A stretch of 64,000 bases of DNA, taken from positions 29,878,390-29,942,389 of the forward strand of contig OX637406.1 in assembly GCA_951799425.1 (NCBI GenBank), read 5' to 3'. The notes below the pieces were generated by a model. The model was not told where the DNA came from. It saw only the letters and a program-made list of their open reading frames with translations, and did no database searches. The translations under genes and the position numbers were made by a program. This DNA comes from Ilex aquifolium. Taxonomy: Eukaryota > Streptophyta > Magnoliopsida > Aquifoliales > Aquifoliaceae. Positions 1-64,000 of the stretch are shown here, piece by piece; position 1 is the stretch's first letter; every line of letters begins with the position of its first letter.

Positions 1-203
1 CTTCATTCTTTACATTTCCTTGACATTGCTCCCTTGGTCTTGCGTTATTTCGGCATTTGTCCTGCAACTTTCAGATAAAATGTTATACCTAATATCATTC
101 CCGCACAAACCCTAATTCACTCTAAGTACTAATTTTTAGTGCATTTATTATACTAATTTAAATTTTTTGATTTTTTAATTTATACATAATTTAGGTTTAA
201 TCA
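1..203 (-). repeat. 3' LTR of element A (only its first 203 bp lie in the window)
   Basis: Read on the minus strand this begins TGATTAAACC at 203 and runs off the left edge. By eye it is identical over all 203 bases to 8008-8210, the start of the other LTR of the same element. Identity of the two LTRs points to a recent insertion. The polypurine tract lies immediately to its right. Confidence 0.93.
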
Positions 204-217
204 CACCTCCTAACTTA
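204..217 (-). other. Polypurine tract of element A
   Basis: On the minus strand AAGTTAGGAGGTG directly precedes the 3' LTR start TGATTAAACC. This is the expected primer site for plus-strand DNA synthesis. The same kind of tract precedes the 3' LTRs at 17763, 34567 and (minus) 39107. Confidence 0.75.
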
Positions 218-2030
218 AACTTTACTAGTCCCTAGTAAAATAAAAAGAAAATATAATACAAGTAGGGGTAAAATCATTTTCGTAGATTTTTGTACGATTG
301 CATTTAGCATATGCAATAAGCCATTAAACCCCTAGGTGATCCCTAGTGGACGAGTTGTGTCTCGTGAAGGTTTTCAGTGAAGCTACCTACAAACTTCAGT
401 AATTAGAAATGCATATTTCATATTTTTCACATGTATGATTAGAATGATATTTCTTCTGTCTTGCTAGAATGCTTCCTTTTCTGATCACCTTGAGAGAATC
501 ATATGTTGGGTGTAGTATTATCTATATATTTTTATGAAAACTTGTGTGTGTGTGTAGTGATGTTTTTATTTTCAAAAATCACTTGAAAAATATTACCCTC
601 TTTCATGGTAGTCTTGATGTCAATCCTTTCCTGGAATACACTCAGTAAGAATAGCACACATGTTATAGTGACTGTTCTTATAATTTTACATGTGATTGGA
701 ATATTGATAACAAAACAAATTATTTCACATGTAATAGAAAGGAGCGGTTATGTTAAATAAACTGGAAATTGACATAATCTCATGAAAGAATATTAACACT
801 GTATTAAATATATTATTAACATTTTCCTTTTTAGATTGCTAGAATGGATGCAAATATATGATTTCTGGAATCAAAAAGGACTTTTATTAGGTTGTATTGT
901 GGCCATTGGGTTTAGAGTTTAAGAAACGACGTTTATGGGGTTCAAAAGCTACCTTTTGGCATTCCTCTTAAAACTTTATGTATTCTTTCCATTTTTTTTT
1001 TTTTTTTTTTTTTTGCACTTTCTTGGCTCTCTCTTTTTTTATTTTTCACTTTCTTGGCGAGTGCATTTTATGCTCCATCTCGCTTTTTGTTGAACGGGTG
1101 CGTTTTACGCTCCATCCCGTTCTTAACTCATGCTTTTTTTTTTTTTTTTTGAGTGCATTTTATGCTCCATCTCACTTTTTTGGTATCCTGTTGATTTAAA
1201 AGAGGGTGCAAGAAAATTATGTAGCTCAGGTAGGTTTAATATCTTTTTATCTGGCTCGGGTCTTTTTCAGGTTTCATGAAAAGAATTTATACTATTTTAG
1301 GCTCAAACATGGTTGACTAATGATATAATTTTGTAAAAGAAATGGTTAAGGCTCAAAATTAATCAAACATGGCCTAAGATCATTTTCCAGAAATCCTATA
1401 TTTATATTCTTTCTAGATAAATAGTTAAGGGCAATGTACATAATATATTTCAAGACGTGCTAATCAAAGCAAATATAATGAGATTATTCAAAGAAAAGTT
1501 ACCGCTGAATCGAAGATTCGTAGTTGAGTAGATGTAGCATTTCTCTCCAAGAAAGAATGGCTCTAATTCTGCATTTGGTTTTTTACATCTCCACTATATA
1601 TAGAAAGAGTGTAGTATTTTGCATGGTTTTCAAAAATAAAGACATCTGTTTGTGCTTCTAAGGTTAAGTTCGAATAAAAATATTGAGATAACGTACAGCT
1701 AAAATATGACAGTCTCATGAGATCAGATTGAGAGTATTTTCGCAAGGCATTAGAATATAATCCTAATCTAACTGTGAATTATATGAAATATACTTCCTAC
1801 TTTAGCAATGTATGCTCTCATTTTAACAAAGACAATTAAAACATACTGAAAATTAAAACATATTAGTTCAAACATATATAAACATATAAGCAAAATTTAA
1901 CTAAGTTCAAATCACACAAACATAAAAAACATAAAACATAACTTTAAGTTTTAAGTGCAGAAATTGAAAGTGCATAAACTAAAAAGGGTGAGTGAAAGAA
2001 AGCAAAGTTTTAAGTAGAATCCCCTGGTCT
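218..2030 (-). other. Long non-coding 3' region of element A
   Basis: No credible gene. The region is AT-rich and recognisably similar to the 3' UTRs of B (15906-17746) and D (32742-34550), for example the stretch near 300-400 that matches 17580-17690. At 1057-1175 there are three degenerate copies of a unit around TGCATTTTATGCTCCATCTC, separated by T tracts (longest at 988-1014). Confidence 0.6.
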
Positions 2031-2477
2031 TTAAGAAGTTGAAGGACCTCCTCCAAAATGCTGTCTGAATAGCCTTAATATTTCTGCCTGACTCTGTTCA
2101 TATTCTGTCATACGCTGGCCAAGTTGATTGATGTTGGCATCTACTTGAGTGAGGGTAGCTTCCAATCCCAGCAAAATCTGTCTGTCGGTTCGGTCGTCCA
2201 CAGGGATGTAAGGTTGATCCTCTGGTGGTTGCTGCTGCTCCTGTGGAATGAACTCCTCAGGTGGGTGAAATGGTTCTTCTTGCTGTTGCTGTTGTGGCTC
2301 TGCTGGTTGTACTTCAGGTACATCTTCTTGTTGTCCTCCATGACTTTTCTTCAAGATTTCTGGTTTGGCCGAAGTTTTGGAAGTGCAGAAACTGAGAACT
2401 GATCGGCTGCATGGAGGAGTGTATTTATAATAGGGACCATCGTCCAGACGGTGGGAGTGCCGTCCGGACGGTGCCAA
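2031..2477 (-). CDS. Shortened ORF3-like protein of element A (C-terminal remnant)
   Basis: A 148-codon ORF on the minus strand. It is rich in Gln, Pro and Glu in the middle. Its last 60 residues contain QILLGLEATLTQ and QAEILRLFRQ and end GGGPSTS. These resemble the C-terminal tail of ORF3 in elements B and D (GPSTST followed by a helical EILRLLRGG segment), so this is probably an ORF3 that lost its central domain. The nominal ATG lies upstream of an internal TATA box (2422-2429), so the real start, if the gene is expressed, is uncertain. The coding region follows a pair of CCGTCCGGACGG-type palindromes, the motif used in this element's LTR. The product may be non-functional. Confidence 0.5.
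   Translation of the reverse strand: MAPSGRHSHRLDDGPYYKYTPPCSRSVLSFCTSKTSAKPEILKKSHGGQQEDVPEVQPAEPQQQQQEEPFHPPEEFIPQEQQQPPEDQPYIPVDDRTDRQILLGLEATLTQVDANINQLGQRMTEYEQSQAEILRLFRQHFGGGPSTS
2422..2471 (-). promoter_or_regulatory. Internal promoter-like module of element A before ORF3
   Basis: On the minus strand a perfect palindrome CCGTCCGGACGG (2471-2460) and a degenerate copy (2450-2439) are followed by TATAAATA (2429-2422). The same arrangement of two palindromes then TATAAATA is found in the element's LTR (7939-7908, TATA at 7856-7849). This suggests a second promoter, inside the element, driving ORF3. Promoter function is inference. Confidence 0.55.
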
Positions 2478-2851
2478 CTATCGGGTTCCAGTTTTTTTTT
2501 TCCTTTGTGTTTTGCTTGAATTTTCCTGCAATGTTACTTCTTTAATTTCCTGCAATACACAAAATATTTATTCTACTAAAACTCTTGCTTACCACTCTTT
2601 TTTTTTTTTGTAATCAAAAAATGGGTTTTTTTAATTTTTATTTGTTATTGCTTATTTACAGAATTGCCTACTTAATTTATGTATATTTTTAACTACTTAC
2701 TTTTATACTTATATACATAAATAACTAAAACAAAACATGTACGTATATGCAAACAAGCGTATTTATAAAAATATGTACATTTATACAAATTTATACATGG
2801 ATATATTATAATTATGTATATACATATATACTTCTTCCAAAAGTGTGTTGA

Positions 2852-3262
2852 TTATATTGTGTCGGAGTCAGAACTGTCTGGGTCATTATTACCAGTGACT
2901 CGACCAACTTCATTTCGAACGTACTTGGTTAACATCGGGGTGGAGTAGGATGGCGTTTCAGGGTAATCCTTGCTCTGCCCATACCTAATCCACCGTAGTC
3001 GATCGGATGCTCGACCTGAAATCGGTTCCGCACATGGATTGTATTGTCTTAAATGTTCTGTTCGACCGCATCTGACACAAGCACCAAGACGATTTGCTCG
3101 TCTATGTTTAGCATAGGAACTTTTTCCACATAGTGGCCTTGGTTGGCTTTCAAATATTTCAAGATTTCTAACTCTTCTGGCTTTTTGCATGATCAGTGCA
3201 TGAACGTCTTTTGGAAGATGACGCAGTATAATTACACTTAACCAAAATAGTTTTTCGTCCAT
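2852..3262 (-). CDS. 136-aa accessory protein with variant CCHC zinc knuckle (element A copy)
   Basis: An intact ORF on the minus strand, co-linear with the 136-aa ORFs at 13619-14029 and 30453-30863 and about half identical to them. Conserved cysteines and histidine fit Cys-x2-Cys-x4-His-x6-Cys (CVRCGRTEH followed by a Cys seven residues on), preceded by the basic block GKSSYAKHRRANRLG and followed by EPISGRASDRL. The tail is acidic. The layout (hydrophobic N-terminus, Arg-rich segment, zinc knuckle, then an EPISG-type motif) resembles the cysteine-rich nucleic-acid-binding protein of carlaviruses (Pfam Viral_NABP family, from memory, not searched). Nucleic-acid binding is likely; suppression of silencing is only a hypothesis. 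The ATG follows a conserved 32-nt block by 40 nt. The gene is intact even though this element lost pol. Confidence 0.75.
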   Translation of the reverse strand: MDEKLFWLSVIILRHLPKDVHALIMQKARRVRNLEIFESQPRPLCGKSSYAKHRRANRLGACVRCGRTEHLRQYNPCAEPISGRASDRLRWIRYGQSKDYPETPSYSTPMLTKYVRNEVGRVTGNNDPDSSDSDTI

Positions 3263-3301
3263 TTTTTTTTTTTTTTATTTAATATAATATAAAAGACTCT
3301 C

Positions 3302-3333
3302 TATCCGGTTCTTTAACGTCTGCCAGTCACAAA
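3302..3333 (-). promoter_or_regulatory. Conserved 32-nt block upstream of the 136-aa gene (element A copy)
   Basis: On the minus strand the core GACTGGCAGACGTTAAAG is identical to the blocks at 13564-13595 and 30398-30429; over 32 nt there is a single A-to-G difference. The surrounding sequence is not conserved between the families. It contains a possible splice acceptor (CTGGCAG). Confidence 0.6.
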
Positions 3334-3390
3334 GACAAACAAAATTTTTAAATCATGATTACTATTTTAAACTCATAAACTCACACGCCT

Positions 3391-3405
3391 ATCTCCCCAA
3401 CTTAA
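3391..3405 (-). other. Internal (central) polypurine tract of element A
   Basis: On the minus strand AATTAAGTTGGGGAGAT lies between gag-protease and the accessory gene. It matches the terminal-type polypurine tract and the tracts at 13416-13431, 30256-30270 and 43017-43030, which occupy the same relative place in B, D and G. Confidence 0.5.
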
Positions 3406-3590
3406 TTTAAATATTATCCTCACTCTATAAGATGAAAGTAGAAAATTGCTAATTAGGTCTTGCAGCGAGAGATATTTATAGTATAAGATTTTAATATAAG
3501 AGACAAATAAAGAAACTATACAAAAGACATAAAAACATAAAACAAAGAAAATTTTAACTACTATATACAAGAAGTGCATTAGAGGATAGA

Positions 3591-6086
3591 TCAATCGGGC
3601 TTAAGTTCCCAAGTAGAGTTTCTTACATTCCCTGATACTTTCGGCGAAGAATTTAACAAATCAGCATAAAATTGTATCTCAGGATTTCCATTATCAACAA
3701 CAGAATTAATTAAACAGACTTGTAGAGGGTCAGAATAAGAAGAGGTGTTAATTTTCTCCTCTACAATCTTATCAATTTCATCTACCTCACAAATTTCTTC
3801 CTCCTCACCTGGGTGCTTTATCACATTAAAGATGTTCAATTCACTGGTCATATTTCCAAATGAAAGCTTCATGACTCCATTCCTACAATTTATCAATGCA
3901 TTTGATGTAGCTAGGAATGGTCTACCTAGAATAAGAGGTATGTATTGAGATGCATACATCTGACAACTTGGTTCCGTGTCTATAACAATAAAATCTGCTG
4001 GAAAATAGAATTGATCCACTTGGACAATAACATCTTCCACAATTCCTCTTGGAATTTTTATTGATCGGTCTGCTAATTGTAGTTTAATATTGGAAGGTTT
4101 TAACTCACTTAGTCCTAGTTGTGTATAGACTGAATATGGCATTAAATTACAACTGGATCCAAGATCTAACAGAGCTTGTTCAATTTGAAAATTTCCAATA
4201 ATACATGAGACTGTAGGACTACCCGGATCTTTGTACTTAAGAAGTGTATCATGTTGTATTATATTGACTTGCTCAGTTGCAAATGCTTTCTTTGGTACAT
4301 TAGTTCTTCTTTTTATTGTGCAAAGATCTTTTAGGAATTTAGCATAAACTGGAACTCTTTTTATTGCATCTAATAATGGAATATTAATCTTTACCTGTTT
4401 AAATAGCTCGAGAATATCAGATTGATCTTTTTCAGCTTGAAGTTGCTTGACTCTTTGAGGGAAAGGTAAAGGGATAGGATATGGCGGATCTTTTTCACTT
4501 TGTACTCCTGGTTGCTTTTTGATTAAAGGTTCAGATTCAAGTGGTTCGTTTACAGGAATTGACTCACGTATTTTCTTTGAAATCTTAGGTTTGATGGTTT
4601 TATCAATTACCTTACCACTTCTTAGTGTTGTAATTGCTTGTACTTGATTTGACGAAAGTTCAGAGGATACAAAATGATTCTGACTTTGTGGAGGTTTAGG
4701 TTGAGAAGGAAACTTTCCTTTCTCTGATGTACTCAAGGACTGGGTCAACTTTGCAAGATGACTCTTAATATCTTCAATACTCTGGGAAGTTTGAGCTTTA
4801 AAATCATTAAATGCTTGAGTTGTTTGAGTATTAAAACTCATTTGACTTTGAATAAATTGATTCATAGTATCTTCCAGAGCTCTTCTTTGAGGAGGTTGAT
4901 AAGGTTGGTACTGTTGTTGATTTTGTGGCTGTGGTGGACCTTGTGTTTGATTTGTAGGTTGTGTATTTCTCCAACTAAAATTCGGATGATTTCTCCATCC
5001 TGGATTGTAAGTTTCAGAATATGGATTTGAATATGGTTTATTATAAGTTGGAACAGCATTTGATTGTTCAATTAAAACTTCTTTAAAGGCAGGTATAGTT
5101 GGACATTCCCCAGCAGGATGTCCTGACAACGCACAAATTTCACACACTTGATCAGTAGAGGTTACAACAGATACTTGTTTAAGTTTTTTCATTTCTAAGG
5201 CTTCTAATTTTCGAGATAAATTAGCCATTTTAGCTCTTAAATCATCATCGTCTTTTAAAACATATTTCCCTTTTTCAGATATAGATGGCCTATTTTCCAC
5301 AATGTTTGAAGAGGTTGAGTCCCACATCTGGGAACTCTCCGAAATAGTATCAAAAAATTGAAATGCTTCTTCAGGATTTTTACTCATAAATTCTCCTTGA
5401 GCCATCATTTCAACAAATTGTCTCATTGCAGATGGAAGAGCATCATAAAAGAAACCAACTAAAGTCCAGTTTTCAAATGCATGATGTGGATAAGCTTGGA
5501 GAAGATCTTCAAATCTTTCCCAACATTGATAAAAAGTTTCTTTTTCCTTTACAACAAAATTCATTATTTTACGTCTTAGTGCATTAGTACGATGCACAGG
5601 AAAAAACTTTTTAAAGAACTCAGTTTGTAAAGCTTGCCAATTTGTGATAGAATTTGCTCTTAAAGAATTAAGCCATAGTTTAGCTTTATCTTTTAACGAA
5701 AAAGGAAAAAGTTTTAATTTAATCATTTCAGAACTATCTTGCAAAGTTCCACAGACTTCTTCAAATTCTTTCATATGAACATAAGGATTTTCATCTTCCA
5801 AACCATGGAACTGTGGTAGTAGTTGTATTGTTCCTGGCTTGATATTAATATTTGGAGTGTCTGTTGGAAAAACAAAACATGACGGAACATTAGTTCTAGT
5901 AGGATGTAAATATTCTCTTAATGGTCTAGTATTTTGAACTATTTCCTGTTCTCTAGCCTCTTCCTCCCTAGGTACATTTTGAGCCATACTTAAGTTAAAT
6001 GATTCTTGTGTAGATGCAGATGAAGAAGATGAGGAAGATGAAGGAGTTGACTGATTTACAGAACCTACTGATGAATGAACAGACAT
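3591..6086 (-). CDS. gag: Gag-protease polyprotein of element A (Athila-like)
   Basis: An 831-aa intact ORF on the minus strand. An N-terminal Ser-rich stretch is followed by a retrotransposon Gag domain (about residues 110-230, with LWLNSL and FFPVHRTNALRRKIMNF). A CCHC zinc knuckle (C315, C318, H323, C328; CEICALSGHPAGEC) binds RNA. A Gln/Pro-rich region follows, then an aspartic protease with ALLDLGSSCNLMPYSVY (641-645 as active site DLGSS, typical of Athila) and the ILGRPFLAT strand. The ORF ends NSTWELKPD, which in complete relatives is the linker just before RT, so the 3' end is a deletion junction. The start ATG lies 134 nt inside the primer site. Gag would form the particle and protease would process it, possibly for use in trans with pol from another element. 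Confidence 0.9.
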   Translation of the reverse strand: MSVHSSVGSVNQSTPSSSSSSSSASTQESFNLSMAQNVPREEEAREQEIVQNTRPLREYLHPTRTNVPSCFVFPTDTPNINIKPGTIQLLPQFHGLEDENPYVHMKEFEEVCGTLQDSSEMIKLKLFPFSLKDKAKLWLNSLRANSITNWQALQTEFFKKFFPVHRTNALRRKIMNFVVKEKETFYQCWERFEDLLQAYPHHAFENWTLVGFFYDALPSAMRQFVEMMAQGEFMSKNPEEAFQFFDTISESSQMWDSTSSNIVENRPSISEKGKYVLKDDDDLRAKMANLSRKLEALEMKKLKQVSVVTSTDQVCEICALSGHPAGECPTIPAFKEVLIEQSNAVPTYNKPYSNPYSETYNPGWRNHPNFSWRNTQPTNQTQGPPQPQNQQQYQPYQPPQRRALEDTMNQFIQSQMSFNTQTTQAFNDFKAQTSQSIEDIKSHLAKLTQSLSTSEKGKFPSQPKPPQSQNHFVSSELSSNQVQAITTLRSGKVIDKTIKPKISKKIRESIPVNEPLESEPLIKKQPGVQSEKDPPYPIPLPFPQRVKQLQAEKDQSDILELFKQVKINIPLLDAIKRVPVYAKFLKDLCTIKRRTNVPKKAFATEQVNIIQHDTLLKYKDPGSPTVSCIIGNFQIEQALLDLGSSCNLMPYSVYTQLGLSELKPSNIKLQLADRSIKIPRGIVEDVIVQVDQFYFPADFIVIDTEPSCQMYASQYIPLILGRPFLATSNALINCRNGVMKLSFGNMTSELNIFNVIKHPGEEEEICEVDEIDKIVEEKINTSSYSDPLQVCLINSVVDNGNPEIQFYADLLNSSPKVSGNVRNSTWELKPD

Positions 6087-6219
6087 AGACTAAAAATAAC
6101 AAAGTATAAACATATATAACAAACAAACAAATAAATTTTTTTTTTTTTTTATAAATATTATTTTAATTATAATTTTATATTTTATATTTTATTTTATTTT
6201 ATTTTTCAATTACCTTAAC

Positions 6220-6237
6220 TCCCCGGCAACGGCGCCA
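6220..6237 (-). other. Primer-binding site, tRNA-Asp type (element A)
   Basis: On the minus strand TGGCGCCGTTGCCGGGGA is an exact 18-nt complement of the 3' end of plant tRNA-Asp(GTC). It starts 6 nt inside the LTR end. This primer is characteristic of Athila-lineage elements. Confidence 0.93.
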
Positions 6238-6243
6238 AAAACT

Positions 6244-8210
6244 TGATTCGCACTTTTTAGTGTGTCAGAATTATATTATTATATTACACCCAAGTATAAG
6301 TGGTCGAATTGTAGTTTTCTTGGTTTTTGAGTCCAAGTATCGATCCCACAGAGAGTTTTAGTAATTAAAATAAAATAAAATAAATAAAATAAAAATAAAG
6401 CAATAAAAAGGTTGTTTGGAGTAGTTTGATGTTTAATCGCTTGTGGTGTGAGCTTAGTCTAATGACGGTGCTAAAAACTTGATTCTAAAATAACAGGTGG
6501 AATAAAGGTGCAGAAATAAAATGCGTACGTAAAACAAATGAATGACAGAAATATAAAAGATATCCTTCAGTTCAAGGATCCCACATGCTTTACATTGGTC
6601 TTGTTACGGAATTGCTACCTCACATCAGTTAACTTCCATTTTACTGGCAAGCTAACCGGCAGGTCTGATGTATATATATATTATAACACAGCTGCTTCTT
6701 AGGCTACACTGGTTATATTTATGTCAAATGATTAACCCAAGCAAACCAGAAGGACAAGCCATTCATGAGGAATACTTGAGTTATTCACTTGATCTCATGA
6801 TTGCAAATACGTATATATATAATAAACCATAACACAGCTGCTTCTTAGGCTACACCGGTGGTAATATATAGCACAGTTGCTTCTTAGGCTACACTGGGCT
6901 TAGATGTTCCAATTGATTAATTCAAGTAAAATCCGCAGGTGGTACAGACTATCTTCCGGTGACTTGTCAGGTCAACCGGTGGTAGTTAATCATAATACAA
7001 CTGCTTCTTAGGCTACACTGTATTTAGATATATCACCCAGAAAGTGAAGTTACTCGAACGGCATACTTGAATTATTCAATAGGTTATCTTGTAATATATA
7101 TATATATATATATAGACAGTAGAACTTCCTCAGCGTTCCAGTGTAGGACTAGCCATACTGACAGGATCACCGGGGTTATTCTAGCAGGCAATATTATTAT
7201 ATATATAGTAATACCAGGCGTCAGTGGAACTTCCTCAGCATTTCGGTGGAAACGCCGGGGTCATTCTAGCTGGCCCGTCTTATATATATATATAATACTA
7301 TCAGGCGTCAGTGGAACTTCCTCAGCATTCCAGTGGAGGATTAACCATACCGGTAGGAACGCCGGGGTCATTCTAGCTGGCCCGTCTTGTATATATAATA
7401 AACGTATAAATAAAACATCAGCAATTCCAAAAACAGATCAATATTATACATGTGTTCCCCTCGAACCGGAGGATATACGGAACTACTCACGCTCCATTGC
7501 TATAGACAAGCAAGGAGAGCTAGCAGTTGTCATTACAACAGAAAGGAAAGTGCGGAATTTAAATGTCTTTCGCAGGGAACGATTGAAACACAACCACTCT
7601 TATAATCGGTTAAGATGAAAAAGTGGCGGCAGTTCAATTATTCGAATTGAAAGCTATACAAAAACTATAAAGGTACAGGACTTAGGACTGAAGTATAACA
7701 TGGACCGGAGTGTATTTTCTCTTCTCTTTTCTTTCTCTCTTTTTCTCTCTTCAGAACTTCAGAACTTCAGAATCTCTCTCAGATCTCTCTGTTTCTCTCT
7801 TCTTTTCTGCCTCAGTCCGGCCGTGTATGAAAGCTGAAGAGTGTCCCTATTTATAGGCGTGGGAAGGCAAGTGGGAGAAGAGATGAGGCTGAGTCTGACA
7901 AGGGTGACCGTCCGGACGGCAGTCCCACCGTCCGGACGGTGGTGCTTTGCTGGAAACGGCCACTTGCATGCATGCTGAGTCTTCACGTTGGTTAATTACA
8001 CTTTGGCCTTCATTCTTTACATTTCCTTGACATTGCTCCCTTGGTCTTGCGTTATTTCGGCATTTGTCCTGCAACTTTCAGATAAAATGTTATACCTAAT
8101 ATCATTCCCGCACAAACCCTAATTCACTCTAAGTACTAATTTTTAGTGCATTTATTATACTAATTTAAATTTTTTGATTTTTTAATTTATACATAATTTA
8201 GGTTTAATCA
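6244..8210 (-). repeat. 5' LTR of element A (1967 bp)
   Basis: On the minus strand it begins TGATTAAACC at 8210 and ends GCGAATCA at 6244, with matching TGATT/AATCA tips. Two perfect CCGTCCGGACGG palindromes (7939-7928 and 7919-7908) lie 50-90 bp upstream of the TATA box TATAAATA (7856-7849). The downstream half holds imperfect repeats built on GCTGCTTCTTAGGCTACAC (6690-7020) and on TTCCTCAGC.TTCCAGTGGA (7120-7390). Open frames inside the LTR, such as the one at 7067-7618, are chance. Confidence 0.92.
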
Positions 8211-8719
8211 GGAGGCATTCAATTTTTTTTGACACCATATCTGACAGTTCTCAGATGTGGGACTCAGTCTCTCCTACCACTGTAGAAGCCAGACCATCTA
8301 CTTCCCAATGAGGTAAATATGTCTTAAGAGAGGATGATGACTTGAGAGCAAAAATGTCTACGTTGTCTCGAAAGCTTAAAGCTTTAGAGATGAAGAAAGT
8401 CCATCAAGTTGATGTTAGCTCTTCCACAGAACAAGTGTGTGGAATCTGTGCGCTAACAGGACACCCTACTGGGGAGTGTCCTACCATCCCAGCGTTCAAA
8501 GAGGTCTTGTTGGAACAAACACATGCAATTTCCAACTTCAACAAGCCTTACTCCAACCCATACTCTGAAACATACAATCCAGGGTGGCGGAACCACCCTA
8601 ACTTCAGTTGGAAGAACACACAACCAATGACCATGAACCAACAACAAGGATCATACCCACCACCTCAAGAACCTCCCGCATATCAACCATACCAACCACC
8701 ACAAAAAGATGAGCCTTGA
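8211..8719 (+). pseudogene. gag: Gag fragment of element B with CCHC zinc knuckle
   Basis: Gag sequence resumes at the right edge of element A, corresponding to 29389 onward in element D. An indel in a T run near 8230 and a stop before 8342 break the first part. From 8342 the frame is open and carries the zinc knuckle CGICALTGHPTGEC and the conserved NPYSETYNPGWRNHPNFSW segment. One extra base near 8705 shifts the frame, and the next segment continues in another frame from 8709. The N-terminal half of gag is to the left of element A, outside the window. Confidence 0.8.
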
Positions 8720-9563
8720 GGACACACTGAATCAGTTCATGCAAAGCCAAATGAACTATAACAATAATTTCACACAGGCTTTCACTGATTTTAAAACCCA
8801 TACCACTCAATCTTTTGAGGATCTTAAAAGCCACATCCAAAGATTGACCCAATCCATGGTCACACACGAAAAGGGCAAGTTTCCTACCCAACCAAAGCAA
8901 CCACAAGGCCAATTCCATGGAGGGAACCCTTCAACAATAGGAAACACACAAGACCAAGCCCAAGTTGTCACTACACTAAGAAGTGGTAAGGTGATTGACA
9001 AGACCATCAGAGAAATACTCATTCCAAAACCAAGACCTGAGTCAATCCCAGTCAACCCATCATCTGAGCCTGAACCAATTGAGACTGAACTTGAGGAAGA
9101 ACCTGAGCCTATGATAGAACAAGAGCCAGAAACTTCTGAGGAAAGAGAACCTTCATGTTCCATTCCTGCTCCTTTTCCTCATAGACTCAAAACCAAACAG
9201 AAGTTGAAAAATCAACCTGAAATTTATGAGCTTTTTAAGCAAGTAAATATCAACATCCCACTTCTGGACGCAATCAAACAAGTTCCGTCTTATGCCAAGT
9301 TTCTAAAAGACTTGTGCACAGTCAAGAGAAGTCAGAATGTCCAAAAAAGAGTCTTCCTAACAGAACAAGCCAGTGCCCTTCTTCAACACAAAACCCTTCC
9401 AAAATACAAAGACCCAGGGTGTCCGACTGTGTCATGTATCATTGGAAACTTCAGGATTGAACAAGCACTGTTAGACCTTGGAGCCAGTGTGAATTTGCTA
9501 CCCTACTCTGTCTACCAGCAGTTGGGTCAGGGTGAACTCAAACCCACTTATGTCACACTCTAG
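8709..9563 (+). pseudogene. Gag C-terminus and aspartic protease of element B
   Basis: This 284-codon segment carries the end of gag (LEDTLNQFMQSQMNY), an acidic Pro/Glu-rich linker, then a retroviral-type aspartic protease: ALLDLGASVNLLPYSVY holds the active-site Asp (DLGAS in place of the usual DTGA, normal for Athila). It ends at TAG (9561-9563), which stands where related copies have a Gln codon. The downstream sequence continues in the same frame, so this is a nonsense mutation and not a gene end. Confidence 0.85.
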
Positions 9564-10667
9564 TTGGCCGACAAATCTGTCAAAACCCCCAGAGGGATTG
9601 TTGAAGATGTGCTTGTCCAAGTGGATAATTTTGTCTTCCCTGTTGACTTCATTGTTCTAGATACTCAGCCAGCAATACATTCGGAGAACCAAATTCCCGT
9701 CATTCTTGGTCGACCTTTCCTAGCAACCTCCAATGCACTAATCAATTGCAGGAATGGAGTCGTGAAATTAACTTTTGGGAATATGACTCTCGAACTAAAC
9801 ATTTTCAATATTGCTAAGCATCCAAAAGAAGAAAAGGAAGAAAGGGAAATAAACTCCATTGAATATTTGATACAGGAACATCTGAATGACATATTTTGTG
9901 AGGACCTTACTGAATCTTCTCTGTTGGAGTTCATCTCATTAGAAACAATAGATGATGACCCAAATCCACAATGTTGCCCTACTCATGCTGTTGAGACATG
10001 GGCCCCCAAATTCGAAGAGATTTCACCAAGTGGCACAAAGCCAATCTCATCAAGTGTTAGGCCACCAAAGCCTGAATTGAAACCTCTCCCATCTGACCTC
10101 AAATATGCACTCTTAGGAGAGGACAAGTCATACCCAGTGGTAATTTCATCTAAGCTCACAGACTTACAAGAGTCTAAATTGATTGAAGTTCTTCAAAGCC
10201 AAAAAAGCACCATTGGATGGACCATCGCTGACTTGAAAGGTATAAGCCCGTTAATCTGCAATCATGCTATATACTTTAAAGAAGATTCAAAACCCTCTCG
10301 TCAAATGCAGCGACGACTAAACCCTCACAGGAAGGAAGTTGTGAGAACTGAGGTACTCAAGCTCTTAGATGCAGGAATAATCTTCCCAATATCTGACAGC
10401 AAGTGGGTTAGTCCAACCCAAGTTATGCCCAAAAAGTCTGGGGTCACAGTGGTAAAAAATGATGCAAATGAACTAGTACCAACTGGAGTCGTCACAGGAT
10501 GGCGAATGTGCATTGATTATCGAAAACTCAATTTGGTCACTAGAAAAGATCATTTTCCTCTTCCATTTATTGACCAAGTCCTAGAGAGAATTGCAGGCCA
10601 TGCATTCTACTGTTTCCTAGATGGGTATTCTGGATACAATCAAATTGAAATAGCATTAGATGATTAG
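9564..10667 (+). pseudogene. pol: Protease C-terminus and N-terminal reverse transcriptase of element B
   Basis: It begins with the protease flap and second half (GIVEDVLVQVDNFVFPVDF, VILGRPFLATSNALINC), then a variable linker ending PPKPELKPLPSDLKYALLG, then RT: the fingers segment (HRKEVVRTEVLKLLDAGII), WRMCIDYRKLN, and the first catalytic Asp in FYCFLDGYSGYNQI. It ends at TAG (10665-10667) where the family normally has Gln before [11 protein letters not shown]. The frame then continues unchanged. Confidence 0.88.
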
Positions 10668-10715
10668 GAGAAAACAACCTTCACATACCCCTTTGGCACC
10701 TTTGCATTCAAAAGG

Positions 10716-11528
10716 ATGCCATTTGGGCTTTGTAACGCTCCTGCAACATTCCAAAGATGTATGCTAAGCTTGTTCAGTGATATGGTTGAAAAAATTTTGG
10801 AAGTATTCAAGGATGATTTCTCTGTATATGGTGACTCCTTTGATTTGTGTCTGACCAATCTGGAGAAAGTGCTAATCAGATGTAAGGAAGCCAATCTAGT
10901 GCTCAATTGGGAAAAATGCCATTTCATGGTAACACAAGGTATTGTCCTTGGTCACATTGTGTCGTCTGAGGGCATAAAAGTTGATAAGGCAAAAATAGAT
11001 CTGATTGGAAATTTGTCTGCCCCTAAGACTGTAAAGGATATCCGATCATTCCTAGGGCATGCATGTTTCTACAAGAGATTCATAAAAGATTTCAGTGCCA
11101 TAGCAAAACCCATGTGTCATCTTCTAAGTCAGGACGTAATCTTTGATTGGAATGAAGCATGCCAGAAAGCCTTTGACAAGCTGAAAGGCATGTTAATTTC
11201 TGCTCCAATAATGCAACCCCCTGACTGGAATCTACCCTTTGAACTAATGTGTAATGCAAGTGATTATGTTGTAGGTGCTGTATTGGGACAGAGAAAAGAT
11301 AAGAAATCCCATGTGATTTACTATGCAAGCAAAACTTTGAATGATGCTCAAATGAATTATTCAACAACTGAAAAAGAATTGCTTGCTGTAGTTTTTGCAC
11401 TGGAAAAATTCCGTTCTTATCTTGTTGGTTCTGCTGTTACTGTATTCACTGACCATGCAGCCCTAAAATTCTTGCTCACAAAGAAGGACGCCAAGCCTAG
11501 ACTCTTGAGATGGATACTCTTGCTCTAA
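10716..11528 (+). pseudogene. pol: C-terminal reverse transcriptase and RNase H of element B
   Basis: RT continues with [16 protein letters not shown] and the catalytic pair in [11 protein letters not shown]. The residue before the two aspartates is Lys, where this family normally has Met, which could impair the enzyme. The thumb/connection ([16 protein letters not shown]) is followed by RNase H, with the Asp of [16 protein letters not shown], the Glu of [14 protein letters not shown] and the Asp of [12 protein letters not shown]. Translation would stop at TAA (11526-11528), again replacing a Gln codon (element G has Gln at the same place). Confidence 0.88.
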
Positions 11529-11570
11529 GAGTTTGATCTTGTCATCAAGGACAAGAAGGGTATCGAGAAT

Positions 11571-12731
11571 GTGGTGGCAGATCATCTGTCCAGACTAACA
11601 TATGAATTTCGTGAGGATGGACTGCCAATCAATGAGAAATTTCCCGATGAACAACTGTTCATGATTGATAAGACACCATGGTACGCGGATATTGCTAATT
11701 TTCTTGCTACTGGTACACTCCCTCCATCCTTTACCATGATGGACAAAAAGAAATTTCTGAGGGAGGTTCGTAACTTCTTTTGGGAGGATCCCTACGTATT
11801 CAAGTACTGTAAGGATCAAATCATAAGACGTTGCATCCTCGCTCATGAAAGCAGCCAGGTAATAACATTTTGTCATTCTGAAACATGCGGTGGCCATTTT
11901 TCATCAAGAAAAATCGCTGCAAAAATATTGCAGTGTGGATTTTACTGGCCCACACTTTTCAAAGATGTCCATGCCTTTTGTTTAACTTGCGATAGATGTC
12001 AAAGGTTGGGAAGCATTTCTAAAAAAAATATGATGCCCTTAAATCACATTCTGGTAATTGAAATTTTTGACTGCTGGGGCATCGATTTTATGGGACCATT
12101 TCCCCCTTCCTTTGGCTATCTATATATTTTAGTGGCTGTAGACTATGTAGCCAAATGGGTTGAAGCAATTCCATGCCGAAATAATGATCACCAAACAATG
12201 ATCAAGTTTTTGAAAGAAAATATTTTGTCCCGGTTTGGAATTTTGAAATCAATCATAAGTGATGGGGGTGCTCATTTTTGCAATCGTCCCTTTTGGAATT
12301 TGATGAAAAAATACTTGATTTTTTACAAAATTGCAATCCCTTATCACCCACAGACCAGTGGACAAGTTGAACTAACTAATCGGGAGATCAAATTAATTTT
12401 GGAAAAAACGGTGAATCCAGACCGCAAAGATTGGTCGTTAAGACTAACTGATGCACTCTGGGCATACCGTACTGCTTTTAAAACAATTTTAGGCATGTCT
12501 CCTTATCGATTAGTCTATGGAAAACCGTGTCACCTACCTGTGGAATTGGAACATAGGGCATACTGGGCTATTAAAGCAATGAATTTTAACTTGGACAAGG
12601 CTGGACTAGCAAGGAAACTTCAGATAAATGAATTGGGGGAATTGAGAAATAAAGCATATGAGAATGCTAAAACCAGGATGAAAATTTTTCATGACAAAAA
12701 CATTGTGCGGAAATCTTTTGAGCCTTCTTAA
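11571..12731 (+). pseudogene. int: Integrase of element B (zinc and catalytic domains)
   Basis: The same frame as RT continues through the end of RNase H (VVADHLSRL). The HHCC zinc domain has HSETCGGH and CLTCDRCQR. The catalytic core shows DD35E: Asp in [10 protein letters not shown], Asp in IISDGGAHF, and Glu in [10 protein letters not shown] with 35 residues between the last two. The [12 protein letters not shown] segment typical of Athila integrases follows. A TAA at 12729-12731 replaces a Gln codon just before the C-terminal domain. Confidence 0.9.
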
Positions 12732-12737
12732 AAAGTC

Positions 12738-13040
12738 TTGTTATTTAATTCAAGACTCCGCCTCTTTCCTGGTAAGTTGAAGTCAAGATGGACTGGGCCT
12801 TATATTGTCAAAAAGGTGTTTAGACATGGAGCAGTTGAAGTGGAAAACCCATCAAACAGTAATATTTTTACTGTTAATGGTCAGCGGTTAAAACCATTTT
12901 TGGAGGATTTTGTTAAAAATGTGGAAACCATTCTTTTAATGGAACCAGAATACTCCTCCGAAATTCGTGTCTGCCGACACTCAAGTGGATCGGGTCAAGA
13001 AAAATCTAACCCAACCCGACCCACTGGGGCGCCTTTATAA
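12738..13040 (+). pseudogene. int: Integrase C-terminal domain of element B
   Basis: In the same frame after the last stop: LRLFPGKLKSRWTGPYIVKK and AVEVENPSN form the SH3-like C-terminal fold found at the end of gypsy integrases. The homologous region of element G ends the same way (43394). There is no chromodomain, as expected for a non-chromovirus. The final 30 codons are weakly conserved. Confidence 0.82.
13033..13040 (+). promoter_or_regulatory. TATA-like palindrome downstream of integrase
   Basis: GCCTTTATAAGGC (13029-13041) contains TATAA and is followed by a pyrimidine-rich leader (13041-13145). It could start an internal transcript covering the 136-aa gene about 580 bp downstream. 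Element D has deleted this segment, so it is not essential there. Function is a guess. Confidence 0.3.
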
Positions 13041-13415
13041 GGCACCCACTCTTTTTCTTCTTTGTTCTCCCAGCTACCGCTGTTGCCCCCCCCCCCCCCC
13101 AATTTCTTCTTCTTCTTTCTTTTCTTCTTCGTTTTCTCTGTTATCCGAGAAAAAACCCATGACCACACACTCTACAAACACAATCTTTTGCTTCATGTTT
13201 TGCATTTTAATCTTATATTTGCTCACGGGTGTTCTTTTCTTGTTCGCACTCACACACAAGGATTTTCAGCCTACCCGAAACCCAGATCTGCGCACAGATA
13301 AGTAATTCGTGTATTTTTATTTGTAGGTTTCAGCAGATAAACAGATCTCTACCATTCAACCTTATCTCCAAGATCCGTGAACTAGTAAATTCGAAACATT
13401 GGGGACAATGTTCAG

Positions 13416-13431
13416 TTTAGGTTGGGGGGTG
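13416..13431 (+). other. Internal (central) polypurine tract of element B
   Basis: TTTAGGTTGGGGGGTG is almost the same as the terminal tract at 17747-17762 (TTTAGGTTGGAGAGTG). It follows a conserved ATTGGGGACAATGTTCAG shared with D. It could serve as a second plus-strand priming site. Confidence 0.5.
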
Positions 13432-13563
13432 AGAACTACAGTTCATATTTGCCTGTAATTTTTTTTTTTATTATTTTTGCTGTTGTTCTTGTTGTTCTGA
13501 TCATTTTATGTACCTTGCCTTGTATAAATTGATGATTATGTTTGTGAGTCAGCTTCAATCCTC

Positions 13564-13595
13564 TTTGTGACTGGCAGACGTTAAAGAACCAGATA
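13564..13595 (+). promoter_or_regulatory. Conserved 32-nt block upstream of the 136-aa gene (element B copy)
   Basis: The core GACTGGCAGACGTTAAAG ends 23 nt before the ATG at 13619. It is identical in D and differs at one base in the diverged element A. The CTGGCAG could be a 3' splice site giving a spliced subgenomic message, as described for env-class genes of some plant retroelements. A translation-initiation or internal promoter role is also possible. Confidence 0.6.
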
Positions 13596-13618
13596 ATGAG
13601 TCTTAAAGCTTAAAAAAC

Positions 13619-14029
13619 ATGGATGTTAAACTTTTTTGGTTTAGTTTAGGAGTTTTGCGCACTTTTTCATCTGATGTGCATACTGTAATCATGAGAAAAG
13701 CAAGACTAGTAAGGAAGGTCGAAATCCAAGAAAAACAAGCGAAACCCCTCTGTGGCAGAAGCACCTTTGTCAAATGCCGTCGTGCCAAAAGACTTGGTGC
13801 TTGTAAACAGTGTGGCAGAGTCTTTCACGAGAAAAGATACAACCAGTGTTCTGAACCAATCTCCGGTCGCGCACTCGATCGATTAGACTGGATAGTGAAT
13901 GGGCTGAGTAAGGATTACCCTGATACGCCATGCTATTCCGGTACTTTGCTTAACCGGTTTGTGAGAGACGAAATTGGGAGAGTCACTGGTTGTCCATTCT
14001 ACAAAGACACAGAAGGAGACTCGGATTAG
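13619..14029 (+). CDS. 136-aa accessory protein with variant CCHC zinc knuckle (element B copy)
   Basis: An intact ORF, although the neighbouring pol and ORF3 of this element are broken. Features in order: hydrophobic N-terminus (KLFWFSLGVLR), a conserved VIMRKARLVRK helix, a Cys at 45, an Arg/Lys block (CRRAKRLG), a zinc knuckle C62-x2-C65-x4-H70-x6-C77, then EPISGRALDRLDWI, SKDYPDTP and an acidic tail. Cys45, Cys62, Cys65, His70 and Cys77 are conserved in all three copies. The combination resembles the small cysteine-rich nucleic-acid-binding proteins of carlaviruses, encoded at the 3' end of those RNA genomes; some of them suppress RNA silencing or act in the nucleus. Homology is judged by eye. 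The role in the retrotransposon is unknown. Confidence 0.78.
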   Translation: MDVKLFWFSLGVLRTFSSDVHTVIMRKARLVRKVEIQEKQAKPLCGRSTFVKCRRAKRLGACKQCGRVFHEKRYNQCSEPISGRALDRLDWIVNGLSKDYPDTPCYSGTLLNRFVRDEIGRVTGCPFYKDTEGDSD

Positions 14030-14295
14030 ATAATTTTCTGTAGGAAATTTGTACTTTTGTTGGGGATGAAAGCCAAAGGTCCGAATTTTTTGTAAAAAGT
14101 GTAAAAAAATATTTTTGTATAAACTCTTTTGACTGAAATGAAAATATGGGCCGAGTAAGGAATGTCCCAGAATACCAACCTGAAGCGTGGGTAGGGACTT
14201 ATCCTGAGACGCCATAAGTTTTTGGTTTAAAATTGTGTGTTTGGCCCTCTTTGATTGTGTATAGTGTAGTGGAGAAATTTTTTGATTTTTGATTC
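14030..14295 (+). other. Spacer between the 136-aa gene and the ORF3 promoter module (element B)
   Basis: Non-coding and well conserved with D (30864-31132), including GGGCCGAGTAAGGAATG and AATACCAACCTGAAGCGTGG. The conservation without an open frame may reflect regulatory RNA or recent common descent. Confidence 0.5.
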
Positions 14296-14600
14296 AACGT
14301 TCGAACGTCAGGTGACGTTCGAACGTCAGCTGCTTACAGTACTCAACCTCTGATGAAGCTTCTGATGAAACTTAAAAGTACTGGGAGCTCAGTCCGTTCG
14401 AACGCCAATAGACTGTTCGAACGAGATTAACGTTCGAACGCCAATAGTCGTTCGAACGAAGAGAACTTATAGTACTTTGGCCTCTGACAGAACTCAAAAG
14501 TACTGGGAGCTCACCACGTTCGAACGATCTATTTAAAATCCTTCTAGACACGTTCGAATGTTACCCACGTTCGAACGTCACGACTTAGGCTATAAAAGCC
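14296..14600 (+). promoter_or_regulatory. Internal promoter-like module before ORF3 (element B)
   Basis: About eight copies of the palindrome CGTTCGAACG or near-copies lie at 14296-14578, many in pairs with spacers such as CCAATAG. They are followed by TATAAAAG (14591-14598) about 210 bp upstream of the ORF3 ATG (14808). The same palindrome fills the upstream part of this element's LTR (17947-18311), also ahead of a TATA box. The segment AAAGTACTGGGAG, present twice here, recurs in the LTRs of element C next to the same palindrome. Confidence 0.6.
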
Positions 14601-14807
14601 TAGTTCGTCTTCTTCATTTCAAAACCACCCAAAAACCCCCCAAAATCGAAAAACCCTTGGTGACTCTTCACTATCCAGACCTCAAAACACCTACCATTCT
14701 CCATTTTTTTCAAAAATCAACCCTCCCAAGACTATTCCCATATCAAAAAGCTCAATTTTCACAAAAAAAATCCAAGATTTCAAAGCCCTCAAATTCAAAA
14801 ACCGAAA

Positions 14808-15905
14808 ATGCCAAGAGTCAAGCTTCCTGCTAGGCGCAACCCAAACACCCAAGAGCCCAATTTCGTCGAGGAGGTGGTGGAAGTGAGAGAAGGAATGCCA
14901 CCACTTACGTGAAGATACGACAAAACTCGGTTCCCCACAGCTTTGAAAGCTGACAGGTACGACAATTTTTACCAAAAACATGTTGTGGTATGTGAGAGGG
15001 ATGTAGTTTTGACAGATTTTGTTGAATTGGGTATAATGGCGGAGATGGAAAGGAGGGGTTGGGTCTTGTATTTGCGAAACGGCGGAGAGGCCATGATTGA
15101 CTTGGTGAGGGAGTTTTAATCCAACGCTGAAAAAGTCAATGGATCATTAAGGAGTTATGTGAGGGGAATCCACATTGATGTGGACAAGGATTACATAAGA
15201 GAAATTAGGCAAGAAGTGCCTCGGTTCCCAAGTCCCGCTTATCCCCCGAGAAAAAACGTAGTAATGAATGTCGTGGGGAGGGAGCTAATGGGAATGCCTA
15301 ACTTTTCTTGGACTGGAAAGAGATTTTTTAGACAAGGGGAACTCACCGACAAATATAAAATGTTGAACTTGATTGCGGTTGCCAACTTTGCTCCGCTAGG
15401 AAGAAAGAATGAAATCCTCCCCGACATGGCCCGGTTGTTGTATGCAATTGGAAAAGGGCAAAGCATCGACCTCCCCTCCCTAATTTTGACAGAGATGAAA
15501 AAAGGGTGTGATGTGAAGCAAAATTCGCTTCCCTTCGGCACCCTAGTGACGGAATTATGCAAAGACCATGGGGTTAGGGTGAAGCCAGAAATGGAGATTC
15601 AAAAACCCATAGGGCCACTGAACAAGGCTTCCTTCCGGAGAAGCCAAGGTCATAGTGGCGGCCCAGCGGCCAGACAGGAGATGCCCCCTACCCATGGAGT
15701 GGACGAGGTGCAAGAGGAGCTTGATGAGATGGAGGAGAGAGATATGGAGGAAGAGAGAGGCCAGGAGCAGCCACAGGAGGTAGGACCTAGCACCAGCACC
15801 CGATGCTCTTTACGAGACATCATGCTTATCATTGAAGCTAAGCATGATGAGATTCTTAGACTTCTGAGGGGTGGACCTGGTGGAGATGGTGGACATGAAG
15901 AGTGA
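14808..15905 (+). pseudogene. ORF3 of element B (putative plant transposon protein type), two stops
   Basis: The ATG at 14808 (MPRVKLPARRNPN) matches the start in D (31630). The frame runs to TGA at 15903-15905 and is interrupted by TGA (14910-14912) and TAA (15117-15119); D has sense codons (Arg, Tyr) at both places. Conserved blocks include RYDKTRF, FVELGIMAEMERRGW, VRGIHIDVDKDYI, PNFSWTGKRFFRQGELTDKYK, LPDMARLLYAIGKGQSIDLP and LPFGTLVTELCKDHGV. The tail is acidic and coiled. This corresponds to the family databases call putative plant transposon protein (Transposase_32, from memory), located where Athila elements have their env-like gene. No transmembrane segment is obvious in this copy, so an envelope role is not supported. 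Confidence 0.75.
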
Positions 15906-17746
15906 GAGAGAGGGATCCCTGTCCTTGATTATAGTTTTTCTGTGTTTAGTGCTTCTTTTTATGAATTTCTTCTTTAACTGTGTGCACATTTTAAGAGTTT
16001 GTGTGTTTAGTCGCTTTTGTGGATAAATTGAATCGTTGATCTTTGATGTGAACAAGTTATATTCTATGCAATGAATGGTTCAATTTATCACTTTTATATG
16101 TTTTAAATGCATATGTAGATCTCGCTCAATATTGATATATGATGGAACGAATGTGGATGCTAAGAATGTTTGCTAAAGTAACTACGCACATGATCGGTTC
16201 GACACCTCAAACTCTCAACCGAAACTTAAAAACCACATTTCTTAGAAAAAAAAAATGGTATTTTATCTATGCTTAAATTGTCAAACGTGCATCGGTGTTT
16301 GCTATTTTCAAGGTACAAGATGATCAGACTCGGAAATGGAATCAGTATATAACCGACATTCCCTGGAAAACCCGACATAACCAGTGGAGATAACAAAGAA
16401 TACCATGGTGAGTTTCGAGTCTTACGCTGCTTTCAAGAGACAATCAATGTTTACTCAAGTAAAGTCTTTCACTCTCAATTTTTGAATAATCTCATTAACC
16501 TTGCTTTGATTGACGCAATTAAAAGTGATCTATTGACATATCCCATAGGGAACCTTCGCATACGACACTTACATGTGCACATACTTGATAAATGATTTTA
16601 GGCCATCTTTGATTTGATATTGAGCCTTAGCCATTTCTTTTACAAAATTATTTCCCTAGTTAGCCATGTTTGAGCCATCAATGTATGATTTCTTCTTCGA
16701 TAAACTCGTATGAGTACCAAGCCACAAGAAAACATACTTGACATACCTTTGCTATCTAATTTTCTTGCACCCTCTTTTAAATCAATATGATACAGAAATA
16801 CAAGAAAAAAAGGGAAAAAGGCATTCGAGGCTACCATTCAAGAAGAATCGATGGGAACAATTGAAACAGAAAAGAAGCAAAAAGGCAAGAAATTGCCAAG
16901 AAAGTGAAAAATGAGAAAAATGAAAGAAAGAAATATCATTTCTGGGAAAAATATTGAAAAGCTAGAAAGAAGTGTGCTACACTACACAAACAGAAGATAA
17001 CTTTTGAATACTATTGACGTCATTTCGTTAGCCACTGACCTCTGGCCACATTACAACCTATAAAAAAGCCCTAATTGATCTCAAGTTTGTTACATGCATG
17101 TGTTGTCAATCAAAATTGGGGTATGGTAAATAGTATTTCTTTAAATTGCGTCAATATTCTTTCATGAGATTATGCCAAACATGATTAGTTGCTTCCTTAA
17201 AATTTCACTCCCTTCCTAATTGTGCATGTGATTTTTCGATTGGCCACCTTCTGATCACATGATCTGTGAGAAACAAGTCACCATAATCGGAGCGAACTTT
17301 TGCTGAGAGCCTTCTACGAGAGGTTTGTGAAATCGAAGCTATCCATGGAAGGTGGTAAAAGGGAGTGTTTTGTTATATAACAATTCTTGTTGCTTGAATG
17401 ATCATTCATACTACACAAGGAATTTCAATTACCAATGTAACAGATGCTAATTTTTTGCATAGAATAGATACCTATGAAAGAGGGACATGTGGGATTAAAG
17501 TCGAAATTGAGAGTTGGGTGTCCCAACGACCATGATGCTAATTTACTTTAATCAGCAATCTCACATACACATCAGTTCGACTGAAGTTTGTGGGTAGCTT
17601 CACTGAAAACCCTCACGAGACAACACTCGTCCGCTAGGGTAAACCTAGTGGTTTAACGGCTTATTGCATAAGCTAAATGCAACCAGATGACCTATGAAAA
17701 TGGCATTAGGAATAGATTTTTTTTGTATTACTAGAGACTAGCAATA
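15906..17746 (+). other. Long 3' UTR of element B
   Basis: About 1.85 kb without a supported ORF, co-linear with D (32742-34550). It includes a purine-rich segment (16790-16980, many GAAA and AAGAA runs). The last 200 bp are the most conserved across A, B, D and 47610-48000. The reason for such length is unknown. Confidence 0.6.
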
Positions 17747-17762
17747 TTTAGGTTGGAGAGTG
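17747..17762 (+). other. Terminal polypurine tract of element B
   Basis: TTTAGGTTGGAGAGTG directly precedes the 3' LTR start TGATTAGC at 17763. Confidence 0.75.
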
Positions 17763-18379
17763 TGATTAGCACTTAAAATTAGCATATTACTATGCCGTTT
17801 TAAGATTAATTGTACTTTGATGGAGTTTAAGTGATGTCATTTCAGGCCCTAAAATGAACAAGGACTCAAGAACAACAAGTACCACACTTGAATGCAACAC
17901 AAGCACATTAGAGCACAAAATTGGAGAAGCTTTGAGCACAGCCAGAACGTTCGAACGCCAACTCACGTTCGAACGTCCACATTGAACTGTAGCAGACCCA
18001 ACTGCTAAGAGAATGCGTGTTGCTGCGAGGAAAGAAGACTCTGAAGTTCTGAGGCACTTGAGTGTCACGTTCGAACGCCAACTCACGTTCGAACGTGCAC
18101 TTGAGTTGATTGAAGACCAGACTACTGCATAGAGTGTGGAATTGAACTTCACAGAAGACCAACAGATCACTCGAGTGAGAGGATCAGAACACATCTGGCG
18201 TTCGAACGCCCATAGTGCAAAAACAGAAGAAACGTTCGAACGGCAGACAACGTTCGAACGACCATAAAGCAAAAACATATACAACATTCAAACGCCAACT
18301 CACGTTCAACGTTCTCCACAGACTGGCAACAGAGTAGTTGGTTTTTCACTTGGACTTGGGCGGCATACACTATTCCTTC
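17763..18379 (+). repeat. 3' LTR of element B, first part (LTR1)
   Basis: It starts TGATTAGCAC and continues after element C at 25287. Clusters of CGTTCGAACG palindromes lie at 17947-18311, often as pairs separated by CCAACTCA. The segment ends at the CCTTC target site of element C (18375-18379). Confidence 0.9.
18375..18379. repeat. Target-site duplication of element C, left copy
   Basis: CCTTC here and at 25282-25286. Uninterrupted LTRs (for example near 35176) have a single CCTTC at this point. Confidence 0.93.
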
Positions 18380-18971
18380 TGTAACACCCCACATTTTCTT
18401 TTATATAGGTATATAGATATATAGTAAATAATTGTTGTAAAAATGGGGATATGCGTAGTGATGTGTGTTTGAATTTAGTAGATTGGAAAAGTAGAAATGA
18501 AAATGTTAGGCGGTGTAATAGGGTATGTATTAGAAGCTAGGAAGATTTTCGGAATGAAAGCACATTTAAGAGAAGACTTGGGTAGAAAAGATTTTGGACA
18601 CTTCCTAGTATTTTGATCATAAATTTTTATTCCAATGTCCATTTGATCTGAAATTTTTACAGTCGATAGTAGACTTCCAGGGCTATAAAAGTGTATTTCA
18701 CGAACATTTTCAAAATCAATCTCTAAATAGGCCAAAACTTCACTGGAAGTTGCAGCAGAAACAGGAATTCCGTTAGAATGTGAATCGACGTTCGAACGTG
18801 AATCGACATTCGAACGTGAACAAACGTTCGAACGAAAGTGCGTTCCAGTAATCTTGTCTGATGGAAAAACAAAAGTACTGGGAGTGACGAACGTTCGAAC
18901 GCCAATGACGTTCGAACGTGACTTGCGAATTCTGGGTTTCAGAATCGCGCACAGGAGGCCATTTCTTACCC

Positions 18972-18979
18972 TATAAATA
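18972..18979 (+). promoter_or_regulatory. TATA box in the 5' LTR of element C
   Basis: CTATAAATAC about 60 bp downstream of the last palindrome pair. The same box is at 24588-24595 in the 3' LTR and on the minus strand at 55355-55348 in the solo LTR of this family. Confidence 0.65.
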
Positions 18980-19553
18980 CATAAGGACGCCTCCATTAGT
19001 CCCATTTCAACATTTCAAACCCTAGGAAGACTTAGAGATGAGGAAAGAAGGGGAAAACACAAGATCAAATGAGGATTTTCACATTGAAGAGGATCAAAAC
19101 TTCAAGTTCCTCAAAAGAACACTAAGGAAGAAGAAGGTAGGGGTTTTTCTCTCATTCACTTACATTGAGGCTAGGGTATATATATATGTGTGTGTGTTTT
19201 GGCTATCAATGGCATATATATGCTATAGAATCATTCTCTCTTAGGCTTTTTGCAAAGATTACATGTTTTGAACAAAGTTAGGGTCTAATACCCATGAAAT
19301 CTCTTCTCTAGTTTTAAAACCCTCATTTTTGGAGAGTGATGTATTTCCTTCTTAAATGCTTTCTTTATTATGGATTTTCGAAACTTTAGTGCTTCATGTT
19401 GGGTAGAAAAATGATGTTATTGTGATCTCATGTATTTTTCTTAGTTGGTTGTGGAATTGTTACATGATATATTTTGGGGATTTTGGATAGATGCTTGTAA
19501 ATTGAGATAAATGTTGGAATTGTATGCTTGGTTGGGTTGTTTGTGATGCACAT

Positions 19554-19960
19554 GAGTGAGAGGTTCCATGTAAGGATGCTCACCCCTTCTCAAGAGGTTC
19601 TCGGTAAGGATGCTTGAGAAATAAGTCCATTATAGTGAGAGGTTCCTTGTAAGGATGCTCACCCCCTTCCTAAGAGGTTCCCGGTAAGGATGCTTGAGAA
19701 ATAAGTCCGTTATAGTGAGAGGTTCCTTGTAAGGATGCTCACCCCCTTCCCAAGAGGTTCCCGGTAAGGATGCTTGGGAAACAATGTAGTGATTGGTGAG
19801 AGGTTCCATGTAAGGATGCTCATCCATTCTCAAGAGGTTCCCGGTAAGGATGCTTGAAAAATAAGTCCGTTATAGTGAGAGGTTCCTTGTAAGGATGCTC
19901 ACCCCCTTCCCAAGAGGTTCCCGGTAAGGATGCTTGGGAAACAATGTAGTGATTGGTGAG
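19554..19960 (+). repeat. Tandem repeats in the LTR of element C
   Basis: About five repeats of a unit with GAGAGGTTCCTTGTAAGGAT, GCTCACCCCCTTCC and AAGAGGTTCCCGGTAAGGAT. The same units occur in reverse in the solo LTR at 54226-54490. They are absent from the 3' LTR of this element because of the 933-bp deletion. Confidence 0.85.
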
Positions 19961-20602
19961 AGGTTCCACAAAGTATGCCACCTACCGAAAGAATTGTTGG
20001 GGATTGTTTATGGCAATTAATGGTGATTAATTTGTATGTGGTGCTCGTTTATTCATTTAAGTAATGTTTTTACATAAAACTTGAGATCCTTTTTAAATGT
20101 CACTGTTTTCGTTCAAATTATATATCTATGTTATGTTACAAATGAGACCGACCGCTTTAAATGTTTTTCTAAACTTTGTTTGGGTTTGAGAGAATTTTTC
20201 TACAGAGCTTCGTGCTCACCCCCTACCGCTAACATTTTTTAGATTACCCGCTTGAGGAGGACGTAAGGGTCGAGGAGCCCGCTACTTGGGAGACTCCACT
20301 TGACGGGAGTGTGGATCCCGAGGTGGATGCCTAAAGCGACCTCCTTTCTTTTTTTACTAGACTAGGACATTCTTTTGGAACATTGTGTAGTCTAGTTTCT
20401 TTTGTTTATTCCGCTGTGCTACTTTAATTAATTTTTGAGATGTAATAGCCATAATTTGGGGCTTATTCTTTTGGATCACTTTGTAAATATTTGTGGATGA
20501 CAAATGACGTCTCGTTTCTTAAGGAATTATATTAGTGCTCTCATGATATGAATGTTTTAGAATATAATGTCGTACAGGGTGTGTTTTGGGGCGTTACAAA
20601 GT

Positions 20603-20614
20603 TGGTATCAGAGC
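20603..20614 (+). other. Primer-binding site, initiator tRNA-Met type (element C)
   Basis: TGGTATCAGAGC four nt after the LTR end is the standard complement of the 3' end of plant initiator tRNA-Met. Confidence 0.92.
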
Positions 20615-20789
20615 CTAGACTTTAGGTCTTACATGGGAGCTGTAGGTTATGGATTACCACTGGAGATGTCGGTTTAGGGTGAAGGAAATTGCTAAGTTAA
20701 ATTTTGTATATGCCTTGTGCTTAAATCAAGACATCCTACATATCACTTTAGTTTATGTCTTGTACATCAATGAACTAAGTTGTATATTG

Positions 20790-22420
20790 ATGTGCAAAAT
20801 AGACGGTGAACGAGGACGAAGACGTGGACGTGAACGAGGACGTGGACGTGGACGTGAACGTGAACGTGGACGTGGACGTGAACGAGGACGAGGACGTGGA
20901 CGTGAACGTGGACGTGGACGTGTACGTGAACGTGGAAGTGTATGTGAACGTGGATGTGGGCGTGGTCGTGGAGGTCAAGCCAATCCACCACCACCACCAC
21001 CTCCCGATGCCTTGAATGGCATATATCAATGCTTGAGGGAGCTCACCACTTTGGTACAAAACCAAAATGGGAACAATAACCATAATGGTGGAGCTCATCC
21101 ACTCGCTCAAGTACTAGGCAATGGGAACGGAGACCGAAGGATGATAGCTCTTCGGGAATTCTTGAGGTAACGTACACCCAATTTCCAAGGGAGCTCCAAT
21201 TCTTTGGATGCGGATAGGTGGATACGGCGGGTGAAGAAAGTGTGTGACAGCATGGGAGTTGCCGAAGATTTGAGGGTTGGCTTGGCAACCTACTTGTTAG
21301 AGGGGGAGGCCGACTAATGGTGGGATTCGGTTAAGAGACGGAGGGACACCGATGCTCTCACTTGGGAGGAGTTCGACCGAATCTTCCAAGACAAGTACTT
21401 CCCTGAATCAGTCAGAGACCGAATGAAGGCTGATTCTTGCATTACAACAGGGCAGTATGACGGTGGCCGAGTACGAGAGGAGGTTTGACGAGCTCTCCCG
21501 TTATGCTACGGGATTTATATCTACTGAGGCCGACAGGGCCAAACGCTTTGAGCAGGGATTGAGGCCTGTCATCCGGGAGAAGTTGGTGGCCCTCAAAATC
21601 TGGGAGTATGGGGACCTGGTTGACGAGCTGCATTGGTGGAGAGAGATATAGAGGACAGCCAGCGGCGACAGAGCTTCGCGAGAGGAGGTCCGATCAGGAT
21701 GGACCCTAGCACCAGTGGAGTGCAGCGAACAGCACCATACCGAAGTCCAGACCAGGCAGGTGGACAGAGACTTCTGACAGCTCGAGGAGATGAAGTGACT
21801 CAGACTAGAACAAACACTGACCCGCGCCAATGCTTTGCATGTGGAGAGTATGGGCACTTCAAACATAGATGCCCCTCGTTTCCCCCAAGGACCAAACAAG
21901 CAACCGAGCAAGTACCAGCAAACAAGCACCTCTACAAAGGCCAGCACAGGAAAGACCTCAGATAGCTCGAGGAGCGGGAGGCGTACCAGAGAGAGTAGGC
22001 ACGGATGCACGCCGATGTTTTGCCTGTGGAGGTGTTGGGCACTTCAAAGATAATTGTCCATTGCTTTCCACCAAGACCAACCAAGCAACTGGGCGAGTGG
22101 ATGCAAACAGGCCACCGCTACGACAGCCATTACCACCACAGAGACCGTTACAAGCTCATGCCCCCGGCGGCGCCAATCAAGGAAGGGTTTTTGCTTTGAC
22201 TCAACCGGAGGAAGATGCCTCCAACGCCGTTGTGGAAGGTATTGTTCTTCTCTACCATTCTTGGGCCCGAATTTTATTGGATTCCTATGCGACTCATTCT
22301 TTTATACGTACTGCGGACGCTGTGGAATTGGGATTGGGTTCCGAGGAGCTAGAACATGCTTTATATGTTGACTTGCCTACGGGAGAACAGGGGGATACCA
22401 GGCTGGTCTGTAAGGGTTAA
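20790..22420 (+). pseudogene. gag: Gag and protease of element C, frameshifted
   Basis: It starts MCKIDGERGRRRG, followed by a long Arg/Gly/Glu repeat (20810-20975) and a Pro run. The Gag domain (TPNFQGSSNSLDADRWIRRV and EEFDRIFQDKYFPESVRDRM) is interrupted by TAA at 21168 and at 21316, then spread over three frames. Two CCHC zinc knuckles are seen: CFACGEYGHFKHRC (about 21830) and CFACGGVGHFKDNC (about 22015). The protease follows as ARILLDSYATHSFI; the active-site Gly of the usual DSGA is Tyr here, so the protease is probably dead. Coding ends at TAA after CKG (22420), beyond which LTR-like sequence begins. A typical Tekay gag, but a decayed one. Confidence 0.85.
20810..20975 (+). repeat. 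Imperfect 6-bp tandem repeat encoding Arg-Gly/Arg-Glu
   Basis: Units CGTGGA, CGTGAA and CGAGGA alternate for about 165 bp near the Gag N-terminus, giving RGRGRERG-type repeats. The minus strand is also open here (His-Val repeats), which is a by-product. Confidence 0.85.
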
Positions 22421-22435
22421 GTGCAAGCGGATTAC

Positions 22436-23480
22436 ATTTCAGTTACCAGTAGGTTTACTTATATGTATTTCTTTGACTCTAAATGTTATATGTATGCTAT
22501 CCAATCCTTGATTCTTGCTATTCTTGAAATTAATGCCATGTGGAAAATAATGTGATGGTTGGGTAACCCTTAAATCGCCTTGCTTGCTACCAAACCTTAG
22601 CTTTCAAGGAAAATGTGTTTTTCTCTTGATTTCTCATTTGTTCTTGATTTCCACCCTTGATATTTGTTTGTTATTGATTTCAATACCTGATTGTTCCTTA
22701 TTTTTAATTCTAAGCTTGATATTCGTTGTTATGGATTTCAAGAAGTGATTGTTCCTTTGTTCTTGATCTCCAAGCTTAATATTCATTTGTTCTTGATATC
22801 TAAATTTGATATGCACTTGGTAGTGACTATAACCCTTGTGATTCAATTATTCTCAATATTCAATACTTGATATTCTTTATTCTTGGTTCCAAGACTTGAG
22901 TGTTCTTTTGGTCTTGATTTCTAAGCTTCATAATCCTTTATTCTTGATTTCACACCTTGATAGTCGTTTGTTATTGATTTACATACATGATTGTTCCGTT
23001 AAATCTTAATTTCTCCTTTGTTCATGACTTTCAAGCTTGATACGCCTTTATTCTTGATTTCCAAGCTTAATATTCATTTGCTCTTGATAGCCAAATTTGA
23101 TATTCATTTGATTGATTCTAACTATTGTAATTCATGTATTCTTGATATTCAATACTTGACATCCTTTGGTTCTTGATTTCAAGACTTGGTTGTTCCTTTG
23201 TTTTTAATTTCCCCAGGCTTGATGATCCATTGGTTCTTGATAGCCAAATTTAATATTCATTTGTTATTGATTCTAACCCTTGTGATTCATTTATTCTTGA
23301 TATTCAATACTTGATATTCATTGGTTCTTGATTTCAAGACTTGACATTCAATTGCTCTTGATTTCAATACTTGATTTCTCCTTGTCCTTGAGTTCAAAAC
23401 TTGATACTCTTTAGTTCTTGGTTACAAAGCTTGATTATTATTTGTTCCTTAATTCAAAATTCTAATGATTGGTATTGACC
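22436..23480 (+). repeat. LTR-derived repetitive insert in the pol region of element C
   Basis: The start (22450-22620, with TGTTATATGTATGCTATCCA) is co-linear with the reverse complement of about 55160-55000 in the solo LTR of the same family. It then becomes a degenerate array of about 30-bp units around TTCTTGATTTCAAGACTTGA (22620-23450), as also seen in reverse at 54660-54990. This array is absent from both LTRs of element C. It occupies the place of RT, RNase H and the integrase core. Confidence 0.7.
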
Positions 23481-23573
23481 AATAAAATGGAATTTTCGAT
23501 GATATTATGTTAATTCTTCTTAAATTATTTCGTTGGAAAAAATGTATGGGGATTTGGGTCGCCTAAGAAAGGA

Positions 23574-23954
23574 GTGTTTAGATTCGGCGAGAAGGAGAAG
23601 TTAGCGCCAAGATATACCGGACCGTTTGAGGTAATCAAAGCGGTAGTCAAGGCGGCATATCAACTTCGACTACCAGCCCAGCTATCTGAAGTACATGACG
23701 TGTTCCACGTGTCCATGTTAAGAAGGTGTCACTCGGATGCAACTCCAGTCGTGAACTTGGAGGAGATTGAAATTCAAGACGGAGCAACCTACGCAGAACA
23801 ACCGGTAGAAATTCTCGACGCCCAGGAAAAAGTGATTCGCAACAAAGTTATCAGATTGGTGAAGATTTTGTGGCAACACCATGGAGTGGAGGAAGCTACA
23901 TGGGAACCGGAGCAAGAAATGCGGGAGAAGTATCCATATTTGTTCGCTACTTGA
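23574..23954 (+). CDS. int: Integrase C-terminus with chromodomain (element C remnant)
   Basis: A 126-codon segment. KLAPRYTGPFEVIKAV and YQLRLPAQLSEVHDVFHVSM form the integrase C-terminal domain (GPF/Y type). After a linker, VEILDAQEKVIRNKVIRLVK and WQHHGVEEATWEPEQEMREK form a chromodomain, which in chromoviruses directs insertion to particular chromatin. It ends at TGA before the polypurine tract. The catalytic core is missing, so this is a remnant although open to its natural end. Confidence 0.9.
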   Translation: MFRFGEKEKLAPRYTGPFEVIKAVVKAAYQLRLPAQLSEVHDVFHVSMLRRCHSDATPVVNLEEIEIQDGATYAEQPVEILDAQEKVIRNKVIRLVKILWQHHGVEEATWEPEQEMREKYPYLFAT

Positions 23955-23981
23955 GGTAAGTTTCGAGGACGAAACTTTCTT

Positions 23982-23995
23982 TAAGGGGGGTGGAT
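23982..23995 (+). other. Polypurine tract of element C
   Basis: TTAAGGGGGGTGGA immediately before the 3' LTR start TGTAACACCC at 23996. Confidence 0.85.
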
Positions 23996-25281
23996 TGTAA
24001 CACCCCGCATTTTCTTTTATATAGGTATATAGATATATAGTAAATAATTGTTGTAAAAATGGGAATATGCGTAGTGATGTGTGTTTGAATTTGATAGATT
24101 GGAAAAGTAGAAATAAAAATGTTAGGTGGTGTAATAGGGTATGTATTAGAAGCTAGGAAGATTTTCGGAATGAAAGCACATTTAAGAGAAGACTTGGGTA
24201 GAAATGATTTTGGACACTTCCTAGTATTTTGATCATAAATTTTTATTCCAATGTCCGTTTGATCTGAACTTTTTACAGTCGATAGTAGACTTCCAGGGCT
24301 ATAAAAGTGTATTTCATGAACATTTTCAAAATCAATCTCTAAATAGGCCAAAACTTCACTGGAAGTTGCAGCAGAAACAGGAATTCCGTTCGAACGTGAA
24401 TCGACGTTCGAACGTGAATCGACATTCGAACGTGAACAAACGTTCGAACGAAAGTGCGTTGCAGTACTCTTGTCTGATGGAAAAACAAAAGTACTGGGAG
24501 TGACGAACGTTCGAACGCCAATGACGTTCGAACGTGACTTGCGAATTCTAGGTTTCAGAATCGCGCACAGGAGGCCATTTCTTACCCTATAAATACATAA
24601 GGACGCCTCCATTAGTCCCATTTCAACATTTCAAACCCTAGGAAGACTTAGAGAGGAGGAAAGAAGGGGAAAACACAAGATCAAAGGAGGATTTTCACAT
24701 TGAAGAGGATTAAAACTTCAAGTTCCTCAAAAGAACACTAAGGAAGAAGAAGGTAGGGGTTTTTCTCTCATTCACTTACATTGAGGCTAGGGTATATATA
24801 TATGTGTGTGTTTTGGATATCAATGGTATATATATATGCTATAGAATCATCATCTCTTAGGCTTTTTGCAAAGATTACATGTTTTGAACAAAGTTAGGGT
24901 TTAATACCCATGAAATCGCTTCTATAGTTTTAAAACCCTCATTTTTGGAGAGTGATGTATTTCCTTCTTAAATGCTTTCTTTATTATGGATTTTCGAAAC
25001 CTTAGTGCTTCATGTTGGGTAGAAAAATGATGTTATTGTGATCTCATGTATTTTTCTTAGTTGGTTGTGGAATTGTTACATGATATATTTTGGGGATTTT
25101 GGATAGATGCTTGTAAATTGAGATGTAATAGCCATAATTTGGGGCTTATTCTTTTGGATCACTTTGTAAATATTTGTGGATGACAAATGGAGTCTCGTTT
25201 CTTAAGGAATTATATTAGTGTTCTCATGATATGAATGTTTTAGAATGTAATGCCGTCCAGGGTGTGTTTTGGGGCGTTACA
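23996..25281 (+). repeat. 3' LTR of element C (1286 bp, internally deleted)
   Basis: Co-linear with the 5' LTR except for loss of the segment matching 19509-20441. The junction lies in the short repeat TGAGAT present at both ends of the lost segment, so it looks like a microhomology or slippage deletion. The length difference is exactly 933 bp. Confidence 0.92.
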
Positions 25282-26591
25282 CCTTCACCCCCTCTTGTCT
25301 CCTCCTCTTGCCTATAAATACTCCCATTGTTGGAGAGCTAAGAGAGCCAAGTAGAGAGGTTGATGGAGGCTTAGACTCCCACTCATATTGTAGATTTAGC
25401 TTGCATTTCCTTGTATGAAGTCTTTATTTTAGAGATTAGTTTGGCTTTAGTCCAACATCTCTTTGCTTGTTATAGAAGTAGTTTTATGCTTATGCTTTCA
25501 CTTACATGCATAGAAGGGGATTAGTTCATCTTTTGGTTGAGGAAGCAACCCTCCATTCCTTGGTTGAGGAAGCCACCCTCCAAATATGACTAGCTTTCTT
25601 CTACTTTTATTGTTTATGTACTTCACTTCCATTGCTTGAGCTTCTTTCTTTCTTAGAGGGGCGAAACTTTTCCGCTTTTCTAGAGCTTTACCAAAGCCGT
25701 GAAGGGTGGAACGTGATTAACTCATTCTTTGTTAAAGATTGGCTCCTTGTTTATTGTTATTTCATTTTGTAAGTCCTCTACTTGGAGGGATGAGCATCAC
25801 CCATTTTTCTAGCTTTGCCAAAGCAATGAAGAGTTAGTAGTTTCTCATTCACTCTTTAGTAAGAGGAGAAGGGCATGTATAAGTTATCCGGGAATTATAT
25901 TTGTGCTATGTTCTGATGCTTAACGTTTATTTCTCCTTAATTATTAGATGATTGATTGCATCTAGCAAAGCTAAGATACTTTGTATAACCGTGGGATCCT
26001 TCTATGACACGGATGACTCTTGCATAGAAAGACTCATCGGTTCAAGGTAAGTACCCCGGCTAGATATTCAGGACTACCCTTCAATCCTCCCCATTATTGT
26101 GTTTCACTTAAAGAATGGAATATTAATGTCATGGTTGGATGTCATGTAGAAACACTTGTTTGTTTGTAGACGGGTTAAGTCTCGGCACAGACAATTCTTG
26201 TAAACTTCTAGAAAGACATCGGAATCATGTTCTTAATTCTCACAGTCCATCTTTATCTTTCGATTAACTTGTTGTTGACACGGGAATTAATTGAGTTATC
26301 AAACACAAGTATAATAAATCGGATAATTAACTACATGTCCATATCCTTGAACTAAAGAGTGACTCTTTTTCATTCGAGCTTATCTCATATTTTGTTAAGA
26401 AAATTCTCTTGGAAAGAATCTTATATTCTTTCCAGGAAATCTCACACCTCACAACAAATCTCAAAGGTTACAATCAATAGGTCTCCACCACTGCTTATCT
26501 CAAAAATACCAACAAAAGTTCCATGTGGATTCGACTCCGGAATCAAACCGGATTATTACTATAGCTTGACCGCCTGCACTTGGGTGTACAC
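25282..26591 (+). repeat. 3' LTR of element B, second part (LTR1 continued)
   Basis: It begins with the right copy of CCTTC (25282-25286) and resumes the LTR with a TATA box (TATAAATA, 25313-25320). It ends at GGGTGTACAC, 18 bp short of the full LTR end seen at 28541 and 36519. Element D starts immediately after. Confidence 0.9.
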
Positions 26592-28541
26592 TGATTAGTA
26601 CTTAAAATTGACATATTATTATGACATTTTAAGACTAATTGTACTTTAATGGAGTTTAAGTGATGTCATTTCAGGCCCTAAACTGAACAAGGACCCAAGA
26701 ACAACAAGTACCACACTTGGATGCAGCACCAGCACATTAGAGCCCAAAATTGAAGAAGCTTGGAGCACAGCCAGAACGTTCGAATGCCAACTCACGTTCG
26801 AACGTCCACCTTACACTGTAGCAGACTCAACTGCTGAAGAGAAGGCGTGTTGCAGTTAGGAAAGAAGACTGGAGCTTTGAAGCACTTGAGTGTCACGTTC
26901 GAACGCCAACTCACGTTCGAACGTGCACTTGAGTTGATGGAAGACCAGACTAATGCAAAGAGTTGGAACAAAACTTCACAAAAGACCAACAGACCACTCG
27001 AGTGAAAGGGTCAGAGCAAATCTGGCGTTCGAACGCCCTTAGTGCAAAAACAGAAGAAACGTTCGAACGGCAGTCAACGTTCGAACGCCCGTAGTGCAAA
27101 AACAGAAAGAACGTTCGAACGCCAACTCACGTTCGAACGTTATCCACAGACTGGCAGTAGAGTTGTTGACGGTTCACTTGGACTTGGACGGCAAACACTA
27201 TTCCTTCACCCCCCCTCCTTGTCTCCTCCTCTTGCCTATAAATACTCCCCTTGTTGGAGAGCTATGGGAGCGAATAGGAAGTAGGAAAGTTGATGGAGGC
27301 TTAGACTCCCACTCTCATTGTAGATTTAGCTCATTTTCCTTGTATGAAGTCTTTATTTTAGAGATTAGTTTGGCTTTAGTCCAACATCTCTTGCTTGTTA
27401 TAACAGTAGTTTATGCTTATGCTTATGTTTATGCTTTCATTTTTCATGCATAGAAGAGAGATAGCTCACCTTTTGGTTGAGGAAGCAACCCTCCAATTCT
27501 TGGTTGAGGAAGCCACCCTCCAAATGTGACTAGCTTTCTTCTACTTTTATTGTTCATACATTTCACTTCCATTGCTTGCGCTTCTTTCTTTCTTAGAAGA
27601 GTGAAACTCTTCCACTTTTTTAGAGTTTTACCAAAGCCGTGAAGGGTGGAACGTGATTCACCCATTCTTTGTTAAAGATTGGCTACGCATTTGTTGTTAA
27701 TTTATCTTATAAGTTCTCTACTTGGAGGGATGAACATCACTCACTTTTCTAGTTTTACCCAAGTCATGAAGAGTGAGTAGTTTCTCATTCACTCTTTAGC
27801 AAGAGGAGAAGCGCATGTATAAGTTATCCGGGAATCATATTTGTGCAATGTTTTTATGCTTAACGCTTATTTCTTCTTGTTATTGGATGATTGATTGCAT
27901 CTAGCAAAGTTAAGGTACTTTGTATAATTGTGGGCTCTTTCTATGACACGGATGACTCTTGCATAGAAAGACTCATCAGTTCAAGGCAAGTACCCCGGCT
28001 AGATCCTCATGACTACCCTTCAATCTTCCCCCTTATTGCACTTCATTTAAGGAATGGAATATTAATATCATGATTGGATGTCTTGTAGAAACACTTGCTT
28101 GTTTGTAGACGGGTTAAGTTTCGGCACAGGCAATTCTTGTAAACTTCTAGAAAGACATCGGAATCATGGTCTTAATTCTCACAATCCATCTTTATCTTCC
28201 GATTAACTTGCTGTTGACACGGGAGTTAATTGAGTTATCAAGCACAATTATGACAAACCGGATAACTAACTACATGTCCAGATCCTTGCACTAAAGAGTG
28301 ACTTTTTTTATTTAGCACCTATTTTGTTAAGAAAATCCTCTTGGAAAGAATCTTATATTCTGTTCAGGAAAACTCATATCTCACAGCAAATCTCAAAGGT
28401 TACAATCAGTCGGTCTCTACCAGTGCTCACCTCAGAAATATCAACAAAAGTTCCCTGTGGATTCGACTCCGGACTCAAACCGGATTATTACTACAGCTTG
28501 AGCGCCTGCACTTGGGTGTACACATTTCGGATCAAGCATCA
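26592..28541 (+). repeat. 5' LTR of element D (LTR2, 1950 bp)
   Basis: It starts TGATTAGTAC and ends AAGCATCA, with TGAT/ATCA tips. Palindromes of the CGTTCGAACG family at 26775-27142 are followed by TATAAATA (27237-27244). Very similar to LTR3 (34567-36519), so D is fairly young. Confidence 0.9.
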
Positions 28542-28547
28542 AGTTTT

Positions 28548-28565
28548 TGGCGCCGTTGCCGGGGA
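28548..28565 (+). other. Primer-binding site, tRNA-Asp type (element D)
   Basis: TGGCGCCGTTGCCGGGGA, perfect 18 nt, 6 nt after the LTR end. Confidence 0.93.
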
Positions 28566-28660
28566 ACCTTTAAAAGGTATTTTAAGGTGAAAGGTAAAAA
28601 GACCTTCAACGTTGTGTATATTTTTTGGTTTACTGTAAATAACTTTGTTTTATTTTCTTT

Positions 28661-30146
28661 ATGACTGAGGGCACTCCTCACTTCCAAAATTTGCCGGCAG
28701 AATTGTGTGAGTCCGTGAATCAGTCTGAACCTAATTCACCTAGATTAGTAGCAGACTCTTGTGAGGGTAGTATGGCAAATAATGAAAGAAATGGAGAAGT
28801 CACTATGAGAGAGGAGGAGGTCCCTAACATCCGAACTTTGCGAGATTACTTAAATCCCACAAGAAATAGTGTCCCCTCTTGTTTTATTTTTCCTGAAAAT
28901 GCTCCCCTCTTTACTGTAAAGCCAGGGACAGTGCAGTTATTACCCGTGTTTCATGGATTGGATGCAGAAAATCCATATATGCATATAAAAGATTTTGAGG
29001 AAGTGTGTGGAACATTCCAAGACAATTCTGAATTGGCCAAGATGAAACTGTTTTTCTTTCTCCTTGAGGGATAGAGCGAAACAATGGTTAAATTCTTTAA
29101 AGGCTTTTTCAATACCCAATTGGCAAGCATTACAAAATGAATTTTTTAGAATGTTTTTTCCTCTACACCGCACAAATGCACTAAAAAGGCAAATCATGAA
29201 TTTTGCGGTCAAAGAAGGAGAAACTTTTTATCAAAGTTGGGAGAGATTCAAAGATCTGCTCCAATCCTGCCCACATCATTCTTTTGAAAATTGGACTTTA
29301 GTAGGATTTTTCTATGACTCCTTACCCTCTAGACTACGTCAGTTTGTCGAAATGATGGCCCAAGGAGAATTCATGGGAAAAAGTCCGGAGGAGGCATTCA
29401 ATTTTTTCGACACCATATCTGACAGTTCTCAGATGTGGGACTCAGCCTCCCCTACCACTGTAGAAGCCAAACCATCTAATTCTCAAGGAGGAAAATATGT
29501 CTTGAGAGAGGATGATGACTTGAGAGCAAAAATGTCCACATTGTCTCGAAAGCTTGAAGCTTTAGAGATGAAGAAAATCCATCAAGTTGATGTTAGCCCT
29601 TCCACCGAGCAAGTGTGTGGAATCTGTGCGCTAACAGGACACCCTACTGGGGAGTGTCCCACCATCCCAGCATTCAAAGAAGTCTTGTTAGAACAAACAC
29701 ATGCAGTTTCCAACTTCAACAAGCCCTATTCCAACCCATATTCTGAAACATACAATCCAGGGTGGCGAAACCACCCTAACTTCAGTTGGAAGAACACACA
29801 ACCAATACCCATGAACCAACAACAAGGGCCATACCCACCACCTCAAGGACCTCCTGCATATCAACCATACCAACCACCACAAAAGAGGAACCTTGAGGAC
29901 ACACTGAATCAGTTTATGCAAAACCAAATGAATTATAACAGTAATTCCACACAGGCTTTCACTGATTTCAAAACCCAGACCACTCAATCTTTTGAGGATC
30001 TTAAAAGCCACATCCAAAAGTTGACTCAATCCATGGTCACACACGAAAAGGGAAAGTTTCCTGCCCAACCAAAGCAACCACAAGGCCAATTCCATGTAGG
30101 GAACCCTTCAACAACAGGAAACCCAGATCTGCGCACAGATGAGTAA
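28661..30146 (+). pseudogene. gag: Gag of element D, one frameshift, fused to downstream leader
   Basis: Starts MTEGTPHFQNLPAEL. The N-terminal half runs to about 29055, where a one-base change in a T-rich run shifts the frame (first frame ends 29074, second continues from 29064). The Gag domain (QWLNSLKAFSIPNWQALQ, FFPLHRTNALKRQIMNF), zinc knuckle CGICALTGHPTGEC and Pro/Gln-rich tail follow. The last residues (NPDLRTDE) come from sequence that in B is non-coding leader beyond integrase, so the ORF end was created by the pol deletion. Gag here is broken by only one frameshift, while the rest of the element is well preserved. Confidence 0.88.
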
Positions 30147-30452
30147 TTTTTGTGTTTTTATTTGTAGGTCTCAGCGGTGAACAGATTTCAACCATTCAAC
30201 CTCATCTCCACACTCCATGAACCAGTAAATTCGAAATATTGGGGACAATGTTCAGTTTAGGTTGGGGGGTATGATCAGTTCATCAGTTTTTTCTCATATT
30301 TTCGTAAATTTTTAAAATTGTTATTGTCGTTGTTGATCATGTTTGAACATTGATTGTATAAATTGATGATTATGCTTATGAATCAGCTTCAATCGTCTTT
30401 GTGACTGGCAGACGTTAAAGAACCAGATAGTGAGTCTTAAAATTTAGCAATC
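30147..30452 (+). other. Leader with central polypurine tract and conserved block (element D)
   Basis: Matches B 13306-13618. It contains ATTGGGGACAATGTTCAG, the polypurine tract TTTAGGTTGGGGGGT (30256-30270) and the 32-nt block (30398-30429), identical to that of B and ending 23 nt before the ATG at 30453. Confidence 0.7.
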
Positions 30453-30863
30453 ATGGATGTAAATCTTTTTTGGTTTAGCCTAGGAGTTCTACGTACCTTT
30501 CCATCTAATGTACATACTATGATCATGAGAAAAGCAAGATTAGTAAGGAAGGCTGAAATCAAAGAAAAACAAGCGAAACCCCTCTGTGGCAGAAGCAGCT
30601 TTGCTAAACGCCGTCGTGCCAAAAGGCTTGGTGCCTGTAAACAGTGTGGCAGATTCTTTCACGAAAAAAGGTACAACCAGTGTTCTGAACCAATTTCCGG
30701 TCGCGCACTTGATCGATTAGACTGGATAGTGAATGGGCTGAGTAAGGATTACCCTGATACGCCATGCTATTACGGTACTGTGCTTAACCGATTTGTGAGA
30801 GAAGAAGTTGGGAGAGTTACTGGTTGTCCATTCTACACAGACACAGAGGGAGACTCAGATTAG
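30453..30863 (+). CDS. 136-aa accessory protein with variant CCHC zinc knuckle (element D copy)
   Basis: An intact ORF with about 90 percent identity to the B copy. It keeps the basic block (FAKRRRAKRLGACKQCGR), the Cys-x2-Cys-x4-His-x6-Cys knuckle, EPISGRALDRLDWIV, SKDYPDTPCY and the acidic end (DTEGDSD). It is the only protein gene of D without a frameshift or stop. Similarity to carlavirus cysteine-rich nucleic-acid-binding proteins applies as for 13619-14029. The N-terminal 20 residues are hydrophobic but too short and charged for a sure membrane anchor. Confidence 0.78.
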   Translation: MDVNLFWFSLGVLRTFPSNVHTMIMRKARLVRKAEIKEKQAKPLCGRSSFAKRRRAKRLGACKQCGRFFHEKRYNQCSEPISGRALDRLDWIVNGLSKDYPDTPCYYGTVLNRFVREEVGRVTGCPFYTDTEGDSD

Positions 30864-31132
30864 ATAATTTTCTGTAGGAAATATGTACTTTTGTTGGGGG
30901 AGTGAAAGCCAAAGGTCCGAATTTGTTGTAAAAAGTGTAAAAATCTTTTTGTATAAATTCTTTTGATTAAAATGAAAATATGGGCCGAGTAAGGAATGCC
31001 CCAAAATACCAACCTGAAGCGTGGGTAAGGGTTCATCCTGAGATGCCTTAGTTTTTTTTTGAATTAAATTTGTGTGTTTTGCCTTCTTTGATTGTATATA
31101 GTGTAGTGGAGAAAAACTTTAATTTTTGGTTC

Positions 31133-31420
31133 AACGTTCGAACGTTGGCTGCTTACAGTACTCAGCCTCTGATGAAGCTTCTGCTGGAACTTAAAAGTAC
31201 TGGGAGCTCAGTCCGTTCGAACGCCAATAGACCGTTCGAACAAGATTAACGTTCGAACGCCAATAGAACGTTCGAACGAAGAGAACTTACAGTACTTTGG
31301 CCTCTGACAGAAACTCAAAAGTACTGAGAGCTCACCACGTTCGAACCCCATACCACGTTCGAACGGTCTGTTTAAAATCCTTCTACCCACGTTCGAACGT
31401 TACGACTCAGGCTATAAAAG
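31133..31420 (+). promoter_or_regulatory. Internal promoter-like module before ORF3 (element D)
   Basis: Six or more copies of CGTTCGAACG or near-copies at 31134-31401, then TATAAAAG at 31413-31420, about 210 bp upstream of the ORF3 ATG. The layout is the same as in B, and the palindrome is the same as in the element's own LTR. Confidence 0.6.
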
Positions 31421-31629
31421 CCTGGCTCGTCTTCTTCATTTCAAAACCCTCCAAAACTTCTGAAAACCCGAAAAACCTTGGAGACTCTTCACTACCCAGA
31501 CCCCAAAACCCCAACCATTCTCCATCTTCACCAAAAATCAACCCTCCCAAGACATTTGCCACTTCAAGAAGATCCATTTTCACAAAGAAATCAAAGATTT
31601 CAAAACCCTCAAACTCAAAAACTGAAAAA

Positions 31630-32741
31630 ATGCCAACAGTCAAGCTTCCTGCCAGAAGGAACCCAAACACCCAAGAGCCAAATTTTGTTGAAGAAGTGGT
31701 GGAGGTGAGAGAAGAAATACCACCACTCACAAGGAGATACGACAAGACTCGGTTTCTCACAGCTCTAAAAGCAGACAGGTATGAAAATTTCTACCAAAAC
31801 AAAGCCATTGTTTGTGAAAGAGGTGTAATTTTGGCTGATTTTGCGGAGTTGGGGATCTTTGCGGAGATGGAAAGGAGGGGGTGGTTGTTTTATTTGAGGA
31901 ACGGCGGTGAGGCTGTAGTCGACTTGGTGAGGGAGTTTTACTCCAATGCCGAGATCATCGACGGGGAAATTCGAACTTATGTAAGGGGAGTCCATGTGGA
32001 CATTGATAAGGATTATATTTGGGGGGTAAGGCAAGAGGTGCCTCGGATTCCAAATCCCACTTATCCCCCAAAGAAGAATGTGGTGATGAATGAGGTGGGG
32101 AAGGAACTGACTGGAATACCCAATTTTTCGTGGACTGGGAAGAAATTTTTTAGACAAGGGGAGCTAAGTGACAAATACAAAAATGTTAAACTTGATTGCG
32201 GTGTCAAATTTTGCTCCAATAGGAAGAAAAAATGAAGTTTTACCTGACATGGCCCGGTTGTTGTATGCGATTGGAAAAGGGCAAAGCATTGATCTCCTCT
32301 CCCTAATTCTGACAGAAATCAAAAAAGGGTGTGATGTGAAGAGGAATTCGCTTCCCTTCGGCACCCTAGTGACAGAACTGTGCAAAGACCATAGGGTAAG
32401 GGTGAAGCCCGAGATGGAAATCCAAAAGCCAATGGGGCCACTGAACAAGGCTTCCTTCCGGAGAAGCCAAAGTCATAGTGGCGGCCCAGCGGCAAGGCAA
32501 GAAGAGCCCCCGGCCCACGGAGTGGATGAGGTACAAGAGGAGCTTGATGAGATGGAGAGAGAGATGGAGAGAGAGAGAGAGAGATCAGCCACCGGAGGCG
32601 GGACCTAGCACCAGCACCAGCACCCGACGCTCCTTATTGGACGTCATGCTTAGCATTGAAGCTAAGTAGGATGAGATCCTTAGGTATCTGAGGGGTGGAC
32701 ATGGTGGACATGGAGGAGATGATGCACAAGGAGGAGAGTGA
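31630..32741 (+). pseudogene. ORF3 of element D (putative plant transposon protein type), frameshifted
   Basis: ATG at 31630 (MPTVKLPARRNPN). The frame is open through the region where B has its two stops (LTRRYDKTRF, REFYSNAE) up to about 32180, where an extra A shifts it; the next frame (about 32168-32608) carries LPDMARLLYAIGKGQSIDLL and LPFGTLVTELCKDHRV. A second shift occurs in a GA-repeat (32565-32583), and a TAG at 32667-32669 cuts the C-terminal helix. D and B therefore carry different, independent lesions in ORF3. In G this gene is whole (39627-40883). Function unknown. Confidence 0.78.
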
Positions 32742-34550
32742 GAGAGAGGGATTTCTGTTCTTGTTCTTGTTTTTTTATGTTTGTTTAAAGTGCTTTTTTT
32801 ATGAATTTCTTCTTTGATAGTTGTAAGTTTTTGTGTGATTGTGAATGAATCGAACCGTTGATATTAAAAGATGATATTTTGAAATGAATGGTTCCATTTA
32901 TCACTTTTATTTGTTTTAATGCATTTGAAGATTTAGCATAAAAATTAAAAGGTGATGGAACAAATGTGGATGTTAAGAATGCTTGCTAGAGTAAATATGC
33001 ACATGATCGGTTTGACACCTCTATTTATCAACCGAGACTTACAATCACATTTCTTGAAAAAATTGGTATTCTCTCTATACTTAAATTGTCATATGTACAT
33101 CGATATTTGTTATTTTAAAGGTACAGGAGGATCTGACTCGAAAATGGAATTGGTATATAACCAATACCCCCTGGAAAACCCGACATACACAGTGGAGATA
33201 ACAAAGAACACCAGGGTGAGTTTCGAACCTAACAATGCTTTCGAGAGACAATCAATGTTTAATCAAGTAAATTTTTTTTTTCACTCTCAATTTTTGAATG
33301 ATCTCATTAACCTTGCTTTGATTGACGCACTTAAAAGTGATCTATTGACATATCCCACAAGGAACCATCGTATACGACACATACATGTGCACATGCTTGA
33401 GAAATGATCTTAGGCCATCTTTGATATAATATTGAGCCTTAGACCTTTCTTTGACAAAATTTATCCCTCGTTAGCCATGTTTGAGCCATCAATGTATGAA
33501 TTTTTCTTTGATAAACCTATATGATTACCAATCCACAGGAAAGCATACTTGACATACCTTGGCTATCTAATTTTCTTACATCCTCTTTGTAAGATGATAC
33601 AGAAAAAGGAAAAGTAAAAGGAGCATTCGAGATTATCATCCAAGAAGAGTTGATTGGAACAATTGAAACAAAACAGAAGCAAAAAGGCAAGAACTTGCCA
33701 AGAAAGTGAAAAATGAGAAAAATGAAAGAAAGAAATGTCATCTCTCGGCAAAATATCAAGAAGCTAGAAAAAGGTGTGCTACAATACGTAAACAAAAGAT
33801 AGCTTTTGAAAATCTCTGACGTCGTTTCGTTAGCCACTGACCTCTGGCCACGCTACAACTTATGAAAAGCCCTAATTGATCTCAAGTCTGTTACATGCAT
33901 GTGTTGTTAATCAAAATTGGGATATGGTAAATAGCATTCCTTTTAATTGTGTTAATATTCTTTCATGAGATTATGCCAAACATAAGTAGTCGCTTCTTTA
34001 AAATTTCACTCCTTTCCTAAATTGTACATGTGATTTTTCGATTGGCCATCTTCTGATCACATGATCTGTGAGAAACAAGTCACTATAATCAGAGTGAACT
34101 TTTACTGAGAGTATACTACGTGAGATTTGTGAAGTCGAAACTATCCACGGAAGGTGATAAAAGGGAGTATTTGTTACATAACAATTCCTGTTGCTTGAAT
34201 GATCATTCCTACTGCATTGAGAATTTCAAATACCAATGTAACAAATGATAATTTTTGTATAGAATGAATACATGTGAAATAAGGACGTGTGAGACGTAAG
34301 TCAAAATTGAGAAGCTGGTGTCCCAACGACCATGATGCTAATTTACTTTAATCAGCATTCTCCTATGCACATCTGTTCGACTGAAGTTTGTGGGTAGCTT
34401 CACTGGAAACCCTCACGAGACAACACTCGTCCGCTAGGGTAAACCTAGTGGTTCAACGGCTTGTTGCATAAGCTAAATGCAACCGGATGACCTACGAAAA
34501 TGGCATTAGGAGTAGATTTTTCTTTTTCGTATTACTAGAGACTAGCAATA
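32742..34550 (+). other. Long 3' UTR of element D
   Basis: Co-linear with the 3' UTR of B. No supported ORF; the open frame at 32952-33407 is not conserved in B. A purine-rich stretch lies at about 33600-33740. Confidence 0.6.
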
Positions 34551-34566
34551 TTTAGGTTGGGGAGTG
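34551..34566 (+). other. Terminal polypurine tract of element D
   Basis: TTTAGGTTGGGGAGTG directly before LTR3 at 34567. Confidence 0.8.
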
Positions 34567-36519
34567 TGATTAGTACTTAAAATTGACATATTATTATGAC
34601 ATTTTAAAACTAATTGTACTTTAATGGAGTTTAAGTGATGTCATTTCAGGCCCTAAACTGAACAAGGACCCAAGAACAACAAGTACCACACTTGGATGCA
34701 GCACCAGCACATTAGAGCCCAAAATTGGAGAAGCTTGGAACACAGCAAGAACGTTCGAACGCCAACTCACGTTCGAACGTCCACCTTACACTGTAGCAGA
34801 CTCAACTGCTGAAGAGAAGGTGTGTTGCAGTTAGGAAAGAAGACTGGAGCTCTGAAGCACTTGAGTGTCACGTTCGAACGCCAACTCACGTTCGAACGTG
34901 CACTTGAGTTGATGGAAGACCAGACTACTGCAAAGAGTTGGAACAAAACTTCACAGAAGACCAACAGACCACTCGAGTGAAAGGGTCGGAGTAAATCTGG
35001 CGTTCGAACGCCCTTAGTGCAAAAACAGAAGAAATGTTCGAACGGTAGTCAACGTTCGAACGCCCGTAGTGCAAAAACAGAAAGAACGTTCGAACGCCAA
35101 CTCACGTTCGAACGTTATCCACATACTGGCAGCAGAGTTGTTGACTGTTCACTTGGACTTGGGCGGCAAACAATATTCCTTCACCCCCCCCCCTCTTGTC
35201 TCCTCCTCTTGCCTATAAATACTCCCCTTGTTGGAGAGCTATGGGAGCCAAGTAGGAAGTAGGAAAGTTGATGGAGGCTTAGACTCCCACTCTCATTGTA
35301 GATTTAGCTCATTTTCCTTGTATGAAGTCTTTATTTTAGAGATTAGTTTGGCTTTAGTCCAACATCTCTTGCTTGTTATAACAGTAGTTTATGCTTATGC
35401 TTATGTTTATGCTTTCATTTTTCATGCATAGAAGAGAGATAGCTCACCTTTTGGTTGAGGAAGCAACCCTCCAATTCTTGGTTGAGGAAGCCACCCTCCA
35501 AATGTGACTAGCTTTCTTCTACTTTTATTGTTCATACATTTCACTTCCATTGCTTGCGCTTCTTTCTTTCTTAGAAGAGTGAAACTCTTCCACTTTTTTA
35601 GAGCTTTACCAAAGCCGTGAAGGGTGGAACGTGATTCACCCATTCTTTGTTAAAGATTGGCTACGCATTTGTTGTTAATTTATCTTATAAGTTCTCTACT
35701 TGGAGGGATGAGCATCACTCACTTTTCTAGTTTTACCCAAGCCATGAAGAGTGAGTAGTTTCTCATTCACTCTTTAGCAAGAGGAGAAGGGCATGTATAA
35801 GTTATCTGGGAATCATATTTGTGCAATGTTTTTATGCTTAACTCTTATTTCTTCTTGTTATTGGATGATTGATTGCATCTAGCAAAGTTAAGGTACTTTG
35901 TATAATTGTGGGCTCTTTCTATGACACGGATGACTCTTGCATAGAAAGACTCATCAGTTCAAGGCAAGTACCCCGGCTAGATCCTCATGACTACCCTTCA
36001 ATCTTCCTCCTTATTGCACTTCATTTAAAGAATGGAATATTAATATCATGATTGGATGTCTTGTAGAAACACTTGCTTGTTTGTAGACGGGTTAAGTTTC
36101 GGCACAAACAATTCTTGTAAACTTTTAGAAAGACATCGGAATCATGGTCTTAATTCTCACAATCCATCTTTATCTTCCGATTAACTTGTTGTTGACACGG
36201 GAGTTAATTGAGTTATCAAGCACAATTATGACAAAGCGGATAACTAACTACATGTCCAGATCCTTGCACTAAAGAGTGACTTTTTTTATTTAGCACCTAT
36301 TTTGTTAAGAAAATCCTCTTGGAAAGAATCTTATATTCTATCCAGGAAAACTCATATCTCACAGCAAATCTCAAAGGTTACAATCAGTCGGTCTCTACCA
36401 CTGCTCACCTCAGAAATATCAACAAAAGTTCCATGTGGATTCGACTCCGGACTCAAACCGGATTATTACTACAGCTTGACCGCCTGCACTTGGGTGTACA
36501 CATTTCGGATCAAGCATCA
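34567..36519 (+). repeat. LTR3, shared by elements D and E (1953 bp)
   Basis: 3' LTR of D; because it is followed at once by a primer site and gag start, it is also the 5' LTR of E. Palindrome cluster at 34750-35117, TATAAATA at 35214-35221. Confidence 0.9.
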
Positions 36520-36525
36520 AGTTTT

Positions 36526-36543
36526 TGGCGCCGTTGCCGGGGA
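36526..36543 (+). other. Primer-binding site, tRNA-Asp type (element E)
   Basis: Perfect TGGCGCCGTTGCCGGGGA. Its presence to the right of LTR3 shows that a second internal region was joined in tandem to D. Confidence 0.93.
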
Positions 36544-36638
36544 ACCTTTAAAAGGTATTTTAAGGTGAAAGGTAAAAAGACCTTCAACGTTGTGTATATT
36601 TTTTGGTTTACTGTAAATAACTTTGTTTTATTTTCTTT

Positions 36639-36804
36639 ATGACTGAGGGCACTCCTAACTTCCAAAATTTGCCGGCAGAATCATGTGAGTCCGTGAATCA
36701 GCCTGAACCTAATTCACCTAGATCAGTAGCAGACTCTTGTGAGGGTAGTATGGAAAATAATGAAAGAAATTGAGAAGTCCCTATGAGAGAGGAGGAGGTC
36801 CCTA
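36639..36804 (+). pseudogene. gag: Truncated gag of element E
   Basis: It starts MTEGTPNFQNLPAE like the D gag. A TGA at 36771-36773 stands where D has GGA. Homology ends abruptly at 36804 within the segment for EEEVP. Confidence 0.85.
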
Positions 36805-37190
36805 CAAATCAATCGAACACCTATGCACCATTGGAAGAATGCTTTGAGTTGATTTGGCATTCCCATTAGAATGACCTCTTTGGATTAGCCAACCTTGCTT
36901 TCTTGCATTTTTTGTCACAAATTTCACTCACCAAAATTCAAACTCAAAAGATTTTACACCTTTCATCTTTCACAAAATCACCTTCAACATAATTTACCTT
37001 CCTTCCTTAAGGAGATGACCTTGGAATACCAATTCCAAGTAAAACACGACACTCAAAAGTCTCTCTGCGCTTGGGGAGCACTTTTGTACACACACACAAA
37101 TTTCATTCACACACCCGTTTTTCCATTTCTTGCATCATTTTGAGGGAGAGTGACACTCACCTAATCGTATAAGCCACATACACATAACCG
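36805..37190 (+). repeat. LTR fragment of the G family, plus orientation
   Basis: Co-linear with the reverse complement of about 46195-45800 (right LTR of G) and of about 37900-37470 (left LTR), for example TTTGGATTAGCCAAC and AAGTAAAACACGACA. It faces opposite to the adjacent G element. Its origin is unclear. Confidence 0.75.
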
Positions 37191-37193
37191 GAA

Positions 37194-37415
37194 TCATGGT
37201 CGAAGATTAGGGTCAACGGAATAACTCAAGCACCATCCATGGTTATTTTTCAACGAGGTTTTATCTAGTGTTTCCAAATGCTCCACTATCGGCCATGCTG
37301 GATATGCAATTACTCCTTTCATCTTGCATAACTCAGTTACTAAAACGAAAAATGGGAGTGAGGGCTTCTTAGTCTTAACAGTTAACATCATTTGATTCAT
37401 TATCAGCGTTGGCAA
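37194..37415 (-). pseudogene. ORF3 fragment (putative plant transposon protein type)
   Basis: 73 codons on the minus strand. The segment LPFFVLVTELCKMKGV corresponds to the conserved LPFGTLVTELCKDHGV of ORF3 in B and D and LPFGSLVTKLSDYAKV in G. It is too divergent to come from B, D or G themselves, so it is a relic of another Athila-like element. Confidence 0.55.
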
Positions 37416-37420
37416 GTGTT

Positions 37421-39107
37421 TGATGGTTTCTGTTGTTATTTCCCTAACCTTTGGACATCACCCTCAAATGTGTATATGGTGTACGTGTGAAGGGAGTGTC
37501 AGTCTCCCTTGGGATGATGTCAAAATAAAGGGCAACGGAAAGGTGGAATGAAATGTAATGCGAAATGAGAGCGTGTGTACAAAAATGCTTCCCAAGCGCA
37601 AGAAGACTTTTGTGTATCGTGTTTTACTTGGAGAGTACTCCAAGGTCGTCTTCTCAGGGAAGGAGGTGAATTGTCTTGAAGGTGATTGTGGTAAAAAAAA
37701 GAAAAAAGTGTAAAAATCTTTTGTTGTTGAAGTTTGGTTTGTGAATTGTATTGTGATGAAAATGAAATGGGAAACAAGGGTTGGCTAATCCAAAAGGTTC
37801 ACTCCAATGGGAATGCCAAGTCAACTCGAAACCTTCCTCCAATGGTGCATAGACGAACGATTGATTCGTGGGAAGCTCGGGATGAGATGGAAGTGAGGAT
37901 CCAAGCATAACCCGTGACAAGTCTACGGGATATCAAAGAATCACAACTGTGTCCACACTCAACCCAGTCAAACCAAACCATCGTACACCGAGGGGAGGAA
38001 AGAAGATGAGTTGAAATGGCATACCTAGGAGGAGGTCTCCCTTGGATTAGCCAACTTAAAGACTTAGCTACTCATGCTTAAAGGTAAGACACTAAGGTAA
38101 TGGAAAGACATTGTAGAGCAATGAAGATTTTAGCTAAGTTAATGCAAGAGAACATAAACTAAAAGAGAATGCATTTAATACCCATTTTAAAACTATGAAA
38201 ATGAAGAACATGAATGCATTAATGGTGAAAGCTTGAATAGAAGATTAAACTTAAAAGCAACTTGAAATAAATGGCATTCAAGACTTCAAACAAAGCTTAG
38301 AAAGGCCTTACAATGGATTATAAGACAATGTATGGAAAGAAAATGGAAAAAACATTAACTTCTCTCTCTAGCACTATTCATCTTCTTCCTCTCAATCCTT
38401 CTCTCTCTATATTACAATGTATCTTAGCTCTCCTTGAATAATGGTGGTGAAGCTTGTCAAAAACGTCCATGGAGCCCTCCCCAATGCTGTGTGATGTGAT
38501 TCCCATCATGGAGGCTGAAAGGGATGGGATGGTGCAGGCTAGGACAAGCCTAGCCTTTCTCTCTTGCCATGCCTCTTCTCTCTCCTTCTCATTAATTCGA
38601 AAGCCATCAACGTCCAAGTAGAGGTGAGGGGAGGCTCCTAGACGTGCAGGGGATGTCAGGGGATCTGTTGGAGAAGTGTAAGTGGGACCCCCAAATGACA
38701 AAGCTTGAGTTGCAGGTTGTCTGGGCAATCTGGGCAAAACCTTCCGGAAGGTTTCACTCCAGTAGGCAAAACCTTCCGGAAGGTTTCACTCCAGTAGACA
38801 AAACCTTCCAGAAGGTTTTGGCAGTGAAAAAGAAATCCAAGGCAAAACCTTCAGGAAGGTTTTCAACCAATTTGCATTTTCTTGATCTCTTCACCCTCCT
38901 AGCCTTCCTTTAAGCTACCCCTTCATCGTCATTGACTTCAACCACTTCAATGGGGGCTTAACTCAAGCTATTTACATCATCTTTATTGCATTTACACAAA
39001 ACTCCATCAAAAAGAAGTTTAAACGAATTTCTCCTCAATTTCATGACAAAGGTAAGTACAAAACGGCATATTAGCATCCAAAATATGTCATGTTTTTGTG
39101 CTAATCA
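37421..39107 (-). repeat. Left (3') LTR of composite element G (1687 bp)
   Basis: On the minus strand it starts TGATTAGCAC at 39107 and ends AACCATCA at 37421. Three near-perfect and one weaker copy of the palindrome AACCTTCCGGAAGGTT lie at 38737-38863. The downstream half is similar to 45761-46200, but the upstream half differs from the right LTR, which carries another palindrome. Confidence 0.8.
38737..38863. repeat. CCTTCCGGAAGG palindrome cluster in the left LTR of G
   Basis: Copies at about 38737, 38769, 38800 (one mismatch) and 38844 (one mismatch), each flanked by AAAA/TTTT. The same palindrome recurs at 41049-41144 upstream of ORF3 of G. Confidence 0.85.
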
Positions 39108-39123
39108 CACCCCCCAACTTAAG
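39108..39123 (-). other. Terminal polypurine tract of element G
   Basis: On the minus strand CTTAAGTTGGGGGGTG directly precedes the LTR start at 39107. Confidence 0.8.
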
Positions 39124-39626
39124 TTTTGCTAGTCCCTAGCAAACATTATTTCCAACCATAAGCTATAACTACATTAAGCATCCATTCATACAGTAATATC
39201 AAAAAAACCAAGATCCAAAAGTCATATTGCAATTATAGAAATAGCTTTGGGCAATGATTAGACAAAAGAGATGTGGTATTTCATTAATCATTTCAAAAAA
39301 TTATTTACAATGGTTCAAGTTCCAAGACAAAACGGCCAAAACCTAATGATACTTCTACTGGCCGACACTAGGAACCCTAGCTGTGTACAACCAAAATTCA
39401 AAACAAAACAAAAGACAAGAATCTTCAGTTCGTATCAGTCCTCATCCACATCAAAGGCATCCTCATCCTCAGTCTCGAACTCGGACTCTAACTCCTCCTC
39501 GTCATCATCATCATCATCTCCCACCTCCACAGTCAAGGAGGGAACAGAGGCAGCAGTAGAGGGCCTAGCTGAAGGCTGTGGAGGTGGTGGTGGTCCTCCG
39601 GGGATAGGCTCACCTGGGAAAGTATG
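39124..39626 (-). other. Non-coding stretch between ORF3 and the polypurine tract of G
   Basis: About 500 bp. A CTC/TCA-rich simple stretch at 39440-39530. The plus-strand frame at 39271-39630 is a by-product of that repeat. Confidence 0.5.
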
Positions 39627-40883
39627 CTAAAAAAACCTCGTAACCAAGATCATCAGGCTATGCATAGTGGACTCCAATGCATCCGAGCGCTGAAGAGTGG
39701 TACGGGCCGGGGCTGGTGTAGGTGCTGGTGTAGGAGGTGGAGGTGCTGAAGAAGATGTCCCAGCATCTGACAGATGTGGCCTAGGAGCCCTAGCTCTCTC
39801 ACACCCAGTCCTGGCAGCCCTCTTTTGGCTGTTGGACTTCCCTATAGCTCCAGTCTCTAGGGGTAGAAGTGCGTCATGTGCATACATTTTCACCTTGGCA
39901 TAATCGCTGAGCTTGGTGACAAGGCTACCAAAGGGGAGGTTTGCCTCTGGCTTTGCAGCCTGGGCAAACTCCCACATCTCCAACCAAATCAAATATGCTC
40001 CGTCAATGGCAACCCCAGTCATGAAGGCATGCAGTAATGCCAACTTCTCTATGTTTGGGTTCTTCTCCGATCCCCGGGGCATGAAGTTATAATGGAGGAC
40101 CTTATTCATGACCCCATATGCATGCTTGAGGCCCCCAACTAATGTCGTTCCCGTGAAAGTGGTCAGGTCCTCATAGGTGAGGGCCACGTAATCTCTGAGA
40201 GTCCTACCCCCATCCACATTGTGTAGGTAGACCGAGGTGGTCAGGGGAGGCCTCCCATACCCCATCGCTGTGGCAATCTTAGCGGGGGTTACCTCGAATG
40301 TCTTACCCCTCACATTCGTCCTCAACTTACTGTTATTATGACAAAAAACCACCAACTTCTGGTAAAACTCGCGACACCACCCCAAGTGATACCCCTTGAC
40401 CTCCTCAAACCACAATTTCAAACCCCGTTGTTCAATAATTCTCATCACCTCATCCCTCGGTCCAAGAGAGGCTTTATCCACCCATCGCTCACAAGTTACG
40501 CCTTTTTCCTCAATCCTTTGCCTCCGGGCATCATGCCTTGCCTTTATTCTTCGCTCCACCCTCTCTTGGGAGCTAGGACCCTCTCCGGTCCTCTTCCAGG
40601 AGGTAGATTCAGTGGGGGGTGGAGGAGAGTTCGGGCCCGCTTTTTTTGAACGGGCCTTGAGCATCAACAGTGCCCCTAAACCCATGAAAGTCAACAACCA
40701 CACCAAGATCCTCTCCGCTGGCTCAAAACCTTCCAAAGACATCCCAATAATCCTAGCCATCATACAAGAGTGGAGGGATTTGAACAAGATCAAAGAAGAA
40801 CTAAGAATTTTGGGCCAGAATGAGGAACTAGGGTTTATGTAGAAAAAAACTTGGTATTTTCGGCAACAACCCTCTAAATTCAA
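39627..40883 (-). CDS. ORF3 of element G (putative plant transposon protein), intact
   Basis: A 418-codon open frame on the minus strand. The first 73 residues include a hydrophobic run (ILVWLLTFMGLGALLML). The likely true start is Met74 (about 40664, MLKARSKKAGP), which fits the basic N-termini of ORF3 in B and D. The core includes RGLKLWFEEVKGYHLGWCRE, VRGKTFEVTPAKIATAMGY, LRDYVALTYEDLTTFTG, LALLHAFMTGVAIDGAYLIW and LPFGSLVTKL, the pattern of the family named putative plant transposon protein (Transposase_32, from memory). The C-terminus is Pro/Thr/Ala-rich (PPPPTPAPTPAPA) then a short helix. It is the only whole ORF3 in the window. If translation does start upstream, the hydrophobic run could be a membrane anchor; that would revive an env-like reading, but it is not conserved in B or D. 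Confidence 0.72.
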   Translation of the reverse strand: MNLEGCCRKYQVFFYINPSSSFWPKILSSSLILFKSLHSCMMARIIGMSLEGFEPAERILVWLLTFMGLGALLMLKARSKKAGPNSPPPPTESTSWKRTGEGPSSQERVERRIKARHDARRQRIEEKGVTCERWVDKASLGPRDEVMRIIEQRGLKLWFEEVKGYHLGWCREFYQKLVVFCHNNSKLRTNVRGKTFEVTPAKIATAMGYGRPPLTTSVYLHNVDGGRTLRDYVALTYEDLTTFTGTTLVGGLKHAYGVMNKVLHYNFMPRGSEKNPNIEKLALLHAFMTGVAIDGAYLIWLEMWEFAQAAKPEANLPFGSLVTKLSDYAKVKMYAHDALLPLETGAIGKSNSQKRAARTGCERARAPRPHLSDAGTSSSAPPPPTPAPTPAPARTTLQRSDALESTMHSLMILVTRFF

Positions 40884-41048
40884 ACCTTAATTTAGAGAAA
40901 GTAAGAGAATTGAACTTTGGGGGAAGTAATTTGAAGGTTAGAAGAGAGTAGGAGGAGAGGAGAGTGTTTGAGTGCAAGAGATGGATTGGAAATGTGAAGA
41001 GTTTTTCAAAAATTTTGACTTTAAAACCCTTGTTTTTTATTTTCTGGG

Positions 41049-41144
41049 CAAAACCTTCCGGAAGGTTTTGCTTACTGCTTGGATTAAAAATTCCAGTAGA
41101 CAAAACCTTCCGGAAGTTCGATCAAAACCTTCCGGAAGGTTTTG
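41049..41144 (-). promoter_or_regulatory. Palindrome cluster upstream of ORF3 of G
   Basis: Two perfect copies of CAAAACCTTCCGGAAGGTTT (41049 and 41123) and one half-shortened copy (41101), lying 170-260 bp upstream of the ORF3 frame. Same palindrome as in the left LTR. No clear TATA box was found, so promoter function is less certain than in A, B and D. Confidence 0.45.
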
Positions 41145-41159
41145 CCTTTTCTACAAAAC

Positions 41160-43016
41160 CAATCATTTGTTGAAAAATTTTCATCCAATCCAAATCTCCT
41201 CAACTCCAAAATTTTTTTACACCCTTTCAAAGACATCAATCCTACCAAAAACTTGAACCACTTGTATAAACCACAATCGAATGATCATGCCCAAAGTCAT
41301 TTTCGAAATTGCAACATGATTTAAGGTTTTGATGTTTTCAAGGTATAAGACATGGAATTCTAATTTAAATACCAAAATGAATACCCAAAATATGAAACAT
41401 GAATTCAAATAGCAATGGTATTCCTAAAACTTATCAAATATCAAAAGTTGAGCAATATTCCCCCATCCTTAAAGCATAGGGCTACCTAACACGTCGTTCA
41501 ACTGCCCGAACCAAGCACACATGAACATCATTATAGCCTTAAATACTAGTCTAAAGTATGCACCTACACATTCATTTTCAAACTCGTGTGTGTGTGGATT
41601 GGACAAGTAATTTAAGCATTTACGCAACAAAATTCACATTAGAATGGCTAGCCAAATTCAGCTTCAATGCAAAACTCACCAAAGATCACTCTTAACAATG
41701 AAAAACACTCTAGTTATCCTGGCATGCACTCCGTGTGTACATGTGAGATAGAATCTTGTGTACAAAACAAAGTGTGCTCACATGTAATCAAAAAAATGAA
41801 GTTCATGTATGAAATGAAGCAACTTTGGCATAATCTCATGAAAAGAATGCTAGAGAATTAGGTAGCAAGACTAACTCATCATTTTTTTTAAAATTATGCA
41901 TCTCCCATGCTTCTCTAGATCATTTAGGGCTTCAAAGGTTATAATGGGGCCTTGGGGTGATATTTCAGGCAAAAGAAACGAAGGATATAGGATAACAAAA
42001 AGGGTTGTTCCGAGTGAAAAACTTTTATTTCAAAAACACCTTCCTTTTCATGGGATTTTCATTCCATTCTTACACCTTCACCACACTCTTTGTTTCTTTT
42101 CTTTATTTTCCTTAACATTTTCCTTTTCTTTTGATCATTCTTTCTTCTTCTCATCCTTTTTTCCTCCTTTACTTGGATTCATTCTTTTTCCACTGAACTC
42201 CTTGAGTTTCACTTCCATTCATCCCTTTTTGTTGAAGTTCTCACACCACACTTCCTTCTCTTTCATGATTACTCATATTCAGCTTTAGGAACAACCAAGG
42301 TAAGGTAGATTTTTTTTTTTCATTTTTTCATTGGCTTGGTCAATTGTGTGGCATAGAAATGAATTTCAATTAAGGCTCAATCATGGCACTAGGGATAATA
42401 TTTTCTCAAGAACAAGGCTGAGGCTCAAAATTTCAAAAATGGCCTAAGATCACTTCCAGGTAAGCATAGGAGAGCATTGCGCATTCAATACAAGTCAATC
42501 AACTACATAAATGAACTTGACCGAAACAAGCATAATGAGACTATTGAACAAATTTGAAATTTAAGAATTGTTCCTTGAGTAATTGTAAGTTCCCTCCAAA
42601 AAGGATTGGCACTAAAGCTCTCATGGGTTCTTACTCATCTCCACTATTTATGTCAAGCCTAAAATATGAATTCAATCCGTAAATTGCTAAAATTACACAT
42701 TCAAGGAGCACATACGGGTGAGTTCAAAAGCAGATATATATATGTGATACTCACGCATAGGATTAACTTCTATAATATGCTCATGTGCTCAGGGTTCAAA
42801 ACAACAAACAACCTATCAACTAACCCAAGCACTCTTAATAAGGGAATACATATCAACATTCAGATATTTTTCACAAAAATTTTCAAAATTTCCACATAAT
42901 TTGCACTATTGTGAACAAAAATCTGTATGTATGTGAAAGGTGAATGTTCACCACAAAAACTGGTATTATCCACGAAAAATTCCAAAATATTGGTGTATCA
43001 TACAAATGGTGCACCT
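41160..43016 (-). other. 3' UTR-like region of element G
   Basis: No gene. Several blocks match the 3' UTRs of B and D in the same order on the minus strand: the segment with TTAGGCCAT.TTTGA (about 42450) and TTTTCATGAGATTATGCC (about 41835). In B this region follows ORF3; here it precedes ORF3, which supports a composite origin. Confidence 0.5.
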
Positions 43017-43030
43017 CACCCCCCAACTTG
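43017..43030 (-). other. Internal polypurine tract of element G
   Basis: On the minus strand CAAGTTGGGGGGTG, following a TTGAGGACAATGCATGAAA segment comparable to the one before the tracts at 13416 and 30256. Confidence 0.5.
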
Positions 43031-43393
43031 TTTCATGCATTGTCCTCAATGCAACAAAAAGATATGAAATGCAATGAAAGATTCTAAAATGATGAGTAGA
43101 GTTAGAGAACACCTCGCAGTTGAGCTTTTGCCAAAAACACCAATATCTGAAACTAAGAAAAAAACAAAACTATATGACAAAGAAATTGAGTAACATGAAA
43201 TAAAAGTAAAGTCAGTAAATAAAAGTAAAGTCAGTAAATAAAAGCAACTGTACACTAAGAAGTATAAAAACTTTTACTCTTCCACCAAGTGCGGATACAC
43301 TGGATCCGTCGGATCCGTCAAATCCTCCTCCACTCCTTATTCCTCAAAACCCTCAAAAAATGGCTTAAGTTTTTGGTCATTGACCTTGAATGT

Positions 43394-44509
43394 CTAGCCA
43401 TTCTTGGGGTTTGTGACTTCTACAGCTCCATTAGGGTAGGCCATCTTAACAAGATAGGGGCCGTCCCAATGGGATCGGAGTTTTCCCTGGAAAATAGAGA
43501 GACAAGAGTTGTAAAATAGCACTTTTTGGCCGGGTTCAAATGACTTCCATACAATGGATTTGTCATGAAAGATCTTAACCCGTTCATTTGAAATTTTAGA
43601 GCTCTCATACGCGTCTCTTCGAATCTCTTCCAATTCATTCAATTCTAACTTCCTATGCTCTCCGGCCATTCTAAAATTGTAGTTCAAGGTCTTTATGGCC
43701 CAATAGGCCTTGTGTTCCATCTCAACTAGAAAATGGCAAGCCTTTCCGTAGATGAGCCGATAGGGAGACATGCCTAAGACAGTCTTGTAGGCGGTGCGGT
43801 AAGCCCATAGGGCATCAATCAATCTGCCTGAACAATCTTTCCTATTTGGGTTAATCGTCTTTTCTAAGATATTCTTGATCTCCCTATTGGCCAACTCGGC
43901 TTGACCATTGGTTTGTGGGTGGTATGTGGTGGATACCTTATGTGTGACACCATATTTGTGCATCAAAGACGCAAATGGTCTATTGCAGAAATGTGATCCA
44001 CCGTCACTTATCATTGCACGAGGCATCCCAAACCTCAAGAAGATGTTCTCTTTTAAGAATTTGGCCACGACCCGGTGGTCATTGGTCTTGGTTGGGATAG
44101 CCTCCACCCATTTGGACACGTAGTCCACAGGCAGTAGAATGTATAGATAGCCAAACGACATAGGGAAAGGACCCATGAAGTCGATGCCCCAATAATCAAA
44201 TATTTCTATAACAAGTACAGGGGAGAGGGGCATCATGTTCCTTCGATTCACACTACCCAAACGTTGACATATATCACATTCCTTAAAAAATGAAAAATAA
44301 TATTTTATTAGAGAGGGCCATTAAAAACCTGACTGTATGATTTTTGTCGAAGTTTTCTTCGCAGAGAAGTGTCCACCGCATGCCTCTGAATGAAAAAATG
44401 TAAGGACTTCTCGCTGTTCATTCTCTGGTACACATCTCCGCATGACTTGGTCAGGGTAGTACTTGAACAGATACGGATTGTCAAAGTAGAAGTATTTCAC
44501 ATCCGCCAT
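43394..44509 (-). pseudogene. int: Integrase of element G
   Basis: On the minus strand the zinc domain (YYPDQVMRRCVPENE, HSEACGGHFSAKKT, then CDICQRLGS) spans 44509-44240, with a TAA at the GF-stop-WPSL position (about 44327) where a Tyr is expected. The catalytic core follows intact (44260-43394): Asp in [10 protein letters not shown], Asp in MISDGGSHF and Glu in [10 protein letters not shown] with DD35E spacing, then [13 protein letters not shown] and the C-terminal [21 protein letters not shown]. Only one nonsense change separates it from an open integrase. Confidence 0.85.
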
Positions 44510-44536
44510 AAATCTTCTTCGATCCTTCGGGCTCCA

Positions 44537-45521
44537 CTACGGTGGATTTTGTCTTGTTGCAAGGTAATTACATATGTCAGCATACCAAGGACACACAGAA
44601 TGAATTGAAAGTAAATGTTCATCAGGGAAGAAATCTGGGATAGGAATGTGCTCATCGGCCTCGTGCACCACCAGTCGAGATAAATGATCCGCCACCACGT
44701 TCTCCACTCCCTTCTTGTCTTTGATTGTCAAATTGAACTCTTGGAGTAGGAGGATCCACCTAATGAGTCTCGGTTTGGCATCCTGCTTAGACAACAAATA
44801 CTTTAAAGCATAGTGATCAGAAATAGACTATTATCGGTGAACCAATGATATAGGATCGGAATTTGTCCAATGGAAATACTACAGCTAACAGCTCCTTTTC
44901 TGTGGTAGTGTAATTCATTTGGGCTTCATTGAGCGTTTTGCTAGCGCAGTATATTACATAAGGTCTATTCTCCGCTCTTTGACTGAGCACTGCACCGATT
45001 GCGTAATCACTTGCATCGCACATCGGCTCAAAAGGTGAATCCCACTTGGGTAGTCGCATAATTGGAGGTGTGGTAAGCATACTTTTAAGTTTTGTAAAAG
45101 ATGCCTCACAACTATCCGACTACTCAAATGGGACATCCTTAGACAATAAATTGGTCAAAGGTCGAGCCAGTACACTAAAATTTTTAATGAATCGACGGTA
45201 AAAACCCGCATGGCCCAGAAACAACCTGATATCCTTGACGACTCTCGGTGTAGGGAGGTTGGAGATGGCCTCCACCTTTGATTTATCAACCTCAATCCCC
45301 TTCGCCGAGACGATATGCCCAAGTACAATTACTTGCGTCACCATGAAGTGACATTTCTCCCAATTCAAGACTAAACTTTTCTCTTCACATCTAGCAAGAA
45401 ATTTCTCCAAATTCTCCAAGCATCCACTGAAAGAATCCCCAAAGACTGAGAATTTTCGGAGGCCAAAATTGAATTTTAACATTCGCATGCAAAGTCTTGA
45501 ACCGGATAATTTATTGGGCAC
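44537..45521 (-). pseudogene. pol: Reverse transcriptase C-terminus and RNase H of element G
   Basis: On the minus strand 45521-45120 has [40 protein letters not shown] and FLGHAGFYRRFIKNFS (RT thumb/connection). 45080-44817 has FEPMCDASDYAIGAVLSQ and [20 protein letters not shown] (RNase H). 44797-44537 has KQDAKPRLIRWILLLQEF and [11 protein letters not shown]. The catalytic Asp pair of RT is lost because a deletion joins RT at the KFSVFGD segment to a gag fragment. Stops separate the three pieces. Confidence 0.85.
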
Positions 45522-45589
45522 TCACTAGTGATATGCCCATACTCATCACAAATTTCACACACATTTTCAAAATAAAGGGCATTTAACAT
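45476..45589 (-). pseudogene. Gag zinc-knuckle remnant of element G
   Basis: 37 codons on the minus strand, too short for most ORF listings. MLNALYFENVCEICDEYG holds the start of a CCHC knuckle (Cys-x2-Cys-x4-His-x4-Cys, CEICDEYGHITSEC) found at the end of gag. Only about 150 bp separate it from the primer site, so nearly all of gag, all of protease and the first half of RT are missing. Confidence 0.6.
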
Positions 45590-45734
45590 ATTTTCATAGA
45601 AATTAGAAAACATAACACAAAATACAAACTAAAACAAACTATTTATAAATAAGACGACATACCTTGACCCATGATGAAAATCAGGAGACTTACCTATGCC
45701 GTCCAAAATCACCTTTGAACTCGACGCTTAACCT

Positions 45735-45752
45735 TCCCCGGCAACGGCGCCA
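45735..45752 (-). other. Primer-binding site, tRNA-Asp type (element G)
   Basis: On the minus strand a perfect TGGCGCCGTTGCCGGGGA, 8 nt inside the LTR end. Confidence 0.93.
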
Positions 45753-45760
45753 AAAATGCT

Positions 45761-47609
45761 TGATCAAAACCGTTGTAGTTCCTAACCTCCTAATATCATC
45801 CCTAAATGTGTATGTGGTGTATGTGTGAAGGGATTGTCACTCTCCCTCAGAATGATGTCAAAAGAAATGGCAACGGAATGGTGGATGGAATGAAATGTAT
45901 GAAATGGAATGTGCAAAATGAACAAAAGTGCTCCCCAAGCGCAAGAAGTCTTTTGTTTGTCGTGTTTTACTTGGAAAAGTATTCCAAGGTCGTCTCCTCA
46001 GGGAAGAAAAGTTCAAGTGTGTGAAGGTGATTTTGTCAAAAAGGAAAAGTGTAAAATCTTTTGTTTGTGTTTTGGTGATTGAAGTTTGTGAATGAAAATG
46101 CAATGGAAAACAAGTGTTGGCTAATCCAAAGAGGTCATTCCAATAGGAATCCCAAATCAACTTGAAGCCTTCCTCGAATAGAGCTTAGATGAACGATTGA
46201 TTCATGGGAAGCTAGGGACGAGATGGAGGTGAGGATCCAAGCATAACCCGTGACCAGGCCTACGGGATATCAAATACTCACAACCACATCCACTCTCAAC
46301 CCAGTCAAACCGAACCATCGTACTCTGAGAGGAGGAAAGATAATGAGTTGAAATGGCACACCCAAGAGAAAATCTCCCTTGGATTAACCAACTTAAAATC
46401 TAGCGACTCATAAATAAAAGGAAGACATGCATAATGTAAAGAGACATAATTGAAATGGAATATGGAACTTGGTTTAATGCAAGAAAATAGAAACTATGAA
46501 AAGAAATATGCAATACCCATTTTAAGCTTAAAAATGAAGATAACTTGCTGCAACAATGGTGAAATCTAAAATGTAGCATTAAACTTGAAATGTACTTGAA
46601 GTAAATGACATTAAAGACATTAAATGAAGATTACAAGAGTCTTACAATAAATTACAAGTGAAATGGGTGAAGACAATGCAAAAATCTAACGTTTCTATCT
46701 ACTATTCATCATCTTCTTCCTTGGATTACTCCTAAGCTTAGGTAGCCACCCCCACTCAATGCTTGGTGAATGTTGAGTATATGGAGTGTGAGAGCTCTGC
46801 ATTTTCGTCCATGAGGGTCCCCCTAGCCTCTGTGCAGGCCTCCCATCAATGGGAGGTTAGATGATGGATTGGACAGGCTAGGAACAGCCTACCCAGCAAC
46901 TCCCCTGGCAGCCCCCTTCTCTCCCATACTTATTAATGCAATGGTCTCCAAAGTCTTCCACAAGGGTGTAGGAATCATGTAAATGTGTAAGGAATGTCAG
47001 GGGACAAGTGGGGGAATCAATTGTGGGACCCCCAAGCAAGTGGAGCATGGTTTTCAGGTGTTTTGGGCTATTCAGCAGATAGTACCGGTACTGTGTACCG
47101 GTACCCCGAACTCCAGAGGCAGAACCGTACCGGTACTGCGTACCAGTACTGTTTCTACTGCAAACCATTTTTCGTAGAATCATCATAAATTTTGATCCAA
47201 CATTCCGATTGAGCTGAAATTTTGACACAATATATAATAAATCCAGATCTACAACTTTCATGTTTTGAACTTTTTCAGATTCGAAGTGGAGAATAGTCAA
47301 AAAGGAGGAAAACTGAGGTACTACTACAAAATGGTGTGGGTGCTGATGCCTATGTTACCAAACACAAATACCTCCTTGATTTCTTTCACTTTTAAGCCTC
47401 CAAATCCTCATGTAATGTGTCCATCTCTTCACCACACATCCACACATAGTTGCAAGGTTCTGAAATCTATCATTTATGCTATAATTACCTGCAACATCGA
47501 AAATTCAACATTATTGACAACTTTGGCTAACTCTAAGTACTTAAATGCAAAAGTTGAGTTAAAATGCATGTAATGAGGCCTTCAAATATGCAATATTATG
47601 TGCTCATCA
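45761..47609 (-). repeat. Right (5') LTR of composite element G (1849 bp)
   Basis: On the minus strand it starts TGATGAGCAC at 47609 and ends GTTTTGATCA at 45761. Palindromes GTACCGGTAC (perfect or near-perfect) occur at about 47084, 47097, 47128 and 47141 in place of the CCTTCCGGAAGG cluster of the left LTR. Confidence 0.85.
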
Positions 47610-48000
47610 TTATATAACAATTCTTTGTTGCTAGAATGATCATTCCTACTACACAAAGAATTCCAAATGCTAATGTGACTGATGCTAATTTTTGCATAGA
47701 ATAAATACCTATGAAAGAGGAGCATGCGGAATATGAGTCGAAATTGAGGGTTGGGTGTCCCAACGACCATGATGCTAATTTACTTTAACCAGCAATCCTA
47801 CATACACATCTGTTCGACTGAAGTTTGTGGGTAAATTTACTGAAAACCTTCACGAGACAACACTCGTCCATTAGGGTAAACCTAGTGGTTCAAAGGCTTG
47901 TTGCATAAGCTAAATGCAACCGGATGACCTACGAAAATGGCATTAGAAATAGATTTTCATTCTAATTGTTGTCTCACTAGAGACTAGCAATATTTAGATG
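47610..48000 (+). other. 3' UTR end of an Athila-like element of the B/D/E family
   Basis: Co-linear with 17374-17762 and 34184-34566. The polypurine tract is degraded (TATTTAGATG). Possibly the far end of element E, separated from its start (36804) by G and a large deletion. Confidence 0.7.
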
Positions 48001-49956
48001 TGATTAGTAGTTAAAATTAGCATATTACTATGCCCTTTTAAGACTAATTATACTTTGATAGAGTTTAAATGATGACATTTCAGGGCATAAATTGTACAAG
48101 GGACCAAAGGCGATGGATATCAGACTTTCATGCAACACCAACATATTCTGGAGAAAAATTAGAAAAGCTTGGACCAAGGCAAGAATGTTCGAACGCCAAT
48201 CAACATTTGAACGTCCCCTGGAATCATGTGAAGATCAGACTGATGAGACATGACGTGTTGCAGCCAAGAACTGAGGTACTTGAGTACCAAGTTTGAATGC
48301 CAACTCACGTTCGAACATCCCTTGGAATCATGTGAAGACTAGACTGATGAGACATGGCGTGTTGCAGCCAAGAACTGAGGTACTTGAGTACCACGTTCGA
48401 ACGCCAACTTACGTTCGAACGTCCCCTTTAATTAATTAAGGATCATGATGTTGCATGGAGTGTGGAAGTGAACTTCACAGAAGCCCACAGGCCATTTGAG
48501 TGGGAAGGTCAGACCCTATCTGGCGTTCGAACGCCCATCAAGCAAAGACAGAAACAACGTTCGAACGTTGTCTGCAGAATGGTTAACTTTCACTTGGACT
48601 TGGGCGGCCATGCACTATTCCTTCACCCCCTCTTGTCTCCTCCTTTTGGCCTATAAATACTCCCATTATTGGAGAGTAAAAGAGGACTTGGAGAGTTGTT
48701 TTGGAGATTAGTTTGGCATTTGACCAACATCTCTTAGTTTGTATAGAATTAGTCTTAGGCTTATGCTTTCAATTACATGCATAGAGGGAGATAGATTACT
48801 TTTGGTTGCGGATTAACCCTCCAAAAGTAACTAGCTTTCTTCTACTTTCAATATCTGTATCTTTTAATTCCATGTCTAGAAGAAGGATGGATCATCTTTT
48901 GGTTGTGGATCACCCTCCAAAACTGACTACCTTTCTTCTACTTTTAATATGTGTTTCATTCAATTCCATTGCTTGAGCTTCTTTCTTCCCTTAGAGGAGT
49001 GAAACTCTTCCACTTTTCTAGAGCTTCGCCAAAGTCGTGAAGGGTGGAACGTGATTCACTCATTCTTTGTCGAAGATCGGCTCCTTGTTTATTGTGCCTT
49101 ACCTTGTAACTTCTTTACTCGGAGGAATGAGCATCACTCACTTTTTTAGCTTTACCAAAGTCATGAAGAGTGAGTAGTTTCTCATTCATTCTTTAGTGAG
49201 AGGTGATGGACGTGTATAAATTATCCGGAATTTATATCTGTGCATTTTCAATTATGTTTAATGCTTTATATTTCCCTTGTTTATTGAATGATTGATTGCA
49301 TCTAGCAAAGTTAAGGTACTTTGTATAACCAGGAGTTCTTTCTATAACATAGATAACTCTTACATAGAAAGACTCATCGGTTCAAGGTAAGTACCCCGAC
49401 TAGATCTTCATCCTACCCTTCAATCTTCACCATTATTGTGCTTCAATTAAAGAATGGAAATGGAGCATTAATGTCATGATTGGATGTCTTGTAGAAACAC
49501 TTGCTTGTTTGTAGACGGGTTGAGTCTCGGCACAGGCAATTCTTGTAAACTTCTAGAAAGACATCAGAATCATGTTCTTAATTCTCACAATCCACCTTTA
49601 TCTTTCGATTAACCTGCTGTTGACACGGGGGTTAATTGAGTTATCGAGCACAAGTATAATAAACCGGATAATTAACTACATGTCCAGATCCTTGAACTAA
49701 ATAGTGACTCTTTTACATTAAAGCTTATCTCATATTTTGTTTAGAAGATTCCCTTAGAAAGAATCTTATATTCTGTCCAGGATATCCCATACATCACACA
49801 ACTTCAAATCTCAAGGGTTACAATCACTAGGTCTCCACCACTGCTTATCTCAAAACACCAACAAGAGTTCCCTGTGGATTCGACTCTGGACTCAAACTGG
49901 ATTATTACTGCAGCTTGACCGCCTGCACTTGGGTGTATACATTTCGGATCAAGTCA
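48001..49956 (+). repeat. LTR4: 3' LTR of the B/D/E family (1956 bp)
   Basis: It starts TGATTAGTAG and ends AAGTCA next to gag of element F. Palindromes of the CGTTCGAACG type at 48186-48569 are more degenerate than in LTR1-3. TATAAATA at 48652-48659. The divergence suggests an older LTR. Confidence 0.85.
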
Positions 49957-51242
49957 TCTTCAATACTTTGTGAAGTTTGAGCTTTAAACTCATTAAATGT
50001 CTGAGTTGTTTGAGTATTAAAACTCATTTGACTCTAAATAAATTGATTCATAGTATCTTCTATAGTTCTTTTATGTGGAGGTTGATATTTTTGTTGAGTT
50101 TGTGGCTGTGATGAACCTTGTGTTTGATTTGTAGGTTGTGTATTTTTTCAACTAAAATTTGGATGATTTCTCCATCATGGGTTATAAGTATCATAATATG
50201 GATTTGGATAAGACTTAGTATAAGTTGGAATAGCATTAGATTGTTCAATTAAAACTTTTTTAAATGCAGGTATAGTTGGACATTCTCCGACAAGATGTCC
50301 TGAAAACGCACAAATTTCACATATTTGGTCAGTAGAAGAAATAACAGACACTTGCTTAATTTTTTTCATTTCTAAGGCTTCTAGTTTTCGAGATAAATTA
50401 GTCATTTTAGCTCTTAAATCATCATCTTCATTTACTCTTTCAGATGTAGACGGCTTAGTTTCTACAATATTTGAAGAAGTCGAGTCTCACATCTGGGAAC
50501 TCTCAGAAATAGTATCAAAAAATTAGAATGCCTCCTCAGGGTTTTTACTCATCAATCCCGCTTGGCCCATCACTTCAACAAATTGTCGCATTGTAGATGG
50601 AAGAGCATCATAAAAAAAATCAACTAAAGTCCAGTTTTCAAATGTATGATGTGGACAAGTTTGGAGAAGATCCTTAAATCTTTTCCAACATTTGATAAAA
50701 AATTTCCCCTTCTTTTATAGAAAATTTCATTATTTGACGTCTTAATGCATTAGTACGATGGACAGGAAAAACTTTTTGAAAAACTCAGTTTGCAAAGCTT
50801 GCCAACTTGTGATAGAATTAGCTCTTAAAGAATTAAGTCATAGTTTAGCTTTATCTTTCAAAGAAAAAGGAAAAAGTTTTAATCATGCCATTTCAGAATT
50901 ATCTTGCAAAGTTCCACAGACTTCCTCAAATTCTTTCATATGCACATAAGGGTTTTCAGATTTCAAACCATGAAACTGTGGTAATAACTGTATTATTCCT
51001 ACTTTAATATTAAGATTTGGAGTGTCTGTTGGAAAAGCAAAACATGATGGAACATTGGTACGTATAGGATGCAAATATTCTCTTAAAGGTCAGACATTCT
51101 AAACTACTTCTTGCTCTCTAGGATCTTGCTCCCTAGGTACGTTTTGAGTCATACTTAATTCAAATGATGCCTATGTAGATGAAGATGATGAAGACGAAGG
51201 AGATGACTGATTTACAAAACCTACTGATGAATGAATAGACAT
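49957..51242 (-). pseudogene. gag: Gag of element F, interrupted
   Basis: On the minus strand it starts MSIHSSVGFV at 51242 and is co-linear with gag of A. Pieces with open frame: 51074-50883 (PTDTPNLNIKVGIIQLLPQF, EEVCGTLQDNSEM) and 50405-50175 with the zinc knuckle CEICAFSGHLVGEC. Several stops and frameshifts lie between. It ends at 49957 where LTR4 begins; the rest of F should lie to the left of the inserted elements, outside the window. Confidence 0.85.
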
Positions 51243-51324
51243 AAACTATTAAAAGAAAACGAATAATCTATAAACATATAATACAAGTAAACAAATACCC
51301 TTTTCAATTTCACATTACCATAAC

Positions 51325-51342
51325 TCCTCAGCAACGGCCCCA
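51325..51342 (-). other. Degenerate primer-binding site of element F
   Basis: On the minus strand TGGGGCCGTTGCTGAGGA differs from the tRNA-Asp complement at three of 18 positions, which fits an old, inactive copy. Confidence 0.8.
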
Positions 51343-51348
51343 AAAACT

Positions 51349-53094
51349 TGGTTCAACCTGTTTAGTGACCTGTTTTATATCATACACCCAAGTATAAGTG
51401 GTCGAATTGTAGTTTTCTCGATTTAAGTCCAAGATCAATCCCACGAAGAGTTTTAATAATTGGAATTTAAAACAAGAACAACGAAGTTGTTGTTAAAGCA
51501 GTGTAATATAAGATAGCTTGTGATATGAACTTAGATTGATAACTAGCCTAATTAAATAAAGTGCGTAGGTAAACTGTTAAAAGACAATAATATGAAAGGT
51601 ACCCTTCTATTCAAGGATCTCATATGCTTTATATTGGTTAAGTACTGGAAATGCCACCTTACAACAATTAACCTCTAGGTCACTGGAAAGTCAACTGGTT
51701 AGCTGGTGGTATGTGTAACAATTGATTAATTCAAGTAAACCAGAAGGACAAGCCATTCAGGAGGAATACTGAAATTACTCAATTGTCAGTTTTATATTAT
51801 GTATCAGTTAAACAACCCTAGTGAACCAGAAGGTCAAGCCATTCAGGAGGATCACTTAGGTTATTCATCTAACAGCTCTATGTATCAGTTAAATAATCCT
51901 AGTGAACCAGAAGGTCAAGCTATTCAGGAGAATCACTTAGTTTATTCATCTGACAGCTCTATGTATCAGTTAAATAACCCTAGTGAGACAGAAGGTCAAA
52001 TTATTCAATTGGAACACTTTAGATATTCCACCGGCAGGTTGATGATTCACTGATGACATAATTACAGGCTACGTATTGTACTGAAAGCATTGGATATGCC
52101 GAGATTTAACCCGTCTATAACCAATCAATTGACTTTTAAGTAACCCCCAACTACGTACATCACTGTATCATGCATGAAGTACATAATAGTAGATTGTATG
52201 ATATAGAATATTAAGTACCGCTCGGTATTCATAACCATGAACATATTATAAATATAACCATCCATCAGTTAAGGGAGGTATCTATAATAATATAGCATAA
52301 TTAAACATCGACATTTTCATAATTTAACCAATAATATACATATGTTCACCCCTCACTGAAGGGTTTAAGTAAACTACTCACACTCCATTGCTATAAACAA
52401 GCAAGGATTGCGGGTAATTCTCATTACAATATTAAATAAGATACAGACACTGACACTCCTTTCCCAATGAATAATTGAAATACAATCACCCTTAATATTA
52501 GTTAAGACACAAAGGTGGTGGAAGTTCAACTCTCCAAGTAGAAAGGCATAACAGAAATGTAGAAATAACAAAATTCTGGCTGGAGAGTAGGTCGGGCAGG
52601 GTTTCACTCTGGATTTCTTCCTTTTTCTCTTGCTTTCTCTTATTTTCTTTTCTTTTTCTCCCCTTTGAATTCTCTCTGGAGCTCCCCTGAACTTCCTCTT
52701 TCCAACTCTCCCGTTTGAAGAAGGCTGCAAAGGCCTATTTATAGGCCAAAAGTGAAGCAGGAGGTGGAAGATAATGATGAACCGCCTAGAGCCACCGTTC
52801 AGACGCCACCACCACCGTCCGGACAGTGCTGGCTTGCTGGAATTGTGGTGCTAATCTTCTCCTTGTTCTGGTGGTTTCTTGATAATATTACACTTGTCTC
52901 CCTTGTTAGTTTAAGCTTTGACAGATTGTTCCTCACAATTTCCAGCAATTTTGCACAAAAACCCTGAAATTTCAAACAATATACACATAAACCCTAGTTT
53001 ACGCATAAACCCTAATTTACAATTTTTAACTGTTTTATCTTACAAAATTAACTTATTTAATTATTTTCATTCACATAATAATTAGGGTTAATCA
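51349..53094 (-). repeat. 5' LTR of element F (1746 bp)
   Basis: On the minus strand it begins TGATTAACCC and ends GTTGAACCA. TATAAATA on the minus strand at about 52743-52736 follows a decayed palindrome pair (52795-52828, with CCGTCCGGACAG). Three 81-bp tandem repeats lie at 51799-52041. Confidence 0.85.
51799..52041 (+). repeat. Three 81-bp tandem repeats in the LTR of F
   Basis: Units contain ATGTATCAGTTAAATAACCC and ACCAGAAGGTCAAGC. The unit length is a multiple of three, so a plus-strand frame stays open across all copies (MYQLNNPSEPEGQAIQ). Element A has related but more scattered repeats at 6720-7080. Not regarded as a gene because it is antisense inside an LTR. Confidence 0.8.
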
Positions 53095-53292
53095 GTATCT
53101 ATTTTTCAGCTATCAACTTATGGGGTGTTTGATAGCACCACTTAATGCTTAAAACTAAATACTTTAAGCACTAAATAAATTAAACTCATTTGATAACCTA
53201 AAACTCATACCACTTAATATTTTAAGCACTTTTTAAAAATAGGCTAAAATTGTAAGTAGCAAACCATCAATTTATACTTAATGATGAAAATG

Positions 53293-56037
53293 TGTAACAC
53301 CCCAAAACACACCCTGGACGGCATTACTATCCAAGACCATTCACAACATGAGAGCGACTAAATAAATTCCATAAATAAAGAAATTTCATTCATCATATAT
53401 CATGTCCATAGCATTATCCCAAAAGAATAAGCCAAATCATGACAATTACATCCCAAAAGAATTAAACGTAACTTAGCAGCGGAATAACACAAGATTATAT
53501 TTTACATGATCCCAAAATAACTCTCCAATCTAATACAAAGAAGGACCATCGAGATATCCCCCTCCGGATCTCCCTACTCGTCTTCCAACTGATCCTCTTT
53601 TACAGCATCACCTGAAAAATGTGTTGGTTTGTAGGGGGTGAGCACTAAGCTCTGTAGGAAAATCCTCCCAAACTCAAACAAGGTTTAGAAAACATGTAAA
53701 ACAAGTCGGTCTCATTTCACAAATATCATATATAATTTTTGAAGTAAAACCAGGACATTTAATAGATCTCAAGTTTAAGGAACAACAGTAATTGAATGAA
53801 TAAGTGAAACCACTATACAGTTAGCAAACCATTTCCAAATATAATCTAGTCCACCATACACTGTTTCCAACAATTCTTTCGGTAGGTGGCATACTTTATG
53901 GTAACCTCCACCCCCTTTCGGTCATCTTTGATTCTTTCGGTAGGTGGCATACTTTATGGTAATCTCCACCCCCTTTTAGGTCATCTCTAATTCTTTCGGT
54001 AGGTGGCATACTTTATGGTAACTTCCACCCCCCTTTAGATCATCTTTGTTTCTTTCGGTAGGTGGCATACTTTATGGTAACCTCCATCCCCCTTTAGATC
54101 ATCTTTGTTTCTTTCGGTAGGTGGCATACTTTATGGTAACCTCCACCCCCCTTTAGATCATCTTTGTTTCTTTCGGTAGGTGGCATACTTTATGATAACC
54201 TCCACCCCCCTTTAGATCATTTTTGTTTCCCAAGCATCCTTACGAGGAACCTCTTGGGAAGGGGTGAACATCCTTACAAGGAACCTCCCACCAATCTCTA
54301 CATTGTTTCCCAAGCATCCTTACAAGGAACCTCTTGGGAAGGGGTGAGCATCCTTACAAGGATCCTCTTGGGAAGGGGTGAGCATCCTTACAAGGAACCT
54401 CCCACCAATCACTACATTGTTTCCCCAAGCATCCTTACAAGGAACCTCTTGGGAAGGGGTGAGCATCCTTACAAGGAACCTCTCACTCATGTGCATCACA
54501 AACAACCCAACCAAGCATACAATTCCAACATTTATCTCAATTTACAATCATCTATTCAAAATCCCCCAAAATATAACATGTAACCATTCCACAACCAACT
54601 AAGAAAAATACATGAGATCACCATAAATACCATTTTGTTGTTCAATATGAAACACTAAAGTTTTGAAATCAAGAACCTATGAGTAATCAAACTCTGGAAT
54701 CATTACAAATGAATATTAAGCTTGGAGTATAAAGAATAAAGGCGCCCCAAGCTTGAAAATCATGGACAAAGGAGAAATTAAGATTTAACGGAACAATCAT
54801 GTATGGAAATAAATAACAAACGACTACCAAGGTGTGAAATCAAGAACAAATGATTATGAAGCTTAGAAATCAAGACCAAAGGAAAACTCAAGTCTTGGAA
54901 CCAAAAATAAAGAATATCAAGCTTAGAATTCAAAACAAATGAACAATCATGTATTGAAATCGATAACAAAGGAGAAGTCAACAGAAAAACACATTTCCCT
55001 TGAAGACTAGGGTTTGGTAGCAAGCAAGGAGATTTTAAGGGTTACCCAACAATCACAATATTTTTCACATGGCATTAATTGCAAGAATAGCAAGAATTTA
55101 GGATTTGATAGCATACATATAACATTTAGAGTGAAGAGATACATATAAATAAACCTAGTCTCAATGTAAAAGAATGGAAGAAAACCCCTACCTTCTTCTT
55201 CCTTAGTGTTCTTTGAGGAACTTGAAGTTTTGATCCTCTTCAAAGTGTAAATCTCTCTTGATCTTGTGTTTTCCCCTTCTTTCTTCCTCTCTAAGATTAT
55301 CTAGGGTTAGAAATGTTGAAATGAGGCAAAGAGAGGCGTCCTTATGTATTTATAGGGTGAGAAATGGTCTCTTGTACGCGATTTCTGAAACCCAGATTCG
55401 TCATTGGCGTTCGAACGTCATTGGCGTTCAAACGGTCGTTGCTCCCAGTACTTTTGTTTTTCCATCAGACAAGAGTACTGGAACGCACTTTCGTTCGAAC
55501 GTTTATTCACGTTCGAACGTCGATTCACGTTCGAACGGAATTCCTGTTTTTGCTGAAACTTCCAGTGACGTTTTGACCTATTTAGAGATTGATTTGGAAA
55601 TTTTTAGTGAAATACACTTTTGTAGTCCTAGATGTCTACTATCTACTGTCAAAATGTCGGATCAATTGGACATCAGGATAAAAAGTTATGACTTAAATAC
55701 TAGAAGGTGTCCCAACTCCTTTTTACCCAAATTCTCTCTAAGTGTGTTTTTACTCCGGAATACTTCATAGCTTCCAATACACTCCACATTACCTCTCCCA
55801 ATGTTTTTCGACCTTCCGGATTCAATTGAGAACTTATTTTGACCTAACAATATTTAGAAACTTCCATAATCCCTCTTCTCAAGTTTACACCTTCGAAACT
55901 TAACTTCCCAATCAATTTGTATCTCTAGTTTTTGTTTTTGTTTTTATTCCTACCGTCACTCCACATATCCACATTTTTACAACAATTATTTACTATATAT
56001 CTATATACATATATAAAAGAAAATGCGGGGTGTTACA
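53293..56037 (-). repeat. Solo LTR of the element C family (2745 bp)
   Basis: On the minus strand it runs from TGTAACACCCCGCATTTTC (56037) to GGTGTTACA (53293). It is flanked by a perfect 5-bp duplication AAATG (53288-53292 and 56038-56042), so it was left by recombination between two LTRs. Palindromes CGTTCGAACG lie at 55407-55540 and TATAAATA at 55355-55348 (minus). Two tandem arrays fill the R/U5 side: a 58-bp unit with TTTCGGTAGGTGGCATACTT (53878-54220, six copies) and a unit with CCAAGCATCCTTACAAGGAA (54226-54490). A third, degenerate array lies at 54660-54990. Confidence 0.95.
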
Positions 56038-56147
56038 AAATGTTAGCCATTAAGCATTTTATAAATTCTTGATAATGGACAAATATACCCTCAATGTACT
56101 TTACACAACTTTTCAATACCCGCCATCCATCACCACTATTCTGTTGC

Positions 56148-56409
56148 CATCACCAACACCACCACTGCCACCACCATCATTGTGCAATCGTCATCACCGC
56201 CACTACCACCGCCACCGCCACCGCCACCGCCATTGTGCCATGCATCACCACCATCACAACATTGCCACCACCACCATTGTGTTGCCGCCACCACCGCCAT
56301 CGTCATCACCACCACCATTGTGCCACCATCACCACTACCATTGTGTCGCCGCCACCACAAGTATGCATGTGTCGCCACCACCACCACCATTATGCCACCG
56401 CCACCAATG
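56148..56409. repeat. CCA/CCN-rich simple repeat
   Basis: Imperfect CCACCA, CCATCA and CCGCCA triplets for about 260 bp. Several long frames on both strands here are artefacts of the repeat. Confidence 0.9.
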
Positions 56410-56632
56410 ACGATGGTAGGAATAAGATAATTACAGTGAGATAGTTAAAAAGAATGGCAAAATTAGAATACTAATAATTTTCAGACTTCATATCCTTATA
56501 TTTTATCAAACTGTTTGATTCAATTCAATACTTAAATTTCAGTGGATATCAAACATTCTGCAAATTAAAAAATTCAGCATTCAACATTCAGTTTTCAGTA
56601 TTCAGCATTCAGTTTTATCAAACACTACCTTA

Positions 56633-57419
56633 ATCTTCCTTTTTAATGGTAGTAGTTGGTATTTTATAGTAGTAGATTATTGTTGTTGCTACTTTGTAGA
56701 GAATAGTTGCTTGGCTCTAGCTATTTTCTGTTATAGGTCTTTATAAATAAGGCTCTATCACTGAATAAAGGCATCACAAATTATTCAAATATCTTTATCT
56801 GTTAGCTTGTCCTAACTTGGAGGTTTTCTGGTTTCCTTCGAAGCAAACCAGTACATTACCCAAATCCCCTGTTTGGGTTAATCTCTTGTTTTTTTTTTTT
56901 TTTTGTTCAAAATAGGGAAGCTCAAGGGAAAGAATTCACTTCGTTCCAATTCGCCACCTGCTACTTGTCCCAACACTCGATCAGTTACGTCATCACATAA
57001 CAAATTCTTGAGCACTAGATAATATATATAAATTAAAATGATTGCATAGTAGTAATGCCAGAAGAATTTGAATAGATCGTTTGTCTTTTGGAGAAAGAAG
57101 AACCGATCTTCGGAAACTCCTTAAACCTACGATTGGAGAAACTCAATTGAGTCAATTGACTGGAACACACAATTCGCATAAAACTCAAACGAATCAGCAT
57201 GGGAGACCTGTTCTTGATTGATCGATTGATCCCTTAAACTGAAACGAATCACCAGAGAGCGAGAAAGAGAATGGAACCCTAAGATATTGATTGATCGTTT
57301 TGGGAGAAAAAGAAATAGGTTGGTAACAATGAAGTGAATTAACGGGCTGGTGGTGGTAGAGGTGGAGGATTTCCCTGCGAAATAGTTTCCTCGATAAAAT
57401 TACTTTGATCCCTGAACGA
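56633..57419. other. Intergenic stretch without a supported gene
   Basis: TTTATAAATAAGG (56738) and AATAAAGGC (56763) look like the promoter and polyadenylation signals of a short LTR, but no ends were found. A run of T lies at 56890-56904. The minus-strand frame 57194-57430 is not recognisable. Confidence 0.4.
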
Positions 57420-57719
57420 CATCGTATCAATTAGTTTTGGTTTTCCCTACGAAATGCTTTCCTCAGTAAATTTCTTATTTTTTTCACACCGACTGTTAAT
57501 TTCTCACCAAAATTTAAAAAACATATTAATAACATATAAAATAAATTTTCTTTTTTCAACTACGAAATTTTTTGTAGGTAAAACTTAATTTGTGCTTCCA
57601 TAAATGAATGCAAATATTTACCGATGAAATTATAATTTCCTCAGTATAAAACTACTTCACCTACAAAATTATTTTCCTAGGTAAAACTTTTGTGGGTAAA
57701 AACAATTTTTGTTGTAGTG
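57420..57719. mobile_element. Terminal fragment of a CACTA-type DNA transposon
   Basis: The right end read on the minus strand is CACTACAACAAAAATTG, the standard CACTA terminus. Inside are subterminal repeats in both directions, with CTACGAAAT.TTTTGTAGGT and CCTACAAAATTATTTTCCTA. The opposite end was not found. Confidence 0.55.
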
Positions 57720-58694
57720 AATGGTTTGCCGACACGAGCTTTTATCAGTCCAACTTCAAAGACCTTGCAACTTTGACATGTTTTTGTTATGTATCGAAAG
57801 TCCACTTTAGGATGTCATACTACAGTATGAAATAAATGGCTCACAATACTTGGTTGTAAACTTGGACCAAGGGTTTAGCTATAAATAGGAGTTCCGTATG
57901 TTATGTATTCCAAATCAAGGGGCTTAAAGCGAATGATAAAAAGAGTTTACATTTCTCTTAATTTTTTTCTCTTTATCTCTGAGATTGTGAGCTCTACGAT
58001 AGTAACTCAACTACCCCAAATTTAGAGAAATGTTACACAAATTTAAAAAGTTGACTTAAAAACTTAAGTTGACGATGTAACTGCTATATTTATTATTGAT
58101 TTAACTGTGAGTTCCAGTATTTATTATGACTCATTACTTATTCAATGATAATAATTTATCAAGTCAAGTTTATAATTTTATTTAGCATGTTTCCCAAATT
58201 TAATGTTTTATCTATCATTCGACAAAATATTCAACAATTAGGACTTCACATTATCACTTTGCCATGCTTCTTGGAGAGGACGGACTTGTTCAGAAGCTCT
58301 AAAGAGGACTTTAACACAATGTACTAGATATGTGCTAACCTATGGCATGGTATTGATTGGGCTTGGCTGTGGTTCCTTCCCAAAAGTCAATATGCAAAAT
58401 ATTAGGCAGTTGTCACTACAAAGCAGGAAGGGAAAAGAGAATGGGTATTAAGCTACGTTAAGCGAGAGAGCAATGGAAGGAAAAGGGACGAGAAACGGAA
58501 GAGGGTGAGAGGGAGGTAAGCTATGGCATGAGCAATTGAAGGGAACTTAACTGCTGCTGCATACAACAAAAAAACGGTGTGTGGTTTTCTTTTAAGAAAT
58601 TTTCAAGTCCAAAAATACGGTGATATCAGTACAAATATGAATATAAAAACTAGATTTGATGAGGGCACACACCATACACTATCATGCTAAATAT
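57720..58694. other. Intergenic region downstream of the NAC gene
   Basis: AT-rich, no supported gene. A purine-rich segment lies at 58420-58520. The short frame at 58145-58327 has no recognisable features. Confidence 0.5.
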
Positions 58695-58880
58695 AATGGA
58701 AGAACAATGTTACTTTGATATTATTTACTAACCTAATATGTCGACCTAATGAATCACTTCCCGTGGATTGAGAGTGGGCTCCAATATTAATTGAGAGTTG
58801 CTATCAATTCAATGGTTATAATGGATTAAATGAACAAATAATGTCAACAAATTAGATCCAAATAATATTTTCCATAATGG
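58695..58880. mobile_element. MITE-like element, copy 1
   Basis: Weak inverted ends (GATATTATTTACTAACCTAAT on the left; AATATTATTTGGATCTAATT as reverse complement on the right). The centre has GGATTGAGAGTGGGCTCCA and TTCAATGGTTATAATGG, shared with the copies at 61575, 62926 and 63118. Confidence 0.5.
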
Positions 58881-58990
58881 AATGGTTTAATATAAATACA
58901 ACAAATTACGGTCTTAGTTTTTACATGGCTTGAGCCATTATATACGAAAGCTCTAATCCATTTACTTAGTTTAAAACCTCGAACCCAACA

Positions 58991-61900
58991 CTACTTTCCA
59001 TAGCCCCAGAAATCCATCTCTCCACGCAGTGAGAGTGGATTAATTTGATGGATGGAAGAAGGATTTTCATCATCAAATCTGATCCCTTTGGATGAGTCTT
59101 CTTGGGCAATATGAGGTGTCACAAGCCGATCAATCATGCCCCATTCATTCAAGCTCTGATCTCTTCCGATAAGCATACTTTGAGAAGCTTCACAAGTTCC
59201 GACCTCCAACCCTGGCTCACAACCTTGATAACGAAGGTTTTCACTACCACTTTCACAATCCCTTGCGTTCGACATAAGTTGCTTGACCATTACAGGTGAT
59301 TCCGAAGGGAGCGCTGGGAAGTCGTAGCCCAATGGCTTGTGGATAGGGATAAAGTTTTGAGCTTGAATTTGTGAATATTGAGGAACTCCCAAGGGAATTT
59401 GAGAGTAGTTGAGTCCTAGCTCGGTCTTGTACAAATCAAAGGTTGGTTGGTTATTGTTGTTATGGTGTTGATGTATGAGATATTGATTGTCCCTGTGCAT
59501 GAAGGTACGATGATGACTTGTGCTTGATGCGTTGTTAAGCTGATCTGAGACCATGCTACCCCCTCCTTCGTTCCCAATCCCAACTTTAAACAAATTCTTT
59601 TTCTTGAAAACCCTACAAACCACCCAACCATCCTCCTGCACATACATAATGAACACAACACATTCTATTAAACTTTCATTATATATGTATTTATATTATA
59701 TTTTATTTCCATAAATGCCAACTGCAAAATTGATATCATTTAAAGAGTAATGTTACACTGACCAAATTTTGGGACCAAATTTGGAGCCCAAATGACATGG
59801 CAGCATATTATTTGGAATTTTTATTAGGGCCCAAATGACATGACACCAAATAAAGAAGCCCAAGTTAGCTGCCATGTCATTTGGGCTCCAAATTTGATCC
59901 CAAAATTTAGTCAGTGTAGTATTACTGTCATTTAAATAATATGCAATATATAACAACGTACCTTAAGTTGTGGTATGTCTTCAACTCGATGTTGAAAGTT
60001 TTTTGGGCTATGCAATTAAACATGTAATGGAATGGCATTTTAAGGGTGTCAAAGGCTCTTGCAAAATAGGAGTGTTGATTGTGTGTCACCAAAGATCGAA
60101 AAGTTGTATATAAACTCGAAAATCTAATCTAGATATTTTTCCCTTTTAGATATGACAGTTTACATGTATTTGTCTCATCACACTTCATATGTTCCATTTA
60201 TTTTTTGGTAAGTGTATGTTCCCCTTATTAAAACCAAAAAGTAATTCAAGAAGATAGAACAATAGTCCAAAAAAAAACACAAGTATATGTGATGCATCTA
60301 AGGATCAATTCGAAATCAATCATATTGGCATGCCTCATCCGCGAATGTAAATTGAATCAGCTTTGTGTGTTTATGTAGCAGTACTCAGAAAATAATGAGA
60401 TAACTCAGAACCATTTAAATGTATACTTGGAGATTAAAACATAATTATTATTTTTTTTAAAATGCTACCGAAGTAGGTATGATACACATACCACAAAATT
60501 GAAAACAACATAATATGTTTGAAATGTTTAGTTTATGGTATGGCATGCCACATTAATGAGGAAAGTTAGTGATTCGATTTTTTGAGTTCCTATAGTCTAT
60601 TCATCTCTTTTATTTAAGTGAAAATTGGAAGTGAGTCCCCCTAGATGTACTTGTTTGGAGATAAGTCCTGCAAAGAAACTTATAATGGACTAAGTCCATG
60701 TTTAAAAACTAAAGAATATTATGATGAGCCTGGATCCGATTGGGTTAGGCCCAATTAATTAAATAAGCTCAAATTAGCTACAAGGCATGTCAAGCCCAGT
60801 TTATGGATTCGACCCAGACCAAAATTCAAGAGATTTAGGAATATTAGTGAACGTGGGGAATAATTATCGGGTATCCATTCTCAAAGATCAAGACTATCTC
60901 TGATTGTACCTATTGTAGTTGTATTTATCCACCCCGAAGAACTAGTAACCTATTCATCACATCACTGCATCAACTAACACTCTGTGCCTATAAATTGTAA
61001 GCCCTCCCCATATGAGAGGGACATCGTTCTACACACCCTTTACACGCCCATCTCTCTCATAGCTACGCAACATCTCCCATAACTTAACATTGCTCTCTCT
61101 TATACCTTCTACTTTATTAATAAAGTTCTCCGGCTACCATTGCCGTTTTTAGAGTGGAGTAGATCACCTTAACAGAATCACTATACATCTGTGTTGACCA
61201 AATCTTTGTCTTCTTTATTAATTGCTCTATTAATTGTTTTATTAATCAATCAGCATAATACACTCGACTGTTAACTGTGCATAAGCCTACTTTATACATC
61301 ATCACATTACAAAGAAAAATTTGAAGTCATGACCCTCATAAAAAATCCTGTTCGTAAAACACTTTTTGTTAATCTTAGTTTGTATTCCAGACGCGTAAAA
61401 TAATGACACAGGATAAAAATCACTGTTTTTAAAGTACTTTTTACCATATTCCCCACACCCATAACTTGGGCCTCTTTAAGCCATTACAAACACGTTGAGG
61501 GATTAGTAATTAGGAGCCAAATTTAATTGCGTTCATAAATTTCACACGTTCCTCTCCTATAGTCAAAGAAATAAGGAAAATGCTATTTGAACCTAATTTA
61601 CGGAACTTATTTAGGAACTTAATGAAGTACAATCATTGGATTGATTGTGGGCTCCATCTAATATTGAAACTCACAACTAATCCAATAATTACATTGAAGC
61701 CACATCATTAGATCTCTAAATAAAGTTCACAAATAAGGTCCTATAGCATTGCTCAAGGAATAAAGGGCATAAGGTGGATGATCGTTTTAGGTACAAAGGT
61801 CCGGTTAGTAAGGAACGTGTGTCCGGGTGGATTTTATCACCACTAGATGTGACCTACGTTAATGTGTGGAGAGAGAGAGAGAGAGAGAAAAAGAAGTGTG

Positions 61901-62546
61901 TCTTACGTTAGGGCTTCCTTGGGTGTCATCACCATCTTCAAGCCGGTACTCATGCATGATCCAGTCAGTCTTCTGGCCATGGGGAGCTCGGCCTCTGTAG
62001 AAAACAAGGGTTTTCCTCATGCCAATCTTCTTATAGCTGTTCCTTATGCATTTGTCCCTGCCTGTTGCCTTCCAAAACCCAGCATTGGTTGCTCGATTAG
62101 TCCTTGACCCTGTAGGATACTTCTTATCCTTATGGCTGAAGAAGTACCACTCATTCTGTGGCGTCGACCCAATCTTACATCTCTCTATAGGTTCAGGCAG
62201 ATCATGAAAGAACACATAAGAATTTTTCACCATTAATAAACACAGAACATACAAAAGTGTAAGGTTGTTGCATAGTGCGTACAGGAAACAATTAGAACGA
62301 AACTCTATCACGACTTATTTATAAAGTAGGAAAAGGAAAAAGCCTAAACTTAACAAGGTGAAGAGAACATGCAATGGCTTTACCTTGCAGGTCCCATGGT
62401 TCTATCTTATTCAAATCCACCTCTCTTATGACCTCCATGTCAAACTTTTGAAATGAAAGCTTCTTCTTCAAGTAGTAGTGAAGAAGCTCTTCGTCTGTTG
62501 GGTGAAACCGGAAGCCTGGCGGAACACCACCGTTTGATGAAGCCAT
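58991..62546 (-). CDS. NAC-domain transcription factor, SOMBRERO/BEARSKIN-like (three exons)
   Basis: Exons on the minus strand: 62546-62384, 62184-61907, 59635-58991, giving 163 + 278 + 645 nt and a protein of about 361 aa. Splice sites are GT/AG (CTGCAAG/GTAAAG, CTATAG/AGAGATG, CCTAAC/GTAAGA, GTGCAG/GAGGATG) and the phases agree. All NAC subdomains are present: [52 protein letters not shown] with [31 protein letters not shown] with [10 protein letters not shown], and [19 protein letters not shown]. The C-terminal activation region is Asn/Gln/His-rich and ends EMDFWGYGK. The intron positions are standard for NAC genes. The NAC domain is closest, from memory, to root-cap regulators SMB/BRN1/BRN2 and to the related NST/VND group; this assignment needs a tree. 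It acts in the nucleus as a DNA-binding dimer. No lesion is seen. Confidence 0.92.
59744..59927. mobile_element. hAT-like MITE in intron 2 of the NAC gene (184 bp)
   Basis: Long inverted ends of about 58 bp (AGTAATGTTACACTGACCAA on the left; its complement near 59905-59926) with GAGCCCAAATGACATGGCAGC and its complement inside. An 8-bp duplication TCATTTAA flanks it (59736-59743 and 59928-59935), as expected of hAT transposition. Confidence 0.75.
60720..61255 (+). repeat. Probable solo LTR or TRIM in intron 2 of the NAC gene
   Basis: It begins TGATGAGCCTGG (60723) and may end ATCAATCAGCA (about 61255). In between are CTATAAATTGTAAGCC (TATA, about 60989) and AATAAAG (about 61119), the order seen in LTRs, read opposite to the NAC gene. 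The flanks (TATTA and TAATA) match only partly, so the ends are uncertain. Confidence 0.45.
61575..61762. mobile_element. MITE-like element, copy 2 (intron 2 of the NAC gene)
   Basis: Inverted ends AATGCTATTTGAACCTAATT and AATGCTATAGGACCTTATTT (reverse complement of the right end). Core GGATTGATTGTGGGCTCCAT shared with the copy at 63118. Confidence 0.6.
62185..62383 (-). other. Intron 1 of the NAC gene (199 bp)
   Basis: GTAAAG to TATAG, phase 1, at the position usual for NAC genes after the WDLQ segment. Confidence 0.9.
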
Positions 62547-62566
62547 CCTTCAATCCAAGAAGCTAA

Positions 62567-62570
<4 letters not shown>

Positions 62571-62628
<58 letters not shown>
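62571..62628 (-). repeat. GA/GT microsatellite in the 5' UTR of the NAC gene
   Basis: On the minus strand a GT run is followed by about 20 GA units, 24 nt upstream of the ATG. GA-repeat stretches in plant leaders are known binding sites of BPC-type GAGA-binding proteins; that role here is inference. Confidence 0.85.
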
Positions 62629-62700
62629 GAATATCGCTTTCTGCTAGATATGAAGCAGTTGAGTTGAGCAAGCATTTCTGCGTGGGATGCTATCAAAAGT

Positions 62701-62708
62701 TTTATATA
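62701..62708 (-). promoter_or_regulatory. Probable TATA box of the NAC gene
   Basis: On the minus strand TATATAAAAC lies about 155 bp upstream of the ATG, leaving a 5' UTR of about 125 nt that includes the GA repeat. Confidence 0.5.
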
Positions 62709-62925
62709 TCTGAGGGGGTGTGAACTGTAAGCGAGGTGTGGTGATGAGAGAAAGTTGACTGCCGGTGACGACGCCGGCGGGGAAGCATAAAGCTAACGTA
62801 GAAAGAAAGTCGAGGGAAATGAGACCGGAATGCAGAATTTGAAGAATGAAACCGGACGCGCATCTAGGGGCCGTTTAGGACACTCTCCTTCACAGCTGAT
62901 TAATCACCTTGCACCCCATTCTAAA

Positions 62926-63108
62926 GGATAAATGTTATCGGACCTAATTTACTGATTTAATTTATTGACACAATTCATTATGATATTTGGATTGATTGAA
63001 GGGCTTATTAAATATTGAAATTTTGTGTTGATCCAATGGTTCTACTGAAACCACATCATTATGTCAACAAATTAAGTTAAATTTTTAAATTCAAATAGCT
63101 TTACTCAT
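62926..63108. mobile_element. MITE-like element, copy 3
   Basis: Left end AAATGTTATCGGACCTAATT, right end TCAAATAGCTTTACTCATTC. Core GGATTGATTGAAGGGCTTAT and TTGATCCAATGGTT. Directly followed by copy 4. Confidence 0.6.
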
Positions 63109-63117
63109 TCTAAAGAG

Positions 63118-63302
63118 AGCAATATTATTGCGACTTAATTAATGACATAAGTTGCTGACTTAATTCACTGTAACATTTGGATTGATTGTAGGCTCCATCA
63201 AACATTGAAACTTGGTATTAATCCAATGATTCCTATGAAATCACATTATTATGTCAGTAAATTAAGTCAAATTTTTAAGTACAAATAACATTACTCTTCT
63301 AA
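63118..63302. mobile_element. MITE-like element, copy 4
   Basis: Left end AGAGCAATATTATTGCGACT, right end AAATAACATTACTCTTCT. Core GGATTGATTGTAGGCTCCAT. About 70 percent similar to copy 3 by eye, in the same orientation, upstream of the NAC promoter. Confidence 0.6.
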
Positions 63303-64000
63303 AGATAGATCCCGGTTTTGGCAAAATTTTTGTGGTTAAACAAACAATTTGATGTATATCATCGATAAAAAATTATATAATTTTAAGAAAAATTGTCACT
63401 CATCACATTGTAAAAAAAATTTAAAAAAATTAATATTTTTCATTAGTTATGCACACCACTAGACATGACGGGTTGTGTGTTAAACTCATTTTAAAAAAAA
63501 AAATTCTCCTGCTTGGCTTACAAAATTTTTAACTAAACTATTTTTACCAACCGAGATGTCACATTAACTGACTTCGATCTGGATCGATTGAGGGCTTTTA
63601 TTTGGCAAAATTTAGGTCAGGTATGGATTTTTCTCCCCTTTGTTTTATTTCAAGTGCGTTTTTTGGTGTGCAGAAAATTATACGAGGAAGAAACCTTTGA
63701 ATGATGTTGTCTTTGATGTGCAAACCCATCTTTTGTAGTGTGTTTGGTCATCTGTTCTTCAGCAAACATCAATAGGTGGGTTTGGCTCTTGCATAGTAGA
63801 AAAATCATAGCAAGTGACAAGGTGACCTGAATTACTACATTTACCTTTATTTATGCGAAAAATGCATGCTTTGGATTTCTTATGTTGTCGTTTTTTGGCA
63901 GGAAATAGCAGTGGAAATATGGGTTGGAGTTTAAGATTGCTTGGAAACTTTAATGCTTCCAGGAAATCACCAGGGATACGCTCCATGGATCGGTTTTGAA
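63303..64000. other. Intergenic end of the window
   Basis: No supported gene. A possible splice acceptor TTTTTTGGCAG (63892-63902) precedes an open plus-strand frame up to about 63998, but it cannot be matched to a protein. The minus-strand frame at 63759-63986 is also unrecognised. Confidence 0.4.

What the first reader, a model, noticed from the sequence alone, without database searches (positions are those of the whole stretch)
13619..14029. Athila-like retrotransposons carry a carlavirus-like cysteine-rich nucleic-acid-binding gene
Three intact 136-aa ORFs (13619-14029, 30453-30863, minus 3262-2852) sit just after integrase, or after the place where pol was deleted. The two families share about half the residues, including Cys45, Cys62, Cys65, His70 and Cys77. 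The pattern of a GRSSFAKRRRA-type basic block, a zinc knuckle of spacing Cys-x2-Cys-x4-His-x6-Cys and an EPISG motif recalls the cysteine-rich NABP of carlaviruses, some of which suppress RNA silencing or act as nuclear regulators. All other long genes in B and D are broken, but this one is open in all three copies. A retroelement that acquired a viral silencing suppressor, or the reverse transfer, would be a new system.
Basis: partly seen in the sequence, partly recalled or inferred. Interest (0 to 1): 0.92.

Follow-up and report, generated by a model that had tools for sequence, protein, structure and literature searches.

The report
Plant retrotransposons carrying a virus-like suppressor gene
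Abundant jumping elements in a plant genome carry and maintain a small zinc-motif gene that is truly related to a gene which several plant RNA viruses use to blunt the plant's RNA-silencing defence, suggesting that these elements and viruses share an anti-defence tool.

Summary
The three 136-codon ORFs are real and open. All exceed Pfam's curated cut-offs for PF05515 Viral_NABP and PF01623 Carla_C4. They align with named viral proteins far above shuffles; vitivirus GVA p10 scores highest (z 18-22). This is homology, flexivirid-wide rather than carlavirus-only.

The host genome has 800 Mb. The B and D queries each scored 150 of 4,090 candidate places (94-100% and 81-100% identity). dN/dS between window copies is 0.15-0.18; in 21 loci it is 0.14, against 0.15 for integrase.

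Two lineages lost pol with different breakpoints, yet both kept gag and this gene and multiplied. Window element D is one: LTRs 99.8% identical, 5-bp TSD, 831-aa gag-protease ORF plus NABP, so it probably moved recently in trans. A related neighbour shows no NABP.

Relatives occur among Populus, Xanthoceras, Rhamnella and Orobanche proteins, context unseen. Direction of transfer is unresolved. Silencing suppression is the leading inference, not shown. Seven literature searches for a prior report, and the passages read, gave none; the library is open-licence only.

The parts
13619..14029 (+). NABP ORF of element A (136 aa, P0001)
   Evidence: PF05515 29.7 bits (cut-off 23), PF01623 22.8 bits (cut-off 20.9)
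30453..30863 (+). NABP ORF of element B (136 aa, P0002)
   Evidence: PF05515 36.6 bits, PF01623 26.6 bits; 150 own-genome matches scored at 94-100% identity
2852..3262 (-). NABP ORF of element D (136 aa, P0003)
   Evidence: PF05515 43.4 bits, PF01623 28.2 bits; 150 own-genome matches scored at 81-100% identity
3591..6086 (-). Element D gag-protease ORF, 831 aa, no stop
   Evidence: PF03732 60.2 bits; PF13650 aspartyl protease 17.3 bits, below its cut-off of 24.3; tblastx match to A from 8225 to 9935
6220..6237 (-). Element D primer-binding site
   Evidence: exact 18-base match to the same PBS as in B and C
6244..8210 (-). Element D 5' LTR
   Evidence: window 6244-8018 is 99.8% identical to its 3' LTR in the fetched left flank L081; 8008-8210 is 100% identical to window 1-203
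1..203 (-). Element D 3' LTR, 5' part (continues outside the window)
   Evidence: target-site duplication GGAGG on both sides of D
8211..8215 (.). Target-site duplication of element D, right copy
9564..12731 (+). Element A pol stretch as open pieces in one frame: 9564-10667 (no family hit), RT/RNase H 10716-11528, integrase 11571-12731; the pieces are parted by single stop codons
15159..15905 (+). Element A third ORF, PF20167 'Putative plant transposon protein'
   Evidence: 63 bits (cut-off 45)
17763..26591 (+). Element A 3' LTR (17763-18379 and 25282-26591), split by an inserted repeat element at 18380-25281 that has its own terminal repeats
26592..28523 (+). Element B 5' LTR
   Evidence: K2P 0.021 to the 3' LTR
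28548..28565 (+). Element B primer-binding site
28661..30146 (+). Element B gag, in two overlapping ORFs in different frames
30117..30118 (+). Element B pol-deletion junction: A-like sequence up to A 8948, then from A 13277
   Evidence: near-identical gag-to-leader junctions in L011, L024, L025
34567..36501 (+). Element B 3' LTR
39627..45413 (-). Related element C (A-pol-like stretch 45413-43533, PF20167 ORF 40883-39627, PBS 45735-45752) in which tblastn with ten NABP proteins finds no NABP: internal comparison

Best explanation
A group of Athila-like Ty3/gypsy LTR retrotransposons encodes, just 3' of pol, an accessory protein that is homologous to the cysteine-rich nucleic-acid-binding protein (NABP, also CRP) of plant flexivirids. 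Proposed mechanism: the protein is made from the element's RNA, binds one zinc through Cys62-Cys65-His70-Cys77, enters the nucleus through its basic block (KRRRAKR in B, KCRRAKR in A, KHRRANR in D), binds RNA, and damps RNA silencing of the element, as viral NABPs do for their own genomes. Shown here: the ORFs, the homology, the codon-level constraint, the high copy number, and retention of the gene in two pol-deleted lineages with different breakpoints, one with a recently inserted member. Inferred: zinc and RNA binding, nuclear location, silencing suppression, mobilisation in trans. Retention of gag and NABP suggests the protein helps the RNA that encodes it, or its packaging, while RT and integrase come from other copies.
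For: Pfam PF05515 and PF01623 above curated cut-offs in 3 of 3 proteins. Local alignment with GVA p10: 30 of 60 aligned residues identical for B; z 17.9, 21.8 and 20.7 against 200 shuffles for P0001, P0002 and P0003. Foldseek against viral models: the 8 hits at E<=0.001 are all flexivirid proteins, labelled RNA silencing suppressor, RNA- or nucleic-acid-binding, or (one) 15 kDa protein; no PDB hit at that level. Selection: dN/dS 0.17 (A-B), 0.15 (A-D), 0.18 (B-D); 0.14 for NABP against 0.15 for integrase in the same 21 loci; 15 amino-acid changes A-B against 24.7 expected, lowest of 5,000 draws 15. Pol-less copies: pN/pS 0.15 within the B type (4 copies), 0.05 and 0.27 within the two D types (3 and 8 copies), 0.11 between the D types (24 pairs). 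Gag-to-NABP structure in 4 of 30 B-query loci, 12 of 30 D-query loci and 2 of 20 further D-family loci. Different breakpoints in B and D. D: 2 mismatches and 2 gap positions between LTRs over about 1.97 kb, TSD GGAGG. Function of viral relatives: suppressor in GVA (passages); allexivirus CRPs are suppressors, with an NLS needed in GarV-X (passages).
Against: No expression, RNA-binding or suppression data. The genomic samples were ranked by similarity to the NABP protein, which favours intact copies; the intended unbiased sample through gag or integrase could not be drawn because the genome search stayed busy. Low pN/pS in pol-less copies could partly reflect recombination with pol-bearing copies. 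At long range NABP changes faster than integrase (dN 0.33 against 0.11). D's basic block is less basic than B's. The structural model is modest (pLDDT 71.5, pTM 0.41) and TM-scores to the eight best viral hits are 0.35-0.52. The zinc spacing differs between the element and each viral genus. The 129-147-aa and 182-aa relatives were seen without genomic context.
Confidence: 0.6

Rival explanations
1. The protein is a homologue of viral NABPs but works mainly as a nucleic-acid chaperone, packaging aid or nuclear regulator of the element's or host's transcription, not as a silencing suppressor.
For: Basic block plus zinc motif fit RNA or DNA binding in general. Retention together with gag in pol-less elements fits a packaging or chaperone partner of Gag.
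Against: Viral relatives with tested function are reported as suppressors in two genera. Element C, related by pol and PF20167, shows no NABP, which suggests that such elements can do without it, though C may be a decayed copy that lost it.
Confidence: 0.28
2. Plant host gene origin: a cellular zinc protein was captured separately by retroelements and by flexivirids.
For: Named plant proteins carry PF01623 (Rhamnella, Xanthoceras, Populus, Orobanche). One viral clade is not rejected, so a third source is possible.
Against: The five named plant hits are hypothetical proteins without a functional name; several relatives are short or frame-altered variants as expected of repeats. Of 80 own-genome loci inspected, 71 have gag or pol sequence upstream.
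Confidence: 0.08
3. Chance convergence of a basic block next to a zinc knuckle; no common ancestry with viral NABPs.
For: Short domain, low global TM-scores, different zinc spacings.
Against: Two Pfam models above cut-off, pairwise z 18-22 with GVA extending past the zinc motif into the ISG-x3-DRL and TPxY stretches, 388 proteins at E<=0.1 in one profile search, and only flexivirid proteins at E<=0.001 in the viral structure library.
Confidence: 0.03
4. Passive passenger: the ORF is a captured viral fragment without function, kept because the elements are young.
For: D is young, and many B-family copies are near-identical.
Against: A-D synonymous divergence is near 2 per site (rough, near saturation) while the frame and 60% of residues persist; tblastx finds no D counterpart of A's PF20167 ORF; dN/dS 0.15.
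Confidence: 0.02

Closest known systems
Vitivirus p10 RNA-binding protein (Grapevine virus A), PF05515
   Same: Highest-scoring named viral match; shared basic block, zinc cysteines and His, ISG-x3-DRL and TPxY stretches; with the relative P0010 the match reaches the acidic C-terminus
   Different: p10 is 90 aa and lacks the N-terminal helical region (its alignment starts at element residue 41-44); Cys spacing C-x-C; sits in an RNA virus genome 3' of the coat protein (passage)
Carlavirus and allexivirus cysteine-rich NABP/CRP (PF01623, PF05515)
   Same: Profile hits above cut-off; the allexivirus alignment also covers part of the N-terminal region; RNA-silencing suppressors in allexiviruses (passages)
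   Different: Lower pairwise scores than GVA; longer Cys-His spacing; virus gene, not retroelement gene
Athila/Calypso group Ty3/gypsy retrotransposons with 3' extra ORFs
   Same: gag-pol order, one shared exact PBS, a 3' ORF (here PF20167)
   Different: Described 3' ORFs are env-like or of unknown origin (part 1 of 3 read, passages); the large survey counted only extra ORFs of at least 250 codons, so a 136-codon gene was below its limit
Sunflower LTR retrotransposons with extra-ORF proteins of predicted dsRNA-binding-like structure (PMC11728184)
   Same: Plant retrotransposon extra ORFs for which a role in modulating RNA silencing is proposed (passages)
   Different: Assigned there by structural similarity to a plant DRBM protein; in the passages seen no sequence homology to a viral suppressor family is reported
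TR-GAG non-autonomous elements (Terminal-repeat Retrotransposons with GAG domain)
   Same: LTRs and gag without pol (name seen only in a search listing; definition recalled)
   Different: B and D also keep an NABP gene, retained in two pol losses with different breakpoints
Retrotransposons with viral or RNA-modifying accessory domains: insect elements with viral SF1 helicase (PMC6338049), orchid Ty3/gypsy with AlkB demethylase (PMC9289625)
   Same: Accessory RNA-related domain kept by a retroelement; the helicase has weak silencing-suppressor activity (part 1 of 4 read)
   Different: Different protein families and hosts; NABP is not among the domains named in the section on the 121-angiosperm screen that I read; not all 15 are named there, and its supplementary chart was not seen

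Membership tests
Viral NABP protein family (PF05515 / PF01623) | Significant match to the curated profile | tested here: met
   3 of 3 above both gathering scores
Viral NABP protein family (PF05515 / PF01623) | G(R/K)S-type basic block followed by a Cys/His zinc motif | tested here: met
   Regex finds the basic block in 15 of 17 and CX2CX4HX6C in 15 of 17 of the close group; A's block (FVKCRRA) departs from the regex, and the zinc spacing differs among groups
Viral NABP protein family (PF05515 / PF01623) | Fold similar to viral NABPs | tested here: inconclusive
   Foldseek E down to 9.4e-7 with viral proteins of this kind, but TM 0.35-0.52 for the eight best and rmsd 8-13; model pLDDT 71.5
Viral NABP protein family (PF05515 / PF01623) | RNA binding and suppression of RNA silencing | not testable with these tools
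   Needs protein and plant assays
Flexivirus or endogenous flexivirus insertion | Flanked by flexivirus coat protein or replicase sequence | tested here: not met
   Flanks are gag, pol, PF20167 and LTRs
Ty3/gypsy LTR retrotransposon | RT-RNase H before integrase; LTRs, PBS, TSD | tested here: met
   Domain order in A; PBS, LTRs and TSD in B and D; no single copy in the window was seen whole
Athila lineage | PBS complementary to tRNA-Asp | tested here: inconclusive
   One 18-base PBS exact in B, C, D and the remnant at 36526; tRNA-Asp for Calypso and Diaspora, but its letters were not shown, so the match to tRNA-Asp is recalled
Athila lineage | No chromodomain and no second RNase H (aRH, which marks Tat) | tested here: inconclusive
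   None found in the four A ORFs scanned (8709-12731); 12732-13276 not scanned
Athila lineage | RT/RH/INT phylogenetic placement in Athila | not tested
   No reference RT sequences at hand
Athila lineage | PF03078 Athila ORF-1 (not a constant mark: 16% of Athila elements) | tested here: inconclusive
   Not found in the 20 window ORFs scanned, which says little for so rare a mark
TR-GAG type non-autonomous element (definition recalled) | Complete LTRs and TSD, gag, no RT or integrase, multiple copies | tested here: met
   D; copies L032 and L035 with the same gag end and spacer

The most novel reading that the evidence does not exclude
The anti-silencing NABP module of plant flexivirids and the NABP of plant LTR retrotransposons are one shared gene pool. 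The retroelement side, with divergent groups spread in plant genomes, may be the older reservoir from which vitivirus, prunevirus, trichovirus, carlavirus and allexivirus NABPs were drawn. In the plant studied, gag plus NABP forms a pol-free mobile unit that spreads by supplying its own anti-defence protein while borrowing reverse transcriptase and integrase.
Probability: 0.2. Interest if true: 0.95.

Novelty: new variant of a known kind. Interest (0 to 1): 0.82.

Why it matters
Plant LTR retrotransposons are a main target of RNA silencing and RNA-directed DNA methylation, yet how they would fight back with proteins of their own is largely open. A conserved, high-copy retroelement gene homologous to viral suppressors makes this directly testable with ordinary assays. 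It also offers an origin question for a suppressor family used by many plant viruses, and a possible reason why pol-less elements keep one extra gene besides gag. It shows that surveys limited to extra ORFs of 250 codons or more can overlook accessory genes under selection.

Tried and rejected
Chance ORF: rejected. Zinc-knuckle convergence: rejected. Endogenous RNA-virus insertion: rejected, no viral flanks. IMG/VR scan for viral loci: 34 pattern stretches, none confirmed. Plasmid collection: no match. PDB by sequence: best E 0.16, only ribosomal or small zinc proteins. PDB by fold: nothing at E<=0.001. First structure from 14 close sequences: pLDDT 45, not used. Tree of 45 chosen rows over 133 columns: viruses as one clade are neither shown nor rejected (AU p 0.41), with long branches meeting, so no direction of transfer is claimed. 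Rfam at gathering scores: no match among 4,227 families. Steinbauerova 2011, cited in papers seen, is not held under the DOI that I tried from memory. The 182-aa group was to be sought in the window's own genome, but those searches did not complete.

Dropped rows: of 388 protein hits only 120 were listed; 73 sequences went into the structure alignment and 45 of 152 into the tree. In one search, loci with under 100 integrase codons were dropped (21 of 29 and 28 of 36 kept). In one search, L034, L036, L058 and L061-L080 were left out, and L003, L005, L006 and L014, which have no integrase or a cut one upstream, were counted in the pol-bearing B set.

Full report
OBSERVATION. The three ORFs are present, open and 136 aa long. 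A (13619-14029 +) and B (30453-30863 +) are 89% identical; D (2852-3262 -) is 57-61% identical to them. D's gag-protease ORF (831 aa) is intact, against the statement that all other long genes in B and D are broken.

IDENTITY OF THE GENE. Each protein passes the curated Pfam score for PF05515 Viral_NABP (29.7, 36.6, 43.4 bits; cut-off 23) and PF01623 Carla_C4 (22.8, 26.6, 28.2; cut-off 20.9). A search of 5.8 billion proteins with one sequence found 12 relatives, all with both Pfam domains precomputed. A profile search found 388 at E<=0.1, of which 120 were listed. Most listed ones belong to a group typified by 182 aa, with zinc spacing C-x2-C-x4-C-x3-C in 94 of the 97 rows so grouped. The five named plant ones are from Rhamnella rubrinervis, Xanthoceras sorbifolium, Populus alba, Populus x canadensis and Orobanche hederae, on contigs of 11-55 Mb, so they are plant-genome proteins; their neighbours were not seen. 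A third profile search brought named viral proteins: Garlic virus D, Shallot virus X, Grapevine virus A, Carrot vitivirus 1 and Elderberry carlavirus A.

Of the six viral sequences compared (one unnamed), the best-scoring for P0001, P0002 and P0003 is GVA p10 (scores 118, 123, 110; z 17.9, 21.8, 20.7 against 200 shuffles). Identity is 30 of 60 aligned residues for B, 29 of 60 for A and 28 of 65 for D, and the match runs past the zinc motif into the ISG-x3-DRL and TPxY stretches. The basic block differs among the three: KRRRAKR in B, KCRRAKR in A, KHRRANR in D.

The second structure model (73 sequences) has pLDDT 71.5 and pTM 0.41. Foldseek against viral models gave 8 hits at E<=0.001, all flexivirid proteins labelled RNA silencing suppressor, RNA- or nucleic-acid-binding or 15 kDa protein, led by Glyptostrobus pensilis prunevirus, Cherry mottle leaf virus, Prunevirus armeniacae and Grapevine virus D. 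Their TM-scores are 0.35-0.52, so this supports family membership through combined sequence and local structure, not a firm global fold. Viral sequences were part of the alignment behind the model, so the two lines are not fully independent.

ELEMENT ANATOMY. B has LTRs at 26592-28523 and 34567-36501 (K2P 0.021), a PBS at 28548, gag in two overlapping frames and NABP; A-like sequence breaks off at A 8948 and resumes at A 13277. D has a 5' LTR at 6244-8210 and a 3' LTR that begins at 203 and continues outside the window. The two differ by 2 mismatches and 2 gap positions over about 1.97 kb, and both ends are flanked by GGAGG. D is therefore a complete, recently inserted element that has gag-protease and NABP; no RT, RNase H or integrase match to A was found in it. 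It has A-like sequence to A 9935 and again from A 13551, so its pol loss differs from B's. A carries pol pieces, NABP, a PF20167 ORF and a 3' LTR split by a later insertion. Element C in the same window has an integrase, the same PBS and PF20167, but tblastn with ten NABP proteins finds none there. tblastx finds no D counterpart of A's PF20167 ORF. A PPT-like motif lies upstream of NABP in A and B, with a shorter match in D.

GENOME-WIDE. The window is C16:29878390-29942389 of an 800-Mb genome in 103 contigs; that it is a plant is inferred from content. The B query scored 150 of 4,090 candidate places, all at 94-100% identity; 14 of the 150 carry an internal stop by my count of the rows. The D query likewise scored 150 of 4,090, at 81-100%; its stops were not tallied, since many rows show one stop with a 135-aa frame, probably at the protein's end. 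In the 30 best B-query loci (window B included), 4 have gag directly upstream, 22 have integrase (one of them rearranged), 3 have RT with a cut integrase and 1 has neither. In the 30 best D-query loci (window D included) the figures are 12 gag, 16 integrase and 2 neither. In 20 further, more divergent D-family places, hand-picked from the lower half of the list, they are 2 gag, 12 integrase and 6 neither. Together 71 of 80 have gag or pol upstream.

SELECTION. Nei-Gojobori dN/dS is 0.17 (A-B), 0.15 (A-D) and 0.18 (B-D); the last two rest on dS near 2 and are rough. A-B changes fall 11, 5 and 21 on codon positions 1, 2 and 3, with 15 amino-acid changes against 24.7 expected. Part of A's 3' sequence beyond the gene (14030-14600) is as similar between A and B (92%) as NABP (91%), so raw identity alone is no argument; the codon pattern is. 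In 21 loci bearing integrase, NABP and integrase have dN/dS 0.14 and 0.15 against A, with frame changes or stops in 1 and 7 loci. In 28 D-family loci dN from A is 0.33 for NABP and 0.11 for integrase, with breaks in 4 and 11: NABP is constrained but evolves faster. Among pol-less copies pN/pS is 0.15 (B type, 4 copies), 0.05 (first D type, 3 copies), 0.27 (second D type, 8 copies) and 0.11 between the two D types. All these loci were ranked by NABP similarity, which lowers such ratios; recombination with pol-bearing copies is a further reservation.

MECHANISM. A protein kept by selection and homologous to viral NABPs most likely binds nucleic acid through its basic block and zinc site. Viral relatives suppress RNA silencing in GVA (PMC4472227, passages seen) and in allexiviruses, where the NLS of GarV-X CRP is needed (PMC10335701, passages seen). 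I therefore infer an element-encoded counter-silencing protein, at roughly even odds as to silencing itself. A chaperone, packaging or regulatory role is the main rival. The pol-less gag plus NABP lineages are the most telling fact: whatever NABP does, elements that must borrow RT and integrase still keep it.

DIRECTION. The tree (45 rows, 133 columns) separates the 182-aa group (100/97) and the 136-aa group (88/86), but does not decide whether viruses form one clade (AU p 0.41) and has no root. Capture from a virus, capture by viruses and a shared third source all remain open.

LITERATURE. Seven searches looked for a prior report; three more asked about viral function, Athila and TR-GAG. Neither these nor the passages and sections read showed this gene in retrotransposons. 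Vicient and Casacuberta 2020 (PMC7264820, part 1 of 3 read) states, for antisense extra ORFs, that similarity to viruses is lacking. Neumann 2019 (PMC6317226, section 6 and passages) counted only extra ORFs of at least 250 codons. Alvarado-Marchena 2022 (PMC9289625, section 12 and passages) found 15 extra domains in 121 angiosperms; those named in the section do not include NABP, and its supplementary chart was not seen. A sunflower study (PMC11728184, passages) proposes silencing modulation for extra-ORF proteins of dsRNA-binding-like structure. A known plant insertion from this virus family is a replicase-like piece in cucumber (PMC3136472, passages). The library holds open-licence papers only, so absence of a report is not proven.

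VERDICT. Function and direction are open. I rate it a new variant of a known kind: a retrotransposon accessory gene, here of a viral suppressor family.

Noticed in passing
window 13420, 30260 (+), about 3395-3401 (-): A PPT-like motif (TTTAGGTTGGGG in A and B, GTTGGGGAGA in D) lies roughly 140-200 bases upstream of NABP, like the one next to B's 3' LTR at 34555; possibly an ancestral or internal polypurine tract.
   Followed up: partly
window 36502-36804: After B's 3' LTR the sequence continues with a second PBS (36526) and about 300 bp of internal 5' sequence, and A's 3' LTR abuts B's 5' LTR at 26591/26592: tandem or recombinant arrangement of related elements.
   Followed up: partly
window 18380-25281: An element with its own 96-97% identical terminal repeats is inserted in A's 3' LTR; similar sequence recurs on the other strand at 53289-56040.
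   Followed up: no
window 61859-62311 (-): ORF with a NAM (NAC transcription factor) domain, 96.6 bits: a likely ordinary plant gene at the window's end.
   Followed up: no
P0021, P0023-P0027, P0030, P0051, P0053, P0124-P0136 (unnamed sources): A further NABP group of mostly 129-147 aa, including shortened and frame-altered variants, hence perhaps another genomic repeat family; context not seen.
   Followed up: partly
L038, L041, L044, L046-L049, L056, L058: A second pol-less D-type set shares D's gag end and gag-NABP spacer but has about 270-290 bases without a match to D within the gag-protease region.
   Followed up: no
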